The notes beneath the pieces are model-generated. The model saw nothing but the letters and a program-made list of their open reading frames with translations, was not told the DNA's origin and did not search any database. 64,000 nucleotides of DNA from a virus: positions 64,001-128,000 of IMG/VR virus record IMGVR_UViG_3300031111_000007; one strand, given 5' to 3'. This document shows positions 1 to 64,000 of this stretch, one piece after another (within the stretch, counting starts at the first letter, position 1; the number at the start of each line of letters is the position of its first letter). The translations under genes were made by a program, and so were the position numbers.

Positions 1-2266
1 GAGTATTTGTATATAAATTATGATCAATACCCCATTCTGCACTTGGAGCAGCAGAAGTAGAAGTAATGGTATATGTAATACCCGGATTAGTCGTTTCACC
101 AGCTATAGATACAATACCTCTATAGGATTCATTGAATGTTAATTGAACAGTTGAAGAATCTATAATCTGAATACTCTCAGGCACTATCATTCTAGCATTA
201 TCAGCATTCAAACCAATAAAAACCCAAGGTTGAACTAATAAATTTTCTGTATTTAATTCATGGGTTACTGTCCATATCTTAGATGCAAATTGTTGAAAAT
301 AAGATACTGTATTTACTCCACCAACACCAGAACCACCACCAGAAAGAAATCTTGATCCTGTAAAAAATGTATTAAAAAATCCATTTGCTTGATTAGAATA
401 TAATGGTACAGAATCACCAACCCTGTCAACTGTCCCTAATGGAGCAATCAATTCTTCATAATGAGCATATTTCATTGATGGTCTAACATACTCAAAGTTT
501 CTATATAATTCCGTGATTACATTCTCACTAATAATTGTCGAATCACCAAAAATATCACCCAAAGGTTCAGTAGATAAATCAATTTGAACTTTATAATGTG
601 GTGTAAGAACTGGATTCCCTGAAGCAGCAACTGTTCTCGTATAATTTATGTCTTTTACATATAAATCATAGATTGTACCATACCATCTACCATGTCCTGT
701 TTCTCTAATTGCATTGAGAAAATAAAGATTAGAATATGTATCGACATCTGTTAATGGATTTATGGAAATACTTTCAACCAAATCCTCAGTCCATTTTCTC
801 TCACGATCAAATATAGTAGCACTTAGTGTTGTACCCGTTCTTGTTATGACAACATAATATGGTTTGTTTGCTGCATATGCAAATGTAGTATCAGCATAAT
901 TTACCCTTACTCCACTTTCATATTCAGAAAGTCTAAAATATCTATTTCCTGTGGATTCTCTACCAAATCTCAATGAAAGAAAATCACCTGTCATATCTGA
1001 CATTTGAGCTACTTCATTTGCTAATCCCCAAAATACCAAATTACTCGCACCAGAAGTGGACACATCCATTTCAATACCAATAGAATGAGTAAAATCACCA
1101 CTATAATTACCACCACTAAGATACATTACGGCTGTTGATGTTCTCTGTGGATCATAACCAGTTACTTCTATTGTTTCGCCTGTTATTTGACCAATCGAAC
1201 AATTCAAATTCTCATATGCTGAAACTAGAAAATTTTCAGCAGTACCTAACTGCCAAGTAAATGTACCACAAGAATCTGGTTGTGTCAATGTATGTATAGG
1301 ATAATTTACAGGATTGTATTGTGAGTAATACTGATCACCAGCACCACCACTTGGTTGTATTCCATAAAATTCTAAGAAATGATGATCTTCAAATACATCC
1401 TTTATATCACCAAATGCTTGATCTAATGTTACAGTACACCATTCACCCCATCTTTCATATACATTAAGTTTGTTTTGAGTATTCTGCATGAATACTTTCC
1501 ATATAATATAAAGAGCATTATATGTTCCTATTCTCTTTAGAAAATAAGGTAAGTTTTCAACCCATTCCCTTAATGATATTTCATTCAATATAGCTTCTGA
1601 AATTTCGATACCGTATATCTGTGCAATATAAGCAATCCATCTCAGATCAATTTCTCTAGCATCCAGCATAGACCAGAAATGTTTGGTCATACTATACATC
1701 TCATGATGAACCTGATCCCAATATACTTTCAACCATTCAGTCATGTTAACAGTCTGATTATGTTCAGGTAGACCATTAAGAGTAAAATCTTTCAGTCCTT
1801 CAAATTCAATTGCATATTGATTTGGTCCACTAGGCCAAATCTTACCAAAAAATAGAAATGTTTTCTCTTGATTACAGTAATCATGATATGCATTATCTTG
1901 TGTAGGTCTTGCTAACCAGAAATGAAAGAATGAATCTTTTCGGAAGTAAAAATCGTTACCTATACCAAAGGCACTCAATTCAGCAGAAGTAGTAGAAGTT
2001 TCTAATGTATCAATCTGAAAATTAGATTCCAAACCGGCATATGTCATTTTAAATTTATTACCTGTTATAGAATCAATAATAAATCTGTGACCAACATATC
2101 CTCTTGTTGGATGATCTTCATATAAAATAGTATATAGACCACCATCTGCAACAACGGTCTTATTTGGTCCTATCAAATATGATTTATCTGTACCTGTTCT
2201 TGTAGCTACTAAAATATCAAAATACTTCTTTAACAAATAGTAATTAGGGTCTGAAAATTTCCCCAT
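1..2266 (-). CDS. Baseplate/tail protein, P2 gpI / T4 gp7-like with lectin-like domain (partial)
   Basis: Open to the left window edge, so the C-terminus is missing; about 755 residues are visible. It starts MGKFSDPNYYLLKKY. Around residues 150-240 a helical segment with LDAREIDLRWIAYIAQIYG, then a REWVENLPYFLKRIGT stretch, resembles the phage tail protein I fold (a baseplate wedge component linking tube end to fibres). The middle (about 330-510) is beta-rich with a LamG/concanavalin-like pattern, a common carbohydrate-binding fold. It lies directly downstream of gp6 and gp25, as expected for a wedge protein. The start follows the previous stop after one base. Baseplate role fairly sure, exact T4 equivalence not. 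Confidence 0.7.
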   Translation of the reverse strand, partial: MGKFSDPNYYLLKKYFDILVATRTGTDKSYLIGPNKTVVADGGLYTILYEDHPTRGYVGHRFIIDSITGNKFKMTYAGLESNFQIDTLETSTTSAELSAFGIGNDFYFRKDSFFHFWLARPTQDNAYHDYCNQEKTFLFFGKIWPSGPNQYAIEFEGLKDFTLNGLPEHNQTVNMTEWLKVYWDQVHHEMYSMTKHFWSMLDAREIDLRWIAYIAQIYGIEISEAILNEISLREWVENLPYFLKRIGTYNALYIIWKVFMQNTQNKLNVYERWGEWCTVTLDQAFGDIKDVFEDHHFLEFYGIQPSGGAGDQYYSQYNPVNYPIHTLTQPDSCGTFTWQLGTAENFLVSAYENLNCSIGQITGETIEVTGYDPQRTSTAVMYLSGGNYSGDFTHSIGIEMDVSTSGASNLVFWGLANEVAQMSDMTGDFLSLRFGRESTGNRYFRLSEYESGVRVNYADTTFAYAANKPYYVVITRTGTTLSATIFDRERKWTEDLVESISINPLTDVDTYSNLYFLNAIRETGHGRWYGTIYDLYVKDINYTRTVAASGNPVLTPHYKVQIDLSTEPLGDIFGDSTIISENVITELYRNFEYVRPSMKYAHYEELIAPLGTVDRVGDSVPLYSNQANGFFNTFFTGSRFLSGGGSGVGGVNTVSYFQQFASKIWTVTHELNTENLLVQPWVFIGLNADNARMIVPESIQIIDSSTVQLTFNESYRGIVSIAGETTNPGITYTITSTSAAPSAEWGIDHNLYTNT

Positions 2267-2267
2267 A

Positions 2268-2753
2268 TTATTTTTCCTCTTTAATTTCTTCCTGATTCTC
2301 TAGTATTCTTATCATCATGTTTATAAGTGTTTCCTTTGCTGTATCCACTTTATCAAATGTTGCCATTCTGTAATCATGTATCGATTTTTGAAGCATTCTT
2401 ATTTGATCCCTTGAAAAATCATCTGTTTTTGTTACTCTCTGATGAATTATACCATCCATTTCTTTTCTTTCTTGAATCTCATCAGTTAAATTTTTTGTTA
2501 CACTTGTTACTTTTTGAGAATTAACACTTATCATTGTATCATGTGAAAATACAGCAGTTGTACACCAAACAGCCCATGCTAAAATAAAACCAAAAAGAGA
2601 AGAAGATAATAACTTTTTCCAACTAAATTTTCTAACAACTTTATATCCACCATTTCCATCTGTTACAACTTCAGGTTCAGAATATAAAGCATGGATAGAA
2701 CCTTTATCAGCATCTTCTATTTTATCTTCTTTTCTTCTTCTATATTCATTCAT
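2268..2753 (-). CDS. Single-pass membrane coiled-coil protein in the baseplate operon
   Basis: 161 residues. A charged N-terminus (1-45) is followed by one hydrophobic segment at about 49-70 and a long helical, probably coiled-coil C-terminal half rich in K, E, Q and D. The start codon overlaps the gp6 stop (TAATG), so it is translationally coupled. A membrane protein between two baseplate genes is unusual; it could act in the envelope late in infection or be a virion protein acting at the host membrane. I do not recognise a family. Confidence 0.7.
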   Translation of the reverse strand: MNEYRRRKEDKIEDADKGSIHALYSEPEVVTDGNGGYKVVRKFSWKKLLSSSLFGFILAWAVWCTTAVFSHDTMISVNSQKVTSVTKNLTDEIQERKEMDGIIHQRVTKTDDFSRDQIRMLQKSIHDYRMATFDKVDTAKETLINMMIRILENQEEIKEEK

Positions 2754-4468
2754 TATGTTTCCTCCACTATTCTTACGGTATCAGATGAAAGATAAGGAAA
2801 CTGATTTAACCCTAGCTGTATAGGTCTTAACATGTTATATCTATCATTCCAAGGAGCAGCAGTCCATTTCGGATATAAATTAGAATTATCAGGATTAACA
2901 TTATATTCATAAACCGTCTTATTCACATTGATATCTCTTATATTTAGATTTCTTATACCTTTGATATAAGTAAAATTATCACTTGGTGAAACTTCAGTTG
3001 TATCGATTAAATACTCAGTAATATCATTAAAGTCTATCTCACTATTGAATGTCTGGTTATCTGCTCTAAAATAATAAATCAATTTATTCAAAACATCTTG
3101 TTGAATATCAGTAAAGTCATAAATTCTCTTTTTTCTAATACCAATTTCAAATGAAAAATAAACCAAATCAGGAACTTCCATTATTTCATATGCACAAAGC
3201 ATCTTTCTTGGTCTTAAATAAAGAAGCAACTCATCTTCCCACGATGATGAATATTGTGTAGGAACTAAAGTACTTCCCGTTGATCCCCAATCAGTAATAA
3301 GTGAACCTGCTGATGTTTGAATTGTAGAGTTTCCATATGATTGTGGTATAACACTGATATGAACAACATTATATTCCTCTGGATTACCAGCACCTGATGG
3401 AACTAAATCCTGTTCTCCATAAGCGTTAGCCTTTACAACGTCTGATCTTGCTGAAAGATATGAGTTATATGCATTAGCATTAACGTCCCTAAATTGCGCT
3501 CTAAGAGCCGATTGTGCATTGAATCTAATCTCACTAATAGTCTCAGCGGCAGCAGCACCAATACTCGCAGCACTCAATGATATAGTAATTAGGTCATTAT
3601 TAATATATGATGTTGTAATACCCCTTGTTTGTTCAATCAATTCATCACTTTCAATAACCCATGTTTCATCTACATCAGCACCAATACTTCCATTAGTACC
3701 TAAACTATCAAGTGTCGTAATTGATATTACATCAGTATCGATAGGAACATTTCTACCAGAATTAAAGACAATTTTATTTCTTCTATATCTATCATAAATA
3801 AACATATATACATCATCAGAATTAGGAGTGATTACATCCAAATAAAAATCTGATAGTCTTGTCCATTCCGTATCATTGATAGTAACCCTTATGCTTGGAT
3901 AATCATCTGAAAGATCATCATCATATCCATATTCAGTAGGCAAAATTAATTCATTATCAATCAGATCATCCCCTGTATAACCTGTTAGTGTAACTACTTC
4001 TCCTTGCCTAATAGGAACATCAATATATGTCCATCCACCATTTGCTGTTACTTGAATAGCAGCAGTAGTAGCAAACAATATCTCATTTCCATCTGTATCT
4101 GTTCTACCTGAATTTAATTGTTTCCAAGGCAATACTCTAAGTACATCACCAGCTTGTGTTCCCGAAACACCTATCTGAACAGTACATCTCGCTGATCGTA
4201 TCCCTTTAGGTTCATAACCTTGTTGTCTTGCCAATCTGTTTGCTGCCTCATAAACATCAGCCGTTTCAAGAAATGTGTTTTTAGCTATTTTATTTATGAA
4301 AAATGTGTTTAACTCACTTACATAAGCATTCAATTCCATAAGAATTGAAATATTTGCTCCTTCAAAATCATAATCTTTGAAGACATCACTATTTCTAAGT
4401 TCTGTTTTGAATTTCTCTATCAAACTAATAAAATCAATTGATAGATAATCAGGGGTGAAATCTGCCAT
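2753..4468 (-). CDS. 6: Baseplate wedge protein gp6-like (baseplate J family)
   Basis: 571 residues. The N-terminus (MADFTPDYLSIDFISLIEKF, then an ILMELNAYVSELNTFFINKIAKNTFL-type helix up to about residue 70) is characteristic of T4 gp6/baseplate J proteins, which form the inner ring of the contractile-tail baseplate. The remainder alternates beta domains and helices as in that family, and length is close to T4 gp6. It sits immediately after a gp25 homologue, the usual order. Family assignment is based on this pattern and context. Confidence 0.85.
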   Translation of the reverse strand: MADFTPDYLSIDFISLIEKFKTELRNSDVFKDYDFEGANISILMELNAYVSELNTFFINKIAKNTFLETADVYEAANRLARQQGYEPKGIRSARCTVQIGVSGTQAGDVLRVLPWKQLNSGRTDTDGNEILFATTAAIQVTANGGWTYIDVPIRQGEVVTLTGYTGDDLIDNELILPTEYGYDDDLSDDYPSIRVTINDTEWTRLSDFYLDVITPNSDDVYMFIYDRYRRNKIVFNSGRNVPIDTDVISITTLDSLGTNGSIGADVDETWVIESDELIEQTRGITTSYINNDLITISLSAASIGAAAAETISEIRFNAQSALRAQFRDVNANAYNSYLSARSDVVKANAYGEQDLVPSGAGNPEEYNVVHISVIPQSYGNSTIQTSAGSLITDWGSTGSTLVPTQYSSSWEDELLLYLRPRKMLCAYEIMEVPDLVYFSFEIGIRKKRIYDFTDIQQDVLNKLIYYFRADNQTFNSEIDFNDITEYLIDTTEVSPSDNFTYIKGIRNLNIRDINVNKTVYEYNVNPDNSNLYPKWTAAPWNDRYNMLRPIQLGLNQFPYLSSDTVRIVEET

Positions 4469-4477
4469 AATAACTCC

Positions 4478-4855
4478 TTATCTCGTTAATATAAAATCTA
4501 CTGCTTCAACTGTATCACTATTCTCTATAGTAAATTTTAATCTACATTTATATATATTCTCATCATATCGTGGTTGAATATCAAAACCCGTTATGTTAAT
4601 TCTCGTTTCCCAAACTCTAATTGCATCCAATAAACTTTCCGCAATCATTCTTGCTGTAGTAGCATCTATTGGTTCAAAGAGAAGTTGTTTAACATTACCA
4701 GCAAATGTAGGTAACATTCTTCTTTCTCCTTGTGTTGTCAGTACTATATTCTCAATACTATTAAATATAGCATCTATATCACCATCTTTTTGAACGTCAC
4801 CATCTGACTGTCTTACAAACGATCCATCATAATCACTGTAATAATAATCTGCCAT
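4478..4855 (-). CDS. 25: Baseplate wedge protein gp25-like (GPW/gp25 family)
   Basis: 125 residues, the usual gp25 size. Family hallmarks: an IDAIFNSIENIVLTTQGERRMLP stretch (about 28-50) with the conserved TxxGERxMxP core, then FEPIDATTARMI and the terminal beta hairpin. gp25/GpW proteins sit in the baseplate wedge core near gp6 and gp53. It is separated from gp6 by only 9 bases and preceded by a GGAAGTAAT ribosome site. Confidence 0.9.
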   Translation of the reverse strand: MADYYYSDYDGSFVRQSDGDVQKDGDIDAIFNSIENIVLTTQGERRMLPTFAGNVKQLLFEPIDATTARMIAESLLDAIRVWETRINITGFDIQPRYDENIYKCRLKFTIENSDTVEAVDFILTR

Positions 4856-4856
4856 A

Positions 4857-5237
4857 TTACTTCCTCTTTGGGTTAATAATTATTGTATCTAACTTTCTAC
4901 TCTTATTTATCTTTTCTACATTAGGTTTATGAGGCTTTTCATCAAAAATCATAACACATTCTGTTTCCTCTCTGCATTTTTTATTATAGAGTATTCGTGT
5001 CTTATTTTTGATATAATACTGTCTATTATATTCTTTTATATTGTCTTTGTTTTTCTCTTTATATCTGAGAACACAATTTTTTTGGATGGAACTGCCTTTG
5101 GAGGATTGTCTATATCTCTTATTATAAAGTCTCATGCAGTCCTTACAATAAAGATTTTTACCATCAGGTCTTCTTGACTGCTTTCCAAACTTACTTAATT
5201 TCCTATTCCTTCCACAACCTTTACATATCTTTTTCAT
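4857..5237 (-). CDS. Small zinc-finger protein, HNH-related type
   Basis: 126 residues, very basic. The N-terminus has CKGCGRNRKLSKF and, 17 residues later, YCKDCMRLYNKRY: a CxxC/CxxC zinc-binding module seen at the start of many phage HNH-like proteins. No catalytic HNH core is visible downstream; the rest is Lys/Asn/Tyr-rich with a third Cys pair. It may be a degenerate homing-type endonuclease or a nucleic-acid-binding protein. Its start (AAAGGTT ribosome site) lies inside the 3' end of the 62-aa gene upstream. Confidence 0.65.
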   Translation of the reverse strand: MKKICKGCGRNRKLSKFGKQSRRPDGKNLYCKDCMRLYNKRYRQSSKGSSIQKNCVLRYKEKNKDNIKEYNRQYYIKNKTRILYNKKCREETECVMIFDEKPHKPNVEKINKSRKLDTIIINPKRK

Positions 5238-5409
5238 AACCTTTCTTATGTTTCTTTTTCCTGTTATACTTCTTCTTATCTTTCATTGGACCACCAGTAG
5301 GGGGAGTAGGTATTCTAATACCTTTCTTTTGATCCATTACATCAGAATCAATTTTGATCTTGAATTTCTTTTTCTTTTTTCCTTCTTCTATATAGTCTTT
5401 GAATTTCAT
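5221..5409 (-). CDS. Small Lys-rich protein with capsid-targeting-like leader
   Basis: 62 residues beginning MKFKDYIEEG. The first nine residues resemble the T4 internal-protein capsid-targeting sequence (MKTYQEFIAE) and end in I-E-E, fitting the (I/L)-x-E rule of the T4 prohead protease. The remainder is extremely Lys-rich with a Pro/Gly patch (PTPPTGGP), like a small DNA-neutralising internal head protein. It overlaps the 72-aa gene upstream by 4 bases. Capsid location is inference. Confidence 0.65.
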   Translation of the reverse strand: MKFKDYIEEGKKKKKFKIKIDSDVMDQKKGIRIPTPPTGGPMKDKKKYNRKKKHKKGYEKDM

Positions 5410-5624
5410 TTTTTTAATCCTGTTGCTCCTTTACCTTTCTTCCAACCCTGCTTCGCTCTAAGTGCAAAGAGAAGTTCTCCCATCTTCTCTTTGTTTCCGG
5501 GTTTACCTCTTAATGCTGCTATCTCTTTCTTGAGCTTGGCTATCGTCTTGTCTTCATGTTCACCTGTATGTTCAATTTCTACCTTTTTATTCCATTTCTC
5601 ATTTATCCACTGTAAGAATCTCAT
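5406..5624 (-). CDS. Small protein with capsid-targeting-like leader
   Basis: 72 residues. MRFLQWINEK again gives an aromatic-I-x-E end to a short amphipathic leader. The rest holds a short coiled coil (KTIAKLKKEIAALRG) and a basic Gly/Lys tail. A good AGGAGGG ribosome site 4-5 bases upstream supports the start. It is grouped with three other leader-bearing genes between the hub and wedge genes of the baseplate operon. Function unknown; internal head protein is the favoured guess. Confidence 0.6.
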   Translation of the reverse strand: MRFLQWINEKWNKKVEIEHTGEHEDKTIAKLKKEIAALRGKPGNKEKMGELLFALRAKQGWKKGKGATGLKK

Positions 5625-5633
5625 ATTCCCTCC

Positions 5634-7547
5634 TTATGCTATATCTTTTGCTTTTATTCTCATCTTACCACCTTTAGCTAAAGAAACAAAATCAGATACT
5701 CTGTTAGGATTAAACCCACAAGCATTAGGACATTTTCTACAATCACCCTTTCCATCCATTGCACAGCATAATTTAGTAAGTATTTTATTCCAATTTTCTT
5801 TAGGATTAGCTTCTTTCATACCTTCTATTGCTTGCTTCCATCCTACAGAACCCGGACTCATATCTACATACACATCTTTATTCTTCATACGGCTACCTCT
5901 TGAACTAAAATGTAATAGAGTAATAACATCAACATCAGGGTCTTTAGAATATTCAATTGCCTGTTTTGGATTTAAAGCAACAACTCTAATATTAACATTA
6001 CCCGGATATTTTCTTTTCAATCTTTTAGCATTTATTAATTTAAATCCTCTTTGTTCATCTACTGACATGTTTATATGAAAAACTGGTTTACCTTTTAATG
6101 GACCTTCTTCAAATACTCTGCCCCCATATTTAGTAACAAACTTTTCTTGTTTAGTAATAGCTTTAAGTTGTAAACCAACTTTTGCAGCATCCTTTATTAT
6201 TTTTTCTATTTGTTGATCTGTTGCTTGATCTTCAATATAATCACCAGAAGAAAAAAACCTCAATCCACCCATTCTATTGAGAGTTTCTACATTTTTTTTA
6301 CCAACACCTGTTAAGACAAAATTACCGTCTTTGTCTCTCATGGGTTGTCCTTTATCCTTCTTTATCCATTTTTTAAATGTACCTTGATATACTTGACCTT
6401 CTTTTTCTTCTTTACCAAATAGAAAATTCGGATTTTTTTCTTGTGCTTCCCTTCCTTGTTCAACATAACAATACGCACAAGTAGGATTATTAGCATCTGT
6501 AATCTTCAAACTATCTTTTCTTTTTCTCAATCTTGATATAGTAGATTCACTTGCACCCATATCAATTGCATCTTGTAAATCTTTTGCAGCCTTTCCATAT
6601 TCTTCTCTCATCTCCTTGAGTTTCATTCTCTTAGGACAAACTGTTGATAAGTCAATTGATTTCCATGTTTTATCATTATTTTCATATGCAGACCATTGCT
6701 TAATACATCCATTTATTTCTGTTGTACTATTATATTGCTTGGCTTTAATAAGAAGTAGCATTTCAAGATATCCATCTTCATTTTTAAAATGACCATCAAC
6801 ATATTTTTTTCTTACAATAGCCATTAATTTTTGAGTTAATGTATCTTTACTTTTAAGAAGACTATCTTCAAGACTTTCAAGGCTTTTAAATTTTCTAAAA
6901 GTTTCATTTCTTACTCTTAATGCTTCTTTTTTCTTTTCTTCTTCCTGCTTCATCATTGCTATAACATCTTTAGCAAATTTCTGTTTTTCTTTATACCCCT
7001 TTAAACTATCAGCATATATTTCTTTTGGTTTTTTTCTACCTGCACCAGCATCTCTACCCCAACCTTCCTCACCTATTTTTGCTTCCATACCATGTAAAAT
7101 ATATTTAATAACAAAAGATTTTTTACCTAATTCATCTAAGTCATGAAAAACTTTTCTTGATTTTTTTGTAATATCTTTATAAGCCGCTTCTACTTCTTTA
7201 TCCCAATCAGATTTCGGACTCATTTTCTTGGAATCTTTGAAAGCAGTATTTTTCTCTTTTTCTTCTTTACCCATCCAAGATTGAAATTTTCTTGGTTCTT
7301 TTATTTTAGACATTTCCTCTGAATCAGATTCTATATCTTCATTGATCAAATCTCTCAATAAAGAAAAATGATTTATTTCATCTTCACTCAAACCATTAGT
7401 TACATCATAATACTCACCTTCTACTAATGGATTTTCAAAAAACAACCAAGTATTCTCACCTAAAATAGTATCATCCAATGCTTTTGCTTGATTAAACAAC
7501 AATGCTTCATCAATTTCATTTTTAGATATAAAACTCTTTAATCTCAT
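5634..7547 (-). CDS. 637-aa Cys-rich protein, possible radical-SAM/GP88-like TIM-barrel domain
   Basis: A Lys/Glu-rich helical N-terminal half (about 1-330) is followed by a compact domain. Visible there are NPTCAYCYVEQ, GLRFFSSGDYIED, a TKQEKF segment, alternating strands (VFHINMSV, NIRVVALNP, VDVITLLHFS), and a terminal Cys cluster CCAMDGKGDCRKCPNAC. The CxxCY plus R-x-SGD plus terminal Cys pattern recalls phage GP88/Gp37-type proteins, thought to be radical-SAM-like, but the canonical CxxxCxxC is absent. The start MRLKSFISKNEIDE is leader-like without a clean cleavage motif. It overlaps the CCA enzyme gene by 4 bases (ATGA-type coupling). Confidence 0.6.
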   Translation of the reverse strand: MRLKSFISKNEIDEALLFNQAKALDDTILGENTWLFFENPLVEGEYYDVTNGLSEDEINHFSLLRDLINEDIESDSEEMSKIKEPRKFQSWMGKEEKEKNTAFKDSKKMSPKSDWDKEVEAAYKDITKKSRKVFHDLDELGKKSFVIKYILHGMEAKIGEEGWGRDAGAGRKKPKEIYADSLKGYKEKQKFAKDVIAMMKQEEEKKKEALRVRNETFRKFKSLESLEDSLLKSKDTLTQKLMAIVRKKYVDGHFKNEDGYLEMLLLIKAKQYNSTTEINGCIKQWSAYENNDKTWKSIDLSTVCPKRMKLKEMREEYGKAAKDLQDAIDMGASESTISRLRKRKDSLKITDANNPTCAYCYVEQGREAQEKNPNFLFGKEEKEGQVYQGTFKKWIKKDKGQPMRDKDGNFVLTGVGKKNVETLNRMGGLRFFSSGDYIEDQATDQQIEKIIKDAAKVGLQLKAITKQEKFVTKYGGRVFEEGPLKGKPVFHINMSVDEQRGFKLINAKRLKRKYPGNVNIRVVALNPKQAIEYSKDPDVDVITLLHFSSRGSRMKNKDVYVDMSPGSVGWKQAIEGMKEANPKENWNKILTKLCCAMDGKGDCRKCPNACGFNPNRVSDFVSLAKGGKMRIKAKDIA

Positions 7548-8971
7548 TTTGTGAATCTCCTAATGTAATTTTCTATTTCTTCCTTATCCTCTATATCATT
7601 ATCTAAAATCCATGCTGTTGTCTGAGTAATAACCTTACCCACTTCAGGTCCGGGGTTTAGTCCAGTAAGTCTCATAACATCTTTACCATCAACCATCTTC
7701 ACTTGTTTGTTGACTTGTTTGGCACCAAATTTCTCCTTTACCTTGATTGCTTTATCAACGATTTTTTCAAATTCACCAGCATGTTTGAACATAAATCCTC
7801 TTGCATACTCATCAGCTTTTCCAACAGCTACCAGTACATCCCAATTCTCATCAGAAACGATCTTAGCAATCTTTGATGGTTTCATATCCAGAATCTTGTG
7901 GAACTTCATATGGTTTCCAACAGCAAAGACAAGTGCTTCTTTCTCTTTGTTGCTCATGCGTAATCTATCCGCTATAGCATTAACCAATTCAACTGACTTC
8001 CTTGCATGTCCAAGATATCTAGGTAAACCTTTCTCATGAGATAGGGTTACTCCTTTCCCGACATCATGTAGAAGTATAGCCAGATTTTTAATCGGATCAG
8101 CAGTATCACTCTTTTTAAGTGCTGCCATAACGTGACTATATACCGTACCACCTTGCCCCCTAGTCTCTGGATGATGCTGTAAATTCTCTCTATACCACTT
8201 AAGATTTACTATCTCAGGTAATATATGCTTGAGAAGTTTTAGCTTATCTAACATCTCAATGTACTTCGCAAATTTATCACCACTCTGACCAGCGGATTTT
8301 ATTAACTCATCCTTGATCCTCTCTGGTGGTAATCCTGTTATATTATGAGCTAACTTCTGAGCCGCTTTTTCCGTACCCTTATCAACTTCAAAATCAAGTT
8401 TAGCAGCAAACCTAGCCAACCTCATCATTCTTAGATAATCCTCACCAAACCTCTTATAAGGATCACCTACAGTCTTGAGAACTCTATTCTTTATATCTCG
8501 TTTCCCATCGAAATAATCTACTATCTCACCTTTTGCGTTTATACCCATTGCGTTAATTGTAAAATCCCTTCTCTCAACATCGTCTTTAAATCTACCTGTT
8601 ATTTGAACTGATTCTGGTCTTCTCCCATCAAGATATGTTCCATCTGTTCTAAATTGAGCTACTTCAAAATCGAACCCACCTTGCTTCACTACTACTATAC
8701 CAAAATCCTTGGACTTACCAATGTTATATGTCTTATACATCTTACCAAGTTCTTCCATACTTAAATTAGTTGCAATGTCTATGTCGTGGGGTTTTAAATT
8801 TCCAAGAATAATATCTCTTACACTTCCACCAACTATAAATGCTTTATGTCCAGTTTTTTCAATCTTTTTTAATACATTAACAGCAGCAGATAATTCTTTA
8901 TTCCTTCTGATATATGACTGCCAATCTTTCAACTGTTCTTTTGCTTCTGTTAAATAACGTGTAAATCTCAT
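7544..8971 (-). CDS. cca: tRNA CCA-adding enzyme / poly(A) polymerase family with HD domain
   Basis: 475 residues. The class II nucleotidyltransferase head has FIVGGSVRDIILGN (GGSVRD at 49-53 region) followed by HDIDIAT with metal-binding D63 and D65, and ERRDFTINAMG further on. An HD hydrolase module (LLHDVGKG) lies at about residue 300, as in bacterial CCA enzymes. It would add or repair the 3'-CCA of tRNAs. Its first nine residues, MRFTRYLTE, precede the conserved fold and match the (L/I)-x-E capsid-leader pattern of the neighbouring genes. It lies in the late baseplate operon, and the phage tRNAs in this window already encode CCA, so repair of damaged host tRNA is more plausible than maturation. 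Confidence 0.9.
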   Translation of the reverse strand: MRFTRYLTEAKEQLKDWQSYIRRNKELSAAVNVLKKIEKTGHKAFIVGGSVRDIILGNLKPHDIDIATNLSMEELGKMYKTYNIGKSKDFGIVVVKQGGFDFEVAQFRTDGTYLDGRRPESVQITGRFKDDVERRDFTINAMGINAKGEIVDYFDGKRDIKNRVLKTVGDPYKRFGEDYLRMMRLARFAAKLDFEVDKGTEKAAQKLAHNITGLPPERIKDELIKSAGQSGDKFAKYIEMLDKLKLLKHILPEIVNLKWYRENLQHHPETRGQGGTVYSHVMAALKKSDTADPIKNLAILLHDVGKGVTLSHEKGLPRYLGHARKSVELVNAIADRLRMSNKEKEALVFAVGNHMKFHKILDMKPSKIAKIVSDENWDVLVAVGKADEYARGFMFKHAGEFEKIVDKAIKVKEKFGAKQVNKQVKMVDGKDVMRLTGLNPGPEVGKVITQTTAWILDNDIEDKEEIENYIRRFTK

Positions 8972-9678
8972 TAAAAATACCTCTTTGGGTTTACGTTAAC
9001 TGAAAGATCAATTGTATCTGATATTGTCTGTTCTATCTCTGATTGTAAATTATCTACCTTTGTCTGATATGCTTCTACATTAGCTTTTAAATCAGTAGAT
9101 AAATCAGCACAGAATGCATCAACACTAAAACTACCATCAGGTTCAAGTCTTAATTGATCAATAACATCATTCAATCTCGTTTCTATACCAAGTATTTGAT
9201 CTTCATAATCTGGTGTCTTTAAAGCAACACACTCAATTCTCCAATTTACTGCTGTTACTAAATCTTTTATATCTGTAGTTAATCCTCTCACTTTTTGAAA
9301 ATATGTAAAAAGACCACCTTCAGGTAACGTCATAATATCAACTATAAGTTTGGTTCCTTCTTCCATAATACTTGATATATCTTTTAGATATCTCTTTACA
9401 GCAGCAGTAGCTTCATATAAACAATCAGCCGTAAACTGATTTATTGGTTCTAAATCTGTTTTACTCGCACATATAGCTTCAGCCGTAAACTGATTTAATG
9501 CCGTATTTAACGCACTTGGTAATGTAGGAGTAGTAATCGCATCAACAGCAGCATCAAATTGATCTATCGTAGGCTGAATAAAATCAGCAGCATTCTCTAA
9601 AGCTGCCATAGTTTTATTCAATCCATTTATTGTACTCTGATAAGGGTCTAATACTTGATTTCCATTATTACAACTCAT
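8971..9678 (-). CDS. Hypothetical structural-type protein between hub and CCA gene
   Basis: 235 residues, mostly helical and acidic, with Cys scattered through it and a short internal repeat (NQFTAEAICAS and NQFTADCLYEA near residues 65-95). The C-terminus (about 180-225) is coiled-coil-like. No family recognised. Position directly after gp5 and late expression suggest a tail or baseplate role. Stop and next start overlap by one base. Confidence 0.65.
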   Translation of the reverse strand: MSCNNGNQVLDPYQSTINGLNKTMAALENAADFIQPTIDQFDAAVDAITTPTLPSALNTALNQFTAEAICASKTDLEPINQFTADCLYEATAAVKRYLKDISSIMEEGTKLIVDIMTLPEGGLFTYFQKVRGLTTDIKDLVTAVNWRIECVALKTPDYEDQILGIETRLNDVIDQLRLEPDGSFSVDAFCADLSTDLKANVEAYQTKVDNLQSEIEQTISDTIDLSVNVNPKRYF

Positions 9679-9689
9679 TTATTTCTCCT

Positions 9690-10919
9690 TTACGATGGTG
9701 GATTAGTCTCTCTTTCAGCATCACCATCTGAATCAGAACCTTGAGCATGTGTATGTCCCTTTAGACTAATTCCATCTGCTACAAAATCACCACCTGTTGC
9801 AGTACCTGTACCATTCACGGCAAGATTTCCATTTATTGTAGTATTACAATTTATTGTGAAAGATGCTGCCGTCAAAGTAGCAGGACCAGAAACAGTTATA
9901 TTGAGATTTCCACCAATCGTTTCTGACTTATTTCCACCAATCGTTTCTGATTTGTTGTTATCAATTGTAGAAGTTTTATTATTTCCTATATCTTCTGTTT
10001 TGTCATTCTCAATAGTCTCTGTCTTATCATTTCCTATAGTTTGAGTGAAATCATTTCCTACATCTTCTCTCTTATCATTCCCAACTTCTACATCCTCATT
10101 CACACCAACTTTCTTAGTGGAATTCTCATCTACTGTAAGATTTCTCTGTTGTTTGATATAAATATTTTTTCCATTAGCTACTATTTCATATTTCTCAGCA
10201 TTATTCTTTACTACCATATTACCATCATTGTCAATCTCAATATAACTATTTGATGGATGATAAAGATGAAGTCTGTTTGATCCGGGTGTTGAATCTAACT
10301 CCATTGTAATACCACCGTGAGTAACAATAACATAATTATGAGGATATTGAGCAGCATAAGGAGAAGTTGGCTCAGACCATAAACCACCAAATGCTGTCTG
10401 AACTCCAACACTTCTATTTTGATTTTTAGTGATTACCAAAGTCTCATCTGATATACCTCTTGCTAATCTATGAACATCTGGTTCTCCTAATCTTCCCTGT
10501 ACTGGATACTCACCATCAGGATCACGAAAACCATCATTTTTATTCGTTGCTTGTTTGTTATTTGAATACTGTTCTTTTGCTTCTGGAATTCCCGGCATAG
10601 AAGCAAAATATCTTGGTTGATTAGCATTGCTATTCTCAAAAAATAACATTACTTGTGATCCCTGAAGTGGAACAGACCACGCACCAAAACCACTTACAGA
10701 ACCTTCATGAATAGGCATACACGGTTCAGCCCATGGCAATTCATCTGTAGGAATTCCCTCAGTCTCAGATTTTATCTTCTTTGGTGTATGTAACCCATGA
10801 ATTCTCACTCTCACTCTACCAGCTTTCAATGGGTCTTTATTATCTTCCACAACACCACGATAAAAACCATTTAAACTCTCTGTTTCAAACTTTAGATTTC
10901 TTAAACTATTCTTAAGCAT
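9690..10919 (-). CDS. 5: Baseplate hub spike gp5-like (OB domain plus beta-helix needle, no lysozyme domain)
   Basis: 409 residues. The N-terminal third carries the VgrG/gp5 OB fold pattern (FYRGVVEDNKDPLKAGRVRVRI, then ELPWAEPCMP and SQVMLFFENSNANQPRYFASMPG). About residues 270-340 hold short repeats of the type ND/NN-K-TE-x-IG, which form the triple-stranded beta-helix needle. The C-terminus LKGHTHAQGSDSDG is typical of spike tips. T4 gp5 has a lysozyme domain between OB and needle; none is visible here. It follows the gp27-like hub gene directly, with one base between. Confidence 0.85.
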   Translation of the reverse strand: MLKNSLRNLKFETESLNGFYRGVVEDNKDPLKAGRVRVRIHGLHTPKKIKSETEGIPTDELPWAEPCMPIHEGSVSGFGAWSVPLQGSQVMLFFENSNANQPRYFASMPGIPEAKEQYSNNKQATNKNDGFRDPDGEYPVQGRLGEPDVHRLARGISDETLVITKNQNRSVGVQTAFGGLWSEPTSPYAAQYPHNYVIVTHGGITMELDSTPGSNRLHLYHPSNSYIEIDNDGNMVVKNNAEKYEIVANGKNIYIKQQRNLTVDENSTKKVGVNEDVEVGNDKREDVGNDFTQTIGNDKTETIENDKTEDIGNNKTSTIDNNKSETIGGNKSETIGGNLNITVSGPATLTAASFTINCNTTINGNLAVNGTGTATGGDFVADGISLKGHTHAQGSDSDGDAERETNPPS

Positions 10920-10920
10920 A

Positions 10921-12237
10921 TTATTTCCTTACAAACTGTGTATTTGATTTCTTATCAGCAAACACATTAATTTTTTTAGCCTTATATAATATCTCACTTT
11001 CAATTTGATTATATGCATTCTTTATAAGTACAAGTCTCTGTTTATATGGGAATGTTCCACCGGGAGCAAAGTAATGTGTTACAGATTTAATAAGATATCT
11101 TCCTTTTAAAAGATCATTTGTTGTAGTACTACCAATAGCTCTTATTGCATTAGGCCAATCAATTTCTATCTGTTGTCCAGCATATCTCTTTTCATGCCCC
11201 TGTACAACTATATTCATAATAAATTGCATATTATAATCTTTTGCCCAATCATTATATGCTATATTTCCTAACACATTATCTGTATTATCACCCAATATAA
11301 GATTCCCCGAACTAACATCATCTATTTGATTATAAAGAGTTTTTCTACCCAAACATGTAGTCTCATCAGCACCATTAGAATATAAATACTCATGATCTAA
11401 TAATTTCTTAGTAGAAAAATCATACCCCCTCCATTTACCACCCCTTAAACATCCCCATGAACTTCTGTCAATACCACTTATCCACCATTCAAGGATTTTA
11501 TTCTCACCCGAAACTTCATTTCCAGCAAAAGTATATTTTAAAGGGTCTAATGATTTATCCTGATCATCAAGAAGATAATTCATTGTAGTAAGATAATGTG
11601 TAAGATTTTCTTTAGTACTATTAAAACATATATATCCACTCGTACCTGTTATCTTCCCTTTTGCTCTACGCATTAACCATCTCAACGCCATCTGTGGAGT
11701 CCAATATGGCATTACAAAATCAGTCTTATTACTACTTGCTTCTATCTGAAATGGAGCACCAACACTTTTAAAACTAACCATGTTGTTAAGAATATCTTCC
11801 ATTATATTTGAGTAGTATTCATTAGACCAACTTCTACTAAATCTTCTCATTGCAAAGCCAGTATAAAATGGATCAACAAACTGTATAGTAATTAAATTCT
11901 CAGCACCTTCATTTATACCTGTACCTATCTGTTGAATTTTACCTACTTTCCATATATCAAAGACCAATTTTCTTGGTTCATTATCACCAACAGCATATAT
12001 AATTGATATCTTCTCATTACCAGTAAAGGGACCATACTCCATGATATTATATCTATCATTAAAAGTCATTTTACCTACCATACAGAACTTGTTTATATCT
12101 TCAATAAAATAGAACTCTAATATATCAGAGTTATTCATTATCAATTGATTATTCTCTGTAATAATAAGAATATCATATATCTGTTTATTAAGTTCGACTA
12201 CTCGCTTAGTTGAATAGTCATTTTCTATTTTTCCCAT
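10921..12237 (-). CDS. Baseplate hub protein, gp27-like
   Basis: 438 residues. Beta-rich throughout, with MYVIWKVGKIQQIG-like strands, an FVDPFYTGFAMRRFSRSW segment (about 135) and a helical NIMEDILNNM stretch. Located between gp53 and gp5, the position of the hub protein that forms the trimeric adaptor between tube and spike in contractile tails. Sequence similarity to T4 gp27 is not obvious by eye; the call rests on position, size and domain style. Confidence 0.65.
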   Translation of the reverse strand: MGKIENDYSTKRVVELNKQIYDILIITENNQLIMNNSDILEFYFIEDINKFCMVGKMTFNDRYNIMEYGPFTGNEKISIIYAVGDNEPRKLVFDIWKVGKIQQIGTGINEGAENLITIQFVDPFYTGFAMRRFSRSWSNEYYSNIMEDILNNMVSFKSVGAPFQIEASSNKTDFVMPYWTPQMALRWLMRRAKGKITGTSGYICFNSTKENLTHYLTTMNYLLDDQDKSLDPLKYTFAGNEVSGENKILEWWISGIDRSSWGCLRGGKWRGYDFSTKKLLDHEYLYSNGADETTCLGRKTLYNQIDDVSSGNLILGDNTDNVLGNIAYNDWAKDYNMQFIMNIVVQGHEKRYAGQQIEIDWPNAIRAIGSTTTNDLLKGRYLIKSVTHYFAPGGTFPYKQRLVLIKNAYNQIESEILYKAKKINVFADKKSNTQFVRK

Positions 12238-12238
12238 A

Positions 12239-12625
12239 TTAATCTTCCGCTATTTTCTCAAGGTCTGATATTAATTGATATACATAATCATCTCTAAGTA
12301 CGTTTAATTGCCCACCATCTATTAATTCTTCAAAAGGATTTGTCACATTATTCAATAATGCTATCACCCACCATAAATAAGGAGTTTTATATAAATTATA
12401 AGATACATTATCCCAATACTCCCCATTTGATATTTCATATGATTCAAAAAAGGATATATCCCTCAGTGAATTCTCATCGATAACATAGCTTCTGAAAATA
12501 TTTAGAAATTTAGTCTCTCTATCTTCATCCAAAAGAGTATTAAATAATCTTATAAAACTAAACTTATTCTTCTCATTACCAGTAAGTTCACCAAAACTTT
12601 TTTCAGTAAATTCAGTCACCGCCAT
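12239..12625 (-). CDS. 53: Baseplate wedge protein gp53-like
   Basis: 128 residues. The core SFFESYEISNGEYWDNVSYNLYKTPYLWW-type stretch (about 58-87, LysM-like) followed by VIALLNNVTNPFEE is diagnostic of gp53, a wedge component joining gp6 and gp25. It lies two bases upstream of the hub gene, with ATG overlapping a TAATATG junction. Context and motif agree. Confidence 0.9.
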   Translation of the reverse strand: MAVTEFTEKSFGELTGNEKNKFSFIRLFNTLLDEDRETKFLNIFRSYVIDENSLRDISFFESYEISNGEYWDNVSYNLYKTPYLWWVIALLNNVTNPFEELIDGGQLNVLRDDYVYQLISDLEKIAED

Positions 12626-12628
12626 TTT

Positions 12629-12955
12629 TTATCTCTCCAAATACTTCTCTATTAAGGATTCTTTTACTTCTCCACCATCAAACCATATATACTCTCTTTT
12701 AGGTGATTTCCATCTAAATCTAATAATACCACCTATAACAAACATAGCATATATTTTTGTATCACCTTTAAAATATACATATGCATCATTAAATTTAGTT
12801 TCTATAACTATTTCCCTAACAGTTTTTTTTATTTGTTTTTCTGTTTGAGCACTTTTTGTTACCCTAGATTGTGATGTAAGATTCAAAGTTTGACCAACTT
12901 TAATATACTTCTCTATTGTTGATTTATCTATAATTCTCCCATTTCTATCTTTCAT
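12629..12955 (-). CDS. Small hypothetical protein of the baseplate operon
   Basis: 108 residues. The N-terminal 45 residues are basic and polar, with a STIEKYIK segment; the middle has beta strands (DAYVYFKGDTKIYAMFVIGGIIRFRWK). It ends in ESLIEKYLER, resembling the IEKYL leader phrase found at the N-terminus of several other small genes here. No recognised family. Start has an AAAGATAG-type weak ribosome site and lies right after the zinc-ribbon gene stop. Confidence 0.6.
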   Translation of the reverse strand: MKDRNGRIIDKSTIEKYIKVGQTLNLTSQSRVTKSAQTEKQIKKTVREIVIETKFNDAYVYFKGDTKIYAMFVIGGIIRFRWKSPKREYIWFDGGEVKESLIEKYLER

Positions 12956-13123
12956 TTATCTCTCCAATGTAAATGTTTTACCACAATGTGGGCAAGTAAT
13001 ACCCTTATTATATCCCTGTCTACCCCTTCCACCATGAGGATGAGCCGTATTATAGGTCATTACACCATCTTCCGATTCATCTGTCTTTTTATCTAAATAC
13101 TTCTCTATTTTTTCTATTTTCAT
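12956..13123 (-). CDS. 55-aa zinc-ribbon protein, first gene of the late baseplate operon
   Basis: Translation begins MKIEKIEKYLDKKTDE and ends with ITCPHCGKTFTLER, a single CxxC zinc knuckle with a preceding His/Gly-rich patch (TAHPHGGRGRQG). A strong GGAGG ribosome site lies 5-6 bases upstream of the ATG and a TATAAATA late promoter about 37 bases upstream. The stop abuts the next start. The EKIEKYLDK leader phrase recurs in other small proteins of this phage. Function unknown. Confidence 0.7.
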   Translation of the reverse strand: MKIEKIEKYLDKKTDESEDGVMTYNTAHPHGGRGRQGYNKGITCPHCGKTFTLER

Positions 13124-13159
13124 AATACCTCCATAATCACATAGATATCATACTAATAG

Positions 13160-13167
13160 TATTTATA
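13160..13167 (-). promoter_or_regulatory. Late promoter (TATAAATA) for the baseplate operon
   Basis: The minus strand reads TATAAATACTATTAG, a full match to the T4-type late promoter consensus TATAAATA, in the intergenic gap 37 bases upstream of the zinc-ribbon gene start. It would drive genes from 13123 down to the left edge. Confidence 0.75.
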
Positions 13168-13177
13168 TTTTTTAGAT

Positions 13178-13216
13178 AGGAAAAAAGAAAAGGGTAGATG
13201 ATTTCTCACCTACCCC
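13178..13216 (-). terminator. Rho-independent terminator after the 50-aa gene
   Basis: On the minus strand a GGGTAG/CTACCC stem with a 12-base loop is followed by a T-rich run (TTTTCTTTTTT). It lies 48 bases past the stop of the 50-aa acidic gene and just before the late promoter of the baseplate operon. Confidence 0.8.
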
Positions 13217-13263
13217 TAAGAGAAAGGAAATAACAAAACGAAAAACAATTACATAAAGGAGAA

Positions 13264-13416
13264 TTAATCCTTGGTTGAAAAAATGTCCGGTTGTTCACCA
13301 GACTTGAAAATATCCGGTTCATTACCAGTATCCCAATTTTCCTGAGATACAATGTCCCGTACATCTTCAGGGTCAATCACAAAATCATCTGGTCCAAAAA
13401 TATCATCAAATGCCAT
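13264..13416 (-). CDS. 50-aa acidic protein on its own transcription unit
   Basis: MAFDDIFGPDDFVIDPEDVR is the N-terminus; the protein is strongly acidic with two PDIF phrases (EPDIFKSGEQPDIFSTKD) near the C-terminus. This ATG is chosen over one 45 bases further upstream because an AGGGGGTG ribosome site precedes it and the longer form has none. A consensus sigma70 promoter lies about 60 bases upstream and a terminator follows, so it is probably made early, alone and abundantly. DNA mimic or host-takeover protein is possible but unproven. Confidence 0.75.
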   Translation of the reverse strand: MAFDDIFGPDDFVIDPEDVRDIVSQENWDTGNEPDIFKSGEQPDIFSTKD

Positions 13417-13473
13417 AATACACCCCCTATTCCAAAGGTTAATAAAATAATCAATTTCCATCTTACATAGACA

Positions 13474-13502
13474 ACTATATCACACCAAAAAGGATTTGTC
13501 AA
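13474..13502 (-). promoter_or_regulatory. Sigma70-type promoter for the 50-aa acidic gene
   Basis: Minus strand has TTGACA (13497-13502), a 17-base spacer ending TGTGA, and TATAGT (13474-13479). The -35 is a perfect match and the -10 has 5 of 6 consensus bases. The -35 overlaps the stop end of the upstream glycosyltransferase gene. Confidence 0.85.
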
Positions 13503-14155
13503 CCCCTAAATAATGGTTGAATAAAATCTTGCCATACTTTTTTATATTTTTTCTGATAATCATTGGCATCACCAGCACTTATATCATCCTTGGTGCTATG
13601 TGCGATAAACCATGCTTTATGTACAGGAACACCAACATACCCATATTTAAATGCTTTCAGTAGGAATGCCCAATCCAATAATCTTTTGTATTTATCGTCA
13701 GTTACAAGACCAACATGTTCTACCACATTGGATTTCCACATTGAATTTGAGCTTATATAGTTACTCTTAATCAATCTGTTGATATCATAAGGTATTGCTG
13801 GAAAATCAGCATTTATATGTCCTTTAAACTGAAATGTAGCGTAAGCAAACCCAACATTCAGCCCTGTATCTTTCAATCTTTCATGTAAACGATCCAATAA
13901 ACCCCTTCCTGCTTCGATATCACGGTCTATCATCATATAGTAAGGTGGTAGCTTACCTTTGTTATCTTTATACCACTGAATGCCCTGTGAGGCGTTTTTA
14001 GGTATATTCTGATTCCCTTCTGATGCTATCCATGTGAAAGGCACCTTATTTCGCTTTAACGTCTTTTTCGTAATTCCACTTACCTTATGATTCGATAAAA
14101 GTGGAGTTACTATTAAAATCTCTGGATTCTTTGTTTCTTGTATAATTTTTACCAT
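13499..14155 (-). CDS. GT2-like glycosyltransferase adjacent to the tail fibre gene
   Basis: 218 residues from the ATG preceded by AAAGGAG (an in-frame ATG 18 bases upstream lacks this). Alternating strands and helices start with EILIVTPLLSNH; MMIDRDIEAG (about residue 88) provides a DxD-like metal/nucleotide-sugar site, and FIAHSTKDD lies near the end. This is a GT-A fold pattern. Its position immediately downstream of a serine-rich tail fibre suggests the fibre as acceptor, which is inference. Confidence 0.65.
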   Translation of the reverse strand: MVKIIQETKNPEILIVTPLLSNHKVSGITKKTLKRNKVPFTWIASEGNQNIPKNASQGIQWYKDNKGKLPPYYMMIDRDIEAGRGLLDRLHERLKDTGLNVGFAYATFQFKGHINADFPAIPYDINRLIKSNYISSNSMWKSNVVEHVGLVTDDKYKRLLDWAFLLKAFKYGYVGVPVHKAWFIAHSTKDDISAGDANDYQKKYKKVWQDFIQPLFRG

Positions 14156-14163
14156 AACACACT

Positions 14164-14192
14164 CCTTTATCACATTGTTTTATAAATGTCAA
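14164..14192 (-). promoter_or_regulatory. Possible sigma70-type promoter for the glycosyltransferase
   Basis: TTGACA (14187-14192), 17 bases ending TGTGA, then TAAAGG (14164-14169). The -10 is poor and overlaps the ribosome site, but the GGGGTTGACA start and TGTGATA end resemble the stronger promoter at 13474-13502. Confidence 0.35.
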
Positions 14193-17100
14193 CCCCCAAA
14201 TCCACCACTTGGAATTCCACCACTTGTAGATGTACTTAGTAAACTTTTCGATGAACTGGAACTTGACCTAAATCCTATATCAAAATATAATTCACTATCA
14301 TCTATTTCCGGTAAAGAAACAGAAAGAGAAGAACTCGACTGTGATTCTGATGAACTACTCACTGATGAGGATGAAGACGATAAAGATTGTGATTCAGAAG
14401 AAGAAGAACTCTCACTACTGCTAGAAGAAGAAAATGATATAGATTCACTTGAACTACTGCTCGACTCAGAAGAAGAAGATGATTCACTAAAACTACTGCT
14501 GCTTGAGCTTGAAGAAAATGAACTTGATGATGATGAGGAAGAAGATGATATAGATTGAGATTCACTACTACTGCTTGATGATGAACTTGAGCTTGAAGAA
14601 AATACAGATTGAGAACTTGAAGAAGAAGATGATGATATAGATTCACTACTACTGCTTGATGATGAACTTGAGCTTGAAGAAAATACAGATTGAGAACTTG
14701 AGCTTAATGAACTTGAACTTGAAATAGAAATAGAAATAGAGCTTGAGCTTGATGAAGAAATAGAGCTTGAGCTTGATGATGAAGCTCCACAAATAACACC
14801 ACCAGCACTTGTAATTGTCCAATTATCAAAATCTACAGTTATTGTTGAAGCATCATATGTGTTATTCCACAAAGCTATTTCAATATCACCAGAACCTATT
14901 GCTTGATTGCTATGCATAGCAACCCATATTCCTGAACTTGTATATCTATAACTTGTCCAATTATTACCAACTCTTTTGATTCTATGTTTTCTACTATCAC
15001 CAGCAGAAATATCTTCTATATAAGTAATGGTTTGAGAATCACCAATATATCTTATAGATTCCCATGAATTATCTTGTGGTGTATATCCTAATTTTAATCT
15101 ATGAGATAAATCAATTTTGGCTTGAAGTAATATCTGCGATCTACCAGTTGTACCCGGATCATTACTAAATTCCCAATCAACACGAATATCAAAATCACCC
15201 GTTACATAAAATGTAGATATTGTAGCTAGATTTATAGTTTGAGAATTTGTAATTTCTGCTCTTAGTTTATTATTATAGATTCTAATTGATGTACCAGCAG
15301 GTTGATCAACAGTTGTCCATAAATGAGGATTTGGTATATCACCATTGTCACCTGTAAAATCATCTGAATATGGACTTACATAACAAGAAGTAGAACTTGA
15401 ACTTGAAAGAGAACTTGAAAGAGAACTTGAAGAACTTGAGCTTGAGCTTGACAGGCTTGAACTGCTTGAGCTTGACAGAGAACTTGAAGATTCAGAACTT
15501 GAGCTTGACAGACTTGAACTGCTTGAGCTTGAACTTCCTGTTTGTATAATTTGAATTTTATCTACATATCCAGAAGCAATACCACCAGAAAATTCTCTAT
15601 TATTCATTGCATAGAGATATCTTTTTGTATCTGTTACACATGAAATTGATAGCGTATCTACTAATGTATTTCTATTTGAATCTGAATAAATATATAAATA
15701 TGCGGTTGATCCACTTCTCTGTAAAGTACAGTAGAAATTTACTGTTGTTCCTGTAACCTGATAAAAATCTTCATTATATGTATCTCCAAGATAAATTTGT
15801 GTTACAGTACCATTACTATAAGCAGTAGTTAGTATACCATCATTAGCTGTAATAAAATCCGCTTGAGTACCAATAGTATTAGAAACACATACAAAAACCA
15901 ACTGACCATTAGTGGTAAGAGTACTTTGAAATTCAAAATCAATTTCAAAATCACCAAAATAACCAATACCATAATCATCATATACATAAGTTGCAGAAGT
16001 TCTTGACATCGTATCAACTGTAACTTTAGTACATTCAACAGTAATATCATTATTTGGATCAACTACAGTAAATACTTCTAAATTCTCATATGGTTCATAT
16101 GAGCAAGAAATAGAACTTGATGAACTTGAAAAAGAACTTGAAGATTCTGAGCTTGAGCTTGACAGAGAACTTGAAGATTCTGAGCTTGAGCTTAAAGAAC
16201 TTGATGAAACCGATTCTCCTTCACCAGCAAAATCAGCTTCAGCTAAATTACTTTCATCCCAAATTTCTAACTCATAAATCTTACCATCAAATATTTGTCT
16301 AATTTCACCCGTTGTAATAACACTACTATTTTCATTAAAACCAACACTAAATAAATCTGTACCATCACCTGCATTAACAGTACCGGCAGCACTTGTTATA
16401 AAAGAACCGGAATCACTTAAAATAGAAATTCTACTATGAGAAGCAACTAATTGATATTTCAAACCGGAACTCAAACCAGAAGTAGGAACAGTAATAGATG
16501 TTAATGAATCACTATTTCTAGCCCATATACCAATATCACCATCATACCATCCAATACATACTCCATTAGTTGAACCACCTGATTTAGCAAGTATAGCGGC
16601 AGAAGGAGAAAATGAATCAGCACTAAAGGTACATTTAAACCCCATATTGGTGTCAGTAGTTTCACGATCATTAATAACATAAAGACCATCACCAGAACCA
16701 TGACCACCAAATTCAATATAATCAGCACCAGTAGTAGTAACAGAACCAGTTAATCTCTCTTTGTGAATTCCATAATAATCAGAACCAAACTTAAAAACAG
16801 TTTCAGCCCAATATGGATCATCAAGATCACTAGGCCATGCCATTGTACCATCTTCATAAAGTTCAAAATCACCAACCCAACCATTAAAAGGTCTACCTAC
16901 ACCAGCACTCCAAGGAGAAGGTTCAGAAGCATATCCAAATTCATCAGCACCTGTACCATCACCAGCAACAACTGTACCTGTAAAAGTATAACCATTAGAA
17001 GGATTATCTAATTCTCTTATTGTTATTTTAGTTTTGGATACAAATGCCTCATACCATACATCAGCAGATAAATTATATGTAGGCATGTAAAACCAAGAAA

Positions 17101-18778
17101 GAGAACCAAGATTTCTACCAGCTAAAACAATAGAGGATTGTAAATAATAAGGGGGATTTTGAATAATTGGAGAAACTACACCAAATTCAATACCATAAGT
17201 ACTACCACCAGATTTCCAAATACAATATCCATCACCTTCCCAATAAAGATATGGATCACCAGCAAGTTTGAAAGTAATTCTAAACTCAATATCACCTTCA
17301 TCTGAACTTCCTGCTCCATAATTAAGATAATTATTTGTACCTCTGGCACCGAAATAAGCCGATCTTGGAAGTAGATATGTATTATTACCATATGTAGTAT
17401 GATTAGCAGAACCATCTCTATCAGGGTCAGTACCTAAATATCTTGTTAATATAGTAGATGCTTGAGAACTTGAGGATTGAGAATAAGAACTTGAAGATAA
17501 TGATGGAAACTCATCATCTAAATAATTATCGTTTTTCCATAATTCTAATTCATAAATTTTACCATAGTAATATGCATATGTAGACCTATCATCAAGAGCA
17601 GTACCAGCTTGATTATAATCATATCCAATACTAAAATCATTACCACCATCACCATTTGATATACTACCAGTTGCCCATGTAATAACAGTCGATTGATCTT
17701 CAGAAAGAATTGCTACCTTTCTATGAGAAGCATATAACCAGTAAGGAACACCAGCAGATAAAACATTAGATGGTATACTGATATCATAAAAAGTAGAATT
17801 ATTTGCTGTATATATACCAAGAGTACTTGTAGTTCTTTGAAAACCAAAAGCAAGACCATTACCAGTACCACCATCTTTCACAAAAATCTGAGAACCATAA
17901 GGATCATCAAATTCAAATTTAATTTTGATACCTAAATTGGTTTCATCAAAATCTCTACTAGCTGCTTGAAGACCTTGACTGCCATTAAAATAAATATAAT
18001 CAGAACCAAGTGTAGGAGAATTAACAACGGTAAGTCGATTATTATAATTTCCTTGCCTATTAGAACCAAATTTAAATACTTGAGTAGGATATTGATTTAC
18101 ATATACAAGAGTATTTTTAGGCCAACTAATATCAGAAGAATTAAATATCTCCAATTCTTTGACATAAACATTATCAAGATAATCACCAGTAACAGCATCA
18201 CCACGATATACTCTACCATCTTTACTATATCCAAGAGATTCATCAGCAGTACCATTTGCAGCTATAACAAGATTACCTGATACAGCATAAGCCATTTCAG
18301 TACCTAACTGTCTTAAGGCAAATCTACCACTAGAACCTTGTTCCCAAAATAATTCTAACCATACACCAGATGGAGCAATAGAAGGATCAAAAGGAAGTGA
18401 TAAATAATCTAAACTTGAACTTGATCTAGCAGCAACAATTAAACTATGTTGCCAGTAACTATTACTTTCAAAATTTTGTCTAACTTCGATACCATTACCA
18501 TTACCACCTGATTTCCAAATAGTACCATCATTAGAAGCATTAAAATTATGATATGGATTAAAGAGATGTTTATAAACAATTCTATAAGTATATGGTTGGG
18601 ATTCATTGATATCATCTGGACCCCAATATAAACCATGACTTCCATCAGGAATAAATATAGAACCAGCACATATGATAGGAGAACCAACAGTAGTACCACT
18701 ATCGACACCTTCTCTATCAGTACCAAAATAATGAGTATAAATTGTAGATGTGGTTGATGAACTTGAAGAACTTGGCAT
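14189..18778 (-). CDS. Tail fibre / adhesin with tandem lectin-like domains and poly-serine linkers
   Basis: 1529 residues. Six beta-sandwich (LamG/concanavalin-like) domains can be outlined at about 1-215, 216-425, 440-650, 655-865, 905-1080 and 1140-1320; domains 1-2 and 3-4 are duplicates (shared IWKSGG, GKIYELELW/EIW, DG-FSxGxxxN phrases). Between them lie serine tracts, and residues about 1325-1500 are almost entirely Ser with scattered E, Q, V, I, F. The C-terminus is ELYFDIGFRSSSSSS then a Gly-rich end. Probably host-receptor binding. Preceded by a TATAAATA promoter. The serine tracts could carry sugars. Confidence 0.75.
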   Translation of the reverse strand: MPSSSSSSTTSTIYTHYFGTDREGVDSGTTVGSPIICAGSIFIPDGSHGLYWGPDDINESQPYTYRIVYKHLFNPYHNFNASNDGTIWKSGGNGNGIEVRQNFESNSYWQHSLIVAARSSSSLDYLSLPFDPSIAPSGVWLELFWEQGSSGRFALRQLGTEMAYAVSGNLVIAANGTADESLGYSKDGRVYRGDAVTGDYLDNVYVKELEIFNSSDISWPKNTLVYVNQYPTQVFKFGSNRQGNYNNRLTVVNSPTLGSDYIYFNGSQGLQAASRDFDETNLGIKIKFEFDDPYGSQIFVKDGGTGNGLAFGFQRTTSTLGIYTANNSTFYDISIPSNVLSAGVPYWLYASHRKVAILSEDQSTVITWATGSISNGDGGNDFSIGYDYNQAGTALDDRSTYAYYYGKIYELELWKNDNYLDDEFPSLSSSSYSQSSSSQASTILTRYLGTDPDRDGSANHTTYGNNTYLLPRSAYFGARGTNNYLNYGAGSSDEGDIEFRITFKLAGDPYLYWEGDGYCIWKSGGSTYGIEFGVVSPIIQNPPYYLQSSIVLAGRNLGSLSWFYMPTYNLSADVWYEAFVSKTKITIRELDNPSNGYTFTGTVVAGDGTGADEFGYASEPSPWSAGVGRPFNGWVGDFELYEDGTMAWPSDLDDPYWAETVFKFGSDYYGIHKERLTGSVTTTGADYIEFGGHGSGDGLYVINDRETTDTNMGFKCTFSADSFSPSAAILAKSGGSTNGVCIGWYDGDIGIWARNSDSLTSITVPTSGLSSGLKYQLVASHSRISILSDSGSFITSAAGTVNAGDGTDLFSVGFNENSSVITTGEIRQIFDGKIYELEIWDESNLAEADFAGEGESVSSSSLSSSSESSSSLSSSSSESSSSFSSSSSSISCSYEPYENLEVFTVVDPNNDITVECTKVTVDTMSRTSATYVYDDYGIGYFGDFEIDFEFQSTLTTNGQLVFVCVSNTIGTQADFITANDGILTTAYSNGTVTQIYLGDTYNEDFYQVTGTTVNFYCTLQRSGSTAYLYIYSDSNRNTLVDTLSISCVTDTKRYLYAMNNREFSGGIASGYVDKIQIIQTGSSSSSSSSLSSSSSESSSSLSSSSSSSLSSSSSSSSSSLSSSLSSSSSTSCYVSPYSDDFTGDNGDIPNPHLWTTVDQPAGTSIRIYNNKLRAEITNSQTINLATISTFYVTGDFDIRVDWEFSNDPGTTGRSQILLQAKIDLSHRLKLGYTPQDNSWESIRYIGDSQTITYIEDISAGDSRKHRIKRVGNNWTSYRYTSSGIWVAMHSNQAIGSGDIEIALWNNTYDASTITVDFDNWTITSAGGVICGASSSSSSSISSSSSSSISISISSSSSLSSSSQSVFSSSSSSSSSSSSESISSSSSSSSQSVFSSSSSSSSSSSSESQSISSSSSSSSSSFSSSSSSSSFSESSSSSESSSSSSESISFSSSSSSESSSSSESQSLSSSSSSVSSSSESQSSSSLSVSLPEIDDSELYFDIGFRSSSSSSKSLLSTSTSGGIPSGGFGG
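14240..14790 (-). repeat. Low-complexity serine-coding tract
   Basis: About 180 codons that are nearly all Ser, with near-identical units (e.g. two copies around 14560-14620 and 14635-14700 sharing the QSVFSSSSSSSSSSSSES phrase). Shorter tracts of the same kind lie at 15385-15540, 16100-16210, 17460-17500, 19265-19390 and 19470-19600. The near-identical units invite slippage or recombination. Confidence 0.8.
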
Positions 18779-18809
18779 ACTGGTTACAATACTCCTATCT
18801 TATCATTGA

Positions 18810-18817
18810 TATTTATA
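18810..18817 (-). promoter_or_regulatory. Late promoter (TATAAATA) for the tail fibre
   Basis: Minus strand TATAAATATCAATG, 32 bases upstream of the fibre ATG, in the gap between the fibre and the 193-aa gene. Confidence 0.7.
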
Positions 18818-18857
18818 TATTATAACCAGATTATATTTGAAATGTTTTGTTATTTTA

Positions 18858-19439
18858 TCACTCAGCAAATTCTATATCACTTATACTAAAACGAACACTA
18901 TTTAATTCAAGTATCATAATTCCATCAATATCATTTCCTAAAAAAGTAATATCAATTTCTTGTTTATCTTCTGTAATAATAGTTTCCTCAATTAATGGAT
19001 TACTACTTGAATCATTTAAATAAACAATACCGGAAGGGGGAATATTACCATCAGTAAATGATACTCTTAATTTGGATGGTCTAAATCCAGATACCCAAGG
19101 AGTAGGTTCTACTATATCTTTTAACTCTATAACTTCAAATGGTCCACCAGCAAAAAGACCACTATTCCATGTATTATCTTCAGAATTCCATGTACCAAGA
19201 TAAATACCGAAAGCACTATTATATGGCATCCAGTATGTATCATCAAAGTAAGAAACCCAATTAAGACCTTGAACTGAAGTTGAACTTGATGAACTGCTCA
19301 CTGATGATGAACTACTTATCGATGAACTACTCATTGAACTTGAACTTACAGATGAACTACTCACCGATGAAGAAGAAGAAGAACTTGATCTTATTGTTAT
19401 ATAAAATTTTAAATTATTATGTTTATATACTGTTCCCAT
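18858..19439 (-). CDS. Serine-rich fibre-associated protein
   Basis: 193 residues. After MGTVYKHNNLKFYITIRSSS comes a Ser tract to about residue 55, then a folded domain (about 57-193) with WVSYFDDTYWMPYNSAFGIYLGTW, beta strands, and a C-terminal LNSVRFSISDIEFAE. It shares the 'F-x-I-x-(F/I)-RSSSSS' phrase with the C-terminus of the 1529-aa fibre and the N-terminus of the 59-aa protein. Likely a fibre or adhesin partner; no recognised family. Confidence 0.7.
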   Translation of the reverse strand: MGTVYKHNNLKFYITIRSSSSSSSSVSSSSVSSSSMSSSSISSSSSVSSSSSSTSVQGLNWVSYFDDTYWMPYNSAFGIYLGTWNSEDNTWNSGLFAGGPFEVIELKDIVEPTPWVSGFRPSKLRVSFTDGNIPPSGIVYLNDSSSNPLIEETIITEDKQEIDITFLGNDIDGIMILELNSVRFSISDIEFAE

Positions 19440-19446
19440 ATTATTC

Positions 19447-19626
19447 CTATGATGGTAATGGACCGCTACTTTCTGAACTTGAACTTCTACTACTTGAGCT
19501 TTCAGATGAAGATGAAATACTCATCGATGAGCTTGAAGATTGAGAACTTGAGGATACACTAAAACTCACCGATGAAGATGAGGAAGAACTTGATCTAAAT
19601 TGTATGTCATACCATAAATCAGCCAT
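19447..19626 (-). CDS. 59-aa serine-rich mini-protein
   Basis: Starts MADLWYDIQFRSSSSSSSVS, continues as Ser-rich sequence with SMSISSSSESSSSRSS, ends SGPLPS. Starts 1 base upstream of the previous gene's stop end and its stop lies 7 bases before the 193-aa gene start. It resembles an isolated copy of the linker segment found in the two larger serine-rich proteins; it may be a remnant or a small tail-tip protein. Confidence 0.6.
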   Translation of the reverse strand: MADLWYDIQFRSSSSSSSSVSFSVSSSSQSSSSSMSISSSSESSSSRSSSSESSGPLPS

Positions 19627-19935
19627 TTAACATTCATCCGATACGTTTAGTTTAGTACAGTGATTTGTGATATCACCATCACTTCTATGTATTTCCCAAT
19701 AAACATCATACAAAGCAGCACTTGATGTTACCGTTTGAGTAATAGTTGTCCATACTTCATTCCTATAATTTCTTGCTGGTGTTCTTGGAACTACTACATT
19801 ATCCTTTCTCGCACCCTTAACAGTAACATATGCACCTGATGGATAGAAAGGACTGCCTGTTGTTTTCTTCCATATATTTATCTGAATTGTAGCCCTATCG
19901 TTCTTGCACAATTCCATATAAGTTCTATCAGCCAT
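19627..19935 (-). CDS. Small beta-rich virion-type protein
   Basis: 102 residues with an immunoglobulin-like or jelly-roll strand pattern: RATIQINIWKKTTGSPFYPSG, YVTVKGARKDNVVV, WTTITQTVTSSAALYDVYWEIHRSDGD. The N-terminus MADRTYMELCKND precedes the first strand. A similar strand pattern occurs in the 175-aa protein at 36574-37101. Located between fibre and head genes; probably a structural or accessory protein, not identified further. Confidence 0.65.
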   Translation of the reverse strand: MADRTYMELCKNDRATIQINIWKKTTGSPFYPSGAYVTVKGARKDNVVVPRTPARNYRNEVWTTITQTVTSSAALYDVYWEIHRSDGDITNHCTKLNVSDEC

Positions 19936-19938
19936 TTA

Positions 19939-20442
19939 TTATTTCCTCTTTTTCTTTTTCTTACTCTTGTTTCTGTTAAGTAGTACTTTTCTAAATTTAT
20001 TCATCAATGCAGACTTCACCTTCTTACTAAAATCTTTTGAGAATGTAGAGATAACAACCTTCTCAACATTATCAAGTGGTATTTCTTCTAAATTCTTAAT
20101 ATAATATACTGGCTTAATCATATATCTTCTCACAGCAGGTTTTAAATAAGGATATTTAGCCAGTACCTTTAACCATGTAAATTTCTTCTTTCCGGGTTTA
20201 TCTAATTCTTTCATCCATGCCTTGAGAAATCTTTTTCTCATAGCTCTTGGAATGTAAGTAAAATTTATTCCCTGAATAAGCCTCCATTGATGTCCTGAAT
20301 CATGTATACCAGTAATAGCAGACATAAATATAATTACTGGTTTAGGATCGTTATGCCAAGCATGATACTTGAATCGATAGAAATATCCAGAACGTAATGT
20401 TACACCTTTAAATCGTTTTGTATAAACATGTTTTAAACCCAT
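19939..20442 (-). CDS. Basic protein of T4-like head/neck region, unidentified
   Basis: 167 residues, very basic with a Lys/Arg tail (NKSKKKKKRK). The core GYFYRFKYHAWHNDPKPVIIFMS, HQWRLIQGINFTYIP and a helical RKRFLKAWM segment form a pattern common in uncharacterised T4-like phage proteins of the structural region ('xxPxPxxxx... GxNxxYxP'). It may bind DNA. Function not assigned. Confidence 0.6.
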   Translation of the reverse strand: MGLKHVYTKRFKGVTLRSGYFYRFKYHAWHNDPKPVIIFMSAITGIHDSGHQWRLIQGINFTYIPRAMRKRFLKAWMKELDKPGKKKFTWLKVLAKYPYLKPAVRRYMIKPVYYIKNLEEIPLDNVEKVVISTFSKDFSKKVKSALMNKFRKVLLNRNKSKKKKKRK

Positions 20443-20451
20443 ATCTTCTCC

Positions 20452-20733
20452 TTATACAAAATTCCAGATATTACCTTCTGACCCAATAAATTCCATCATT
20501 TCATCTTCATCTTCGATATCCAATTCTTTCTTTACACCAGCAAAATGACCTTCTGCATTAGTACCAGCAAGAGCAATATAGTCTTCTCCGAAATCTACAT
20601 CAACTCTATCTCCGGGTCTAAAGTCACCCCACCACTTCATAAATTGAATAGGTCTAATACCGTTTACCTTAACCCCTTTAATGCCAACTCTGGTTTCCGT
20701 AAACAGTTCCAATTTTTCCAACAGTTCTTTCAT
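20452..20733 (-). CDS. Hypothetical small protein with SH3-like beta core
   Basis: 93 residues. N-terminal helix MKELLEKLELFTE, then beta segments (GIKGVKVNGI, PGDRVDVDFGEDYIALAGT) suggesting an SH3-like barrel, and an acidic C-terminal stretch ending GNIWNFV. Preceded by AAAGGAG. Sits in the string of small head-region genes; no family recognised. Confidence 0.6.
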   Translation of the reverse strand: MKELLEKLELFTETRVGIKGVKVNGIRPIQFMKWWGDFRPGDRVDVDFGEDYIALAGTNAEGHFAGVKKELDIEDEDEMMEFIGSEGNIWNFV

Positions 20734-20752
20734 TTCATATCTCCTTTATAGA

Positions 20753-21022
20753 CTATTTCATCATAGCTTTCAATTCTGCCTTTATCTCTTTTGCCTTTGG
20801 TCCTTTCCATGATCTTGCGTTTGATAAGAAATAAAGCACAACACTTCTCGCATCATCAAACATATATTTATCGTTGATTGAGTTTAGCTGTGCCATAGCA
20901 CTCAAATATGGTTCTGCTGCATAATTTACCTTTTTCCAATCTCGTCTGATCTCCATTGCTATCGTACTCAATGGTCTGGTTTGTTTTCCTTCACCTAAAT
21001 ATTTCTCAATTAAATAGCTCAT
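20753..21022 (-). CDS. Small helical protein with IEKYLGE leader
   Basis: 89 residues beginning MSYLIEKYLGEG, where Y-L-G-E fits the aromatic-(I/L)-x-E cleavage pattern seen in other small proteins here. The rest is helical (STIAMEIRRDWKKVNYAAEPYLSAMAQL ... AKEIKAELKAMMK), resembling a small phage protein family common in T4-like genomes. Overlaps the gp4 gene by 4 bases. Possible internal head protein (inference). Confidence 0.65.
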   Translation of the reverse strand: MSYLIEKYLGEGKQTRPLSTIAMEIRRDWKKVNYAAEPYLSAMAQLNSINDKYMFDDARSVVLYFLSNARSWKGPKAKEIKAELKAMMK

Positions 21023-21468
21023 CTATTCCCCCTAAATAAATCTTTTTCTGTTATCACAACGAACTTCATTCCTAACTTCTTACAATACTCTTTTGCTGCA
21101 CTAAATTTAGCACGATTTATAAGAAAGGTTTGTTCTCTTATCGCCATCGTCTTATCACTCTTACCACCACGTTTCTTAGGTAGTCTACAATCTTTGGTTG
21201 GTTTCACTTCAGCAATGAAACGATTACCCCCCTTAAAACAAACATAAAAATCTGGATAATATATTCTCTTTTTATTATTCACAGGATCGAAATATGGTAT
21301 CCTATGATTTTCGCTTGACCACTCTGTTACCTTCTTATTGTAATCAAGCCATTCACACATTCTATATTCCCATGACGATCTACATATTATAGGGTACGTT
21401 CCACAATACTTCTCAGTATGTCTTGGAACATACTGTCTTTCATTCTTATTTCTTTTATATTTCTTCAT
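21019..21468 (-). CDS. 4: Head completion nuclease gp4-like
   Basis: 149 residues, the usual gp4 size. Typical order: YVPRHTEKYCGTYPIICRSSWEYRMCEWLD, then VTEWSSENHRIPYFDPVNNKKRIYYPDFYV (catalytic D of the PD-(D/E)xK-like core) and FIAEVKPTKDCRLP (E-x-K), finishing AAKEYCKKLGMKFVVITEKDL. gp4 proteins finish packaged heads before tail joining. Coupled by overlaps on both sides. Confidence 0.85.
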   Translation of the reverse strand: MKKYKRNKNERQYVPRHTEKYCGTYPIICRSSWEYRMCEWLDYNKKVTEWSSENHRIPYFDPVNNKKRIYYPDFYVCFKGGNRFIAEVKPTKDCRLPKKRGGKSDKTMAIREQTFLINRAKFSAAKEYCKKLGMKFVVITEKDLFRGNR

Positions 21469-21788
21469 TACCTCAAGAATGCTTTTGGTGTTTGTTTTCT
21501 AATATAGTTAATCCAAGTCTGACTCACATTACCATAGGCTGTTCCAGTGGATATATAATTACCATCTCTCTTAGCAACGTAATCAGTAGTAGATGATTGA
21601 GAAGGACCATAAAGATAATCACCCTCAATCCAAAGAGCTTTACCACTACCAGAAGTAGCACCATCAATAAAAGCCTTGATAATTTTTTGGTCTTTGGGTT
21701 TCATCTTATAACCCATTACTTCATCTACCTTTTCTTTTTCTTCTTTTGTTTCCTCTTTCGGATTCAAATACTTGTCAATTAAACTCAT
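21468..21788 (-). CDS. Small protein with LIDKYL leader
   Basis: About 106 residues from the second of two adjacent ATGs, which has better spacing to the AGGAGG site. It begins MSLIDKYLNPKEE. After a charged linker comes a compact domain, MKPKDQKIIKAFIDGATSGSGKALWIEGDYLYGPSQS, then beta-like SSTTDYVAKRDGNYIS. No function recognised. Shares the I(D/E)KYL leader phrase with other capsid-region small proteins. Confidence 0.6.
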   Translation of the reverse strand: MSLIDKYLNPKEETKEEKEKVDEVMGYKMKPKDQKIIKAFIDGATSGSGKALWIEGDYLYGPSQSSTTDYVAKRDGNYISTGTAYGNVSQTWINYIRKQTPKAFLR

Positions 21789-21796
21789 CATTCCTC

Positions 21797-22231
21797 CTAT
21801 AAAAATTTCCTAATTCTCTTACCTCTTGCAGTTTTACCCGAAGATGCTTTTCTCTTTTTCATTCTCGACCACTGTTTATATTTAGTAGTACGTCTGAATT
21901 TCTTAGCCTTCAATTTAATTGCAGCACGATTTCTTCTATAATCCATTCTTCTCTTTCTTTTATCAGATGGTTTAATCTTTACTTTTTTAGCAGCAACCAC
22001 TTCATCCAACTCATCATCTTCAAAAAGTTCCTCATCTAACTTATGGTCTGCAATCATATCAATCAAGTCAGTACACTCTACTATTTGATCTTCAGTAAGA
22101 CTCTCACTATCAAGATTCATAATGAATTCAATCATCATATCCATCAAATGAACATCTTCTTCTGGAAGATACTCATCTTTAGCCTCATCTTCTTTAAGGT
22201 ATTCTTCTAGTTTTCTCTGAATATCACTCAT
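21797..22231 (-). CDS. Acidic-then-basic small head protein (paralogue of 22442-22924)
   Basis: 144 residues split in two: an acidic half (1-75; MMIEFIMNLDSESLTEDQIVE, DELDEVV) and a very basic half (78-144; RKRRMDYRRNRAAIKLKAKKFRR). The leader MSDIQRKLEEYLKEDE contains Y-L-K-E. The design, an acidic pro-segment before an Arg/Lys-rich tail, suits an internal head or core protein whose basic part binds DNA after proteolysis. The same architecture and phrases (MxxFIxNLD, EVxEVDEL) recur in the gene one position upstream. Confidence 0.65.
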   Translation of the reverse strand: MSDIQRKLEEYLKEDEAKDEYLPEEDVHLMDMMIEFIMNLDSESLTEDQIVECTDLIDMIADHKLDEELFEDDELDEVVAAKKVKIKPSDKRKRRMDYRRNRAAIKLKAKKFRRTTKYKQWSRMKKRKASSGKTARGKRIRKFL

Positions 22232-22461
22232 TAGTCAGTCTCCTTCTTTGCATTCCATCCTTTATCTACATCATCAAAAAATTTTGCCTGTTTATTTTTT
22301 GGTAAATCTTTAAAACTCTTAATTTTCCATTTCTTTAGCATCTTTTTGAAAAACGCATCGTACTCAGGACCACCAACTTTTCTTCCTTCAGTAATCCTTG
22401 GATCAACTTCTGATTCTAATCTTTCTAAAGTCTCATCGATTTTATTTATTAAGGTTTGCAT
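22231..22461 (-). CDS. Small protein with a 'FFKKxLKKW...FFDDVDKxW' domain
   Basis: 76 residues from ATG at 22461, which has GGAG at 8 bases; a GTG 9 bases upstream would place the site badly. N-terminal MQTLINKIDETLERLESEVDPRITEGRK is leader-like, with I-T-E. The C-terminal half, AFFKKMLKKWKIKSFKDLPKNKQAKFFDDVDKGW, is a motif repeated in many T4-like phage small proteins. The start lies 20 bases inside the upstream gene. Possibly packaged; function unknown. Confidence 0.65.
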   Translation of the reverse strand: MQTLINKIDETLERLESEVDPRITEGRKVGGPEYDAFFKKMLKKWKIKSFKDLPKNKQAKFFDDVDKGWNAKKETD

Positions 22462-22924
22462 CTCTATCACTCCTATCGCTTCTTTTTCTTACATGGTATC
22501 TCACTTTCTTTCTTCCAGTAGGTGTTCTTCCCTGTCTTGATAAGCGTTCTCTCTTATTTGCTCTTTTCCTACCTTCTGAACTACGTTTAAATTTTGCCTT
22601 TCTTCTCTTTACATGGGTACGATTTTTTCTGTACCATTTTTTTGAATATTGATTTTTAACTGCATTTGTTCTTTTAGCAAGTTTTGGTTTTCTTAATTCG
22701 TCAACTTCTTCTACTTCTGGTTCAAGGTCTTCAATCATATTAATAACCTTTTCCAATTGAGTATCATCAAGTCTATCAGGATCAAGATTAACAATGAAAT
22801 TAGCCATCCTATCAAACATTTCTTCATCAAAAGAGAAATCCAATTCAACATCTGTTTCTCCTTTTGGTGGTAAAATATTAGCCTCTTGTTCTAAAATATC
22901 ATCTATCTTATCGAATAAATCCAT
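22442..22924 (-). CDS. Acidic-then-basic small head protein (paralogue of 21797-22231)
   Basis: 160 residues. Leader MDLFDKIDDILEQEA, acidic region to about residue 80 (MFDRMANFIVNLDPDRLDDTQ, EPEVEEVDEL), then a strongly basic tail of Arg/Lys/Ser (RKNRTHVKRRKAKFKRSS, RQGRTPTGRKKVRY). Same plan and several identical phrases as 21797-22231, so a duplication. Candidate DNA-associated internal head protein. Confidence 0.65.
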   Translation of the reverse strand: MDLFDKIDDILEQEANILPPKGETDVELDFSFDEEMFDRMANFIVNLDPDRLDDTQLEKVINMIEDLEPEVEEVDELRKPKLAKRTNAVKNQYSKKWYRKNRTHVKRRKAKFKRSSEGRKRANKRERLSRQGRTPTGRKKVRYHVRKRSDRSDRDANLNK

Positions 22925-23385
22925 TATTCACCTGATAATGCTTCTTTTAATTTTTTCTTGGCTACTTTCAATTCATATTCATCATCTTCTTTATCATCTT
23001 CAGGTGGTGGTGTTTCTGAATCATCTTCGGGTGATGGTTCTTCTTCTCCTTCTGGTCCTTGTGGTCCACCAGCACCATCCAAGACATCCCTTACTCTCGA
23101 CTCTTGTTTCTCAAAAGCAGGTAGAATCTTCTCTTTCCTATCAACTGCATTAACAATAGCCCTTAAAGCAACAATAAACTCTGAATACTCCTTTGACATA
23201 TCTGCTAAAAGCTGATGTGCTTTCTTGACAAATACAGGATTATCCTCAACTGACATGATTCCATCTTCCAATTCATCTATGAAATCCTCAATTGTATCAT
23301 CCAACACATGTAACTTTCTAAGCATCTTTCCTTCTCTTTTTTTAGTCGATGCCTCATTTAAAACTTCTCTGAATTTTTCTCCCAT
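22924..23385 (-). CDS. Leader-bearing helical protein with acidic Pro/Glu linker
   Basis: 153 residues. MGEKFREVLNEASTKK carries L-N-E at position 9-11. A helical body (LHVLDDTIEDFIDELEDG, HQLLADMSKEYSEFIVALRAIVNAV) is followed by GAGGPQGPEGEEEPSPEDD-type linker and a charged C-terminus. One-base overlaps with both neighbours. Likely core or internal head protein; no family recognised. Confidence 0.6.
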   Translation of the reverse strand: MGEKFREVLNEASTKKREGKMLRKLHVLDDTIEDFIDELEDGIMSVEDNPVFVKKAHQLLADMSKEYSEFIVALRAIVNAVDRKEKILPAFEKQESRVRDVLDGAGGPQGPEGEEEPSPEDDSETPPPEDDKEDDEYELKVAKKKLKEALSGE

Positions 23386-23591
23386 TACAAAATTCCCCCA
23401 TCTATTAGGTCTTGAATTTTTTTCTGTACTTCCTCATTAAACATAGAAATAGTTTTTTCTCTATTATCAGAATTTTTTACAATCTCCACAATCTGCTTGA
23501 AATCAGCAGACATATCCTGTGATAGAGAAATCAACTCCTTTTTCTCCTGTATCTCAATATATTTATCTATCGTTTCTAATAATCGTTCCAT
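23385..23591 (-). CDS. 68-aa helical protein, first gene of the head-region operon
   Basis: MERLLETIDKYIEIQEKKE begins with the ETIDKYIE phrase of the leader family and is helical throughout, ending QKKIQDLIDGGIL. Directly behind a TATAAATA late promoter only 10 bases upstream of the ATG, so the ribosome site must be weak or absent (possible leaderless or short-leader message). Function unknown. Confidence 0.6.
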   Translation of the reverse strand: MERLLETIDKYIEIQEKKELISLSQDMSADFKQIVEIVKNSDNREKTISMFNEEVQKKIQDLIDGGIL

Positions 23592-23600
23592 ATCACTAAT

Positions 23601-23608
23601 TATTTATA
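23601..23608 (-). promoter_or_regulatory. Late promoter (TATAAATA), head-region operon
   Basis: Minus strand TATAAATAATTAG, 10 bases before the 68-aa gene. It is paired with a divergent plus-strand copy at 23636-23643. Confidence 0.7.
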
Positions 23609-23635
23609 AAAATTTAGTCAATCTGATAAAAAAAA

Positions 23636-23643
23636 TATAAATA
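23636..23643 (+). promoter_or_regulatory. Late promoter (TATAAATA), lysis-type operon
   Basis: Plus strand TATAAATATATTTAG, 33 bases before the first plus-strand gene, divergent from the promoter at 23601-23608. Confidence 0.7.
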
Positions 23644-23676
23644 TATTTAGAAACTATTTTAAAAGGGAGCACTCAT

Positions 23677-24069
23677 ATGTCAGAAGATAAATTGACTAGA
23701 GATGATCTTGTCTTGTTAATGGAGAGTTATCGAAACATGATAACCATGCATCAGACGATATTGGATCAATCTGAAAAAACGATAGAGAAAATGGGTCTAA
23801 TCGCTACGAAACAAGATGATCTATATTCTAAACAAAATAGTGTATGTGGTACATTAAATAAAGTATCATCGAATCTTGATGATACAACCAAAAGTTTATC
23901 AGAAGCAGCAAAAGCAGCAGTCAGACATGAAAAAGATGTCATGGCACAACATAATAGAATAGAAACAAAAATTCATCTTGGTTGGATAGGAATGGGTACT
24001 ATAATAATAGGATTAATAGGACTTATTATTGCTTTAACTGATTTGATACAAAGTACACCATTACCATAA
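23677..24069 (+). CDS. Coiled-coil protein with C-terminal membrane anchor
   Basis: 130 residues. Helical coiled coil over about 10-95 (DLVLLMESYRNMITMHQTI, NKVSSNLDDTTKSLSEAAKAA), then one hydrophobic segment at about 100-123 (GWIGMGTIIIGLIGLIIAL). GGGAG lies 7 bases before the ATG. First gene of the plus-strand late operon with a holin-like gene; may be part of the lysis or envelope machinery. Not identified. Confidence 0.7.
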   Translation: MSEDKLTRDDLVLLMESYRNMITMHQTILDQSEKTIEKMGLIATKQDDLYSKQNSVCGTLNKVSSNLDDTTKSLSEAAKAAVRHEKDVMAQHNRIETKIHLGWIGMGTIIIGLIGLIIALTDLIQSTPLP

Positions 24070-24078
24070 GGAGAAAAA

Positions 24079-24612
24079 ATGTCAGAATTAGAAAACTTGA
24101 GAGAAATTATATTTAATATGCTTAACTTCACAAATATGTATTGTCTTGTGTTAAATAAAGAAATGGTAATCAAATTTGTTAATTTAAGCCTTGCAATAGA
24201 CTTAGGTTACAAATCATATGAAGAACTATTAGGACATTGCTGGCTTAATTTTATTAAAGAAGAAGAAAAACAAATGATAGAAACAATCCATAATTCAATA
24301 GCACAAGGAACAAAAGGTTGGGAAGAAAAATATAGAGAAGTTCAAAGTAATATAATAACAAAAGATGGTAAAGAATTTCCTGTCTATTGGTTTAATTCAC
24401 ATATTAATACAGACATAAATTGGTCATTCAGTTTTGGTATTAAAAAACTACAATCTGATAAAGAAGATGATATAAGAGATTTTTATTTTGATATTCTAAA
24501 AAGAGATAGAGTTATAATAAATTCTATGAGAGATTCATTAGGATTGAGAGATAGAATTGTTGATACATGTAAACCAACTTTTGTAGCTGATGAAAGAATA
24601 TCATTTGGTTAA
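24079..24612 (+). CDS. PAS-domain protein
   Basis: 177 residues. Residues about 15-125 have the PAS order: YCLVLNKEMVIKFVNLSLAIDLGYKSYEELLG, then HCWLNFIKEEEKQMI and TKDGKEFPVYWFNSHI, ending in SFSFGIKKL. PAS domains sense small molecules, redox state or light. No kinase, cyclase or HTH output is attached; the C-terminus is a helical 50-residue tail (RDFYFDILKRDRVIINSMRDSLGL). It lies between two late lysis-type genes with its own good ribosome site (AAGGAG). Confidence 0.75.
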   Translation: MSELENLREIIFNMLNFTNMYCLVLNKEMVIKFVNLSLAIDLGYKSYEELLGHCWLNFIKEEEKQMIETIHNSIAQGTKGWEEKYREVQSNIITKDGKEFPVYWFNSHINTDINWSFSFGIKKLQSDKEDDIRDFYFDILKRDRVIINSMRDSLGLRDRIVDTCKPTFVADERISFG

Positions 24613-24624
24613 TGTGAGGAAAAT

Positions 24625-25050
24625 ATGAAAGATGTATTTTTAGTGAGAACTGTAACTAGTGATCAAGGTACTGAAGGATTTTTAACACAATTAGAAAGTG
24701 AATTTTTTTGTCGAACTTTAGAATTACCTTGGAGAGATAACCAGAGAAGTATTTCATGTATACCAGCAGGTGAGTATATTGTCAGAATAAGACAATCACC
24801 TAAATATGGAAAAATATATTGGGTGACAAATGTTCCTGATAGAAACTGGATATTAATACACTCAGGTAACGTAGCAGGAGATGTGAAAAAAGGATTTCGA
24901 ACTCATGTTCAAGGATGTATATTGTTGGGTAAGAAACATGGATATTTGTATGATCAAAGAGCAGTACTCACATCCAGACCAACAGTAAAATCATTTATGA
25001 GAACTATGAACTATGAATCGTTTAAGTTAACAATTGTAGGAGGATTTTAG
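24625..25050 (+). CDS. DUF5675-like protein of the lysis cassette
   Basis: 141 residues. Conserved features: TLELPWRDNQRSISCIPAGEYIV (ELPW..N....S.IP.G.Y), WILIHSGN, and GCILLGKK, the pattern of the DUF5675 family often found beside phage lysis genes. The biochemical role is not established; a peptidoglycan-related function has been supposed from context. Follows the PAS gene by 12 bases and precedes the holin-like gene by 1. Confidence 0.75.
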   Translation: MKDVFLVRTVTSDQGTEGFLTQLESEFFCRTLELPWRDNQRSISCIPAGEYIVRIRQSPKYGKIYWVTNVPDRNWILIHSGNVAGDVKKGFRTHVQGCILLGKKHGYLYDQRAVLTSRPTVKSFMRTMNYESFKLTIVGGF

Positions 25051-25051
25051 A

Positions 25052-25702
25052 ATGTTATTAGAAACAATTCTCGGAGGGGTCACAGGTTTAGTAGGTAATG
25101 TGGTAAGTAGTATCTTTAAATTCAAGACTGCAAAACTTGATATGGAAGCTACCAAATTAAAAAATACTCATGAACTTGCAATGATTGATGCTGAAACAAG
25201 AGCAATGATAGAAGAAGCAAAAGCCAATATCAAAATCACTCAAGCTCAAGTTGAAGGTGCTATTGAAATTGAAGATTCAAAAGCATTCATGGAAGCACAA
25301 AAACAAGGTAATAAAATACTACTGGATAATCAATGGGTAACAGCATTATTAAATGTTGAAAATAAATGGGCAAAGATCGTCACCGTTCCTATTGCAAGTT
25401 TGATTTCAATATTATTTGGATTTGTAGATTTCTTGAGAGGAATTATCAGACCAGTTCTCACAGTTTATCTATGTGGCGTAACAACATGGGTTACATGGAT
25501 GGCATGGCAAATTATGCAAGCCCATGGAATAGGAATGACAGCAGTACAAGCAACAGTTATATTCAATGATGTTACCAGCATCGTAACATATCTAACAGTA
25601 TCTTGTGTTACTTGGTGGTTTGGTGATAGACGTATGGCAAAAACCATTATGGAGCTTAAAGGAGCATCCACTACTAAATTAGATAAGGAAATAAATATAT
25701 AA
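25052..25702 (+). CDS. Holin-like membrane protein
   Basis: 216 residues. A soluble helical N-terminal part (about 1-105, with TKLKNTHELAMIDAETRAMIEEAK) is followed by three hydrophobic segments at about 113-135, 140-165 and 170-190, then a short basic tail. This is the plan of a family of phage 3-TM holins with a long N-terminal helix. Preceded by GTAGGAGG. Overlaps the next gene in the sequence TAATG. Confidence 0.7.
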   Translation: MLLETILGGVTGLVGNVVSSIFKFKTAKLDMEATKLKNTHELAMIDAETRAMIEEAKANIKITQAQVEGAIEIEDSKAFMEAQKQGNKILLDNQWVTALLNVENKWAKIVTVPIASLISILFGFVDFLRGIIRPVLTVYLCGVTTWVTWMAWQIMQAHGIGMTAVQATVIFNDVTSIVTYLTVSCVTWWFGDRRMAKTIMELKGASTTKLDKEINI

Positions 25703-26073
25703 TGAAATTTAAAAATTATTTAAAAGAAGATGCTATATCAAAAGCATTGGATTTACCAGAACCAGACGTAGGTGGTGATTATCCACAAGAAAAAGTAGAA
25801 AGATATATAAAAATAATCGATGCTGCAATGTCAGCAATGACAAAAAAAGAGGAATCTGAAGCTAATGATGCTATAGTATCTGATCTAAGAGATAAGAAAA
25901 AGAAATGGCAAAATGTAAAGAAAGAAACTAAACCTGTCAAAACCAAACTTGAAGTTCCTCCGGGTGAAGAAGAAGGTGATGGTCCTCCACCCCCTCAAGA
26001 TAAAGAAGAAGAACCACCACCTAAAAAACAAGAAGAAAATACTATATTGAGACTACTTAGAAAAATGCTTTAA
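25702..26073 (+). CDS. Leader-bearing small protein (MKFKNYLKE)
   Basis: 123 residues. MKFKNYLKEDAISK matches the capsid-leader form, ending L-K-E. Then a helical segment (ERYIKIIDAAMSAMTKKEESEAND), a Lys-rich part, a Pro/Glu linker (PPGEEEGDGPPPPQDKEE) and a terminal basic helix (TILRLLRKML). Final gene of the plus-strand operon; its 3' end overlaps the convergent polymerase gene by 17 bases. Candidate internal head protein. Confidence 0.65.
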   Translation: MKFKNYLKEDAISKALDLPEPDVGGDYPQEKVERYIKIIDAAMSAMTKKEESEANDAIVSDLRDKKKKWQNVKKETKPVKTKLEVPPGEEEGDGPPPPQDKEEEPPPKKQEENTILRLLRKML

Positions 26074-28747
26074 AAGCTGTTTCATCTCTATCAATGATTG
26101 CTTCTTTCCTAATAGGTTCAAGAAGCAATCTTATTTTCTTCACAAAAAATTTATCAATCATGGTATCTGGATCGTATTGAATAATGCTATCAAACTCTTT
26201 AGGCCATTCGTTAAACGTAATGGTCTTTATATTATATGGGTTTTTCTTAGCATATATTACTTTTGCTTTTACACCCTCATGTACATCTTCATACTTATTC
26301 ACAATATCAAGTTCTTTAAGAAGCATACGATAGCTGTGAACCCCCTTAACATGCCAAGGAGTACCTTTCAATGGTTGACCCGAACCCAAGTATTTCCTGA
26401 TATTATTAATGCCTATATTGGCCGCTAGAGCTTCAGGATCAAGTTCTCTCAATTCATTCTTATACTTTCTTATCTGGCTTGCTATCTTTTCATCATCTTC
26501 CTGCTTCATGATCATTTCCATTATATGCGTTAAACGTGGTCTAATAGCTTCAGCAGATTCAGAACGTACAATCTCCAATCCAGTAACCTTGATCTTATTA
26601 GTAGGTTTACCTTCATCGTTTAATAACCAGTAAGCATACTTCTTTTTCTTAACAAATAATGCTGTTTTAGCAATAATCTCTTGTTTGAATGCAATCTTAA
26701 AATCAAGTACCTGAGAATTATAATCTAATAACTGAGTCTCATTAAAAATTCTATTATCAATATATTTCTCCATTGATCTTGAGATTTTCTTTATCAACTC
26801 AATCTTATCATCATCATTCAAGTTTTTCCAATAATCTTCATATCCTTGATCTTCAATCCATTTTCCTAATTTAACAAACAATGAATCCGTATCGATATAC
26901 GCAACATAATCATCTCTATGTTCTCTCTCAACAGAATTCCTATACGGCATAATATCAAATAAATCATTAGAAGGTTTATTGAGAAGATCATTACAGAATG
27001 TTTGTCCTGATTTAATTGTATGTCTACCGCAAGAAGTAATAGCTTCTGCAATATGAGTATTGAAATATCGTGAGTATGGTACTGATAGAATACCAAAAAA
27101 AGCATTCATCATAATCTTCAAAGCAAGCTGTAATGAATGAGCTTGCATCTTTTTCTCAAGACATTCTTTCTTATCAGATTCTAACTCACATTCTTGAGCT
27201 TTATCGTGCCATTCAGATTTCTTACCCTTAACTTCTTTACGTTTGAAGAAAACAGCTTTCTCAACTCTTGCTACAACTCCGGGTTTATTGGTAGTAAACA
27301 CAGAACCACATGGTGCTATAGCTAATAAACCTTTCTTCAATGCCATATTAAATTGTTTTAGTGAATCACCAAAAAACGAAACTATATCCCAATCACCTTT
27401 GATATCTTCTCTTACCATCTTAAATTCTGGAAATTCTCTCTTTCTCGTATAATCAATAACAGCCGCTTCTTCCATTCTTGTTATCCTACCAAAGAATGTT
27501 TCAACTGACATATTCAATGCTATAATATGAGATGGATATGAAGATGTAATATCGATATCAACTACCCATTCATGCATTCCCTTCTGTGGTTCCTTAACAT
27601 GAGCAGCAGCAAAAGGTGCTTGTTCTCCACCAGCAAAATAAGGCGCACATAAACGATTTCTTCTATAGTAGGTAATCATCAACCCTTCAATCAACTGAGT
27701 CTGAGCATTATAATTTCTCATAGGAGATTTACAAAGCAAACTCAATGCCTGAATCATCTTGATATATCCAAGACGTTCTTCTAGGTCATATACTCTCTCA
27801 CAGTCAATTATGTTATAGTCAACAAATCTACTCCACTCTTTATCGGCAAGATCGTTCAGATTGTCATATGGATTTGGTAGCTTACCTTTACCCAATTCTG
27901 TTTGAGAAACATATTCCAATGTATACCGTTCAAGATTCTTACCATACCATTTATAAACATCATAGTAATCAAGGATAGTCATACCAGCAATATCAATGTT
28001 TATATTCTCAGATGATGATTTAGGTTTCCAAATACTCACCCTGTTAATGGTTGACATTCTACTATACAAATATCTACCTTCATCTTCACCGAATAAAACT
28101 ATCGCCCGATTGACCAAATAAGGTAAATCGAACCACCATATATTCCATCCACTGAGAACATCACAAGGAAACTTATTCATAAAATTAAAAAATCTTCTCA
28201 ATAAAGTTTCCTCATTCTCACATCTAAAATACTTTATATCTTTTGGTATCTCATAATCATTAGCAGTATGACCACCATAATACTTGTTGTTTATGTTATC
28301 ATACCCAAACGTATAAGTGGTGCCTGTAATACTGTCCTTTAGAGATATAAGAGTGATAGGGTCTTGTGGATTGTTTACATCAGGAAATCCTTCTTTTGGC
28401 CTTGCTTCAATATCAAGATAATATACCTTTAGAGTAGGTACATACATCTCATCATCTGGTATTCCATAATATCTTTCTGCAAGGAACTGGATTTCATTTC
28501 TGACATTATTCTCAGATAAGGTTGGATTCTTATGATCATCTAAGAATTTTTTATAATCATAATACTTCTGAAATGTCTTTTTCTGAACTGGATTACCGAA
28601 TATTGTTCTCGCATCTTCTTCTCCTTCTGTAGTGGGTACAAACAAATATGGAGTCCACTCGATTTCTGTTTTCAAGTTTTCCCCATTTATTTGTTCCCAT
28701 AAATGAATAACTGACTGTCTTGTGTCATAATACACGTTCTTAAACAT
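26057..28747 (-). CDS. 43: Family B DNA polymerase, T4 gp43-like
   Basis: 896 residues, matching the T4 gp43 length. Proofreading exonuclease motif YLDIEARPKEG at about 110-120 (D112, E114); polymerase motif A DIDITSSYPSHI (about 396-407), motif B KIMMNAFFGILS, motif C YIDTDSLFV (about 617-625). Replicates the phage genome. Preceded by AAAGGAGG. The 3' end converges on the plus-strand lysis operon, and a 12-bp hairpin lies 63 bases upstream of the start. Confidence 0.95.
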   Translation of the reverse strand: MFKNVYYDTRQSVIHLWEQINGENLKTEIEWTPYLFVPTTEGEEDARTIFGNPVQKKTFQKYYDYKKFLDDHKNPTLSENNVRNEIQFLAERYYGIPDDEMYVPTLKVYYLDIEARPKEGFPDVNNPQDPITLISLKDSITGTTYTFGYDNINNKYYGGHTANDYEIPKDIKYFRCENEETLLRRFFNFMNKFPCDVLSGWNIWWFDLPYLVNRAIVLFGEDEGRYLYSRMSTINRVSIWKPKSSSENINIDIAGMTILDYYDVYKWYGKNLERYTLEYVSQTELGKGKLPNPYDNLNDLADKEWSRFVDYNIIDCERVYDLEERLGYIKMIQALSLLCKSPMRNYNAQTQLIEGLMITYYRRNRLCAPYFAGGEQAPFAAAHVKEPQKGMHEWVVDIDITSSYPSHIIALNMSVETFFGRITRMEEAAVIDYTRKREFPEFKMVREDIKGDWDIVSFFGDSLKQFNMALKKGLLAIAPCGSVFTTNKPGVVARVEKAVFFKRKEVKGKKSEWHDKAQECELESDKKECLEKKMQAHSLQLALKIMMNAFFGILSVPYSRYFNTHIAEAITSCGRHTIKSGQTFCNDLLNKPSNDLFDIMPYRNSVEREHRDDYVAYIDTDSLFVKLGKWIEDQGYEDYWKNLNDDDKIELIKKISRSMEKYIDNRIFNETQLLDYNSQVLDFKIAFKQEIIAKTALFVKKKKYAYWLLNDEGKPTNKIKVTGLEIVRSESAEAIRPRLTHIMEMIMKQEDDEKIASQIRKYKNELRELDPEALAANIGINNIRKYLGSGQPLKGTPWHVKGVHSYRMLLKELDIVNKYEDVHEGVKAKVIYAKKNPYNIKTITFNEWPKEFDSIIQYDPDTMIDKFFVKKIRLLLEPIRKEAIIDRDETAFKAFF

Positions 28748-28809
28748 TTAACCTCCTTTGGCTTATCATGGCAGTCATTTCATGCCCATTTGCCGTAATG
28801 TTTTATTTT

Positions 28810-28838
28810 GAGAATGGGTATTGAGTATACCCATTCTC
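28810..28838. promoter_or_regulatory. Perfect 12-bp hairpin upstream of the DNA polymerase gene
   Basis: GAGAATGGGTAT pairs with ATACCCATTCTC around a 5-base loop, between the 48-aa gene and gp43. On the minus strand it is followed by A-rich sequence, not a T-tract, so it is not an ordinary terminator for that direction; on the plus strand it is followed by CCTACTTTTT, a weak tail. An RNA-processing site or attenuator is equally possible. Confidence 0.6.
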
Positions 28839-28846
28839 CCTACTTT

Positions 28847-28993
28847 TTAATTACTTCCGTTTCTTCTACCTCCACGACCTCTACCACCACGACCTTTACC
28901 ACCACCTGATCCATCTCTCTTTGGTGTGGGATATCCTTTGTTAGTACTTTTCGGTCCTTTTCCATCTGGACCCGTACCATCTCCTCTAGGCAT
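28847..28993 (-). CDS. 48-aa DUF5320-like Gly-rich protein
   Basis: MPRGDGTGPDGKGPKSTNKG matches the N-terminal phrase of the DUF5320 family (MPRGDGTGP...GP), but without that family's later Cys motif; the tail is GGGKGRGGRGRGG. The ATG at 28993 is chosen because AGGGGGTGA sits 6 bases before it; the longer reading frame would begin inside a tRNA gene. Function unknown; the Arg-Gly tail suggests nucleic-acid binding. Confidence 0.65.
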   Translation of the reverse strand: MPRGDGTGPDGKGPKSTNKGYPTPKRDGSGGGKGRGGRGRGGRRNGSN

Positions 28994-29014
28994 TATATCA
29001 CCCCCTTTTTTATT

Positions 29015-29100
29015 TGGTAGGAAGGGGGGGATTTGAACCCCCAATCTCGTAAGAGCAGTAGATTTTGAATCTACCGTGTATGCCGTTCCACCACCTTCCC
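29015..29100 (-). tRNA. tRNA-Leu, anticodon CAA, CCA encoded
   Basis: 86 nt class II cloverleaf. Acceptor GGGAAGG pairs with CCTTCCT (G1-U72), anticodon stem GTAGA/TCTAC with loop TTCAAAA, long variable arm, T arm GGGGG-TTCAAAT-CCCCC, A73 and templated CCA. Reads UUG. Confidence 0.93.
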
Positions 29101-29106
29101 AAATTT

Positions 29107-29192
29107 TGGTGGGCAAGGAGAGATTCGAACTCTCAATCCATTTCAGGCCAAAGATTTTAAGTCTTTGATGTATACCGTTCCAACACTTGCCC
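29107..29192 (-). tRNA. tRNA-Leu, anticodon UAA, CCA encoded
   Basis: 86 nt class II tRNA. Acceptor GGGCAAG/CTTGCCC, anticodon stem AAAGA/TCTTT with loop CTTAAAA, long variable arm, T arm GAGAG-TTCGAAT-CTCTC, A73 and CCA. Reads UUA. Confidence 0.93.
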
Positions 29193-29193
29193 T

Positions 29194-29269
29194 TGGTAGG
29201 GATGAGTGGATTCGAACCACCACTGAATGGTTCCTAAGACCATTGCCTCTGCCGTTGGGCTACATCCCC
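29194..29269 (-). tRNA. tRNA with anticodon UAG (CUA codon), class I body, isotype uncertain
   Basis: 76 nt. Acceptor GGGGATG/CATCCCT (G1-U72), D arm with GG at 18-19, anticodon stem ATGGT/ACCAT with loop CTTAGGA, a 5-nt variable loop TCAGT, T arm GGTGG-TTCGAAT-CCACT, A73, CCA. The anticodon predicts Leu, but bacterial tRNA-Leu has a long variable arm, as the two neighbours do. Confidence 0.85.
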
Positions 29270-29275
29270 ATAATT

Positions 29276-30583
29276 CTATCCTACAAACGTCTTATCCTGT
29301 AATTTATCAGCCAAATCTAAAATGTCTGATCTATAGGAATTCTCTAACCTCACATAAGCCATTGATCTATGTGGAAGTGCTCTGAGTAGCTTTAAAAGAC
29401 CACTTTCAGATGGTTTAACAACATCATAAGACTGTCCTAAATCACCCATCATAATGAGCTTACCATTCTCTGTTGGTCTACTCAAGATCATACTCATATA
29501 GTCAACTGATATCAACTGTACTTCATCTACAAGAAGCATATCATCATCTAACAATGACAACCCTTGAATGCTGTTCAAAGGAAGTACTTCATACTTTTGA
29601 TAAAAGATATGATCTTTTACATGATCATAACTATTCTTACCATCAGTCTGACCATTTGTGTTTCCATAGATATAATACAATGCTGATGTAAAACCAGCTA
29701 ACCAATCCACCATTTTTTCTTCTTTATCACCCGGAACATAACCAATACTATATTTACTGTTTATGCCAATCGGTGCTCTAGTGATAAATGCTTTCTTATC
29801 GCTATCTTCAAGAGCATATGCAGAAGTCAATAATGACTTACCACTTCCCCATCTTCCTGTCAAGAGAAGATGTGGTGCTTCCTTTAAGGCATAGATGGCA
29901 CATACTTGATAAATATCTCTTGCCTTAATAATTCTCCCATTATCACATTTAATCTCCCTGTAATGGGGATGATGATCAACTCTTGTAAGATAACCTTTGA
30001 TTGGGTTATTTGCATAGATAAATGGTTCAGATTGTTCAGCTTGAATAAAAACAAAGAACCATGCTTCTCTATTCAAATGATATCCCAATATCGTTGAAAA
30101 TAACTCAACTATTCTGTCATACTCAAATCCTTCATAAAATCTTGCCCATTCAAAATGTTCGTTTTCTTCATAAATCTGTTCAACTCTCATGTAGCTATAA
30201 GGATCGAATAGATTGTTCATTACCACATCATATAATACCGTGTCAACACCTTCTGCTTCTGCAATCATTGACATTGAAATATCTTTGGTTGCAAGATCAG
30301 CATTTGCTTCTTTTGTTGCTTCAATAATCTTTGCATCATTTTTACTGATATCATGATCTGATATCGGAAATTCAATCTTATCAGGATACTTAGTTTTAAA
30401 TTCCTTTAATGCCCGTATCGCATTTCTGGCACTAAAGGATAAATTTGGATTGAACTTATGTTTGTCTAACTCCTTCAACACAGTAATTGGTATGATAATC
30501 TTCTCATACTCATTTATTAACTTAAAAATAATTTTCTCATCATCCAATAATAAATTTGTGTCTACTGTAATAGTTTTCTTCAT
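29276..30583 (-). CDS. phoH: PIN-domain plus PhoH-type ATPase
   Basis: 435 residues. N-terminal PIN domain (about 1-125; TVDTNLLLDDEK with the first catalytic Asp, LKELDKHK, NDAKIIEA). C-terminal PhoH/RNA-helicase-like ATPase (about 210-430) with Walker A TGRWGSGKSLL, Walker B LLVDEVQLIS and GDLGQ. The PIN-PhoH combination is known in bacteria and marine phages and is linked to RNA unwinding and cleavage. ATG at 30583 is chosen (GGAGG upstream); one 18 bases further up has no site. Lies in the replication block beside the tRNAs. Confidence 0.88.
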   Translation of the reverse strand: MKKTITVDTNLLLDDEKIIFKLINEYEKIIIPITVLKELDKHKFNPNLSFSARNAIRALKEFKTKYPDKIEFPISDHDISKNDAKIIEATKEANADLATKDISMSMIAEAEGVDTVLYDVVMNNLFDPYSYMRVEQIYEENEHFEWARFYEGFEYDRIVELFSTILGYHLNREAWFFVFIQAEQSEPFIYANNPIKGYLTRVDHHPHYREIKCDNGRIIKARDIYQVCAIYALKEAPHLLLTGRWGSGKSLLTSAYALEDSDKKAFITRAPIGINSKYSIGYVPGDKEEKMVDWLAGFTSALYYIYGNTNGQTDGKNSYDHVKDHIFYQKYEVLPLNSIQGLSLLDDDMLLVDEVQLISVDYMSMILSRPTENGKLIMMGDLGQSYDVVKPSESGLLKLLRALPHRSMAYVRLENSYRSDILDLADKLQDKTFVG

Positions 30584-30616
30584 ATAGGCAGTATCCTCCA
30601 TTTGTTTAACTACTCA

Positions 30617-30964
30617 CTAGTATTTATCATAATCACCATATTTATCATCAGATGAAAACTTATCTTTTTCATTTTTTTCAGCAGTCATTACCTTACCTTC
30701 ATCTGGATTTGTTTTTTCTTTTTTCTTTTCAACTTCTTTCGTAATTTCATTTTTAACATTATCAATTTTAGTTTTCAATGTATCAAGAGTTTTATCAAGA
30801 TCAACCTCTATCTTTTCATCTTGAACTTTAATTTCAACATTAGTATGAAAAAATCCAGTAATTGTATCACCAAACCACAACCAACCAATAAAACCCCAAA
30901 ACATAAGAGTACCTAAACTTATCTTTTTCACTTTTCTTCCCCTTCCTGTTTGTGGATTACTCAT
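30617..30964 (-). CDS. Small inner-membrane anchored coiled-coil protein
   Basis: 115 residues. Basic N-terminus (GRGRKVKKIS), one hydrophobic segment at about 18-38 (TLMFWGFIGWLWFGDTITGF), then charged coiled coil (KTLDTLKTKIDNVKNEITKEVEKKKE) and a Asp/Tyr-rich end. Overlaps the uracil-DNA glycosylase gene by 4 bases. No family recognised; possibly a membrane anchor for replication or an envelope protein. Confidence 0.65.
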   Translation of the reverse strand: MSNPQTGRGRKVKKISLGTLMFWGFIGWLWFGDTITGFFHTNVEIKVQDEKIEVDLDKTLDTLKTKIDNVKNEITKEVEKKKEKTNPDEGKVMTAEKNEKDKFSSDDKYGDYDKY

Positions 30965-31593
30965 AACTTAAAATCATCTTCACTTAATAACCATTCATCA
31001 AATCTTCTTTCAAATCTTCTTTCTTTAAATAGAGCTATATCTTTTTTTAGAAATGCTTCTCCTTCTTCTCTATTATATATACAGTAAGCAGGATGAACAG
31101 TAAACAAAACAGGAAACACATACCCATCTCCAATATCACCCTCCATAAAATGACCACGTTCTCTTAGAATACCTCCAAGGTTTCCAGAAAAAATATACTT
31201 AGCATAATTACCCAAACAAAGAATCTTCTCAGGCTTTATAACCTTCAAATACTTCCTAAGATAACTTTGACATGTTTTTATCTGATCCTCATTTGGTTTA
31301 CCATTAGAATTTCCCCTAACAGGTCTACATTGAACTGTATTTATTATGAGAAAATCCCTTGAATTAAAACCTGCTTTATATAAATGTTCAGTTAATATCT
31401 TACCAGCAGGACCAATAAAAGGCGTTTGTTCTCGTACCTCATTTGCTCCCGGTGCCTCACCAATAATAGCATACTGTGAATAAGGAGTCCAATGTGGAAT
31501 AGCTGTACCGTTTGCTTTCAAGCTACATAGATTACATTTATCCACTTTTTTATCAAGTAACTCTAACATCCTAATTTGTTTAGAAGTTAACAT
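30961..31593 (-). CDS. Uracil-DNA glycosylase, family 4 (iron-sulfur)
   Basis: 210 residues. Motif A IGEAPGANEVREQTPFIGPAG and terminal HPAYC motif define the fold; C20-x2-C23 plus later Cys in NTVQCRP and KTCQSYL give the four ligands of the 4Fe-4S cluster of family 4 enzymes. Removes uracil from DNA in repair. Coupled by one-base overlap to the replicative helicase gene, so produced with replication proteins. Confidence 0.9.
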   Translation of the reverse strand: MLTSKQIRMLELLDKKVDKCNLCSLKANGTAIPHWTPYSQYAIIGEAPGANEVREQTPFIGPAGKILTEHLYKAGFNSRDFLIINTVQCRPVRGNSNGKPNEDQIKTCQSYLRKYLKVIKPEKILCLGNYAKYIFSGNLGGILRERGHFMEGDIGDGYVFPVLFTVHPAYCIYNREEGEAFLKKDIALFKERRFERRFDEWLLSEDDFKL

Positions 31594-32945
31594 TATTCAC
31601 CACCATGCACAATCTGGTTTCTGGTATCACCTGAGATTGTAGCATCCTCTATCCATTCATCCATCTCTGATGCGTCATACATCTTTAAGCTACGTTTGTC
31701 AAGATAAAATTTATCAATCGTTCCTACCAATCCACCAATCCTTGATTTTGTAATCTTGTAAAGGACTTCAGATTCATATATCATTTCGTTTTCATCTGTT
31801 CCTAAAATCGCCATGAAATCAGCAGTAGCAGGTATTCCCATTGATTCAGCAATATGATTAAAATCAATCTCCGCAAATGTGGTATAGAATCCTTCTCTGT
31901 TCAACTGACTGACTGATATAATAGGACACTTAAACTCAAATGATAATGCTCTAAGTTCTTCTGATATAGCCTTGATGTCTTCATACATACTACCTTTATT
32001 CTTATATGCAGTTCTCATAAGGTTAATATAATCAACATAAACAATATCAGGTTTTATATCTCTAATCTGTAATTCTCTTAGATACATTCTGAAATCCAAA
32101 ATAGATGCTGCACCAGTAGGATATTGTTTGATAAAGAGCTTACCTAAATTCTCACCATCCTTAACCTCATTAAGACCTCTGGCTAATCTTCTTCTATAAT
32201 CTGTTGATAGATACATCCTGTTCATATCAAGACCAGTAAGAATACTATCAAACCGTTGAGCAAAAGCATCTTGTGACATTTCAAGAGTGAGAAGTACAAC
32301 ATTATGACCATGAAGAACTTGCCTTGCTGCAAAATTCGCCATTAAATTTGATTTACCACCATGTATCTTTGCTGTAAAAACACTAAATGTTAAGGCAGGA
32401 AATCCACCATTGATAATCTCATCAAAGGCAGGGAAGTAAGTTGGTATTCTATCTTCTGTTGCTGAAAAAATTCTCCTAAGTCTTTCTCTCATATTACCAA
32501 AATAATCCAAACCCAAATCTATCTTGATATCCTTTATGAGAGCATCTTCAATACGTTTCTGGATGGATGATCTTCTCTCAGGGTCTTCTACTTCATCCAC
32601 AGAATCAATGATAGCTTGTTTAAGGGCTTTTTCTTTTAGATAATCATTTGTCTGCTCCAATAGAAATGGATAACTTTCAGCAATATCAAACTGTGCCTGT
32701 TCTGCTTCCTCAATTGCATCAGTAAGCTCATTGATATTCTCAGATGAATTGATAATCGCATCCTTATCAGGGATTGAATGATACTCATCCACATAATCCT
32801 TGCAAAATGAAAAGGCATGTCTTACACTTGGATCATCAAAATACTCAGGTTCAAAGACGCTCGACAAAAGTGTTAAATAATCTCGGTCAGTTATCATACC
32901 TTTTAGTATAATACGTTCTAAAAAATCCGAATTTAATCTCTCCAT
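31593..32945 (-). CDS. 41: Replicative helicase, DnaB / T4 gp41-like
   Basis: 450 residues. Helical N-terminal domain (about 1-160) and RecA-like ATPase with modified Walker A AKIHGGKSNLMANF (about 192-205), DVVLLTLEMS, Walker B DIVYVDYINLM and a VSQLNREG sensor loop. Expected to be the hexameric 5'-3' helicase. Starts downstream of the GGTWAYC promoter, with an ATGGAAAGG-type start region; very short leader. Confidence 0.9.
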   Translation of the reverse strand: MERLNSDFLERIILKGMITDRDYLTLLSSVFEPEYFDDPSVRHAFSFCKDYVDEYHSIPDKDAIINSSENINELTDAIEEAEQAQFDIAESYPFLLEQTNDYLKEKALKQAIIDSVDEVEDPERRSSIQKRIEDALIKDIKIDLGLDYFGNMRERLRRIFSATEDRIPTYFPAFDEIINGGFPALTFSVFTAKIHGGKSNLMANFAARQVLHGHNVVLLTLEMSQDAFAQRFDSILTGLDMNRMYLSTDYRRRLARGLNEVKDGENLGKLFIKQYPTGAASILDFRMYLRELQIRDIKPDIVYVDYINLMRTAYKNKGSMYEDIKAISEELRALSFEFKCPIISVSQLNREGFYTTFAEIDFNHIAESMGIPATADFMAILGTDENEMIYESEVLYKITKSRIGGLVGTIDKFYLDKRSLKMYDASEMDEWIEDATISGDTRNQIVHGGE

Positions 32946-32953
32946 GGAAAAGC

Positions 32954-32984
32954 ACTATAACACATTTTGAGAAAAAAGGTTACC
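32954..32984 (-). promoter_or_regulatory. GGTWAYC-class promoter for the helicase operon
   Basis: Minus strand GGTAACC (32978-32984), exactly 18 bases including a T6 tract and ending ATGTGT, then TATAGT (32954-32959). Puts transcription start just before the helicase ATG. See the matching sites at 32978-33008, 57784-57814 and 63472-63502. Confidence 0.8.
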
Positions 32985-33008
32985 TTTTTTTTCACTTTAT
33001 GTTATACT
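32978..33008 (+). promoter_or_regulatory. GGTWAYC-class promoter for uvsY-uvsW
   Basis: Plus strand GGTTACC (32978-32984), 18 bases with T8 and ending ATGT, then TATACT (33003-33008). It shares its upstream box with the divergent helicase promoter. Confidence 0.8.
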
Positions 33009-33038
33009 ATTTTTCATAAATAATAAAGGACACTATAG

Positions 33039-33461
33039 ATGGAAGAAAATAACGAATTAAAACAAATATTTGATCAATTACATGAAGAACATCCCATTGA
33101 TGAATTAGCCACCTTTTCAGAGATTGATATAGCTGAGAAGTTGAAAAAAAATGAGATGATGATCATTAAGTACAAAGAGATGTATATTAAAGAGCTTCAA
33201 AAATACGAAGAACTTGAAGAAAAAATGGAAAGTCTCAAAGGAATGAGATATAAGCATTACAAATTTGAAGATGATCATGAATGGCAAAAGAAAGAGATAG
33301 AAGAATACTGTCTACCATCTGATCCTGCCATAAGAAGAATGAAAAGAATACTTGCAAAACAACAAGTAAGAGTTAGGTTTTTTGATATGTGCCATCGTGC
33401 TTTTTCTTCAATGGGATGGAGCATGAAAGTTTTTACCGAAAGAGAACGCATGGGATTATAA
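33039..33461 (+). CDS. uvsY: UvsY-like recombination mediator
   Basis: 140 residues, all helical; T4 UvsY is of nearly the same length. The core YKHYKFEDDHEWQKKEIEEYCLPSDPAIRRMKRILAKQQVRVRFF followed by HRAFSSMGWSMK corresponds to the conserved second half of UvsY, which loads the UvsX recombinase on gp32-coated ssDNA. It overlaps uvsW (TAATG), a known neighbour. AAAGGA before the start. Confidence 0.8.
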   Translation: MEENNELKQIFDQLHEEHPIDELATFSEIDIAEKLKKNEMMIIKYKEMYIKELQKYEELEEKMESLKGMRYKHYKFEDDHEWQKKEIEEYCLPSDPAIRRMKRILAKQQVRVRFFDMCHRAFSSMGWSMKVFTERERMGL

Positions 33462-34855
33462 TGTACCAAACAAAACTATTATTAGGCGATAACTATAAAA
33501 TCAAAATCATTAGCGATCATGATACATATCTGAGTGATATGAAAGAAGAATTTGCTATTCATGTACCAAATTACTTTTTCATGGGAAAATATAAAGCTGG
33601 ATTTTGGGATGGTAAGGTACATTTTATTACTGAGAGAGGATTTCTACCATATGGATTGTTGTTGGATTTTATGAAAACTTCTCTTAAATTATACCCCAAC
33701 ATAAAAATCGTTCCTGATGATAGAGTCAAAGCATTATTCAAAGGACCAGATATACCAATAAAATATGATCTGTCTTTAGAACCAAGACCATATCAAAAAG
33801 AAACAATAGAATCAACAATAAGATTCACCAAAGGTATAATACAATCTGCTACTGCTTCAGGTAAGTCACTAGCAATATCATACATCCTGAAGAACCTACT
33901 TGACAATCAACATATAACCAATGTGAGTAGAGGATTAGTAGTTGTTCCATCAAAGTCACTTGTTGAGCAGTTCAAAGGTGATATGATCGAATATGGTATG
34001 CCTGAGAATTCCATTGGTAAAGTTTATGACAAATATAAACAATGGGATAATAACATCGTAATATCAACATGGCAAACATTGAGAAACAATCATGATAAGC
34101 TGCCTATGTATGATTGTATTATAGGAGATGAATGTCACCAGAACAAAGCACATGAATTAAAAAAGATATTTTCAAAAACCAAAGCACAATATAGGTTGGG
34201 ATTTACAGGAACACTACCTACTCATATTACTGATCTATATAATATCAAGAGCTACTTAGGACCAGTATTAAAAGAATATCCATCAGGACTGCTTGCTGAA
34301 CAAGGATATATAGCTCAATGTACAGTAAAAGTTCATAGATTAAAATATCCTCATGTTGAAAACAAAACCTATCGTGGTATAAAAGATGAAGTGTTTAATG
34401 ACCGTGAGAGATTGGAATTGATAGGTAAGATCGTCAATGGTATAGATGATAATATATTGCTGTTGGTAACCTATAAAGCTGAAGGTGAGAAATTACGTCA
34501 GATGTTGAGAAGAAGAAGTAAAAGAGAAGTAGTATTTCTATCTGGTGATGATAAGACTGATACCAGAGAAGAATGGAGACAAAAGATGATCAAGGAAAAG
34601 AATATTGCCTTGATTGCTACATACGGTATATTTCAACAAGGAATCAATATACCAAACCTAAAACATGGTATATTAGCTTCACCTTCTAAATCTAAAATAA
34701 GGGTACTTCAATCTGTAGGTAGGACTTTAAGAGCACATAATGAGGAAAGAGCTTATATCTATGATATTATAGATGAATGTAAATTTCTATCAACACATGG
34801 TGAGAAAAGATTAGATTACTATGAGAATGAAGGATTTGAGATAGAGGAAATCTAA
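33461..34855 (+). CDS. uvsW: UvsW-like superfamily 2 helicase
   Basis: 464 residues from the ATG that overlaps the uvsY stop (an upstream in-frame ATG has no ribosome site and lies in uvsY). N-terminal ssDNA-binding-like domain (about 1-85), then helicase motifs: RPYQKETIE, SATASGKS (motif I), IIGDECHQ (II), GFTGT (III), and VLQSVGRTLR (VI). UvsW resolves R-loops and branched DNA in T4. Convergent with the next minus-strand gene, overlapping by 4 bases. Confidence 0.93.
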   Translation: MYQTKLLLGDNYKIKIISDHDTYLSDMKEEFAIHVPNYFFMGKYKAGFWDGKVHFITERGFLPYGLLLDFMKTSLKLYPNIKIVPDDRVKALFKGPDIPIKYDLSLEPRPYQKETIESTIRFTKGIIQSATASGKSLAISYILKNLLDNQHITNVSRGLVVVPSKSLVEQFKGDMIEYGMPENSIGKVYDKYKQWDNNIVISTWQTLRNNHDKLPMYDCIIGDECHQNKAHELKKIFSKTKAQYRLGFTGTLPTHITDLYNIKSYLGPVLKEYPSGLLAEQGYIAQCTVKVHRLKYPHVENKTYRGIKDEVFNDRERLELIGKIVNGIDDNILLLVTYKAEGEKLRQMLRRRSKREVVFLSGDDKTDTREEWRQKMIKEKNIALIATYGIFQQGINIPNLKHGILASPSKSKIRVLQSVGRTLRAHNEERAYIYDIIDECKFLSTHGEKRLDYYENEGFEIEEI

Positions 34856-35286
34856 GCAACATCATTAGCAAAATTAATAGCTGTTTCTTTTGCTTGTGAA
34901 TCTGTCTTAATTGTATATTCCCCTTTGGTGTTTCCACAAGTATCAGCTTTAACAACATCTCCAACACCAAAACCAGCAATAGCACGATGTGACCAACCAT
35001 ACCACTTACCATCTGCTTCTGCTTTCCCAACTGAATTTACTGTATGATGTTCCTTTGTCTTCTCACCTTTTATACCCATCCAATCTTTGAAATGAACTTT
35101 AGGTTTATTATCAGCATAACGTGGTATGTTTTTTAAAGTTCTCTTTTCCATGGGAACATTTGTTTTCATATAGGATGCTCGTTTAAATGTCTTCATCCTA
35201 TTAGTCCTTGGATTGATATCTTTTACTTTCTCAGGTTTTAACCGCTTAACCATAAACGATTTATCATCATAATCTTTGAATTTCAT
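34852..35286 (-). CDS. Basic protein with MKFKDY start
   Basis: 144 residues. MKFKDYDDKSFMVKRL shares the first six residues of the leader family but lacks the (I/L)-x-E end. Then a basic linker (NPRTNRMKTFKRASYMK) and a compact region, GKWYGWSHRAIAGFGVGDVVKADTCGN, that looks like a small phage domain. Function unknown. Confidence 0.6.
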   Translation of the reverse strand: MKFKDYDDKSFMVKRLKPEKVKDINPRTNRMKTFKRASYMKTNVPMEKRTLKNIPRYADNKPKVHFKDWMGIKGEKTKEHHTVNSVGKAEADGKWYGWSHRAIAGFGVGDVVKADTCGNTKGEYTIKTDSQAKETAINFANDVA

Positions 35287-35546
35287 TATCCACCCATTTT
35301 TTTAACATATTTTTTTAATAATTTTGCTGTTTTCTTATCAATATTTTTAGTTTTTATAATATCCTCTGCTGCTTCCATACCTTTCTTTGTTTTATGATAT
35401 ATAACTTCCATGTATAGATCGTCTATCTTTCCAAATCTTGCACCTTTAGGTAATGGTTTTGATCTACTACTACCACCACCTTTGGATTTCATTCCCATAA
35501 TAAACGGTGCAATAATCTCATCGATACGTTGTACTATATCCTTCAT
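35286..35546 (-). CDS. Small leader-type protein
   Basis: 86 residues starting MKDIVQRIDEIIAPF. After a Gly/Ser/Lys stretch (KSKGGGSSRSKPLPKG) comes IDDLYMEVIYHKTKKGMEAAEDIIKTKN and a basic tail. Similar to the short helical-leader proteins in the head region (I-D-E at 8-10). One-base overlap with neighbours on one side, 29 bases on the other. Function unknown. Confidence 0.55.
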   Translation of the reverse strand: MKDIVQRIDEIIAPFIMGMKSKGGGSSRSKPLPKGARFGKIDDLYMEVIYHKTKKGMEAAEDIIKTKNIDKKTAKLLKKYVKKMGG

Positions 35547-35709
35547 TTTTAATTTCCTCCAAAATTTCCTCTAAATCATCCATTTCAAGAACCAAATCTT
35601 CAAATAAACCTAATTGATCTTCTTCTTTTTTTTCTTCTTTTTTAATACTAAATTTTCTACTTTTTATTTCCTTTATTTTATCTACTTCTCCTAAAATATC
35701 ATCATACAT
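35518..35709 (-). CDS. Small acidic protein
   Basis: 63 residues. MYDDILGEVDKIKEIKSRKF, then Lys/Glu-rich sequence and an acidic helix (LFEDLVLEMDDLEEILEEIK), ending NEGYSTTYR. Overlaps genes on both sides. No recognisable domain; assignment as a gene rests on packing in the operon and codon style. Confidence 0.5.
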   Translation of the reverse strand: MYDDILGEVDKIKEIKSRKFSIKKEEKKEEDQLGLFEDLVLEMDDLEEILEEIKNEGYSTTYR

Positions 35710-36082
35710 TTTTATCTCCTACTTCATTTACAATTGGTTTTGTAACTAACACATATATTTCATTTTCTTTTTCTTCTTTTATAGATGTTTTTATGTTAAT
35801 CGGCCTTTTTATAATAATTTCATCTGTCCAAGGAATAGTAAAATAATCCCTATTAGCTATCACCCATAATTCAGCATTATACTTCTTACCATCATTCAAT
35901 TCAAAATTATTCAGAACAGGTATATCAACAGCTATCTTACCATTTTCCATGAATCCAGAGAAAACAAGTTGCATTGACTTGGATAAAAATATAACGAACT
36001 TACCTTTAATCGCCATCTTGTCAACATTAGCAAGTGAGATATTAAAGACAAGTTTTTTGGGTTTCGATATATCTAGCTCCAT
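35702..36082 (-). CDS. Beta-rich protein, paralogue of 42342-42827
   Basis: 126 residues. Strand pattern KLVFNISLANVDKM, KGKFVIFLSKSMQLVFSG, KIAVDIPVLNNF, AELWVIANRDYFTIPWTDEIIIKRP. The 161-aa protein at 42342-42827 has the same order (G-KVRITIDDI, IQVKIPPL, EVRLDVVAKGKLFTPWKDTVNLEIP). Both are in late operons with leader-type genes, consistent with a prohead core or virion role, which is inference. Confidence 0.6.
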   Translation of the reverse strand: MELDISKPKKLVFNISLANVDKMAIKGKFVIFLSKSMQLVFSGFMENGKIAVDIPVLNNFELNDGKKYNAELWVIANRDYFTIPWTDEIIIKRPINIKTSIKEEKENEIYVLVTKPIVNEVGDKNV

Positions 36083-36083
36083 T

Positions 36084-36371
36084 TTAAACCTTTTTCACTT
36101 GTGGTTTTTCCCACCAAGGACTATTACTTTTTTTATCATCTTTTTCTTCTACCCAATGTGGTTCACTTAACCTATCAGCATTTTTTCTAGCTTGCATTTC
36201 ATTGTTATGTAATGAAACAATTTGCCACATAGGTTTTTCTTTTCTACCATATGATTGACCATAAGCTATAACAACAGCACCAACATTTTTCTTTTTGGTT
36301 TTCTTGGTTACATTAGTTCCATCAGGCATTTCAACTGTAATATCTTCTTTTATATAATCTTTAAATTTCAT
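36084..36371 (-). CDS. Leader-bearing small protein (MKFKDYIKE)
   Basis: 95 residues. MKFKDYIKED, ending I-K-E, is the closest match to the leader of the 62-aa protein at 5221. The body has beta-type sequence (VGAVVIAYGQSYGRKEKPMWQIVSLHNNEMQARKNADRL) and a polar tail with WWEKP. Function unknown; predicted internal head cargo. Confidence 0.65.
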   Translation of the reverse strand: MKFKDYIKEDITVEMPDGTNVTKKTKKKNVGAVVIAYGQSYGRKEKPMWQIVSLHNNEMQARKNADRLSEPHWVEEKDDKKSNSPWWEKPQVKKV

Positions 36372-36574
36372 ATTTCTGTAACCTTTGTAATTCGTATATT
36401 GAAATTATCTTCTTCATCATCAACACTACGAACAATGATCTGTGGTTTTCTTTCTTCAAATCCATATGATCCACCACCACCTACTTCTACTTCTCTTTCA
36501 ACAATAACAGTTCCACCACTACCACCACAAGGAAACTGTGTAAACTTACCCATGGTTGCTATTGATATACTCAT
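36368..36574 (-). CDS. Small Gly-rich virion-type protein
   Basis: 68 residues from ATG at 36574, which overlaps the upstream stop in TAATG and has GTGAGG 6 bases before; an ATG 21 bases upstream has no site. MSISIATMGKFTQFPCGGSGG then TVIVEREVEVGGGGSYGFEERKPQIIVRS and an acidic-to-beta end. A short structural protein is likely. Confidence 0.6.
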   Translation of the reverse strand: MSISIATMGKFTQFPCGGSGGTVIVEREVEVGGGGSYGFEERKPQIIVRSVDDEEDNFNIRITKVTEI

Positions 36575-37101
36575 TATATCCTCACTTGTGACCATGTTGT
36601 AAACTTACCCGGAGCAGTCGATGGAGCAGTTATCTGATAAGTTCCAATTACATCACTATTTGTTCCTACTGAAGCAGGATTAGAATAAATTCTCACCCTT
36701 GCTGATGTCATATTACAATCAGCATCATATATGGGGTTATCAATAAAGATATTCTCATGTGTTAGTCCAAGTAATCTCTTAAGATCATTACTTATATTAT
36801 AAGAAATATTTAATTGTTCAGTATAAACAGAATTAAAATCATCAGTAGTATCAGCAACAGACCAAACAACAAGATAATGTCCTACTTCTTGATTAATCCA
36901 TGAAGCACTTGGAATTAGTGTATCTGTATATGATTGAGTAATAGAGTTATAAGAAGCAATTTGAGAAGTAACTAATTCTACTGTAGCTGAAGAATTAAAA
37001 ATTCTATATGATACAGTTGCTTCTTCTTCAACACTTATACCATCGCTTTTTATAAGTTGAAGTGTTAATTCTATATTTTCGCCTTTATTTACATCAATCA
37101 T
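36574..37101 (-). CDS. Beta-sandwich virion-type protein
   Basis: 175 residues. Ig-like strand pattern (NIELTLQLIKSDG, ATVSYRIFNSSATVELVTSQ, YLVVWSVADTTDDFNSVYTEQLNIS) followed by a second beta unit (SARVRIYSNPASVGTNSDVIGTYQI). Similar style to the 102-aa protein at 19627. Part of the late decoration/adhesion operon starting at 39637. Probably structural. Confidence 0.6.
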   Translation of the reverse strand: MIDVNKGENIELTLQLIKSDGISVEEEATVSYRIFNSSATVELVTSQIASYNSITQSYTDTLIPSASWINQEVGHYLVVWSVADTTDDFNSVYTEQLNISYNISNDLKRLLGLTHENIFIDNPIYDADCNMTSARVRIYSNPASVGTNSDVIGTYQITAPSTAPGKFTTWSQVRI

Positions 37102-37119
37102 AATTATTTCTCATGCTTA

Positions 37120-38241
37120 TTATATCAAAGGTTGTTCATATTCTTCTTCTCTCACTTTACAACCTGCCGATACTCTAAATTCTTTAAAATCACTAAAATT
37201 ATCTGATAATCTCAATTCAATATAATCTCTAAAAGAATATTTCAAAATTGCTTTTTCAACAAATGAATATTTTATTTTTAAAAGCGTGTTTGTTCCATCA
37301 TAACAAACATCAGTTATAGTCATATCAGGAATAGAAAGCAAATCAAATATATTTTTTAATAGAACATTAAATTCTAATACTTCTTTAGAAAATCTTCTAT
37401 AAAGAATGCCATTTGTAGGTGTATATCCAAGAATATCATCATAAGATAAACCATACATGGTTCCATTGGCTATACTTGAATCATACTCCTTAACAAATAT
37501 AAAATTCAAACTTTCAACTATCAAATATTCACCTGTATTTGGTTTTAAACGATAACGAACAGGACTTACTGTTCCTGCTTGTAATCCCTCTAATCGAAAA
37601 TTATCAAGATATCCTTTTGGTGATGTACCACCACCAGTATCAACTACTTGTGTTCTTATAGCATCAATAGATTGACCGGCAAGACCTAAAGCATTAAAAG
37701 TTATAGTAAATGGTTGCCAAGCATTTAAGTCTGTAGTATTGATATAATCACCCAAATTTACCGAATTACCTACTGTCAATCCTGTATTTGTATTATATCC
37801 GTAAAATAATATTTCTTTCGTATCTATTTGATCCCAAGTAGTAAGATATATATAACCAGATAAAGAAGTATAACTTGATAAATCTATAAGACCACCAGGA
37901 TTTAAGAATTGAGCAACTTCACCATCTTCTGCATTATATTGAAATGATTGTGCCCCACTATAACTTTGATCTGTACTATTGAAATCAAAGTCAGAAATAG
38001 CACCATTTATAATTGAAGCTGTCCAATAAGTATTATCTTCACCGTCATGAATATTTTCAGTTGTTGTTGCTGATGGTGATGCATTCACATTCATAGTTCT
38101 ACCATATTCATCACTTACAAAATACCTTACAGCATTTCTATATTCATAATATGGTTTAGTATCAACACGCAAAAATCCATCTTGAGAAACAGATGCTTTA
38201 TTTCTTCTACCTGTACCATTTGCAATATTAACATCTAACAT
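37120..38241 (-). CDS. Virion decoration/adhesion protein with DGTG-type N-terminus
   Basis: 373 residues. N-terminus IANGTGRRNKASVSQDGFLRVDT is a degenerate copy of the DGTGKGYLA-V...N-LRV phrase shared with the next two genes. The middle (about 75-215) is a galactose-binding-like beta sandwich (FQYNAEDGEVAQFLNPGGLIDLSSYTSLSGYIYL, GYLDNFRLEG). The C-terminal part has FNVLLKNIFDLLSIPDMTI. Likely an accessory tail or capsid surface protein. Confidence 0.65.
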   Translation of the reverse strand: MLDVNIANGTGRRNKASVSQDGFLRVDTKPYYEYRNAVRYFVSDEYGRTMNVNASPSATTTENIHDGEDNTYWTASIINGAISDFDFNSTDQSYSGAQSFQYNAEDGEVAQFLNPGGLIDLSSYTSLSGYIYLTTWDQIDTKEILFYGYNTNTGLTVGNSVNLGDYINTTDLNAWQPFTITFNALGLAGQSIDAIRTQVVDTGGGTSPKGYLDNFRLEGLQAGTVSPVRYRLKPNTGEYLIVESLNFIFVKEYDSSIANGTMYGLSYDDILGYTPTNGILYRRFSKEVLEFNVLLKNIFDLLSIPDMTITDVCYDGTNTLLKIKYSFVEKAILKYSFRDYIELRLSDNFSDFKEFRVSAGCKVREEEYEQPLI

Positions 38242-38251
38242 TTATTTTATC

Positions 38252-38812
38252 CTAATTATTAATTGCATGAAAATTAAATACAACAATACCTGCTCTAAAA
38301 ACTTGATTTTTGGCACCCGCATACATAGTAAAAACACCATTTGATGCCAAAATTATATCTTGATTAAAATTCCAATATATACTAGATGCAGAACTAGCAT
38401 GATAAATTCTATGTGTTGTTTCACCACCAGATAATCCACCAATATCACCACCATTATAAAATGTTCCATTTGCTGTCATACCAGAACCAGTATTCAAATT
38501 TCTTGCTGTCACACTTGAACCACCAGTTGGTGTACCTGTATCATTTAATTTTACATCAAAATAATCATTATCTTGCATAAAGAGCCATATACCTTCAATA
38601 CTTAAATCTCTTTCAGTATCGGTATTTTTCATATATAAAAAACAAGCACCTGATGTTGGTGTAGCTGAAAAATTTATATTATAAGCTCTACCTTGATTAT
38701 GATTTGCATAATGTTCTTGAGTAGAAATTACGGCAGAAACTCTTAATTTATTAGCGGAACTAACAGACGCTAGATATCCTTTACCAGTTCCATCCTCTAT
38801 AATTAAACCCAT
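38252..38812 (-). CDS. Virion decoration-type protein, DGTGKGYLA family
   Basis: 186 residues. IIEDGTGKGYLASVSSANKLRV opens the protein; the rest is beta-rich with Gly/Ser/Thr/Asn loops (ATPTSGACFLYMKNTDTERDLSIEGIWLF, TGTPTGGSSVTARNLNTGSG). Adjacent paralogues share the opening, which probably folds as an anchoring module with variable C-terminal domains. Confidence 0.65.
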   Translation of the reverse strand: MGLIIEDGTGKGYLASVSSANKLRVSAVISTQEHYANHNQGRAYNINFSATPTSGACFLYMKNTDTERDLSIEGIWLFMQDNDYFDVKLNDTGTPTGGSSVTARNLNTGSGMTANGTFYNGGDIGGLSGGETTHRIYHASSASSIYWNFNQDIILASNGVFTMYAGAKNQVFRAGIVVFNFHAINN

Positions 38813-38830
38813 TATATTTTATTCTCCTTA

Positions 38831-39388
38831 TTAATCAATTTCTTCATAATAATATACTGATGATCTTATTTTATCACCACTGTTTGCTACTTCACCAAGA
38901 ATACCAATAGAATTATTATTACCCAAAACAAGACCACCATTAAAATCATAGGAAAATGTATTTTTTGATAATCTTATATCCCAAAGTTCATTAATTTGAA
39001 CATAATCAAAATCTAAATTATTACCAAATCCGTTATATGCTGTTACTTCAGAACTTTTATTTGATGTTCTATTCATATTCAATGGTACTACAACAGTACC
39101 ACCACTTGCATATGTTGTTCCTACATATAATTCAGCTTTACATAAATCTGAATTTGTAGAAATAATAATTTTAGAAACATGTAATGATCCACTTCCATTA
39201 TATGTCAATTGCAAAATACCTTGTTCCACATTAGCCACTGTAAAATCTCTTTTACCATAAACTAAAAATGCTTTCTCATTATATTCAGATTGAAATGCAA
39301 TTTCATCTCTTGAAGTTGAATATGTCCATAATCTATTATTTCTATCTACTTTCGCTAAATATCCTTTTCCTGATCCGTCTTTTATCAT
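38831..39388 (-). CDS. Virion decoration-type protein, DGTGKGYLA family
   Basis: 185 residues. MIKDGSGKGYLAKVDRNNRLWT opens it, followed by beta sequence with NVEQGILQLTYNGSGSLHVSKIIISTNSD and GGTVVVPLNMNRTSNKSSE. Same plan as its two downstream neighbours but different distal sequence. Structural role inferred. Confidence 0.65.
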   Translation of the reverse strand: MIKDGSGKGYLAKVDRNNRLWTYSTSRDEIAFQSEYNEKAFLVYGKRDFTVANVEQGILQLTYNGSGSLHVSKIIISTNSDLCKAELYVGTTYASGGTVVVPLNMNRTSNKSSEVTAYNGFGNNLDFDYVQINELWDIRLSKNTFSYDFNGGLVLGNNNSIGILGEVANSGDKIRSSVYYYEEID

Positions 39389-39400
39389 TTTTATTATTCC

Positions 39401-39637
39401 TTATCTAAAAATTTCACTCATTTCTGTCTGTATATCTCTTACTGTAATATTATTATCAGTCATAAGAGACAAATGATAGTTCATAATTTTCAATTCCTTT
39501 ATAATATTATAAAGAAGTTCTCTATTAATATCGTCACCTGTTTTCAGTGTATCTTGTGTTTGATCAATTACACCAATAGATTGAGTATTACCATCATTAT
39601 CTGTTCCTTTCAATCTACTTCCAGCAAAAACTATCAT
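39401..39637 (-). CDS. Small virion-type protein, first gene of the decoration operon
   Basis: 78 residues. Short beta/loop N-terminus (FAGSRLKGTDNDGNTQSIGVIDQTQD) and a helical C-terminal half (DINRELLYNIIKELKIMNYHLSLM). A TATAAATA promoter lies 18 bases upstream. May be a small adaptor or chaperone for the three DGTG-family proteins. Confidence 0.6.
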   Translation of the reverse strand: MIVFAGSRLKGTDNDGNTQSIGVIDQTQDTLKTGDDINRELLYNIIKELKIMNYHLSLMTDNNITVRDIQTEMSEIFR

Positions 39638-39655
39638 AATATAACCTCTAACTAA

Positions 39656-39663
39656 TATTTATA
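39656..39663 (-). promoter_or_regulatory. Late promoter (TATAAATA), decoration operon
   Basis: Minus strand TATAAATATTAG, 18 bases before the 78-aa gene and in the gap to the phosphoesterase gene. Confidence 0.7.
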
Positions 39664-39667
39664 TAAT

Positions 39668-40981
39668 TTATTCTTTATGATCTACATATGATGTAAACTG
39701 TCCAATCACTCCATGTTTTGCATCCCATAAATATGATTCTGCTGCATGATAATTCTTGATATATCCTTTCTTATAATGCCATTGATCTGTACCAGCAATA
39801 CTTGGTATCATTCTCACAACAGTTCCCGGCATTGTATCAACATTTATCCAATGCATCTGCATTTTTTTATGCTTATGACCAATATGAATTTCTCTATACT
39901 TAGAAGACCCCCATAGAATAGGTTCTTCAGTAGCAATAATAGATGGTAAATCTCTCAATGGTTCTTCTACACCATGAGTATAAGCAATCAAACAATCACC
40001 CCATGGATAGTACTTTCTCCACTTAGGATTCTTATCTACCGTTACATCCTTATCATCTTCAAAAATATGATCGATAACATCACACATATAATATGATGTA
40101 TCTGGATCATGATTTCCCGGCACCCATACGACATCTACTGGTGCAACTTCTCTACAATAATTTATCGCCTTAATTACAGCTTTCTTAGCTTTTTGATAAA
40201 TCTTGATAAGTCTTGAATCAACATCCAATGGATTATGATTTTGTGGTGTTAAGTTACTAGGATCATTGATATGTAGAAAATCATTACCAAATGGAAATAA
40301 AATTCTCCTTGGATTATAACCTGAAGACTTCTCAAGTAAATCCTGTACAGCATATAGAAACAATTCTTCTGCTATATCAATATCATAATCAGTTCCTGTT
40401 TCTTTTCCCCATGCCAACATACCAAAGTGAACATCCATCAATGCGATTTCTAGTAAATAATCAGAATCGTCATTGTTAAAATTCTTTTTAGGTGTTTTCA
40501 GTTTAGGAACATCTTCAATGAGAAGTCGAATAGCTTCAACCCATTCCATATTATGCAGCTTTCTGAGCCATACCTGAATCTTGTACATGGTTACGGTTTT
40601 AGGTTTGTCAATCATAATAGGATTGCCCTTCTCATCAAACCTACCTGTTTCGGTCTTAACCTTTAATGTAACCTGCCAATTACCAATCGTATACCTATCT
40701 ACCTTCCATTGAGTCATGTCCACGTTAGCGACCTCTAAGGCTTGTTCTAAGGTAGTAATTGTAAGGGATTCAAGATCAAGTGTAGCATTATTCTTTGAAG
40801 TCTGATTAAATGCTATCTTTTCTTCTAATGGTTTGTGACCTTGTTTGATATTATTCTTCTTGAGTGGTCGAATGACCTTTCTAATGTAGGACTCTCTGAC
40901 ATTCAGTTCTTGTGCTAATTTCTTTCTACTAAACTCAGGATTTTCATAGTATACTTCCCTGATTCGATCTGATTTATTCAT
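39668..40981 (-). CDS. Metallophosphoesterase with N-terminal helix-turn-helix
   Basis: 437 residues from the ATG with GGAG at 7 bases (two codons earlier only a TTG). N-terminal HTH (about 1-40; SRKKLAQELNVRESYIRKVI). The C-terminal calcineurin-like phosphoesterase has ALMDVHFG (DxH), FGNDFLHIN (GND), VPGNHDP (GNHD), AYTHG and HIGHKHKK (GHxH). Proteins of this shape are common in phages; the substrate is unknown, nuclease or nucleotide phosphatase being options. Runs just ahead of the decoration operon. Confidence 0.85.
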   Translation of the reverse strand: MNKSDRIREVYYENPEFSRKKLAQELNVRESYIRKVIRPLKKNNIKQGHKPLEEKIAFNQTSKNNATLDLESLTITTLEQALEVANVDMTQWKVDRYTIGNWQVTLKVKTETGRFDEKGNPIMIDKPKTVTMYKIQVWLRKLHNMEWVEAIRLLIEDVPKLKTPKKNFNNDDSDYLLEIALMDVHFGMLAWGKETGTDYDIDIAEELFLYAVQDLLEKSSGYNPRRILFPFGNDFLHINDPSNLTPQNHNPLDVDSRLIKIYQKAKKAVIKAINYCREVAPVDVVWVPGNHDPDTSYYMCDVIDHIFEDDKDVTVDKNPKWRKYYPWGDCLIAYTHGVEEPLRDLPSIIATEEPILWGSSKYREIHIGHKHKKMQMHWINVDTMPGTVVRMIPSIAGTDQWHYKKGYIKNYHAAESYLWDAKHGVIGQFTSYVDHKE

Positions 40982-41015
40982 ACACAATCTCCTTTATTAT
41001 ACACATATTTACTTT

Positions 41016-41558
41016 TTATCGCACTAACATATCTATTCTTTCTGCTATTTTTTTCTTAGAAACTTCTGTATCTTTAATCTCTCCACCTTTTTCTTTATTC
41101 TTAACATCTATATTAACAAATGGTTCTTCTTCTCCACCTGTTTGATCTTCTCCTGCTTTTCTCCAAGGTTGAAGTGCATCATCAAACCCCTTCTCTACAT
41201 CCTCTGGTGATACATACTTAAATCGTTTAACAATATTATTCCACGTTCCTTTTGGTAGTAAGTCTTTTAATCCTCTAAGTGTATTGGAATAGTTATTTTT
41301 ATCTTCCATACCACCTGACATTGCAAACTCATCCCATTTCCAATCACTCAAATCTACTTCCCATGACTTATCAAAACTTGTCAGTCTATTGAAATATGGT
41401 GTTTTCTTATACTTCTCACCATATACAATATTCCCCGGTGGACGATCATCATCACTAGCAACACCAGTTCCATTATCAGGATAGTTTCTAGCAGTTGTAG
41501 CCTCTAACAAATCAAGTGCTTCTGATAGAGTATATTTACCCTTTCGTTTTTTTGACAT
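41016..41558 (-). CDS. Hypothetical protein with acidic tail
   Basis: 180 residues. MSKKRKGKYTLSEALDLLEATTA, then DLSDWKWDEFAMSGGMEDKNNYSNTLRGLKDLLPKGTWNNIVKRFKYVSPEDVEKGFDDALQPW, and a charged end (GGEEEPFVNIDVKNKEKGGE). No recognised family; L-S-E near position 12-14 is leader-like. Part of the late operon from 42827 by position, 40 bases after the next gene. Confidence 0.55.
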   Translation of the reverse strand: MSKKRKGKYTLSEALDLLEATTARNYPDNGTGVASDDDRPPGNIVYGEKYKKTPYFNRLTSFDKSWEVDLSDWKWDEFAMSGGMEDKNNYSNTLRGLKDLLPKGTWNNIVKRFKYVSPEDVEKGFDDALQPWRKAGEDQTGGEEEPFVNIDVKNKEKGGEIKDTEVSKKKIAERIDMLVR

Positions 41559-41597
41559 TATCTAATATCCTCAAGCGTTTTATTCCATCTGCCAGTG

Positions 41598-41954
41598 TTA
41601 TTTTTCTTTTTTCTTTCTTGATCCTTTTCGCCATTCTGTTGTTCCTTTTGCACGATCAACTATACTTGCACAAAAACCACCTGCTTTTTCTCTATCCCAT
41701 CCTTTCTTACTTTCCATTCTGGTAATACAAGCATTCATAAAACCATGTTGTTTTGGATCAGCACCAATTGTCTTACCAAACTTCTCAGTAGATTTCTTAG
41801 TCCATCCTGCTGCTTTAATTGCCATTTCACTTAGTTCATCATCATTAAGATATTCTAATGTATCCCTTAAAAGATTCTCTATCTCAAGTTTATCAAGAAT
41901 ATCTAACTCTGGTTTCTTAGGAACATTTAAATATTTATCGGTTGTCTCACTCAT
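41598..41954 (-). CDS. Leader-type protein with 'HGFMNACI...FCASIVDRAKGTTEWRK' domain
   Basis: 118 residues from MSETTDKYLNVPKKPELD, because a GGAG site and the upstream stop lie just before; the longer frame's extra N-terminus is inside the upstream gene. The C-terminal domain (HGFMNACITRMESKKGWDREKAGGFCASIVDRAKGTTEWRKG) is a small conserved unit in many phage proteins. Shares the DKYL leader phrase. Confidence 0.65.
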   Translation of the reverse strand: MSETTDKYLNVPKKPELDILDKLEIENLLRDTLEYLNDDELSEMAIKAAGWTKKSTEKFGKTIGADPKQHGFMNACITRMESKKGWDREKAGGFCASIVDRAKGTTEWRKGSRKKKEK

Positions 41955-42342
41955 CATCATTCTCCATCTGAGTATCATCGATATCCATGTCAGTCTTAGG
42001 AACATAGGCACCTAATAGAGTATCAAACTTCAAATCGGGTCTTCCTAAGTTCTCTTTAGCTTTATCATCATTTTTATCGATTACTTTTTCTTTAGTTTCT
42101 AAAGCATCTATAAGATTAAATTCTCTACCCCATACTCTTGTTTGACCAGAACCAACAACAGCGGCAGCAACAATAGATTCATTTGTATCAGGAACACAAG
42201 TTTTCCTTTTCTTATCATACACCATACCATCAGGACATTCACCCCCAATAACATCAATATTACCCTTAGTATTATTAGTGGTTACATCAGCAGCAACCGT
42301 AGTATCGACAATTAACTTATCTATTTTACCAACCAAATCCAT
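41947..42342 (-). CDS. Leader-type hypothetical protein with small Cys domain
   Basis: 131 residues. MDLVGKIDKLIVDTT is leader-like. Around 33-52 GGECPDGMVYDKKRKTCVPD is a short CxPDxxxYdxxxxxCvp unit typical of a small Cys-paired domain. The rest is charged, ending DDTQMENDDE. One-base overlaps on either side. Function unknown. Confidence 0.6.
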   Translation of the reverse strand: MDLVGKIDKLIVDTTVAADVTTNNTKGNIDVIGGECPDGMVYDKKRKTCVPDTNESIVAAAVVGSGQTRVWGREFNLIDALETKEKVIDKNDDKAKENLGRPDLKFDTLLGAYVPKTDMDIDDTQMENDDE

Positions 42343-42827
42343 TATTCCTCCTTTGGGTCTTCAAGCATAATAGAGAATCTTGATTTCTTCTTCTCTTTTA
42401 TGATTCTTTCTTCTTTATCCTTTATTTCTTTTTTCTTTTCTTTCTTCTCATCTACTTCTTTAACTTTAGAAACCTTAATGACATTATCAGCTTCTTCTAA
42501 GAAACCCTTGATATCTGTCATTTCAGCTTTTACTTCCAAAGGAATTTCAAGATTTACAGTATCTTTCCAAGGAGTGAATAATTTACCCTTCGCAACAACA
42601 TCCAATCTAACTTCGGCTGTCTTTGTTCTTCTTAATTTACTCTCTTTGACATATTCTTTAAGTGGTGGAATCTTCACTTGAATTTTCTTGCCATCAAGTT
42701 TAGCTGGAAACCCATACTCTATATCATCTATGGTAATTCTCACCTTACCTGAAAGATCATTGACATCCCCACCTTCAATAACAGCATTGAATTCAAGCAT
42801 TTTTGCTTCATTTATCTTCAAATCCAT
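42342..42827 (-). CDS. Beta-rich protein, paralogue of 35702-36082
   Basis: 161 residues. MDLKINEAKMLEF has I-N-E at 5-7. The beta domain (GKVRITIDDIEYGFPAKLDGKKIQVKIPPL, AEVRLDVVAKGKLFTPWKDTVNLEIPLEV) matches 35702-36082 in strand order and in the FTPW phrase; a Lys/Glu tail follows. First gene after a TATAAATA promoter, GGGAGAG ribosome site. Probably core or virion protein. Confidence 0.65.
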   Translation of the reverse strand: MDLKINEAKMLEFNAVIEGGDVNDLSGKVRITIDDIEYGFPAKLDGKKIQVKIPPLKEYVKESKLRRTKTAEVRLDVVAKGKLFTPWKDTVNLEIPLEVKAEMTDIKGFLEEADNVIKVSKVKEVDEKKEKKKEIKDKEERIIKEKKKSRFSIMLEDPKEE

Positions 42828-42861
42828 AATGCTCTCCCTTAAAATATAAATTACTCATATA

Positions 42862-42869
42862 TATTTATA
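42862..42869 (-). promoter_or_regulatory. Late promoter (TATAAATA), 42827-41016 operon
   Basis: Minus strand TATAAATATATATGAG, 34 bases before the gene start, in the gap between the sugar cluster and the late operon. Confidence 0.7.
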
Positions 42870-42883
42870 TTTTTAAAACTTTT

Positions 42884-43822
42884 TTATCCCATTGCCCACC
42901 ACTTTTTAAGTAACTCTTGTTTCTTCTCAGGGTCTTTCTCATCGTGGTATTTCTTAGCCATATTTACCTTTGCAGTCATATACCGATTGTCAATATATTT
43001 TGGATTAGGTGGTATTTTCTTTCTTCGATGTGCATTATTCCACTCACCATGTATATGTCTAAAACCTAATATATCATACCACGTTCCCCCCGGTTCAGCT
43101 ACTTGTGTATTCACAGGATTTTTTGGTACTTTCTTCAGTTTCAATCCTAATTGTTTAATAGCAATAGCAAATCTTGATTCTGTATTACCCATTCTTTCGG
43201 CATACTTCTCATATGTATCAATACCAATAAGATAATCTCTGAAGTGTTTCATTACTGCTTGTATAGCTTCTGTTTTAGCTATAAAGGAAGTAGTATTAAA
43301 TAGCTCTCGACCACCATTATGTTCATACCCACAACCCATTATATCAGCATCACCTAGCATTTCCATGATCTGAGGAAACCCTTCAGGCTTTTCAAGAACA
43401 CAGTCACCATTGGAACAGAAGATGTATTTGAATGACCCCATTGTATGTAATCCAAAATACAAACACCAAAAATAAGGATATAAAACACCACCCCATGTTT
43501 GATGATGTGGAATGAGAAAAGTATCTGCCATATCATATACATCACGTTTAGGTAAACATTGTTCATATGTTATCGCTTTATTCTTTGGATCAAAATAATT
43601 ATCATATACTACTGTTGTCCAAAATCCCAACTGTTTATGTGTAGCCAATGACGCTTTTAGAAATGGTCTATTACCCGGATGAGAAGTAAGGACAACCCCA
43701 ACATCCTTAAATACTTTCATAGCCCATTCATCATTAGCCATCATATCTTTTACAATTTGTTTATAATGCTTTTTTTCTGGTCCGGGTTTTAAACTCTTAA
43801 CCCATTCTCTTGTTACTGTCAT
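42884..43822 (-). CDS. GT-A-like glycosyltransferase
   Basis: 312 residues. GVVLTSHPGNRPFLKASLATHKQLGFWTTVVYDNYFDP (Rossmann-like start), CSNGDCVLEKPEGFPQI (about 140-155; GDC in place of DxD) and C-terminal HIHGEWNNAHRRKK. Shares the NGDC-x3-KPEG motif with 45200-46258, so the two are paralogues. Last gene of the sugar cluster. Acceptor unknown. Confidence 0.6.
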   Translation of the reverse strand: MTVTREWVKSLKPGPEKKHYKQIVKDMMANDEWAMKVFKDVGVVLTSHPGNRPFLKASLATHKQLGFWTTVVYDNYFDPKNKAITYEQCLPKRDVYDMADTFLIPHHQTWGGVLYPYFWCLYFGLHTMGSFKYIFCSNGDCVLEKPEGFPQIMEMLGDADIMGCGYEHNGGRELFNTTSFIAKTEAIQAVMKHFRDYLIGIDTYEKYAERMGNTESRFAIAIKQLGLKLKKVPKNPVNTQVAEPGGTWYDILGFRHIHGEWNNAHRRKKIPPNPKYIDNRYMTAKVNMAKKYHDEKDPEKKQELLKKWWAMG

Positions 43823-43983
43823 ATAACTTCAATCTCCCATTTTTTCTTCTCACAATATTTTCTTATCCACCATAAAGTTCTACCCTTCATCCACTTAATA
43901 ATGGGTGCAGGGTAGACTACTTTACTATCTTTAATTTCAGCACCAGCACAAAAATGTGGTGCTGTTATTCTTATCATTCTCAT
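43819..43983 (-). CDS. 54-aa conserved-type phage protein
   Basis: MRMIRITAPHFCAGAEIKDS is the N-terminus; the body continues VVYPAPIIKWMKGRTLWWIRKYC and ends with a basic tail. The 'TAPHFCAG' start with a single Cys and His is a recurring small-protein type in large phages. Both ends overlap neighbours by 3-4 bases (ATGA-type), strong evidence for a translated gene. Confidence 0.65.
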   Translation of the reverse strand: MRMIRITAPHFCAGAEIKDSKVVYPAPIIKWMKGRTLWWIRKYCEKKKWEIEVI

Positions 43984-44234
43984 AGTTGAATTCTTTCTTT
44001 TTTATCTTGAGCTTCTATCATCTTCTGTTTTTTATTTTCTTCTATAATCGCTTTTCTCCTAGCTTCATCTTTTTCCAGTAAATTTTTCAAAGTATATACA
44101 ATAGTATAATTATCTCTTTCCCTTACCCATTTTGCGTGAGGGGTAGGATCATTACCAAGATAAACTCTTTCATTACAAATTCCCATTACAGGAATCATCA
44201 TAACAATAATTATTGCAATAATTAATTTTTTCAT
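43980..44234 (-). CDS. Exported or membrane-anchored small protein
   Basis: 84 residues. MKKLIIAIIIVMMIPVMGICNERV is a signal sequence or membrane anchor with Cys at about 20; the lipobox (MGIC) is not canonical. The remainder is a charged helix (LKNLLEKDEARRKAIIEENKKQKMIEAQDKKERI). A spanin-like or periplasmic role is possible but not supported by motif. Overlaps the protease gene by 4 bases. Confidence 0.6.
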   Translation of the reverse strand: MKKLIIAIIIVMMIPVMGICNERVYLGNDPTPHAKWVRERDNYTIVYTLKNLLEKDEARRKAIIEENKKQKMIEAQDKKERIQL

Positions 44235-45199
44235 ATCAATTCATCCTTTGCTCTTTCATTTAATATCTTCTTTGTAACAGAAAGGTCTTTAGCTACCCAA
44301 GCATCCCACATAAAATCATTGATATATTTATATGGAAGTAAACCATAACCTTTATTACCCCATTCTTTACCCCAACTATTTTTGAATTTAATAACCTTAT
44401 TAACATCATCATATCCAACAGCACAAATCGCATGACCACCATAAAACCAATCTGGATTAGCAGGATATGGAATATAACCATTACCACCAACATAAAAAAT
44501 TTCCTCAAAACAAGCAATACCAATTACCGTAGGACCATTATTAGCCAGTGAGGATTTTAATGAATTCAAATCTTCACATCTATAATAAGAATCAATTAAA
44601 CCCCATTTAGCGATCATCTTTGCCCATGATTCAGGTTTTCCTTTATAACTTTCATTATAAGGATATGCTTTTTCACATGGAACACCAATTTTTTGAAGTA
44701 CTTTCATGGCAAATTTAATACTGGTTCCTTCATCATCCGGCCATGGATCGATTTCTTTGGCTTTATAATAAATCCATTGTTCGGATAAATCATATTCATC
44801 TTCTTCTCTTATATATGATTTACCAGCAGCAATTTCTTTCATATATTCCTGTTGTTCTTGCCATTCCTTCATCGCAGCAGTAGCAAAACCAACACATGAC
44901 CCCAACTCACCCTGATCTTTCACATGACTCATCTCTGTTGTCCAATCAATTTTCGCTGGTAGTCCATAAAGACTAGAAGATAATTTATAATCTCTATTAT
45001 CCACTTCATCTTTAATGAGATTTAATTTAATAGTATCCAATAAAGTTTTTTCTACTTGAACAGATGGAAGTCTATCTTTATTCACTACTACCTTTTTTTC
45101 TACTACTGGTTTTTTCTCCCCTGATTTCAACTCATTTATTTGTTTATCTGTCATTCCGGGTTTTAAACCGGGAATTTTTTTTATTTCAATATTATTCAT
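44231..45199 (-). CDS. Papain-like (C1) cysteine protease
   Basis: 322 residues. Catalytic set complete: Gln96 and Cys102 in DQGELGSCVGFA, His256 in YGGHAICAVGYD, Asn274 in FKNSWGKEW. A 70-residue N-terminal extension (PGLKPGMTDKQINELKSGE) could act as a pro-peptide or adaptor; no signal peptide. C1 peptidases are unusual in phages. It lies between two glycosyltransferases in the sugar cluster. Substrate unknown: host protein, or a precursor protein of the virion. Confidence 0.88.
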   Translation of the reverse strand: MNNIEIKKIPGLKPGMTDKQINELKSGEKKPVVEKKVVVNKDRLPSVQVEKTLLDTIKLNLIKDEVDNRDYKLSSSLYGLPAKIDWTTEMSHVKDQGELGSCVGFATAAMKEWQEQQEYMKEIAAGKSYIREEDEYDLSEQWIYYKAKEIDPWPDDEGTSIKFAMKVLQKIGVPCEKAYPYNESYKGKPESWAKMIAKWGLIDSYYRCEDLNSLKSSLANNGPTVIGIACFEEIFYVGGNGYIPYPANPDWFYGGHAICAVGYDDVNKVIKFKNSWGKEWGNKGYGLLPYKYINDFMWDAWVAKDLSVTKKILNERAKDELI

Positions 45200-46258
45200 T
45201 CATCCTCCATTATCTATTACTTTTTTCCACTTCTTTTCATATTCCTCATCTTTGAGCACAAATGAATTATATTTCCACCGATTAAAATCTCCTGTTCTTT
45301 CTGAAGTTGGTCCTAATTCTTTTCGTTTAGAATCATCTTCCAATACTTCATCACCATAATATTCAATTGGATAATACCTACGGTTCCAATAACTATCTTC
45401 TCCTTGATCATAATACATATATAACCATCGTCTATCATTTAATAGATAATAATTCAATAATGTATTTCTCTCATGTTGATTAAGATATTTACCACCTTGT
45501 CTAAGATCAAAATACTTTGATGGTACAGGTTCAAGATGCTCTTGACATGCTGCCTTATGTTCACCACCCAAATTACGATAACCCACCACTTCTTTAAATG
45601 TTGAATCCTGATGATATGAACTATAATGATCCACTCTACCACCATAAAAATGCTTCTTTGGATATAATGGTTGTTTCTCAACAGGTATATTCACAAAAGT
45701 ATCATACTGTTTCATAAAATCCCTGAGTAAAACTTCTGGTGAATATGACTCTGGAATATTTTTATTTAAAGCATCTTTTATTTCTTCAACAAAAGTTATA
45801 AAACATGCTCTACTCCAAACCATATTACAGGTATGTATAAGATTATTATCACAAGACGCACTCAATATATCATATATTCCCAATCTGTCTATCAGTCCAT
45901 TGATACCCTCTGGTTTATCCCAAATACAATCACCATTTCCTAATATCACATTTCTCACATTCTGAAATGATTCAACTATACCAGCAGCATAAACTATATC
46001 CCATAACCACCCGTTTCTCTTTTCTGCACCATATGTCTTGTGTTTCCATACCCAAGCATCAGGAATATCTAAAATATCACTAGGTGGAGTCTCAGTATGT
46101 CTATCATATGAACATATAACATACTTACCAGTTTCTTTATACTGTCTAAGTACATGCTTCAAAAACATCAAATGACCATCATATGTTGGTACGATGATAA
46201 CCGTATCCGTTTCGCCAATAGGATTATTGCTTATAAAATCTTTACTAGTAACAACCAT
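45200..46258 (-). CDS. GT-A-like glycosyltransferase
   Basis: 352 residues. Starts ETDTVIIVPTYDGHLMFLKHVLRQYKE, a GT2-like opening; NVILGNGDCIWDKPEGINGL at about 118-137 is the shared NGDC-x3-KPEG motif. The C-terminal half is Tyr-rich (NYYLLNDRRWLYMYYDQG). Paralogue of 42884-43822. Overlaps the methyltransferase gene by 14 bases. Confidence 0.6.
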   Translation of the reverse strand: MVVTSKDFISNNPIGETDTVIIVPTYDGHLMFLKHVLRQYKETGKYVICSYDRHTETPPSDILDIPDAWVWKHKTYGAEKRNGWLWDIVYAAGIVESFQNVRNVILGNGDCIWDKPEGINGLIDRLGIYDILSASCDNNLIHTCNMVWSRACFITFVEEIKDALNKNIPESYSPEVLLRDFMKQYDTFVNIPVEKQPLYPKKHFYGGRVDHYSSYHQDSTFKEVVGYRNLGGEHKAACQEHLEPVPSKYFDLRQGGKYLNQHERNTLLNYYLLNDRRWLYMYYDQGEDSYWNRRYYPIEYYGDEVLEDDSKRKELGPTSERTGDFNRWKYNSFVLKDEEYEKKWKKVIDNGG

Positions 46259-46853
46259 CGTCTATCCTCACCATAGTTAAACCAACACCAAATGCGGTAT
46301 TCTCTTTAAAGGTAAAACTAAGAATACCAGAATGTTCCTCTATTTCTTTTCTCAGTTTATATACAGTTCCACATTTATTTTCTGTTGTCCATGATTTATC
46401 AGGTGGACAAGTATCATGTAAAAATATATAACCACCCTTTTCCATGTTCTTTATGGTATTATAATAGTCTTTACTCACTTGTTCATATGTATGATCACCA
46501 TCAATAAAAGCCAATGATAATTTAATATTTCCTTTTTCAAGATATTCTTTTTCAAAAAACTCATCTGATGTCATATTAAATATTTTGGAGTTTTCACCAA
46601 AATACCCATTGGTGTTTTTCATGTTCTCAACACCACTTCTGGAATATTCTACATGATAACAAAAACGATTATATTTTTCTGCAAGATGAGAAAAGTAAAT
46701 AGATGATTCACCACAACCAATCTCAAGTATATTTCCTTTACGAAATGTCAAAACATAATCACAAAGTACTCCTAACAAACCCCATCTTGTCCAATCATGT
46801 TTTCCTGATACTACTTCTTTATATAAATTCTTTAATGCTGGATGTTCGGCCAT
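46245..46853 (-). CDS. Class I SAM-dependent methyltransferase
   Basis: 202 residues from MAEHPALKNLY, where the ATG overlaps the upstream stop (TGATG) and GGGGG is in the right place. Motif I NILEIGCGESSIYFS, then YHVEYSRSG, LAFIDGDHTYEQV (motif for Methyltransf_24 family) and GGYIFLHDTCPP. Probably methylates a sugar or small molecule in this cluster. Confidence 0.82.
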   Translation of the reverse strand: MAEHPALKNLYKEVVSGKHDWTRWGLLGVLCDYVLTFRKGNILEIGCGESSIYFSHLAEKYNRFCYHVEYSRSGVENMKNTNGYFGENSKIFNMTSDEFFEKEYLEKGNIKLSLAFIDGDHTYEQVSKDYYNTIKNMEKGGYIFLHDTCPPDKSWTTENKCGTVYKLRKEIEEHSGILSFTFKENTAFGVGLTMVRIDDGCY

Positions 46854-47959
46854 CACCAACCCCCTTTTATTGACTCCACAATATAAGAACGATCCTCTGG
46901 TGTCAACCACCACCCAACAGGGATGCAGATCATTTTATCGATGATGGATTCTAAACCGGGAAGTTCTCGCTTATATTTATAAAAACAAGTATGCTTATCA
47001 TTTCTTTCATGGACTCTTGATACAGAAATACCCTTACTTCCCATCATATGAGTAAATTCAGAACGTCTATCAACCAACATTGAAAAAAGCCAATAAGATG
47101 ATTGTCTATCTTTGGCTACTTGTGGAAGCTCAATACCACTAACATCAGCAAGTTCTTTTTCATAATAAGCAGCATTATTAGATGCTGCATTTATATTTTC
47201 TTGAGCTAATTCCATATTTTCCATTCCAATAGTAGCACATACATCATTCATATGAAATTTATAACCAAATTCAGAAATATCATCCTCACATCTAAAATCA
47301 GTTCTTGGTGATTCTCTATCGATACCATACCATCTGAGAAGTTTTCCACGTTTATAATCATCCTCATAACCACAACACAAAGCACCACCATCAATAGAAG
47401 TTAAATGTTTAATCGCCTGAAAACTGAACATGGTATAATCAGAAAAAGAACAATCACCTATTGGATGATGTTGATATACACTTCCATATGCATGAGCAGC
47501 ATCTTCAATAACAGGAATACCAGTATCACATGATAGCTTATGTATTTCTTCCATATCACAAGGATACCCACCCCAATGTACAACTATAATAGCCTTTGTC
47601 TTATCAGTAATACATCGAACAATAGAAGATGGATCAATGTTTAAATCCCTTTTCACATCAGCCCATACTATATCAGCACCCATACCAAGGATCGGCATAT
47701 TAGTAGCTGTACATGTCAATGGAGTAGTAATAACCTCATCACCCGGACCTACATTACAAAGTCTTAATGCCAATGATAAACCATGTGTACCAGAAGATAA
47801 AGTTAAAACTTTCTGATTCGCAAATACATAAGAAAGTTCTTCTTCAAATTTCTTAACAGCCGGTCCCTGTCCAATCCATCCAGAATGAATTACTCTCAAT
47901 AATTCTGAATTTACTTCTGGTGACATAGCTACACGAAACATTGGGATATTTCTTTTCAT
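46853..47959 (-). CDS. DegT/DnrJ/EryC1/StrS aminotransferase
   Basis: 368 residues. PLP site: IEDAAHAYGS (D153) and FSFQAIKHLTSIDGGAL with Lys184; TLSSGTHGLSLAL at about 54-66 holds the cofactor phosphate. These enzymes aminate keto-sugar nucleotides. With the 4,6-dehydratase-like gene two positions upstream it would give an amino-deoxy sugar nucleotide. Confidence 0.92.
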   Translation of the reverse strand: MKRNIPMFRVAMSPEVNSELLRVIHSGWIGQGPAVKKFEEELSYVFANQKVLTLSSGTHGLSLALRLCNVGPGDEVITTPLTCTATNMPILGMGADIVWADVKRDLNIDPSSIVRCITDKTKAIIVVHWGGYPCDMEEIHKLSCDTGIPVIEDAAHAYGSVYQHHPIGDCSFSDYTMFSFQAIKHLTSIDGGALCCGYEDDYKRGKLLRWYGIDRESPRTDFRCEDDISEFGYKFHMNDVCATIGMENMELAQENINAASNNAAYYEKELADVSGIELPQVAKDRQSSYWLFSMLVDRRSEFTHMMGSKGISVSRVHERNDKHTCFYKYKRELPGLESIIDKMICIPVGWWLTPEDRSYIVESIKGGW

Positions 47960-47968
47960 ATCTTCTCC

Positions 47969-48148
47969 TTAATCAAATGATTCTTGAACAGCATAAGTCA
48001 TTGCAAAAAAACCAACCACATACGCTACAATCAAAACCCAAAACAAAACACTATGACCATAAAATTCTGCACCCTTTACCCATTCAATCCCAAATGGTGC
48101 AGCAGCAAATAAAGTAGTCAACTGAAACGAATTAAACCATTTTAACAT
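47969..48148 (-). CDS. 59-aa membrane protein
   Basis: Starts MLKWFNSFQLTTLFAAAPFG (AGGAG at 7 bases; a longer frame has none) and has one or two hydrophobic stretches, the clear one being VLFWVLIVAYVVGFFAMTYA (about 33-52). Single small membrane protein within the sugar cluster; function unknown. Confidence 0.6.
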   Translation of the reverse strand: MLKWFNSFQLTTLFAAAPFGIEWVKGAEFYGHSVLFWVLIVAYVVGFFAMTYAVQESFD

Positions 48149-48150
48149 AA

Positions 48151-49134
48151 TTATTCTCCTAACCATTTTCTATTTCTTAACGTCCATTGAACAACTGATT
48201 TAATAGTTTCATCAATTGTCATTGGAGTTTCCCAACCAATCTTTCTCATCTTCTCACCATCCAAAGAATACCTAAGATCATGTCCGGGTCTACTGGAATG
48301 AAAATCAACAATCTCATATTTCAATTCCTTACCCATAGCATCAGCAATTCTTTGAGCCAGTTCAAGATTACTCAATTCCTTTTCACCCACTATATTATAT
48401 TTCTCTCTCTGTTCAAAATTGTTCAATAAGAAATGACTTGCGTTAGCCACATTTCTCGCATGAATATAAAATCGTGATCCAGCTTTCTGTTTATCAGGTG
48501 TACCATGAATTGTCACAGTCTCACCCTTTTCGATCTTTCTAATGCAAATAGGAATGAACTTCTCAGGATGTTGCCTCTCACCAAAGATGTTCATACAATG
48601 AGTGATGTATCCCGGCAACTTATAAGTGTTCATATATGCTAATACAAGTTCTTCCCCCCCTGCCTTTGTAGCAGAATAGGGATTAGTCGAATTGTATCTA
48701 TCCCATTCTTTATAATCAACCCCTTCAGGTGCAGGACCAAATACCTCATCAGTTGAGAAGTAAACAAATGCCTTTAGATTAGGACATTTTCTCGCAAACT
48801 CAAGCATATTGAACGTACCAACCACATTGGAATATACAAATGGTTTCGGATCAGCAATCGAATTATCAACGTGAGTCTCAGCACCCATATGTAGAATGTA
48901 ATCTACATCTCTACACTCTTGAATAACACCTTCAGAAATCTCTCTTGTAAAGTCTACTGCATAAAAATGAACTCTCTTATCATCAAATGCATTTATATCT
49001 CTCACTCTATCAAGCCCACTTGCAGCATATGTCAGTTTATCAAAAGTAATGATATCCCAATCAGTCTGCTTGAGAAAATGCTCGACAAAGTGGTGGCCCA
49101 CAAATCCTGCTCCACCTGTAATCAATAGTTTCAT
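48151..49134 (-). CDS. NAD-dependent nucleotide-sugar epimerase/dehydratase (RmlB-like)
   Basis: 327 residues from ATG at 49134 with AGGAGG just before; an upstream in-frame extension carries no site. ITGGAGFVGHHFVEHF gives the GxxGxxG cofactor loop, AETHVDNSI and YFSTDEVFG are SDR sugar-dehydratase motifs, and PYSATKAGGE has the catalytic Tyr-x3-Lys. Closest in style to dTDP-glucose 4,6-dehydratase. Confidence 0.9.
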   Translation of the reverse strand: MKLLITGGAGFVGHHFVEHFLKQTDWDIITFDKLTYAASGLDRVRDINAFDDKRVHFYAVDFTREISEGVIQECRDVDYILHMGAETHVDNSIADPKPFVYSNVVGTFNMLEFARKCPNLKAFVYFSTDEVFGPAPEGVDYKEWDRYNSTNPYSATKAGGEELVLAYMNTYKLPGYITHCMNIFGERQHPEKFIPICIRKIEKGETVTIHGTPDKQKAGSRFYIHARNVANASHFLLNNFEQREKYNIVGEKELSNLELAQRIADAMGKELKYEIVDFHSSRPGHDLRYSLDGEKMRKIGWETPMTIDETIKSVVQWTLRNRKWLGE

Positions 49135-49142
49135 ACTTCCTC

Positions 49143-49631
49143 CTATACAGTAACAAAATACTTCTGCAACATAAACACCGCTTCTTCTACACTCGCACAC
49201 CATACATTAACTGCTTCCTGAACAAATGGATGCTGACATAGATAACTATCTAAATCATCTGCAAATCCAATTACTGTCTTTTCAGGATGAGTAAAATACC
49301 ATGCCAGTTCAAAGAATGAACCAAGCAATGGTTTATCAGGATCATATTGATTCATATTAACCAATGCAATATCAGATTCTAATACAAAACTATAATCCTT
49401 ATGTGGTAAAATATCGATACCTGTACTTCTCGTTTTTAATGTAACAGCATATTCTTTTTCTTCTGCTAACTTCTTATTAAACGCATTAGCACAAGGATTG
49501 ATAAAACCAATTTGATCTTCCAACCACAACCCTGTCATTTGTTCAATTACATATTCTCTCCAATCATAGGTGATAGGAAACTTAGGTGAGATTTGACCCA
49601 CCAGATAACACAATTTTTTTCTTCCGTTCAT
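49143..49631 (-). CDS. Nucleoside 2-deoxyribosyltransferase-like protein
   Basis: 162 residues. CYLVGQISPKFPITYDWREYV start, and ESDIALVNMNQYDPDKPLLGSFFELAWYFTHPEKTVIGF in the middle, match the DRTase/NDT-like fold (D..lvn...., G...E.g.A). The family exchanges bases on deoxynucleosides or cleaves nucleotides. Overlaps the nucleotidyltransferase gene by 4 bases. Confidence 0.7.
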   Translation of the reverse strand: MNGRKKLCYLVGQISPKFPITYDWREYVIEQMTGLWLEDQIGFINPCANAFNKKLAEEKEYAVTLKTRSTGIDILPHKDYSFVLESDIALVNMNQYDPDKPLLGSFFELAWYFTHPEKTVIGFADDLDSYLCQHPFVQEAVNVWCASVEEAVFMLQKYFVTV

Positions 49632-50008
49632 AATTTCTCCTTTATTTTTGTAGTTGAATGTCCACTATGAGGAACTAAAAATACTTCCGCTAAATCATTA
49701 CCAACCACATCTTCATATTTGTAATCACTACCTTTTACTATCACATCTGGTTTTATTCTCTTAATCAATTCATATGGTGTATCTTCATCAAAAACCAAAA
49801 TATCATCTATATATCGTATCGCATTAAGAACAAAAATTCTATCATGTTCTTTGTTTATAGGTCTTCCTTCACCCTTCAATCTTCTCGCAGATTTATCACT
49901 ATTAAGACCCACAACAAGACGATCACCTTGAGATTTAGCCCATATGAATAATCTAATATGACCAGCATGAATTATATCGAACACGCCATTAGTGAAGATA
50001 GTTTTCAT
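49628..50008 (-). CDS. HldE C-terminal-like nucleotidyltransferase (ADP-heptose synthase type)
   Basis: 126 residues from the ATG preceded by GGGAGG; a longer frame has no site. Close match to the C-terminal domain of bacterial HldE: FTNGVFDIIHAGHIRLFIWAKSQGDRLVVGLNSDKSARRLKGEGRPIN (HxGH catalytic signature), VFDEDTPYELIKRIKPDVIVKGSDYK, and HSTTKIKEKL. Adenylylates heptose-1-phosphate in that pathway; here encoded apart from the kinase, overlapping it by 20 bases. Confidence 0.9.
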   Translation of the reverse strand: MKTIFTNGVFDIIHAGHIRLFIWAKSQGDRLVVGLNSDKSARRLKGEGRPINKEHDRIFVLNAIRYIDDILVFDEDTPYELIKRIKPDVIVKGSDYKYEDVVGNDLAEVFLVPHSGHSTTKIKEKL

Positions 50009-51173
50009 AATCCTCCCATTTACCACTTTTATTTTTTCTATACGAATCCTCATCAAAATGCTGAGTAGATACTTCCAGAATAACAGATGGTAGTATTCCA
50101 CCAAAGCTATGCCAATCATTAGGTTTTAGTTTCACACTATCACCTTTATTCATTATTCGTTCTTGATCATTTATTATCATTCTTACCTTACCATCCAGAA
50201 CATAGAAAGTCTCATCCTTTTCCTTATGATGATGATCACTACACTTGTAACCTTGTTTTAGATTGAGTATTTTACCGCAATAACGGTAAGAATTAGCAAA
50301 CCATATTTCGTTACCCCATTCCTTATCAACCACCTTCACATTATTAAATGGATTGATATATTCATTCATATCTTCCAAGTGAATGAATGAAGTACCTGCT
50401 CTACTCACAACAATACCAGCAGCAATGTTCGCAAAATTAGCTGCCTTATACCTACTATATCCTAATAATCTAAAATATGTATATGTGGCTATAACAGTAT
50501 CACCAGCACCTGTAACATCAGATACACTCTTAGCAGTAGTCTTTATTTCATATTCTCCATCTTCTTCCAGTAATTTCATTCCTTTAGAACCAAGAGTCAA
50601 AAGTACCGTTTTAGCAGTAATATTTCCATTACAATTATTAAATTCTTTTTCATTAGGAGTAATACAATCAAAATCATCAAACATCTCAAGATCAACTTTA
50701 GGATCAGCTACCTTAAGACAATCGAATTGCTTTAACATATTAACTAATTTTCTACTAACAACACCCTTATTATAATCCGAAACAATAATAGCATCAGGAT
50801 TGAACTCTGCTATTGCATGTAATATTTCATCAATATCAGAATTATCTAATGATACCTTTTCTTCTTTATCAATTCTCAATACCTGTTGACCATTAGCAAT
50901 AATTCTCTTTTTATATGTAGTAATTCCTTTTTCTATCAGACCATTTTTTATCCATAATAAATCACCAATATCTTCAAAATCTCCTACTACACCACATAAA
51001 AGAGTATCAACACCAAGACCCTTCAAGTTATTATACACATTACCAGCACCACCTAAAACATCTCTATATTCTTCTTCTAAAACCACTGGTACTGGTGCTT
51101 CAGAAGAAACCCTATCTGACTTCCCATATACATATCGATCAATCATTATATCGCCAATTACAGCTACTTTCAT
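49989..51173 (-). CDS. HldE kinase-like domain fused to a C-terminal cupin
   Basis: 394 residues. About 1-270 is a PfkB kinase very like HldE/RfaE: GDIMIDRYVYGKSDRVSSEAPVPVV, LGGAGNVYNNL, IVSDYNKGV, and GAGDT in SDVTGAGDTVIATY. About 285-394 is a cupin (HHHKEKDETFYVLDGKVRMIINDQE, NDWHSFGG) of the mannose-6-P isomerase/sugar-epimerase type. The fusion of kinase and cupin is unusual. With the next gene it makes a split HldE-like pathway; GmhA/GmhB/HldD partners are not seen in the window. Confidence 0.88.
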   Translation of the reverse strand: MKVAVIGDIMIDRYVYGKSDRVSSEAPVPVVLEEEYRDVLGGAGNVYNNLKGLGVDTLLCGVVGDFEDIGDLLWIKNGLIEKGITTYKKRIIANGQQVLRIDKEEKVSLDNSDIDEILHAIAEFNPDAIIVSDYNKGVVSRKLVNMLKQFDCLKVADPKVDLEMFDDFDCITPNEKEFNNCNGNITAKTVLLTLGSKGMKLLEEDGEYEIKTTAKSVSDVTGAGDTVIATYTYFRLLGYSRYKAANFANIAAGIVVSRAGTSFIHLEDMNEYINPFNNVKVVDKEWGNEIWFANSYRYCGKILNLKQGYKCSDHHHKEKDETFYVLDGKVRMIINDQERIMNKGDSVKLKPNDWHSFGGILPSVILEVSTQHFDEDSYRKNKSGKWEDYENYLH

Positions 51174-51553
51174 ATAAGTCTTCTCCCTGTATTTGGTTCA
51201 ACTTGAATAGCTCTATCATCCCATAATTCAATCATACCAGCATCTTTCTCGCATGTTACTTCCAATCTCTCACCAATATGTTCTTCAGTCCAATCTTGTA
51301 TAGCTTTCGTTACTTCTTCTTTGGTAACTCCATATACTTCTAATGTTCGTGGTCCTAATCTAGCTGTTAGGATTTTAACTGTTTCACAATCATCTAACCA
51401 CATCTTTACACGATCAACCATAAGAGGAACAGGTTTACCTATCTTTGTCATATCAAATTCACCATCATAAGGCATTGCCAATGTTTCATCTAAATCAACT
51501 GCTATCCATCTATACTCTGGTTTAATGCTATAATTTCTAAATATTTTACTCAT
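51170..51553 (-). CDS. HAD-superfamily phosphatase-like protein
   Basis: 127 residues. WIAVDLDETLAMP provides the DxD nucleophile motif, VKILTAR the motif II Thr, and IELWDDRAI a late acidic motif. Small HADs of this kind are common in large phages. In this cluster it might dephosphorylate a sugar phosphate; GmhB identity is not supported by sequence. Overlaps both neighbours by 4 bases. Confidence 0.78.
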   Translation of the reverse strand: MSKIFRNYSIKPEYRWIAVDLDETLAMPYDGEFDMTKIGKPVPLMVDRVKMWLDDCETVKILTARLGPRTLEVYGVTKEEVTKAIQDWTEEHIGERLEVTCEKDAGMIELWDDRAIQVEPNTGRRLI

Positions 51554-52281
51554 TTTCTTCTCAAATATCCTCTTGGATTAAATGTCATTAAATGTTTTTC
51601 ACAACTCTTATCAATCTCCCACTTATCACCATATGAATGTATCCATTGAAGAATAGCACCCATAGGTCCATCATCATCATACTTCCAAGGAACAGGATTA
51701 CCGGCAGCATGAGAATCCTCAACAATCATATATCCACCAGATTTAACCAGAATACTATACAGAAGCATTTCAGTATATACATGATCCCTTGTATGCCATG
51801 AATCTAAAAGAACCATGCAATTAGAATGACAACCTGTTGTTTCTTTTACTTCATTAACTATAATTCTATCTGTACTATCACCATCAATAAATTTAATACG
51901 ATCTTCCCATTCGAACTGACCCCATTTATGTTCTTTTCTCTTAGTATTATCATTATCAATACTAATAACTCTACCTTGACCCATCAACTCACAAATAGCA
52001 GCATAAAACAACGCAGAACCACCATGCCCTGTTCCTGTTTCAATGATAAATTCAGGTTTTGTTTTATAGATCAATTCTTGAATGACAAAAACATCCATGG
52101 GAAGTTTCCAACATGGAATTCCTAACCATGAATTATTCTCCCAAACTCTTTCTTTCTCATATGTTTTGTGATAATCATCAATACATTCTCTACCATGAGA
52201 GAACTTCTTTTTAATTTTCTCATCTAATTGCATTCCCAACTTATATGCTTCTGTTTCTTCTATATCCAATTCTTCCTCCAT
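51550..52281 (-). CDS. CmcI-like methyltransferase (cephalosporin hydroxylase/rhamnosyl O-methyltransferase family)
   Basis: 243 residues. WLGIPCWKLPMDVFVIQELI, ETGTGHGGSALFYAAI (motif I), ISIDND, FIDGDSTD, VLLDSWHTRDHVYTEMLLYS and the terminal TFNPRGYLRRK all follow the CmcI family, SAM-dependent sugar O-methyltransferases. ATG at 52281 has a poor ribosome site; a TTG at 52269 after GGAGGAAGAA is an alternative start. Confidence 0.85.
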   Translation of the reverse strand: MEEELDIEETEAYKLGMQLDEKIKKKFSHGRECIDDYHKTYEKERVWENNSWLGIPCWKLPMDVFVIQELIYKTKPEFIIETGTGHGGSALFYAAICELMGQGRVISIDNDNTKRKEHKWGQFEWEDRIKFIDGDSTDRIIVNEVKETTGCHSNCMVLLDSWHTRDHVYTEMLLYSILVKSGGYMIVEDSHAAGNPVPWKYDDDGPMGAILQWIHSYGDKWEIDKSCEKHLMTFNPRGYLRRK

Positions 52282-52844
52282 AATAAAGTCATTGATGGAA
52301 AGGGATCAAAAATCTGAATATCCCAATTATTATAAACATCAGGATTATTGATTAATTCAGGTCTAATAGGTTTTTTATTATACTTCTTAATCCATCCTTG
52401 ATCCCTTTCAATACTTCCACCTTCAAAAGCTATAATACCTTCATTGTGTATTTTCTTACCCCATGTATCAAGCATTCTCAATAAAATATCACCATCATTA
52501 GAAATATCAAAATGTAAAAAATCGATAGTGTTATCTTCATAATCTTCATATATCTCAAAAGCATTTGCCTTAAAAAGATTACAATCCCAATCAAGATTAC
52601 TTGTTTTTAACATTTCCATAACATCTTCCATATTACCATGATGATATTCATAATCTTCAAATAGATCATAAGCAAAAAATATACTACGAATTCCTCTTTT
52701 CTTTCTATTGAATCTTAAAGCATTAGAAATATGAAATGCTGAGTATCCATCAAGAACACCACACTCTACTACCAATTGAGGTTGTCTACCTAAAACCAAT
52801 GCTCTTAACACAGAACCATAATTATTCTTTTCGTAGCTAGTCAT
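52260..52844 (-). CDS. Class I methyltransferase-like protein
   Basis: 194 residues. LVVECGVLDGYSAFHISNALRF is motif I; FFAYDLFEDYEYHHGN, CNLFKANAFEIYEDYEDNTIDFLHFDISN and NEGIIAFEGG follow the class I fold. Acidic Asp at DLFEDYE suits SAM binding. Probably another sugar or peptide methyltransferase of the cluster. Start coupled to the upstream stop. Confidence 0.7.
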   Translation of the reverse strand: MTSYEKNNYGSVLRALVLGRQPQLVVECGVLDGYSAFHISNALRFNRKKRGIRSIFFAYDLFEDYEYHHGNMEDVMEMLKTSNLDWDCNLFKANAFEIYEDYEDNTIDFLHFDISNDGDILLRMLDTWGKKIHNEGIIAFEGGSIERDQGWIKKYNKKPIRPELINNPDVYNNWDIQIFDPFPSMTLLWRKNWI

Positions 52845-53035
52845 TCAGCATCCTCAATATTTCCTTCTTCATGCATAAATTCTTCTATTTCATTAGTATT
52901 CATGCCGTCTGGAAATTCACAATACTTTTTTGCAGCACCCATATGTGCAATATCTTCTTTATTATATTCTTCTAATATTAACATAATAGGTTCAATTTTA
53001 GAATCATATATTTTATTACCAATCTTTACTCTCAT
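52841..53035 (-). CDS. Small hypothetical protein
   Basis: 64 residues. MRVKIGNKIYDSKIEPIMLIL, then EYNKEDIAHMGAAKKYCEFPDGMNTNEIEEFMHEEG. Resembles small conserved proteins of large phages that begin with a short beta hairpin and end acidic. Overlaps the next gene by 4 bases. Function unknown. Confidence 0.6.
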   Translation of the reverse strand: MRVKIGNKIYDSKIEPIMLILEEYNKEDIAHMGAAKKYCEFPDGMNTNEIEEFMHEEGNIEDAE

Positions 53036-53036
53036 A

Positions 53037-53396
53037 TTATTCTCCTAATTTTCTAATATTTCTTGGTACATTAAGAACAGTACTATCATCATCTGATAAT
53101 GGTGTATAAGTAACTTCTTCAGAATCAGCACTTTCAAGTTCACCATCATATGCTCTAACTACAAAATAATATGTTGTTCCTTTAGCCAATTCTATCAATG
53201 TACATTCACATGTTTGATCGTAACTATCACTATCCCATATAGGAGTACTATAATTATAACCATTTCCAGCTTCCCTCAAGAAAACTCTATATCCTTCAGG
53301 AGTAGGATCATTGCAATCCCATCGTAATGTAACATTAGCTGCCATAACTGAAGTAGAAAATAATAAAAAACATAATACAATAAATAATACTCTCAT
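53037..53396 (-). CDS. Exported fibronectin type III protein
   Basis: 119 residues. MRVLFIVLCFLLFSTSVMA is a classic signal peptide (cleavage near 19-20). The mature part is one Fn3 domain: VTLRWDCNDPTPEGYRVFL, CECTLIELAKGTTYYFVVRAYDG, ESADSEEVTYTP. Two Cys (CDC.. and CEC) may pair. GGAG 6 bases upstream. An exported Fn3 protein within a phage sugar cluster suggests action in the periplasm or cell surface. Confidence 0.8.
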   Translation of the reverse strand: MRVLFIVLCFLLFSTSVMAANVTLRWDCNDPTPEGYRVFLREAGNGYNYSTPIWDSDSYDQTCECTLIELAKGTTYYFVVRAYDGELESADSEEVTYTPLSDDDSTVLNVPRNIRKLGE

Positions 53397-53397
53397 A

Positions 53398-56181
53398 TTA
53401 TTCTCCTATAATACAATCAGCCCATTTGGTAGGAACAAATTCAGCCTTTGCTCTTTCCCTTGCTGCTTTACCTTTCTGTTCTAAAATAGGCATATTATCT
53501 TTTATCTCTTTTAGAACTTCAATATAATCACTCACATCATCACATAACCAACCTGTTTCTGGTGTAATACGATCCTTCGCACCATAGCTATTATCACCAA
53601 TACAAGGAATACCACAAGCCATAGCTTCAATAATAACTCTTGGACCTTGATCTTGATAACCCGGAGGAAGGTGATACCAGAAACAATTACCTTTCGACAA
53701 GAACTCAGGTACAGTAACTTCATTCACTTTGAATTTATGAACATTAGGATGATCAAATGTTTTACTGTATGCTGGCATATAAAAGAATTGAATATCTCTA
53801 GCAACTTCATCTAAAATCTGAGCAATAAGATCATTCGTATACTCAGGATGTTTAGCATCCCTTTGAGAATTATGTCTAATCAATCTCAATCCATCTTTAT
53901 AATCAACCTTGACTTTAAAGAACTCATCTAAATCAGTAGGTGGTGGAAGTACTCTTGTTTTGACATCAGGTAATCTCTCTTTTAGTTCACCCTCTTTAGT
54001 AGAATTAAGGAACATATATAAATCCCAATCCTTTGTCCATGATACACTACCAGCACCACCAAGTTGATAGTTGAGTATCATTACTTTTCTATTTGCTTTC
54101 AGTTTATCCATAACATCCAGATACTGAGGCTTGTTAAAATTCCATATACAATCAGAAGTATAAAACGTGAGAAGATCAACCGGCTCGACCATATCTTTCC
54201 ATGGTCTTACAATAACACCTTCAGGAATATTTCGCCCATACTCACCTGATATATTACCAGTAGGAATAAGCTCTACACGATATCCTCTACTCAACATATC
54301 TTTCATAATGAATAGAGATGATCTTTCTGAACCACCAAAACCACGGCATGTAGTAATCATTCTGAATGATTTTCTATCATCATTCTCAATCTGTGTTTTT
54401 ATCTCTTGATCCTTCTTATCCTGTTGTACTTTACAAATTTCTTTCTTTGCCCAAAAATGGCATCTATGACCACCCTTGGAAACCATTTCAAATTCTGGTT
54501 CAAGATATTTCGCTTGCCATTTTCTCTCCCATACTCTACCCGCATCATGTACAATAACAATATCAGCCATCTTAGAACCATACATGGTTGAGAACTCTCT
54601 ATTACCACCACCAGCAGGACCATCAATAAATGCAAGATCAAATTTAATATCTTTAAACTCTTTCAGATCAACATCTAGTTTCTTACCATCCCATTTAAAG
54701 ATATGATTGTTGCCAGTTGACATATCCTGAATCTTCTTCATCCAATTTTCTTGAGTTTCAAAAGTAACAACATCTTCAACCTTGGAAGCAAACAATAGAG
54801 AAGATAAACCAGCACCAAATTCCAATACTTTCTTAACACCATAAGTCTTGATAACATCTTCCATAAACAACCAATCCTTATCAGTAATACAACCCCCACC
54901 CCATTCAAAACCATACTTCTTTAGGATGTCATTATCTACTTGTTTCGGTTGATTTGGAACACTAAATACTTTTTTCTCTCTTACGATATTTTTAAAGAAC
55001 TTATTGGGTATCTTCTTACCATACTCAAGCCTACCACCTTTATAGTACATTCTAACGCCTTCAGCTATTTGTTCAGGTTCAATTATATCAACACATGTAG
55101 GAATTTTCTCTATGGTAGGATGTCCTTTAGTACATTCATGAGAAGGTTTGGTTAGATTTTTACATCCTTCAAGTTTACAAGCCCAACAAGCCCTTTGTTC
55201 AACACAAGGCAATGCTCCATTGTTATGAATATACTGATGTCCATAGTACTGTGTAAATGAAGCAGGTTCCCTACCAGCAGCAAGAACAACACATGGGTTA
55301 TTAAATACTGCTGATAGGTGCATGTGCATCGATACAAGCCCCATTGATCCTTGAGCGTGAAGGAAGATATTAAATAAGTCTCTAATGCCTGTATTTCGAT
55401 CCTCAGTGCGTCCTATGAAGTCAATAACATTATCCAACTTAGGATATGGATGATGTTTAACACCTAATTGAACAAATTGAACATCATCTTTCAGAATATT
55501 AATTACTTCCTGCCATCTATGATATTGCTTACTAGGCCATCCCGGTTCGCCACCATAAATGAATATCCAATATGGACCTTCAATAATCGGTTTCCTATTA
55601 TATTCTTCTTCGGTTAACCAAATATCAGGTCTGATTTCTCCTTGAGTAATTTTCAATCCCATTTTATTTTGGATATCCATTCTAAAGGCATTTGCCATAT
55701 GATAATCCCATGTTCCAGACTTATTGGTAAGAAACCCCGGACCAATCTTTACAGTAGCTTTATTCGCTTGCAACGAACCTGCTCTAAAACTATGATCAAT
55801 ATGAGGATTGTTATCCCATATATGCATAGCAGTAGTATTAACACCAATCCTTGTATCAGGGAATTGTCTCTTAAAATCCCTAACTGCACATGTCATTGTG
55901 AGGATGTCACCTATCGCTTGTCTATTATGAAATAGAACTTCACTTGGAGCTTCCTCTTTTTTATTATCTTTATTTAATGATCGGTTAAAGTCCTCTGAAG
56001 TGTAGGCTAACAAATCCTCAACAATAACATCTGTTACAGCTTTATTCGGTAGGATATGATGTAGATGATCAGCACCAAATCTTGCTGATACTAAAAGGTC
56101 TGTACAATCTGTTCTCTTTCCAACTTGATCATGCTTGGCAATGGTTTTTGCCTCACGTTCCAACATTTTAGATAATCTCAT
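53398..56181 (-). CDS. Trifunctional GT9 glycosyltransferase - methyltransferase - GT4 glycosyltransferase
   Basis: 927 residues. About 80-395: GT9 heptosyltransferase-like (FHNRQAIGDILTMTCAVRDFKRQFP, IYGGEPGWPSKQYHRW, FIGRTEDRN, SMGLVSMHMHLSAVFNNPCVVL) plus a Cys cluster CWACKLEGC. About 420-590: class I methyltransferase (VLEFGAGLSSLLFAS, FDLAFIDGPAGGG, DIVIVHDAG). About 610-927: GT4 type (TTCRGFGGSERSS, RLIRHNSQRDAKHPEY, FSKGNCFWYH and PRVIIEAMACGIPCIGDN with E-x7-E). No signal or membrane segment. Largest enzyme of the cluster. Confidence 0.85.
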   Translation of the reverse strand: MRLSKMLEREAKTIAKHDQVGKRTDCTDLLVSARFGADHLHHILPNKAVTDVIVEDLLAYTSEDFNRSLNKDNKKEEAPSEVLFHNRQAIGDILTMTCAVRDFKRQFPDTRIGVNTTAMHIWDNNPHIDHSFRAGSLQANKATVKIGPGFLTNKSGTWDYHMANAFRMDIQNKMGLKITQGEIRPDIWLTEEEYNRKPIIEGPYWIFIYGGEPGWPSKQYHRWQEVINILKDDVQFVQLGVKHHPYPKLDNVIDFIGRTEDRNTGIRDLFNIFLHAQGSMGLVSMHMHLSAVFNNPCVVLAAGREPASFTQYYGHQYIHNNGALPCVEQRACWACKLEGCKNLTKPSHECTKGHPTIEKIPTCVDIIEPEQIAEGVRMYYKGGRLEYGKKIPNKFFKNIVREKKVFSVPNQPKQVDNDILKKYGFEWGGGCITDKDWLFMEDVIKTYGVKKVLEFGAGLSSLLFASKVEDVVTFETQENWMKKIQDMSTGNNHIFKWDGKKLDVDLKEFKDIKFDLAFIDGPAGGGNREFSTMYGSKMADIVIVHDAGRVWERKWQAKYLEPEFEMVSKGGHRCHFWAKKEICKVQQDKKDQEIKTQIENDDRKSFRMITTCRGFGGSERSSLFIMKDMLSRGYRVELIPTGNISGEYGRNIPEGVIVRPWKDMVEPVDLLTFYTSDCIWNFNKPQYLDVMDKLKANRKVMILNYQLGGAGSVSWTKDWDLYMFLNSTKEGELKERLPDVKTRVLPPPTDLDEFFKVKVDYKDGLRLIRHNSQRDAKHPEYTNDLIAQILDEVARDIQFFYMPAYSKTFDHPNVHKFKVNEVTVPEFLSKGNCFWYHLPPGYQDQGPRVIIEAMACGIPCIGDNSYGAKDRITPETGWLCDDVSDYIEVLKEIKDNMPILEQKGKAARERAKAEFVPTKWADCIIGE

Positions 56182-56432
56182 TAATACACATCTCCATTTT
56201 CAATAATCTTCACATCTTCATACTTGCTTATTTTTCTTCTATATAATTCCATCTTTGCACATTCAAGAACACCAACAAGAGAATTGTAATTAGTATAACT
56301 CTCACCATTTTCTTCGATATATTTTTTACACAGTTTAGTAATGATATAATTCACTTCACCTATATTTACATCATCAAGGCAGTTTAGAATTCTATCAATC
56401 TCATATCTACAATCTTGTTTAATGTAAGGCAT
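56181..56432 (-). CDS. Small hypothetical protein
   Basis: 83 residues. MPYIKQDCRYEIDRILNCLDDVNIGEVNYIITKLCKKYIEENGESYTNYNSLVGVLECAKMELYRR: a helical pattern common in a small conserved phage/bacterial protein that ends with E-x-YRR. The first Cys and Asp-Arg positions recur in that type. Function unknown. One-base overlap with the GT9-MT-GT4 gene. Confidence 0.65.
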   Translation of the reverse strand: MPYIKQDCRYEIDRILNCLDDVNIGEVNYIITKLCKKYIEENGESYTNYNSLVGVLECAKMELYRRKISKYEDVKIIENGDVY

Positions 56433-56433
56433 A

Positions 56434-56724
56434 TTATTTTCCTAATTTAATCTTCTCAAAGGTTGTTGCGCCCATGTATGAAGCAACGATACCAGCAAAT
56501 ACAAATGTAATCATAGCCAATGGTTCAGCTATGATCGTTAACCTTGCATCAGGAATAGGAGCAAAGAAATACAGAAGAACAATAGCAGTAAGATTCGCCA
56601 TTGACAACCATGCCATTCTTCTTCTGTTTTTCCATCTTACCGTTTGCCATTTAATTTTTTCTTCAGGTGTTAATGGGGATGTTTCAATATCCCCATTCAT
56701 ATATTTACTCTCTGGATTACTCAT
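56434..56724 (-). CDS. Two-pass membrane protein
   Basis: 96 residues. Polar, charged N-terminus (EEKIKWQTVRWKNRRRMAW) then two hydrophobic segments at about 38-55 (MANLTAIVLLYFFAPIP) and 62-83 (IIAEPLAMITFVFAGIVASYMG). Such small two-TM proteins are recurring in T4-like marine phages. Sits directly after the SSB gene with a one-base overlap. Function unknown. Confidence 0.65.
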   Translation of the reverse strand: MSNPESKYMNGDIETSPLTPEEKIKWQTVRWKNRRRMAWLSMANLTAIVLLYFFAPIPDARLTIIAEPLAMITFVFAGIVASYMGATTFEKIKLGK

Positions 56725-57728
56725 TACATTTTATCCAATTCAGCCAAAAGTTCTTCATCATCAAGAGCACCAATATCGCCTGATGATTCTTCTTGTTTTT
56801 CAGGTTCTGGTTCAGGAGTAGGTTCAGGAGTAGATTCTTCTCTTGGAGCTTCCTGTCTTTCTTCCTGTTGTGGAGCTTCTTCTCTTGGAGCTTCTTCTCT
56901 CATACCAGCACCAGACTCTACATCTGTATATCCATTAGCAAGACATTCGGTTTCTACCAAATCCCACAAGAATTCAGCTTTGAGAATTTCTACAACCTTA
57001 TCCTTGTCAGTTTCCTTGGATTCAATATATCCCTTCAGACTTGTACAGGTTTCCAACAATGCCTTAATCTCATCATCTGAACCCAATGCATACTGTCTTC
57101 TTGAGAAGTCAGAAGTAGAGTAATCAGGCCATGTCTTACCACCGTCTTGTGGTTTGGTTGAAAGAACATTGATAATAAAGTTTCTTCCTTCCTCACCCGG
57201 ATCAAAGATTTGCATACCATAACCTTCATCTCTATTTGTGATTTCTTTCTTGACTTTCTGCTCAACTTTAGATGGGAATTCATACAGCTTAACCTTACCA
57301 ACAACTTTATTCTCATCGTCTTTCTCATCATCTCTGTTGTCTTTTACGATAAAGAAGTTAGCAACATTCTTCTCTTTCTTTTTAAGCTGATATGCTTGTG
57401 CCTTATCATCTTTGGTTCCATTATACAGCTTAGAAACCGCTGAACAAATAGGACAGAATGCTTTATAGTCATGGGTTTTGGGGCAAAATACAAACTTCCA
57501 TGACTCCCCTGATTTCCAGAAGTGAAAATAGTACCTCTTATAGAACTCACCTTCGGGATCAGGCAAAAATCTACCTTCATAGACTTTTGGTGATTCGACT
57601 GTACCTTTTTGTGGTGTATCCCAAACAAGATCAGAACGAATATAACCACCTGTATTAGCAGTATCCTTTTCCTCAATTTTCTCCTTTTGAAATGATTCAA
57701 ATAGGTCTTTCTTAATCCATTTACTCAT
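56724..57728 (-). CDS. 32: ssDNA-binding protein gp32-like
   Basis: 334 residues. N-terminal basic/aromatic segment (1-20), OB-fold core with zinc site H69, C82, C92, C95 (FCPKTHDYKAFCPIC), and a long acidic Pro/Glu tail ending DDEELLAELDKM, all as in T4 gp32. Coats ssDNA and recruits replication and recombination proteins. GAAAGGAG precedes the start, and a GGTWAYC-class promoter lies about 55 bases upstream. No terminator is visible before the sugar cluster, so both may share transcripts. Confidence 0.9.
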   Translation of the reverse strand: MSKWIKKDLFESFQKEKIEEKDTANTGGYIRSDLVWDTPQKGTVESPKVYEGRFLPDPEGEFYKRYYFHFWKSGESWKFVFCPKTHDYKAFCPICSAVSKLYNGTKDDKAQAYQLKKKEKNVANFFIVKDNRDDEKDDENKVVGKVKLYEFPSKVEQKVKKEITNRDEGYGMQIFDPGEEGRNFIINVLSTKPQDGGKTWPDYSTSDFSRRQYALGSDDEIKALLETCTSLKGYIESKETDKDKVVEILKAEFLWDLVETECLANGYTDVESGAGMREEAPREEAPQQEERQEAPREESTPEPTPEPEPEKQEESSGDIGALDDEELLAELDKM

Positions 57729-57783
57729 GTGTTTCTCCTTTCCTCACGGTATATTCTCACCGCAAGATTTGTAAATTTAAGGT

Positions 57784-57814
57784 ACTATAACACAGATGGA
57801 AAAAAAAGATAACC
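57784..57814 (-). promoter_or_regulatory. GGTWAYC-class promoter for gp32 (SSB)
   Basis: Minus strand GGTTATC (57808-57814), exactly 18 bases with T8 and ending CTGTGT, then TATAGT (57784-57789). The TGT immediately before the -10 is an extended -10. Confidence 0.8.
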
Positions 57815-57830
57815 TATTTTTTTTAGAAAA

Positions 57831-57872
57831 GACAAAAAAAAAATGGCAGGAGAAGAATTCCCCTGCCATTTC
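57831..57872 (-). terminator. Rho-independent terminator after the 277-aa exported protein
   Basis: Minus strand ATGGCAGG/CCTGCCAT stem followed by an uninterrupted run of about ten T, just past the stop at 57896. Confidence 0.85.
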
Positions 57873-57895
57873 AATACACTATGATTTATTTAAGA

Positions 57896-58729
57896 CTACT
57901 TACCACAATTCAAACCTCTACCATTGATACAATCACTAACCTGTGCATATTTAGTTGAAGTTTTCTTTTCAACCTTTGCCAGTTCAGGTTTGGAAGCATC
58001 AACACCGGCATAACCCTGCAACCAAGGCAAATCTTCAGTCATGCTACGATTGGAAGCATAACCAGTTCCACCACCCGGAGAGATAGATTCTTTACCACTA
58101 TCATTGACAAGACCACCAGTAGCATAAGCACCGATACCCCAACCAGAAGCATCTACTCCACGATGAGCACCTTCAGCAGTCAACACCAGCACATTACAAC
58201 CCTCATCCAATACTTCCTGTGCCATCTGACCAAGAACCATCAGGGAATTGGTATCGTTATCATCAGCTTCACCATCGATCATACCTACAATCTTAACACC
58301 AGCAGGTCTTTGGAGAGTGATATAGATAAACTTGGTTCCCTTATAATCCTTTCCATAAGCTCTAGGCACCATGCTTTCCTCATTGATAACCTGAAAATTG
58401 ACTTCGGTATCACTTCCACCTTTTGCCAAATTATCAACAGCACCATCACTCATTTTCAGAACTACACCATCTTCACCGAAAAGATTAATAAACTCTTTCA
58501 TACTACGGAAAGAACTATCGGGAGTAGGGGAAGTAAAGAACCCATTGGTCTGAGGAAAAGGAGTGACCCCCGGATTCACAAACTTACGATCATACACATT
58601 ACTAACTGCATGACTATCCTGAGATAGAGTTGCAGTAGCACCAGCATCAGCAGTTGCTTCAGCCGCAAAAGCGTTGCCACCTACCATAACCAGACTCAAA
58701 CAAATTACTGCAATAATCAATTTTTTCAT
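57896..58729 (-). CDS. Exported hypothetical protein, sigma70 promoter
   Basis: 277 residues. Signal peptide MKKLIIAVICLSLVMVGGNAFA (about 22), nearly the same as that of the 400-aa neighbour. The mature part has TADAGATATLSQDSHAVSNVYDRKF, SSFRSMKEFINLFGEDGVVLKMSDGAVDNLA, TKFIYITLQRPAGVKIVGMIDGEADDN and a Gly/Ser/Thr-rich end with a Cys pair. No family recognised; the central part has a mixed alpha/beta look. Strong own promoter and terminator; preceded by a stem-loop around the -10. Likely periplasmic or secreted early. Confidence 0.75.
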   Translation of the reverse strand: MKKLIIAVICLSLVMVGGNAFAAEATADAGATATLSQDSHAVSNVYDRKFVNPGVTPFPQTNGFFTSPTPDSSFRSMKEFINLFGEDGVVLKMSDGAVDNLAKGGSDTEVNFQVINEESMVPRAYGKDYKGTKFIYITLQRPAGVKIVGMIDGEADDNDTNSLMVLGQMAQEVLDEGCNVLVLTAEGAHRGVDASGWGIGAYATGGLVNDSGKESISPGGGTGYASNRSMTEDLPWLQGYAGVDASKPELAKVEKKTSTKYAQVSDCINGRGLNCGK

Positions 58730-58761
58730 AACATTTTTCTCCTTTCAAGAGTTTTAATTTT

Positions 58762-58780
58762 GGGGAGCATAACACTCCCC
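58762..58780. promoter_or_regulatory. Inverted repeat overlapping the -10 of the 277-aa gene promoter
   Basis: GGGGAG, 7-base loop, CTCCCC. It overlaps TATGCT, so it may be an operator or a 5' mRNA hairpin; without a T-tract on the minus strand it is not an ordinary terminator. Confidence 0.55.
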
Positions 58781-58794
58781 ATTTTATTTGTCAA
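58766..58794 (-). promoter_or_regulatory. Sigma70-type promoter for the 277-aa exported protein
   Basis: TTGACA (58789-58794), 17 bases, TATGCT (58766-58771) on the minus strand. The -35 is perfect. Confidence 0.75.
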
Positions 58795-58802
58795 GCTATT
58801 TT

Positions 58803-60005
58803 TTAATCAACTACAGAACCAGAATTACCAGTTGTAGCATAACCTACTTGATGGGAAATAACCGTAATCGAATTACCAGAACTGATAACCCGATTATAAC
58901 CATATGCTTTAGCCATTCCACCAACAGTTGCAGTCATACCCGGACTTGGTAATTGATAACAGAAAATATAATCACCCGGAATAGAAGCAACAGAACCAAC
59001 AGCACCATTAAATGCTGCTTCGCTTGTACCATGAGCAACCCCACCAAAACCAACAGCCTGTCCAGCTTGTAAAGCACTACCTTTAGCAGTAATTCCAATT
59101 AAATCAATATTATCATATCCCAACGGAACAATAAGCTGTCCATCAAGACCACGATTCAACTGAGCAGAACCACCCGTAGAAATAGCAAGGTTTGATGCTA
59201 TCGTACCATCAGCACTAACAAATGACTTCGAATAAACGTCATGTGCGACAGACAAATCACTATGGAAATCAACATATGCATCACTTCTTGCATGGTCGCT
59301 TTCATTACCAGCAAAAGTAACTTCAGTTAACCCACCAGCACCAGCAGCAGCATAACTTCCATTGACACCAACAACTTTAGTATTACCGAATACATCAGCA
59401 CCAACACTTCCATTAATTGAGATTCTAGCATCTTGAAAACAAGGATAATTACCTTCAGCAGATGCCCAACCATCAATACCCAAAGTAGTTTCTGAACCTA
59501 CAACCAATTCCTGTACTTGACTATCATTCCTCAAGAAATTAGAAGTAACATCAGTAGTCAAAGTAAGAATAGTTTCAGCTTCAGCTTCACCAGTACCAGA
59601 TTCAGTTTTATAAGTAGCTACTTTATCGGTTCCAAGAAATACCCATTCACTCTTTGGATATGGATGAGAACGAAATTTTTTTACCCATCCAGCTAAAAAA
59701 CCATGTATTTTTTCATAATAACCACTATCACCATCTTGACCACCAGTATACTCATAACCATCAAAAACTACAGTATCCTGACCATATGCTTCTGAACTCG
59801 CATTAAAATTAACATTCCCAACATATGCTCCACCACCAATAATTTCTGTACTATCGGAATTTTTGAGATATGTATTAGGAATAAGATCGGAATTAGCATC
59901 AGCAGCAGTATCAACTTGAGAACAATTACCACCTTCACATGCAAAGGCGTTTCCTGCCATAACCAAACTAACTACCATGAACAAAATAATAAACAATTTT
60001 TTCAT
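58803..60005 (-). CDS. Exported 400-aa repeat-like protein
   Basis: Signal peptide MKKLFIILFMVVSLVMAGNAFA (22), then CEGGNC and a long Gly/Ala/Ser/Thr/Asn/Asp-rich beta-type sequence with phrases such as SINGSVGADVFGN, GVNGSYAAAGAGG, GTIASNLAISTGGSAQ, FGGVAHGTSEAAFNG, typical of a passenger-type beta-solenoid or surface protein. No anchor or autotransporter end is visible. In the exported-protein cluster, 3 bases after the 84-aa gene. Function unknown. Confidence 0.75.
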   Translation of the reverse strand: MKKLFIILFMVVSLVMAGNAFACEGGNCSQVDTAADANSDLIPNTYLKNSDSTEIIGGGAYVGNVNFNASSEAYGQDTVVFDGYEYTGGQDGDSGYYEKIHGFLAGWVKKFRSHPYPKSEWVFLGTDKVATYKTESGTGEAEAETILTLTTDVTSNFLRNDSQVQELVVGSETTLGIDGWASAEGNYPCFQDARISINGSVGADVFGNTKVVGVNGSYAAAGAGGLTEVTFAGNESDHARSDAYVDFHSDLSVAHDVYSKSFVSADGTIASNLAISTGGSAQLNRGLDGQLIVPLGYDNIDLIGITAKGSALQAGQAVGFGGVAHGTSEAAFNGAVGSVASIPGDYIFCYQLPSPGMTATVGGMAKAYGYNRVISSGNSITVISHQVGYATTGNSGSVVD

Positions 60006-60008
60006 AAC

Positions 60009-60263
60009 TTATTCTCCTTTCGTTTCTTTAATTGTTTGTGGCTCTACCTGTTCTTCTTCTTGATTAACAGGCACAACCGCTTGTACTACTTTACCCTTGT
60101 CACTTTGTTGCACCATGATAGTACTTGGTTTCACTCCAAACAAGGCACGATAAGGCACCTTGTTATTGTATTGTGATTGAAACGCATTCGCAAGACCAAA
60201 AGAACCCAAGCAAATAATCATGGAAACTACAATTACCAAATAAGCCAACTTTCTTGTACTCAT
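60009..60263 (-). CDS. Exported 84-aa protein
   Basis: Start at 60263 (MSTRKLAYLVIVVSM), chosen for GGAG 8 bases upstream; an in-frame ATG 18 bases earlier has no site. Signal sequence (hydrophobic to about residue 23, ANA near 27-29) and a polar mature part FQSQYNNKVPYRALFGVKPSTIMVQQSDKG with an acidic Gln/Glu tail. Second gene of the exported cluster. Function unknown. Confidence 0.7.
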   Translation of the reverse strand: MSTRKLAYLVIVVSMIICLGSFGLANAFQSQYNNKVPYRALFGVKPSTIMVQQSDKGKVVQAVVPVNQEEEQVEPQTIKETKGE

Positions 60264-60292
60264 AAGCATCACTCCTTTCATAGTGTACTTTT

Positions 60293-60311
60293 GGGGGGAA
60301 TTTCACCCCCC
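60293..60311. promoter_or_regulatory. GGGGGG/CCCCCC hairpin between PEP-CTERM gene and 84-aa gene
   Basis: Six-base G stem with 7-base loop followed on the minus strand by AAAAG, not T. A similar hairpin lies at 58762-58780. Probably an RNA stability or processing element, or a regulator site. Confidence 0.5.
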
Positions 60312-60322
60312 TATTAAAACAA

Positions 60323-61102
60323 TTACTTCTTGAAAAACTTCTTTCTTGACACTGAACCAAACATGATCAGACCAGTTCCCAATAGAAGCATTGAAGCAGG
60401 TTCAGGCACAGGAGCAGCAGTTTGACCAATGAGATTATCATTACCACATTCCATAGTAAAATGGGCAAGAAAAGTTCCTGTATAAATATCTGAATTAAGA
60501 ATAGTAGTCATATCGAAACCATCCACAAAATAAATACCAGAATTAACATAATGATTAAATTGTCCACTATCCAATGCTGTTACACCATTATTAACATCAA
60601 AAGCCCATGGATTTGATTCAGATAGATTCTTAGGTTCAGCTACATCCAATAAAGTTCCATCATCGATAGAGTATATGTCCCATGTTCCATTATTCCAATC
60701 AACATCAAAAACATAATCATATCCTTTGTCATTTGGACCACCATCAACACCATAAACAGCATCACCATCAACATCAATAAATATATCACCGGAAGTATAA
60801 CTATATCCACTTACACCATTAATAAAATCCCATCCACCAGACATACCAAGCATATTATTAGAATTACTATAATACATTGCTTCTAAATCCCACGCTTGAG
60901 TATTAATCATTCCCGGTTCAACTTCATTATCCTCATTTTCACTATTATACCATGAATTACCACTGAAATCTTTTCGACCATCATAAATCGTAATGTTTTC
61001 CATACCCGTTTCTATAAATTGAACAGGTACTGCCATTGCCTGACTTCCAAAGAACAAAACCCCTACCAATAAAACAAATACTACCAACAAATTTTTCTTC
61101 AT
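60323..61102 (-). CDS. PEP-CTERM exported protein
   Basis: 259 residues. Signal peptide (about 1-24, ending QAMA), a body with many Asn/Gly/Asp/Trp (SGNSWYNSENEDNE, YSNSNNMLGMSGGWDF, DIFIDVDGDAVYGVDGGPND) typical of PEP-CTERM proteins, and a C-terminal VPEPASMLLLGTGLIMFGSV followed by RKK: the PEP motif, hydrophobic segment and basic end recognised by exosortase. Strong sigma70 promoter and GGAG site. A phage coding an exosortase substrate is unusual; the host must supply the exosortase for processing. Confidence 0.9.
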   Translation of the reverse strand: MKKNLLVVFVLLVGVLFFGSQAMAVPVQFIETGMENITIYDGRKDFSGNSWYNSENEDNEVEPGMINTQAWDLEAMYYSNSNNMLGMSGGWDFINGVSGYSYTSGDIFIDVDGDAVYGVDGGPNDKGYDYVFDVDWNNGTWDIYSIDDGTLLDVAEPKNLSESNPWAFDVNNGVTALDSGQFNHYVNSGIYFVDGFDMTTILNSDIYTGTFLAHFTMECGNDNLIGQTAAPVPEPASMLLLGTGLIMFGSVSRKKFFKK

Positions 61103-61156
61103 GACATACTCCTTTCTTAAATGTTAATAAAAACTTCATTTGCCATTTTCAAAAGG

Positions 61157-61185
61157 ACAATAACATTGTTCACTTTGTATGTCAA
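61157..61185 (-). promoter_or_regulatory. Sigma70-type promoter for the PEP-CTERM gene
   Basis: TTGACA (61180-61185), 17 bases, TATTGT (61157-61162) on the minus strand. Confidence 0.8.
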
Positions 61186-61194
61186 CTGTTTTTT

Positions 61195-61259
61195 TCAATA
61201 ATTTCGGCTATTTACTTTATTTCCTAATTATGTAATTTTTTTCATATTGAAATTATTGA
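61195..61259. repeat. 11-bp inverted repeat upstream of the PEP-CTERM promoter
   Basis: TCAATAATTTC (61195-61205) and GAAATTATTGA (61249-61259), perfect, separated by 43 bases, in the gap between the 59-aa gene and the promoter. Possible operator pair or terminator stem. Confidence 0.5.
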
Positions 61260-61263
61260 CAAT

Positions 61264-61443
61264 TTATTCGTTTAATGTATTCGATTTCCCATCTTCTTCA
61301 TTCAACTTTTTTTTCTTTTTCCATAATTTATTGCCTGTTGGTGCTTCAGATACCAATAATTCACCTTCTGGTAACTTTTTCTTAAGCATCTTTCCTTCAG
61401 GTGGTATATCTCTAATCATGTTTCCTTTGTGTTCTGTACTCAT
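61264..61443 (-). CDS. 59-aa basic protein
   Basis: MSTEHKGNMIRDIPPEGKML opens it; two PPEG/PEG-type repeats (PPEGKMLKKK, PEGELLVSE) then KLWKKKKKLNEE. The ATG overlaps the upstream stop (ATGA), good evidence for translation. No family recognised. Last gene before the exported cluster's promoter. Confidence 0.6.
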   Translation of the reverse strand: MSTEHKGNMIRDIPPEGKMLKKKLPEGELLVSEAPTGNKLWKKKKKLNEEDGKSNTLNE

Positions 61444-62051
61444 TTTAATTTTTCCTCCACTTTAATAAGAAAATCTTCTATATCGTTTAAATTGAAATTG
61501 ATTTTCCGATATCTTTCTTGAATATATGGAATGTAACTTCTATCCTGATCGTCAAGTATCATTCCCTTTCTAATCATAAAAACCAGAAAAGCAGCATCTA
61601 TCTTGTTCTTTAAGTAATGATCGATTGCTACTTTCTGGTTTCCATTTCTTTCTCTCATGTACTGATGGAATGTTTTATTATTTTCTACCATCCACTTCTT
61701 TACGAACAATGCAGATTCGGCAATACCCTTTTTTGTAGTTTCGACTTTACGTTTCTTATTCTTATCCTTCTCAATATACAACATCAAGATATTCTTTTTA
61801 AAAAACATTGGATAAGAAAAATATTTGTATAAATCAAAACCACATAAAAAGTAAGTATAAGGATCAATGTTACTCCATTTCGTTGCGAACCATTGTGCTG
61901 CTTTAATCAGGGATCGCTGGTGTCTTTCTTCCATCTTGTTGAAATGAGCTTCAAAGTCTTTAGGCATTCTATATCCTCTGCTCTTATGAAAAGCCTGTGC
62001 TTTCCTGAATGCCAGATAAACTTCTCTTATATCATCTATTGATACTGCCAT
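61440..62051 (-). CDS. Hypothetical helical protein, possible T4 gp59-type replication factor
   Basis: 203 residues, all helical and charged: VYLAFRKAQAFHKSRGYRMPKDFEAHFNKMEERHQRSLIKAAQWF, then ALFVKKWMVENNKTFHQYMRERN and a mid-protein FLCGFDLYKYFSYPMFF. Sits close to the SSB gene but has no motif I can tie to gp59; the suggestion rests only on position, length and helical character. Confidence 0.5.
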   Translation of the reverse strand: MAVSIDDIREVYLAFRKAQAFHKSRGYRMPKDFEAHFNKMEERHQRSLIKAAQWFATKWSNIDPYTYFLCGFDLYKYFSYPMFFKKNILMLYIEKDKNKKRKVETTKKGIAESALFVKKWMVENNKTFHQYMRERNGNQKVAIDHYLKNKIDAAFLVFMIRKGMILDDQDRSYIPYIQERYRKINFNLNDIEDFLIKVEEKLK

Positions 62052-62052
62052 A

Positions 62053-63153
62053 TTATAACCTTTGGTTAAACATATTTAAGTACGTTTCAATATACCGTTG
62101 GATATTATTGTTTTTCTCCCACCACAATTGAGATTTTACTCTATTATAATCCTTATTGAATGTCTTTGCTCTCAAGTCTATATCATTTGCAAGAGCTTCT
62201 ATATGAGCTATAAATTCATCATCACTTCTTGCTTTTCTCTGCATGAACTTATATGGTGTTACATCTGAGTAAACACCAACAGAACCACAAGCATTATACT
62301 CAAGACATTTAATATTAGATTTACAATGATTAAATGGATCATCTCTCAATGGAGCTAAACAAATGTCCGGTTCCATGTCCTTTAAAGCCTTTGGATATTC
62401 AAAAACATTCTCCCAAGGATGGAATTTAACTTTATTCTTGATATCCTGTAGTTCTTCAGGTATTGCTCCCATAAAAATCCAATCGTATTTGTCAGTAGTC
62501 TTTCGAATAAAATCCAATAACCCATTTCCGAAATCACCACCTTTAACTTTATCGCCAGTTACTTGTTTCATAGCAAAGTGATTCTGACTTCCACCCCATA
62601 GGATTTTAATCTTCTTTTTCTCATCATAGTAATGGTGTTTGGGATAGACTTCTCCCCATACGAACTTGGGAAGATGGTTAGGAATTACAGATATCTTTTT
62701 ACAGTATGGTGAGTATGCTTCTTTTAATTTCGCTGTTGAAACCATCATACCATCACATTCTGACATGATACGTTTGATAGTATCTTCAGCCTGATTATAA
62801 TACAGGCTTGCGTAATTCCATTTAGGAATTCCAAACAACATATCATCGATTTCGTATATAACCGGAATCGGAAATTTACTCTGCACAGCATTCTTAAAAT
62901 GCCGTATCAGTTCTAAATGCCCTTCAGTTGCACTTCTCTGGAATTGTACAAACGTAAAGGGTTTATACCAAGTAGGTTCCTGAACATAATTCATTAGATA
63001 AGTTGAATGACACATCAAATCTTTTTTTCTAAAATGATTCAAATAGAAGAATGGATAGATCACTCTGATCGTTCCACATCCTTGTGTATCACCCACATAA
63101 CTCAAAAATCCTAATTTAGCTGGACGTTTAACAGGTTGCAGTTTCTTTTTCAA
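62053..63153 (-). CDS. GT4-type glycosyltransferase
   Basis: 366 residues. Rossmann-type N-terminus (GFLSYVGDTQGCGTIRVIYPFFYL), VIYEIDDMLFGIPKW, DGMMVSTAKLKEAY, SVIPNHLPKFVW, LWGGSQNHFAMK and LAPLRDDPFNHCKSNIKCLEYNACGS with the conserved E region of GT4 enzymes. Acceptor unknown. Overlaps the zinc-ribbon gene by 4 bases, upstream of the replication/exported region. Confidence 0.8.
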   Translation of the reverse strand: MKKKLQPVKRPAKLGFLSYVGDTQGCGTIRVIYPFFYLNHFRKKDLMCHSTYLMNYVQEPTWYKPFTFVQFQRSATEGHLELIRHFKNAVQSKFPIPVIYEIDDMLFGIPKWNYASLYYNQAEDTIKRIMSECDGMMVSTAKLKEAYSPYCKKISVIPNHLPKFVWGEVYPKHHYYDEKKKIKILWGGSQNHFAMKQVTGDKVKGGDFGNGLLDFIRKTTDKYDWIFMGAIPEELQDIKNKVKFHPWENVFEYPKALKDMEPDICLAPLRDDPFNHCKSNIKCLEYNACGSVGVYSDVTPYKFMQRKARSDDEFIAHIEALANDIDLRAKTFNKDYNRVKSQLWWEKNNNIQRYIETYLNMFNQRL

Positions 63154-63437
63154 GCTATAAAACCACCCATAGAATCTGCTTTCTTTTTAATATCATCCAG
63201 ATTTTTACTCTTTTTGAGTTTATCTATGAATGCTTTATAGTCTCTGACACATTGCTCCTTGGTATAAGCAACATATTTTCCACTACCCTGTTCAGTTTCC
63301 CGTTCTACTTCACTAATCATTTTTTGACAGAATACGCAAATTTTCGGATACTCACCATCTGCCAATGGTTGAGAATTCGGAATTACTTCCACATAATTCG
63401 GTGGAAGAAATTCATTACATTTAACACACTTAGGCAT
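63150..63437 (-). CDS. Zinc-ribbon protein under a GGTWAYC-class promoter
   Basis: 95 residues. MPKCVKCNEFLPPNY and PKICVFCQKM form a CxxC/CxxC ribbon with 30 residues between; the C-terminal half is helical (YTKEQCVRDYKAFIDKLKKSKNLDDIKKKAD). Possibly a transcription or DNA-binding factor; a similar type is common in T4-like genomes. The promoter with GGTTATC box lies 35 bases upstream. Confidence 0.7.
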   Translation of the reverse strand: MPKCVKCNEFLPPNYVEVIPNSQPLADGEYPKICVFCQKMISEVERETEQGSGKYVAYTKEQCVRDYKAFIDKLKKSKNLDDIKKKADSMGGFIA

Positions 63438-63471
63438 AATTTATTTCTTCTCCTTATATAGACTCCTTTCA

Positions 63472-63502
63472 TCTATATCACATTCAGTAAAAAAAGATAA
63501 CC
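63472..63502 (-). promoter_or_regulatory. GGTWAYC-class promoter for the zinc-ribbon operon
   Basis: Minus strand GGTTATC (63496-63502), 18 bases with T7 and ending TGTGA, then TATAGA (63472-63477). Confidence 0.75.
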
Positions 63503-63509
63503 CATTTTT

Positions 63510-64000
63510 TTATTTTTTATTTTCATCATTATCTTTTTTTTCTTTTTCTTCATAAGCATTATTATCTCGCTTATGGTATTTCGATTCAAGATCACGTTTC
63601 AATGCTCTCTTGACTTTCTTTAAATCACCAACCCTAATCTCATCCAATTGATCATCACTTTCAAGACGATCAATCGTACCCATGATAATAGTTCGAATAT
63701 CATCAGCATCAACATGAACATCAGCATATTCTTTACTCCTGATTGTAGCTTCAACTGAATCACAGATCATTAATACGGCAGCTTCCAATGTGGTAGGTGG
63801 ATTGGTATTACGATATCGAAACATATCTTCCTCAATACCAGTTGCAGCATTAGCCAAAGATTTAATAACTGTATTGCCATGGTGTTGAGTAATAGGTGGG
63901 ATTAATGTAGATGGAAAATCAACCATCTGACATAATATCAATGCTCCATCTGCAATATGCTTCGATATCAAATGAAATGAAACCATAGGTTCCAATTTCT
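63510..64000 (-). CDS. PgpH-like HD-domain phosphodiesterase, C-terminal part (partial)
   Basis: Open to the right edge; only the last 163 or so residues are in the window. LISKHIADGALILCQ, PPITQHHGNTVIKSL, EDMFRYRNTNPPTTLEAAVLMICDSVEA and a DQLDEIRVGDLKKVKRAL segment closely follow the C-terminus of 7TMR-HD/PgpH proteins, which hydrolyse c-di-AMP in bacteria; HH and the D in CDSVEA are metal ligands in that family. The N-terminal HD half is outside. A phage protein of this type might degrade a cyclic nucleotide signal; that is inference. Confidence 0.8.
   Translation of the reverse strand, partial: KLEPMVSFHLISKHIADGALILCQMVDFPSTLIPPITQHHGNTVIKSLANAATGIEEDMFRYRNTNPPTTLEAAVLMICDSVEATIRSKEYADVHVDADDIRTIIMGTIDRLESDDQLDEIRVGDLKKVKRALKRDLESKYHKRDNNAYEEKEKKDNDENKK

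Follow-up and report, generated by a model that had tools for sequence, protein, structure and literature searches.

A candidate capsid-targeting leader on a phage CCA-adding enzyme and on proteins of many unrelated families

The 64,000-nucleotide stretch analysed here (the window; positions 64,001 to 128,000 of IMG/VR record IMGVR_UViG_3300031111_000007) belongs to a 132-kb contig of the T4 superfamily and encodes a predicted CCA-adding enzyme that opens with a nine-residue leader, common to proteins of many unrelated families. We take this leader to be a form of the T4 capsid-targeting sequence (CTS) that is nine residues long and particular to this clade, and the CCA enzyme to be packed cargo that likely repairs tRNA ends early in infection, a reading to which we assign a probability of about 0.8. 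It builds on the leader itself, its conservation and modular spread, the gp21/gp22/gp23 head module of leader-bearing relatives and the late-promoter context, all of which are read directly from the sequences.

A nine-residue leader at gene starts

Five of the 204 genes of the contig open with M[KR][FLIY]xx[YWFH][ILVM]xE, compared to ~0.014 expected at gene starts, as estimated from the internal rate of the eight-residue core (11 of 160,836 internal positions). These are the five leaders reported in a preliminary description of this DNA, and all of them proved to be the first residues of real genes, far beyond chance. They belong to a 62-aa basic protein (MKFKDYIEE; 5221..5409, minus strand), a 72-aa protein (MRFLQWINE; 5406..5624, minus), the CCA enzyme (7544..8971, minus), a 123-aa protein (MKFKNYLKE; 25702..26073, plus) and a 95-aa protein (MKFKDYIKE; 36084..36371, minus). 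The three leader genes of the operon at 5221-8971 have Shine-Dalgarno-like AGAGG, AGGAGG or AGGA before their ATGs.

Across ten records, 55 leader genes from 35 unrelated families were counted, against 0.08 expected from the internal rate, and in a broader tally the short N-terminal tag was common to 51 unrelated families and 105 genes. With leaders of only nine residues one might suspect that a few small proteins resemble each other by chance, but the counts from the contig and from the ten records already refute this and leave it next to no probability; moreover, versions of the motif with permuted order gave a median of 0 matches and the reversed DNA pattern a single control match in 18 records. 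A role of the leader at the nucleotide level, as a translation-start element made of AT-rich codons behind the ATG instead of a peptide signal, is also very improbable: the leader codons are AT-rich, but so is the whole genome, and many synonymous codons are used at the core positions (Leu3 as TTA, CTC, CTA, CTT or TTG, Tyr6 as TAT or TAC), which indicates selection on the peptide. In a leave-one-out test over unrelated families, each of positions 3, 6, 7 and 9 proved to be enriched independently (P <1e-20). Further against a nucleotide-level element, Glu9 is present in 77% of families versus 11% in the background, and the variable positions 4, 5 and 8 are flanked by fixed ones.

Residue 10, which follows the leader, shows little preference, an observation that speaks against our best explanation.

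The nine-residue DNA pattern was absent from T4, S-PM2, Syn9, HTVC008M, NCTC12673, phiM12, KVP40, P-SSM2, rV5, SPO1 and phiKZ, and given no match in these eleven phages we regard the nine-residue form as clade-specific; a search with the ten-residue form matched a small number of gene starts, those of T4 IPII/IPIII among them. The window also holds leaders of a second type, on an 89-aa protein (MSYLIEKYLGE, then G; 20753..21022, minus) and on a 144-aa protein (MSDIQRKLEEYLKE, then D; 21797..22231, minus). In a leader-bearing relative, G004, homologues of the block around the former lie directly upstream of the head genes, and a homologue of the latter lies close to the head module, at 100946-101356. 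Orthologues of the 62-aa basic protein start with MKFKRFLDE, MDLIEKYLGE or MHLIDKYLPE instead of MKFKDYIEE.

The CCA-adding enzyme, its operon and its neighbour

The 475-aa product of 7544..8971 was identified as a tRNA nucleotidyltransferase (PF01743, 9e-31; PHROG 2244, 1.9e-73), with PF01743 and PF12627 over the cut-off and PF01966 (HD) just under its own. Its translation contains GGSVRD, DID and RRDFTINA, matching the class II motifs GG-VRD, DxD and RRDxxxNA, and it is therefore classed as a class II tRNA nucleotidyltransferase with an HD domain, for which CCA-adding activity is predicted. The leader, MRFTRYLTE followed by AKE (8945..8971, minus), has a predicted cleavage site after Glu9 and was found in each of the 23 relatives that include an N-terminus, out of 27 IMG/VR relatives in all. 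The cellular enzyme 1MIV aligns to the phage protein only from query residue 29, and the CCA enzymes of the phages D181, Tunturi_5 and Atu_ph07 (gp18) are leaderless. Since residues 10-26 are conserved too, conservation of the leader in this enzyme alone is not decisive. The absence of a leader from the Atu_ph07 enzyme counts against our best explanation.

The gene shares a baseplate operon with gp53, a gp5-like hub gene (9690..10919, minus; PHROG 430, 4.6e-80), the wedge gene gp25 (4478..4855, minus; PF04965, 3.6e-12) and the wedge gene gp6 (2753..4468, minus; PF21379, 3.6e-07, and PHROG 219, 1.1e-41). Upstream of the operon lies the T4-type late promoter TATAAATA (13160..13167, minus). This word is informative only by its position relative to starts, as it is not over-represented across the whole window (12 found, 12.2 expected); of its 29 copies in the genome, 14 precede a start by 5-60 nt in the sense orientation, and on this measure it ranked first among 56 permuted words. 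This placement, together with the baseplate neighbours, supports the earlier description of a late-promoter baseplate operon.

Next to the enzyme gene, 5634..7547 (minus) encodes a 637-aa protein with the Cys motifs CPKR..NPTCAYCYVE..SGD..CPNACGF. The degenerate leader ascribed to it is indeed present and reads MRLKSFISKNEIDE; nine orthologues were found beside relatives of the CCA enzyme, and those of two relatives, L016 and L017, bear the intact leader MRFKDFMTE. A later site, IDE followed by A, is common to several relatives. On these grounds the protein is a probable member of the same cargo set. A pattern scan for its close relatives found none, profile searches (Pfam, PHROG) gave no family match, and its AlphaFold model was too poor to use (pLDDT 51.5). 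By eye, its C..C..CY - SGD - C..C layout is similar to that of GP88 (PF17338), an assignment we rejected as Pfam gave no support even at E 10; a GP88 protein in another relative, G007, has an intact leader.

Cargo islands, head genes and the proposed delivery

Comparing leaders across related phages showed them to be not only conserved on the CCA enzyme but spread over many families. The relatives group leader genes, about a dozen together, in "cargo islands", some leader genes adjoin head genes, and among the leader-bearing cargo are many unknown families as well as the CCA enzyme, kinases, a C39-type peptidase and a NUDIX hydrolase. In G004, the leader genes of the island begin with the orthologue of the 123-aa protein. 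Leaders are also exchanged: one cargo family, CxPF, bears an MRLxxYIxE leader, the T4-type MITFKQFLNE or a third form, MKWHQLTEA, depending on the phage, with the third form located in the Atu_ph07 virion-protein cluster discussed below; in this clade the major capsid protein, too, opens with ...KWxxVLxE, then G. The CxPF model is the one confident model obtained (pLDDT 86.5), and in it the leader is predicted to be disordered and outside the fold. The conserved Arg/Glu pattern of this family is suggestive of an ADP-ribosyltransferase, an identity we do not claim, as comparison of the model with the PDB gave no significant match (rifampin ART at E 1.1, probability 0.14).

The preliminary description had looked to a prohead protease encoded elsewhere in the genome. 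Neither gp21 nor gp23 was found in the window's own 132-kb record, from which the head module is missing; this stands against our best explanation. Such a protease is present, by contrast, in the examined leader-bearing relatives with gp23: G004 has gp21, gp20, gp22, gp23 and gp17, gp21 occurred in every tested record with gp23, and the tested records without gp21 were also without gp23.

Taken together, the packaging of leader proteins is strongly supported by comparison: the leader has T4 CTS spacing, tens of cargo families stand in operon-sized islands, T4-type leaders interchange with it, phages with gp21, gp22, gp23 and gp20 carry the motif, and a homologous island lies in a virion-protein cluster of Atu_ph07. 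We thus hold it very probable that the leader is a capsid-targeting and processing tag. From this we infer docking, cleavage, packaging, injection and a repair role as follows. Late in infection, cargo proteins would be made with the leader, whose amphipathic segment (hydrophobic residue 3, aromatic residue 6, I/L at residue 7) would dock them in the scaffold core of the prohead; during head maturation a gp21-type protease would cut after (I/L)-x-E, leaving mature cargo free inside the capsid, to be ejected with the DNA into the next host. There, the CCA enzyme would most likely mend tRNA 3' ends that have been damaged or modified by toxins, acting during the first minutes and ahead of phage gene expression. 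An overproduced CCA-adding enzyme has been found to counteract the tRNA-end toxin MenT3 (PMC11541572). Of the earlier proposal of an injected CCA enzyme, packaging is thus well supported by comparison, while the tRNA-repair role is a matter of inference.

Two other accounts of the CCA enzyme need to be weighed. That it is ordinary late machinery, maturing the phage's own tRNAs or maintaining tRNA ends in the same cell with packaging incidental, is in our view unlikely. Such a role would suit the 20 tRNA genes found on the contig, the RNA ligase gene in the same record and the usual discussion of phage CCA enzymes as tRNA maturation or repair enzymes (PMC3622015, PMC7824862), but all 20 tRNA genes already encode CCA, so that the enzyme is not needed to finish these tRNAs, its gene lies in a late structural operon, and its conserved leader is lacking from the three leaderless homologues. 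The encoded CCA tips the balance somewhat toward action on tRNAs at the start of infection. We consider it still less probable, and indeed doubtful, that the leader docks to some other phage or host structure (baseplate, tail tube, replication site or membrane) rather than to the head, with the enzyme being tail-associated and hence encoded among baseplate genes. Its gene does lie between the gp5-like hub gene and gp25 in this contig and in most close relatives, but in G004 and G006 it is part of a cargo island, and the flanks examined there contain no matching baseplate genes, other leader genes adjoin head genes, and the leader has T4 CTS spacing with the gp21 cleavage motif at its end.

If packaging and injection do occur, a simple sequence rule would serve to spot the injected proteins of many uncultured T4-like phages, and tRNA 3' ends would be a target in the conflict between phage and host that merits protection from the very first minute; proteins that arrive at time zero may be expected to counter first-line bacterial defences. 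With odds slightly better than even, a large T4-superfamily clade runs an open, modular "injected effector" system, in which a gene that acquires the leader joins the cargo island and its product is packed, trimmed and delivered, including a CCA enzyme that rescues tRNAs before phage expression.

Comparison with known systems

The CCA-adding and tRNA-repair enzymes of jumbo phages and RaK2 belong to the same enzyme family and have been suggested to rebuild tRNA ends that the host attacks (PMC7824862); unlike for the enzyme described here, the literature found mentions neither a packaging leader nor virion-cargo status for them.

The T4 internal proteins IPI, IPII and IPIII (MKTYQEFIAE, cut by gp21) likewise carry a short N-terminal tag on otherwise unrelated proteins, and T4 and the leader-bearing relatives have in common a T4-superfamily setting with gp21, gp22 and gp23. 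In the T4 CTS, targeting depends on residues 4 and 7 and processing on residues 8 and 10, with gp21 cleaving behind L/I-x-E (PMC9026906). Both tags have two hydrophobic or aromatic residues three apart, then (I/L)-x-E, with the spacing of T4 IPII/IPIII; the leader described here is one residue shorter, with Glu at residue 9 instead of 10, and as it departs from the exact T4 register we call it a variant of the T4 CTS. In other phages the same cargo family bears Glu10 forms. Whereas T4 has few internal proteins, tens of cargo families bear the leader here, including recognisable enzymes such as the CCA-adding enzyme, and their processing is predicted. T4 Alt, a packaged and injected ADP-ribosyltransferase, is a precedent for a gp21-processed packaged enzyme (PMC9026906); the CxPF family, for all its suggestive Arg/Glu pattern, is not filed with it, given a predicted fold with no significant PDB match.

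The Agrobacterium phage Atu_ph07 differs from the present phage in that its leaders are mostly of eight residues (M[KR]WxQLxE) and its own CCA enzyme, gp18, has none. Its 11-gene island gp53-gp63 is homologous, with a homologous cargo family, a single operon and repeated leaders ending in L-x-E, as here, and it lies inside CDS 31-76, a cluster for which, as a whole, mass spectrometry of virions detected 29 of the 46 proteins (PMC6102473).

Leader-bearing genes in the contig

The window comprises bases 64001-128000 of a viral contig of 132,451 bases, in which we called 204 genes. Five of these begin with a match to M[KR][FLIY]xx[YWFH][ILVM]xE, at 5221-5409 (-), 5406-5624 (-), 7544-8971 (-, the CCA-adding enzyme), 25702-26073 (+) and 36084-36371 (-). 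All five leaders listed in the preliminary description are thereby confirmed as true gene starts at the positions it named. The leader core was found at 11 of 160,836 internal protein positions, a rate from which 0.014 leader starts would be expected. Ribosome-binding-like stretches precede the three leader genes of the 5221-8971 operon. The gene content, namely a gp43-type DNA polymerase, baseplate gp6, gp25, gp53 and a gp5-like hub, together with T4-type late promoters, places the phage in the T4 superfamily. Elsewhere in the window, several adjacent secreted-looking proteins (57896-61102, -) have signal-peptide-like starts and strong coding scores.

Across ten records, 55 leader genes fell into 35 families without mutual similarity past residue 12, rising to 105 genes in 51 families once 80 major-capsid loci were added. 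When one core position was dropped from the motif and the residue class found there was scored, the expected class was present in 77-98% of families, compared to a background of 11-34% (P <1e-20 for each position), while positions 4, 5 and 8 were free to vary and re-ordered versions of the motif gave a median of zero matches. Since the leaders are encoded by many synonymous codons, selection acts on the peptide.

Likeness to the T4 capsid-targeting sequence

T4 IPII and IPIII start with MKTYQEFIAE, recovered in T4 by a ten-residue pattern. According to published work (PMC9026906), these ten residues suffice, with residues 4 and 7 serving targeting and residues 8 and 10 processing, and the prohead protease gp21 cleaves after (L/I)-x-E. 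The window leader keeps this spacing but is one residue shorter, its key positions being 3, 6, 7 and 9. In the CxPF cargo family (54 loci), most phages carry MRLxxYIxE and others MITFKQFLNE, MITFKSFLNE or MLTFKQYLLE; the leader fraction here is biased upwards, as one of the two scan patterns included the leader, though the T4-type members were found independently of that pattern. Orthologues of the 62-aa protein (5221) bear MDLIEKYLGE. A given cargo protein can thus bear either the nine-residue or the T4-type leader. A confident CxPF model (pLDDT 86.5) positions the leader outside the fold and predicts it to be disordered. The clade's major capsid protein has ...KWxxVLxE/G near its start (slash, predicted cut), and ...IDxYLxE leaders occur on small genes upstream of the portal.

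A block of small genes in the window (20452-23591, -) encodes proteins whose N-termini are amphipathic and in some cases follow the IDxYLxE pattern; its homologous counterpart lies upstream of the head genes of G004, a leader-bearing relative. T4 gene 61.1 (NC_000866 18966-19130, -) starts with MKTFKEFIKE, which fits the T4 sequence, and is absent from the internal proteins named in those portions of the targeting literature that we drew on.

The CCA enzyme, cargo islands and the head module

Relatives of the CCA enzyme were found at 27 viral loci (58-85% identity), and the comparison of leaders that the preliminary description had proposed revealed conservation in all 23 relatives having an N-terminus. 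Residue 9 is nearly always Glu (e.g. MKFLNYLVE, MRLQRYINE); one sequence, common to loci L025 and L026, is shifted by one (MDFRRFYLFE/A). Because the alignment to 1MIV, a cellular CCA enzyme of known structure, begins at query residue 29, and those of phages D181, Tunturi_5 and Atu_ph07 have leaderless N-termini, the leader is best read as an addition by this phage clade.

In three relatives, about a dozen consecutive genes form a cargo island (G004, 54.5-62.2 kb; G006, 1.5-8.2 kb; G007, 104.5-113.5 kb), their leaders intact or slightly shifted with few exceptions. Among the proteins encoded there we could identify a zeta-toxin-like kinase, NT5C/HAD phosphatases, a C39-type peptidase and the CCA enzyme; at other places in these records the leader occurs on a NUDIX hydrolase, GP88 and a fusion of RimK-like ATP-grasp and Zn-protease domains. 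The islands are operon-sized and hold several CxPF paralogues with conserved Arg and Glu. The leader of the 637-aa protein (5634-7547, -), encoded next to the CCA gene, is indeed degenerate in the window, as had been remarked, and reads MRFKDFMTE in viral loci L016 and L017; this protein, too, would belong to the cargo set.

The CxPF family also occurs in the cultured jumbo phage Atu_ph07, in an island of eleven consecutive genes, gp53-gp63 (MF403008 39484-50592, -), whose leaders end in L-x-E and represent a third type, in most cases M[KR]WxQLxE; two further such starts lie at 290 and 305 kb. The island falls within the CDS 31-76 block (numbering checked against gp18, tRNA nucleotidyltransferase, and gp70, primase/helicase). 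In the published virion proteome (PMC6102473), 29 of the block's 46 proteins were detected, a whole-block count not specific to the island, only two having previously been predicted as structural. Under random detection within the block, one would expect to see seven of the island proteins, with a probability of 1e-6 of seeing none. This proteome hints, independently and experimentally, at packaging of island proteins.

The prohead protease, which the preliminary description proposed to locate elsewhere in the genome, was present in a relative and not in this contig: neither gp21 nor gp23 was found in its 132,451 bases. G004, with a leader-bearing CCA enzyme and eleven leader genes, has a head module of gp20 (portal), gp21 (protease), gp22 (scaffold), gp23 (capsid) and terminase. 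Among further records tested, gp21 was found in every one having gp23, and those records without gp21 that were tested for gp23 proved to be without it too, a pattern consistent with truncated contigs rather than protease loss. The window also encodes a papain-family (C1) cysteine peptidase (44231-45199, -), whose G004 homologue (104111-104965) sits immediately upstream of the gp20 portal gene and may be part of the head module.

A plausible role for a putatively packaged CCA enzyme

All 20 tRNA genes in the contig encode CCA, and so their completion does not require the enzyme. Also encoded in the contig are an RNA ligase (PHROG 968) and an RNA-binding protein (PHROG 850) that we take to be Ro60/TROVE-like; the latter lies at contig 4134-5591 (-), outside the window and near a tRNA gene cluster. 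For other phages, an RNA ligase and a Ro/TROVE-like protein have been discussed as a repair setting (PMC7824862), and certain toxins are known to tamper with the 3' ends of tRNAs, one of them, MenT3, being countered by a CCA-adding enzyme (PMC11541572). Delivered with the DNA, the CCA enzyme would be in place before phage expression; a tRNA-repair role is plausible. The reading of the leaders as packaging signals is itself strongly supported at the sequence level, and would make this a new form of the system known from the T4 internal proteins, one in which the set of cargo proteins is unusually large and enzymatic.

Follow-up and report, generated by a model that had tools for sequence, protein, structure and literature searches.

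The window analysed here is a stretch of 64,000 nucleotides, bases 64001-128000 of a 132,451-bp virus record that belongs to an uncultured T4-like virus of bacteria. Within it, a 93-bp intergenic region (32946-33038) lies between a minus-strand DnaB-like helicase gene and a plus-strand UvsY-like gene that is followed by UvsW. All three gene calls of the original prediction proved right (profile matches below); names beyond these three rest on a reading of the translations, and the gp55-like sigma factor is named by resemblance. The genes downstream on the minus strand (the helicase-UDG-PhoH-DNA polymerase side) would, judging from the sequence, form one operon. Three consecutive tRNA-Leu genes (anticodons CAA, TAA and TAG) lie at 29015-29269 (-), with PhoH-like and DNA polymerase genes on either side. 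GTDB genomes searched with the helicase alignment yielded no relative, and therefore no host is assigned. At 60323-61102 (-), a secreted-looking protein of 259 aa carries the C-terminal sequence VPEPASMLLLGTGLIMFGSVSRKKFFKK, a PEP-CTERM-like sorting signal that is unusual for a phage and may point to an exosortase-bearing host. The features of the intergenic region and its flanks are as follows.

31593..32945, minus strand: DnaB-like replicative helicase (PF03796, phrog_19), first gene of the minus operon
33039..33461, plus strand: UvsY-like recombination mediator (phrog_231, E 6e-6)
33416..34855, plus strand: UvsW-like helicase (UvsW_N, PF21241); the listed ORF opens at 33389, the first ATG is at 33416
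32978..32984, both strands: shared box GGTTACC/GGTAACC, at -37 to -31 of both promoters when the -10 is set at -12 to -7
32968..32994, both strands: dyad TGAGAAAAAAGGTTACCTTTTTTTTCA, containing both -35 regions
32980..32985, plus strand: -35 register TTACCT of the uvsY promoter, 17-nt spacer
32977..32982, minus strand: -35 register TAACCT of the helicase promoter, 17-nt spacer
33000..33008, plus strand: extended -10 TGTTATACT of the uvsY-uvsW promoter, predicted start ~33015
32954..32962, minus strand: extended -10 TGTTATAGT of the helicase promoter, predicted start ~32947, about 2 bases 5' of the ATG at 32945
33025..33030, plus strand: Shine-Dalgarno-like AAAGGA of uvsY

A single box serving two divergent promoters had been predicted, and the coordinates confirm its placement: GGTTACC at 32978-32984 reads GGTAACC on the other strand, and 18 bases separate it from the -10 hexamer identically on both strands (TATACT, 33003-33008, plus; TATAGT, 32959-32954, minus; TGT precedes each). 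The palindromic character ascribed to the box also stands, within a dyad that is wider than was claimed (32968-32994) and whose palindrome score was equalled by none of 300 shuffles. Each strand of this dyad carries an A-run that could serve as the UP element of the promoter reading away from it.

T4-like early promoters combine GTTTAC, which occupies -36 to -31, with an A-rich stretch from -40 to -44 (PMC1524935), and carry UP, -35, TGn and -10 elements (PMC2988021). Like these, both promoters of the window pair combine an A-rich upstream tract, the -35 register and an extended -10 ahead of T4-like phage genes for replication and recombination. The register of the -35 element is right; its sequence is GTTAYC in the window phage, and exact GTTTAC/TTTACA occurs in many relatives. 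Unlike the T4-type promoters, those described here have a GGTTAYC box with a T-tract, exist in only six copies, and in one place are fused back to back. The fit to a sigma70 -35 is weak (TTACCT matches TTGACA at 3/6 positions, TAACCT at 2/6).

Recurrence of the promoter class in the genome

Is the shared box exclusive to the divergent site? By itself, the 7-mer GGTTACC occurs no more often than chance predicts (twice in the window against 2.7 expected). TGNTATANT has a frequency of 3.3e-4 per strand position, so that two of them flanking a given site at one fixed spacing are expected at ~1e-7. A scan of the whole virus record found six promoters at five places in 132 kb, each with an A-tract, GGTWAYC and a T-tract and, across an 18-nt gap from the box, a hexamer resembling TATANT (TATAGA in one of the six). 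In leave-one-out scoring with the 40-bp pattern, each of the six reaches 27-41 bits and every other site in the 132-kb record at most 17.4; the full matrix gave a maximum of 14 on simulated sequence. The box is therefore not unique to the divergent pair, since the class includes four one-way promoters:

57784..57823, minus strand: before a gp32-like ssDNA-binding protein gene (56727-57728)
63472..63511, minus strand: before a 95-aa zinc-ribbon gene (start 63437)
outside the window: before a gp55-like late sigma gene, then gp46/47-like, UvsX-like and dUTPase-like genes
a further promoter: before a gene of ~100 aa

Three of the four one-way boxes are GGTTATC, which is non-palindromic. A run of 6-8 T directly follows the box at all six GGTTAYC promoters and is absent from two related loci, L003 and L036; the six promoters differ hardly at all in box and T-tract, and plain sigma70 recognition does not require such a tract. 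At G000:C1:52302-52345, outside the window, an ATG of the gp55-like sigma ORF falls within the TATAAT of its promoter (TATAATGGCAAG); the usable one is probably the following ATG in frame, which AAAGGA precedes. Late-type TATAAATA motifs occur elsewhere in the genome; one of them, at G000:C1:48269 (-), immediately precedes the UvsX-like gene, a gene that the gp55 promoter has downstream of it as well.

Conservation of the divergent pair in related phages

The 3.3-kb locus matched no annotated phage at the nucleotide level, IMG/VR searched with UvsY as single query gave none that was confirmed, and gp32 as query returned only two distant loci; uvsY loci of relatives were reached via helicase loci. 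Our sample comprises 32 non-redundant loci with a uvsY homologue. A pair was called when both promoters scored >13 and at most 7 of 200 shuffles were as good. By this paired score, devised after viewing the same sequences so that the shuffle counts are a check and not an independent test, 25 of the 32 loci have a significant back-to-back pair and 7 do not. In relatives, TTWAC-N18-TATANT was no more frequent than its reversed-pattern control, and the pattern is thus no evidence by itself; we rely on the paired test instead.

The pairs of relatives are mostly canonical on both sides (TTTACA/TTAACA-17-TATAAT-like). Each -35-like element is fixed to its own -10, whereas the distance between the two promoters varies from 42 to 70 bp. 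Measured from -10 to -10, it is 42 bp in L021, 43 in the window and L019, 44-46 in L022, L027, L054, L055, L056 and L068, 48 in L036 and L069, 50-56 in many loci, 61 in L064 and 70 in L034. Where the -10s are widely spaced, the two boxes are separate. Near-perfect palindromes occur in the window and in L019, L021, L022, L024, L027 and L036. On the L003 contig the half-site ATTAAC stands alone, 18 nt from the -10, at the one-way promoters of the gp32 and Zn-ribbon orthologues. The original prediction proposed conservation in related phages as its check and named relatives without the shared box as a refutation, which applies in part: the divergent pair is kept, but the shared box is absent from L020, L028, L037, L031-L035, L066 and others, which have both promoters with two separate boxes. 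The conserved unit is the divergent pair, of which the shared box is the most compact form.

The left operon reaches the helicase directly or via a small gene, which is GGQ release-factor-like in L031, L033 and L034 and encodes 120-130 aa in L007, L008, L052, L064 and L066. The GGQ release-factor-like gene lies behind gp46/47 in the window phage, and between the divergent promoter and the helicase in L031, L033, L034 and L029, where it occupies the predicted leaderless position instead of the helicase. In the three Synechococcus phages in which both genes were matched, helicase and UvsW are ~23 kb apart; the helicase/uvsY-uvsW neighbourhood is therefore not general among T4-likes.

Position of the start codons

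The less expected part of the finding is the predicted leaderless side. In the window, the helicase ATG lies 8 nt past the -10 without a Shine-Dalgarno motif, and a leaderless helicase mRNA is predicted. The helicase ATG is found 6-8 nt past the -10 in all nine helicase-first loci of the window's clade, mostly without Shine-Dalgarno, and from this distance the expected start is 0-2 nt 5' of the ATG. This absence is not absolute, as short purine runs occur near the start in a few relatives (AGGAG in L024, GAGG in L027). A normal leader is seen in L058, a helicase-first locus that is more distant. In L034, L031 and L033 it is the inserted gene, not the helicase, that starts 7-9 nt from the -10; in L066, L056, L052, L055, L068 and L054 it is uvsY, at 6-9 nt from its own -10, although in some loci the uvsY start is a longest-ORF choice that could be wrong; and in L007 and L008 the genes on both sides are close to their -10s. 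Altogether, 20 of the 25 pairs have at least one gene starting 6-9 nt after a -10, usually without Shine-Dalgarno, and these genes (the helicase here, uvsY in other phages) look leaderless by this spacing.

An extended -10 at 5-10 nt precedes no other gene of the 125 in the window genome, of which 84 carry a Shine-Dalgarno-like motif. The -10-proximal start codon is therefore a property of this locus. In Deinococcus-Thermus, -10-adjacent leaderless genes, with a -10 few bases before the start codon and no ribosome binding site, are common genome-wide (PMC12340547); the helicase resembles these genes in both respects, but here the arrangement is confined to this one promoter. In a tree of the loci, left-leaderless and right-leaderless labels cluster. 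Because its deep forks are weak, we state neither the direction nor the number of switches. We consider it rather unlikely, as a whole, that a bidirectional promoter held across the clade is coupled to one leaderless partner, that the side changed in evolution, and that a phage factor rewrote the window's -35 box at all six promoters at once.

Reading of the shared box

What, then, is the box? We think it probable that the site is a bidirectional promoter of the T4 early type with overlapping -35s, bound by polymerase in either orientation, with a leaderless helicase message. The sequence itself shows which elements are present and how they are spaced, that they recur in the genome, that the pair is conserved and how far each -10 lies from its ATG; that both promoters fire, and fire early, is inferred. 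Each side has its own A-rich upstream tract and extended -10 together with a -35 element, and the -35 elements of the window phage would be so close that seven base pairs are common to both. RNA polymerase with a host sigma70-like factor, possibly aided by a phage factor, would transcribe one side at a time, helicase-UDG-PhoH-DNA polymerase or uvsY-uvsW. As both -35 elements lie on the same base pairs, the size of the polymerase footprint suggests that the two orientations are not occupied together, and the operons would compete for polymerase rather than being co-activated. The helicase message would start ~2 bases before its ATG and be translated leaderless; the uvsY message would have a normal leader with a Shine-Dalgarno motif.

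The original prediction held that one bound factor could switch both operons. This is not the best reading, as the box occupies the -35 place of T4-type early promoters and is found at the four one-way promoters too, and relatives have one sigma70-like element per promoter, 17 nt from its -10, with a varying distance between the two promoters where a single operator would keep rigid spacing; in L003, moreover, the half-site serves one-way promoters by itself. A dimeric repressor or activator controlling both operons together from the dyad would be in keeping with the near-perfect palindromes of the window and six relatives, but from one relative to another the distance between half-sites differs by more than 20 bp, and each half-site is fixed only relative to its own -10. 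Single half-sites at the one-way promoters of L003 and the non-palindromic boxes of the window phage likewise argue against a dimer, and we regard this explanation as very unlikely. It is scarcely credible that the inverted repeat acts as an intrinsic terminator or arose by chance in AT-rich DNA: a terminator scan does list 32968-32994, but the genes diverge from the repeat so that nothing is read into it, and the pattern recurs in the genome. Conservation of the paired promoters refutes this candidate.

A third alternative is a phage-encoded activator, MotA-like in action but not homologous to MotA, that binds GGTTAYC at each of the six promoters in place of the contacts made by sigma region 4; in the divergent pair it would be the single bound factor of the original prediction. 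Box and T-tract are nearly invariant within the genome and yet the box is a poor sigma70 -35. In the two genomes with several sites, the box is uniform within each and differs between them (GGTWAYC in the window phage, ATTAAC in L003), which suggests a changing trans reader. Most relatives, however, have near-consensus sigma70 -35s (TTTACA, TTAACA) at the same place. T4 middle promoters, which have the MotA box TGCTT 12 +/- 1 bp from the -10 in a phage encoding MotA and AsiA, similarly place a special box and a sigma70 -10 before genes of similar function, but position and sequence differ: no MotA box at that distance is present at the window pair, and our box is centred near -34 rather than -30. 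Pfam profiles for MotA and AsiA (PF09114, PF09010) had no match in the virus record, a search that a diverged or unrelated factor would escape. We hold such an activator to be fairly unlikely. GGTTAYC would be read either by host sigma/polymerase helped by UP tracts and the extended -10, or by a phage factor.

The bidirectional early promoter remains our preferred reading. The -35 element stands alone at one-way promoters and keeps its register in relatives, which indicates one -35 per promoter, the palindrome being two of them back to back. In E. coli and Salmonella, bidirectional promoters share a -10 and have starts 7-25 bp apart (PMC12825309, PMC10268837). Like them, the window pair has pseudo-symmetric DNA on which polymerase could sit either way round, and potential competition; unlike them, it shares the -35, its predicted starts are ~68 bp apart, and its -10s, 43 bp apart, show no reciprocal overlap. 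The E. coli promoters show little competition at basal activity and strong competition once one direction is raised (PMC12825309), so that competition at the window site would depend on promoter strength.

On this reading the site is a compact form of a T4-type early promoter pair and not a new kind of switch. If our reading is right, one binding choice by polymerase would set the balance between the replicative helicase operon and the recombination operon, and one of the partners would bypass Shine-Dalgarno initiation. The relatives, with their varied spacing, box sequence and leaderless side, would provide a natural series for polymerase competition at a shared -35 rather than a shared -10.
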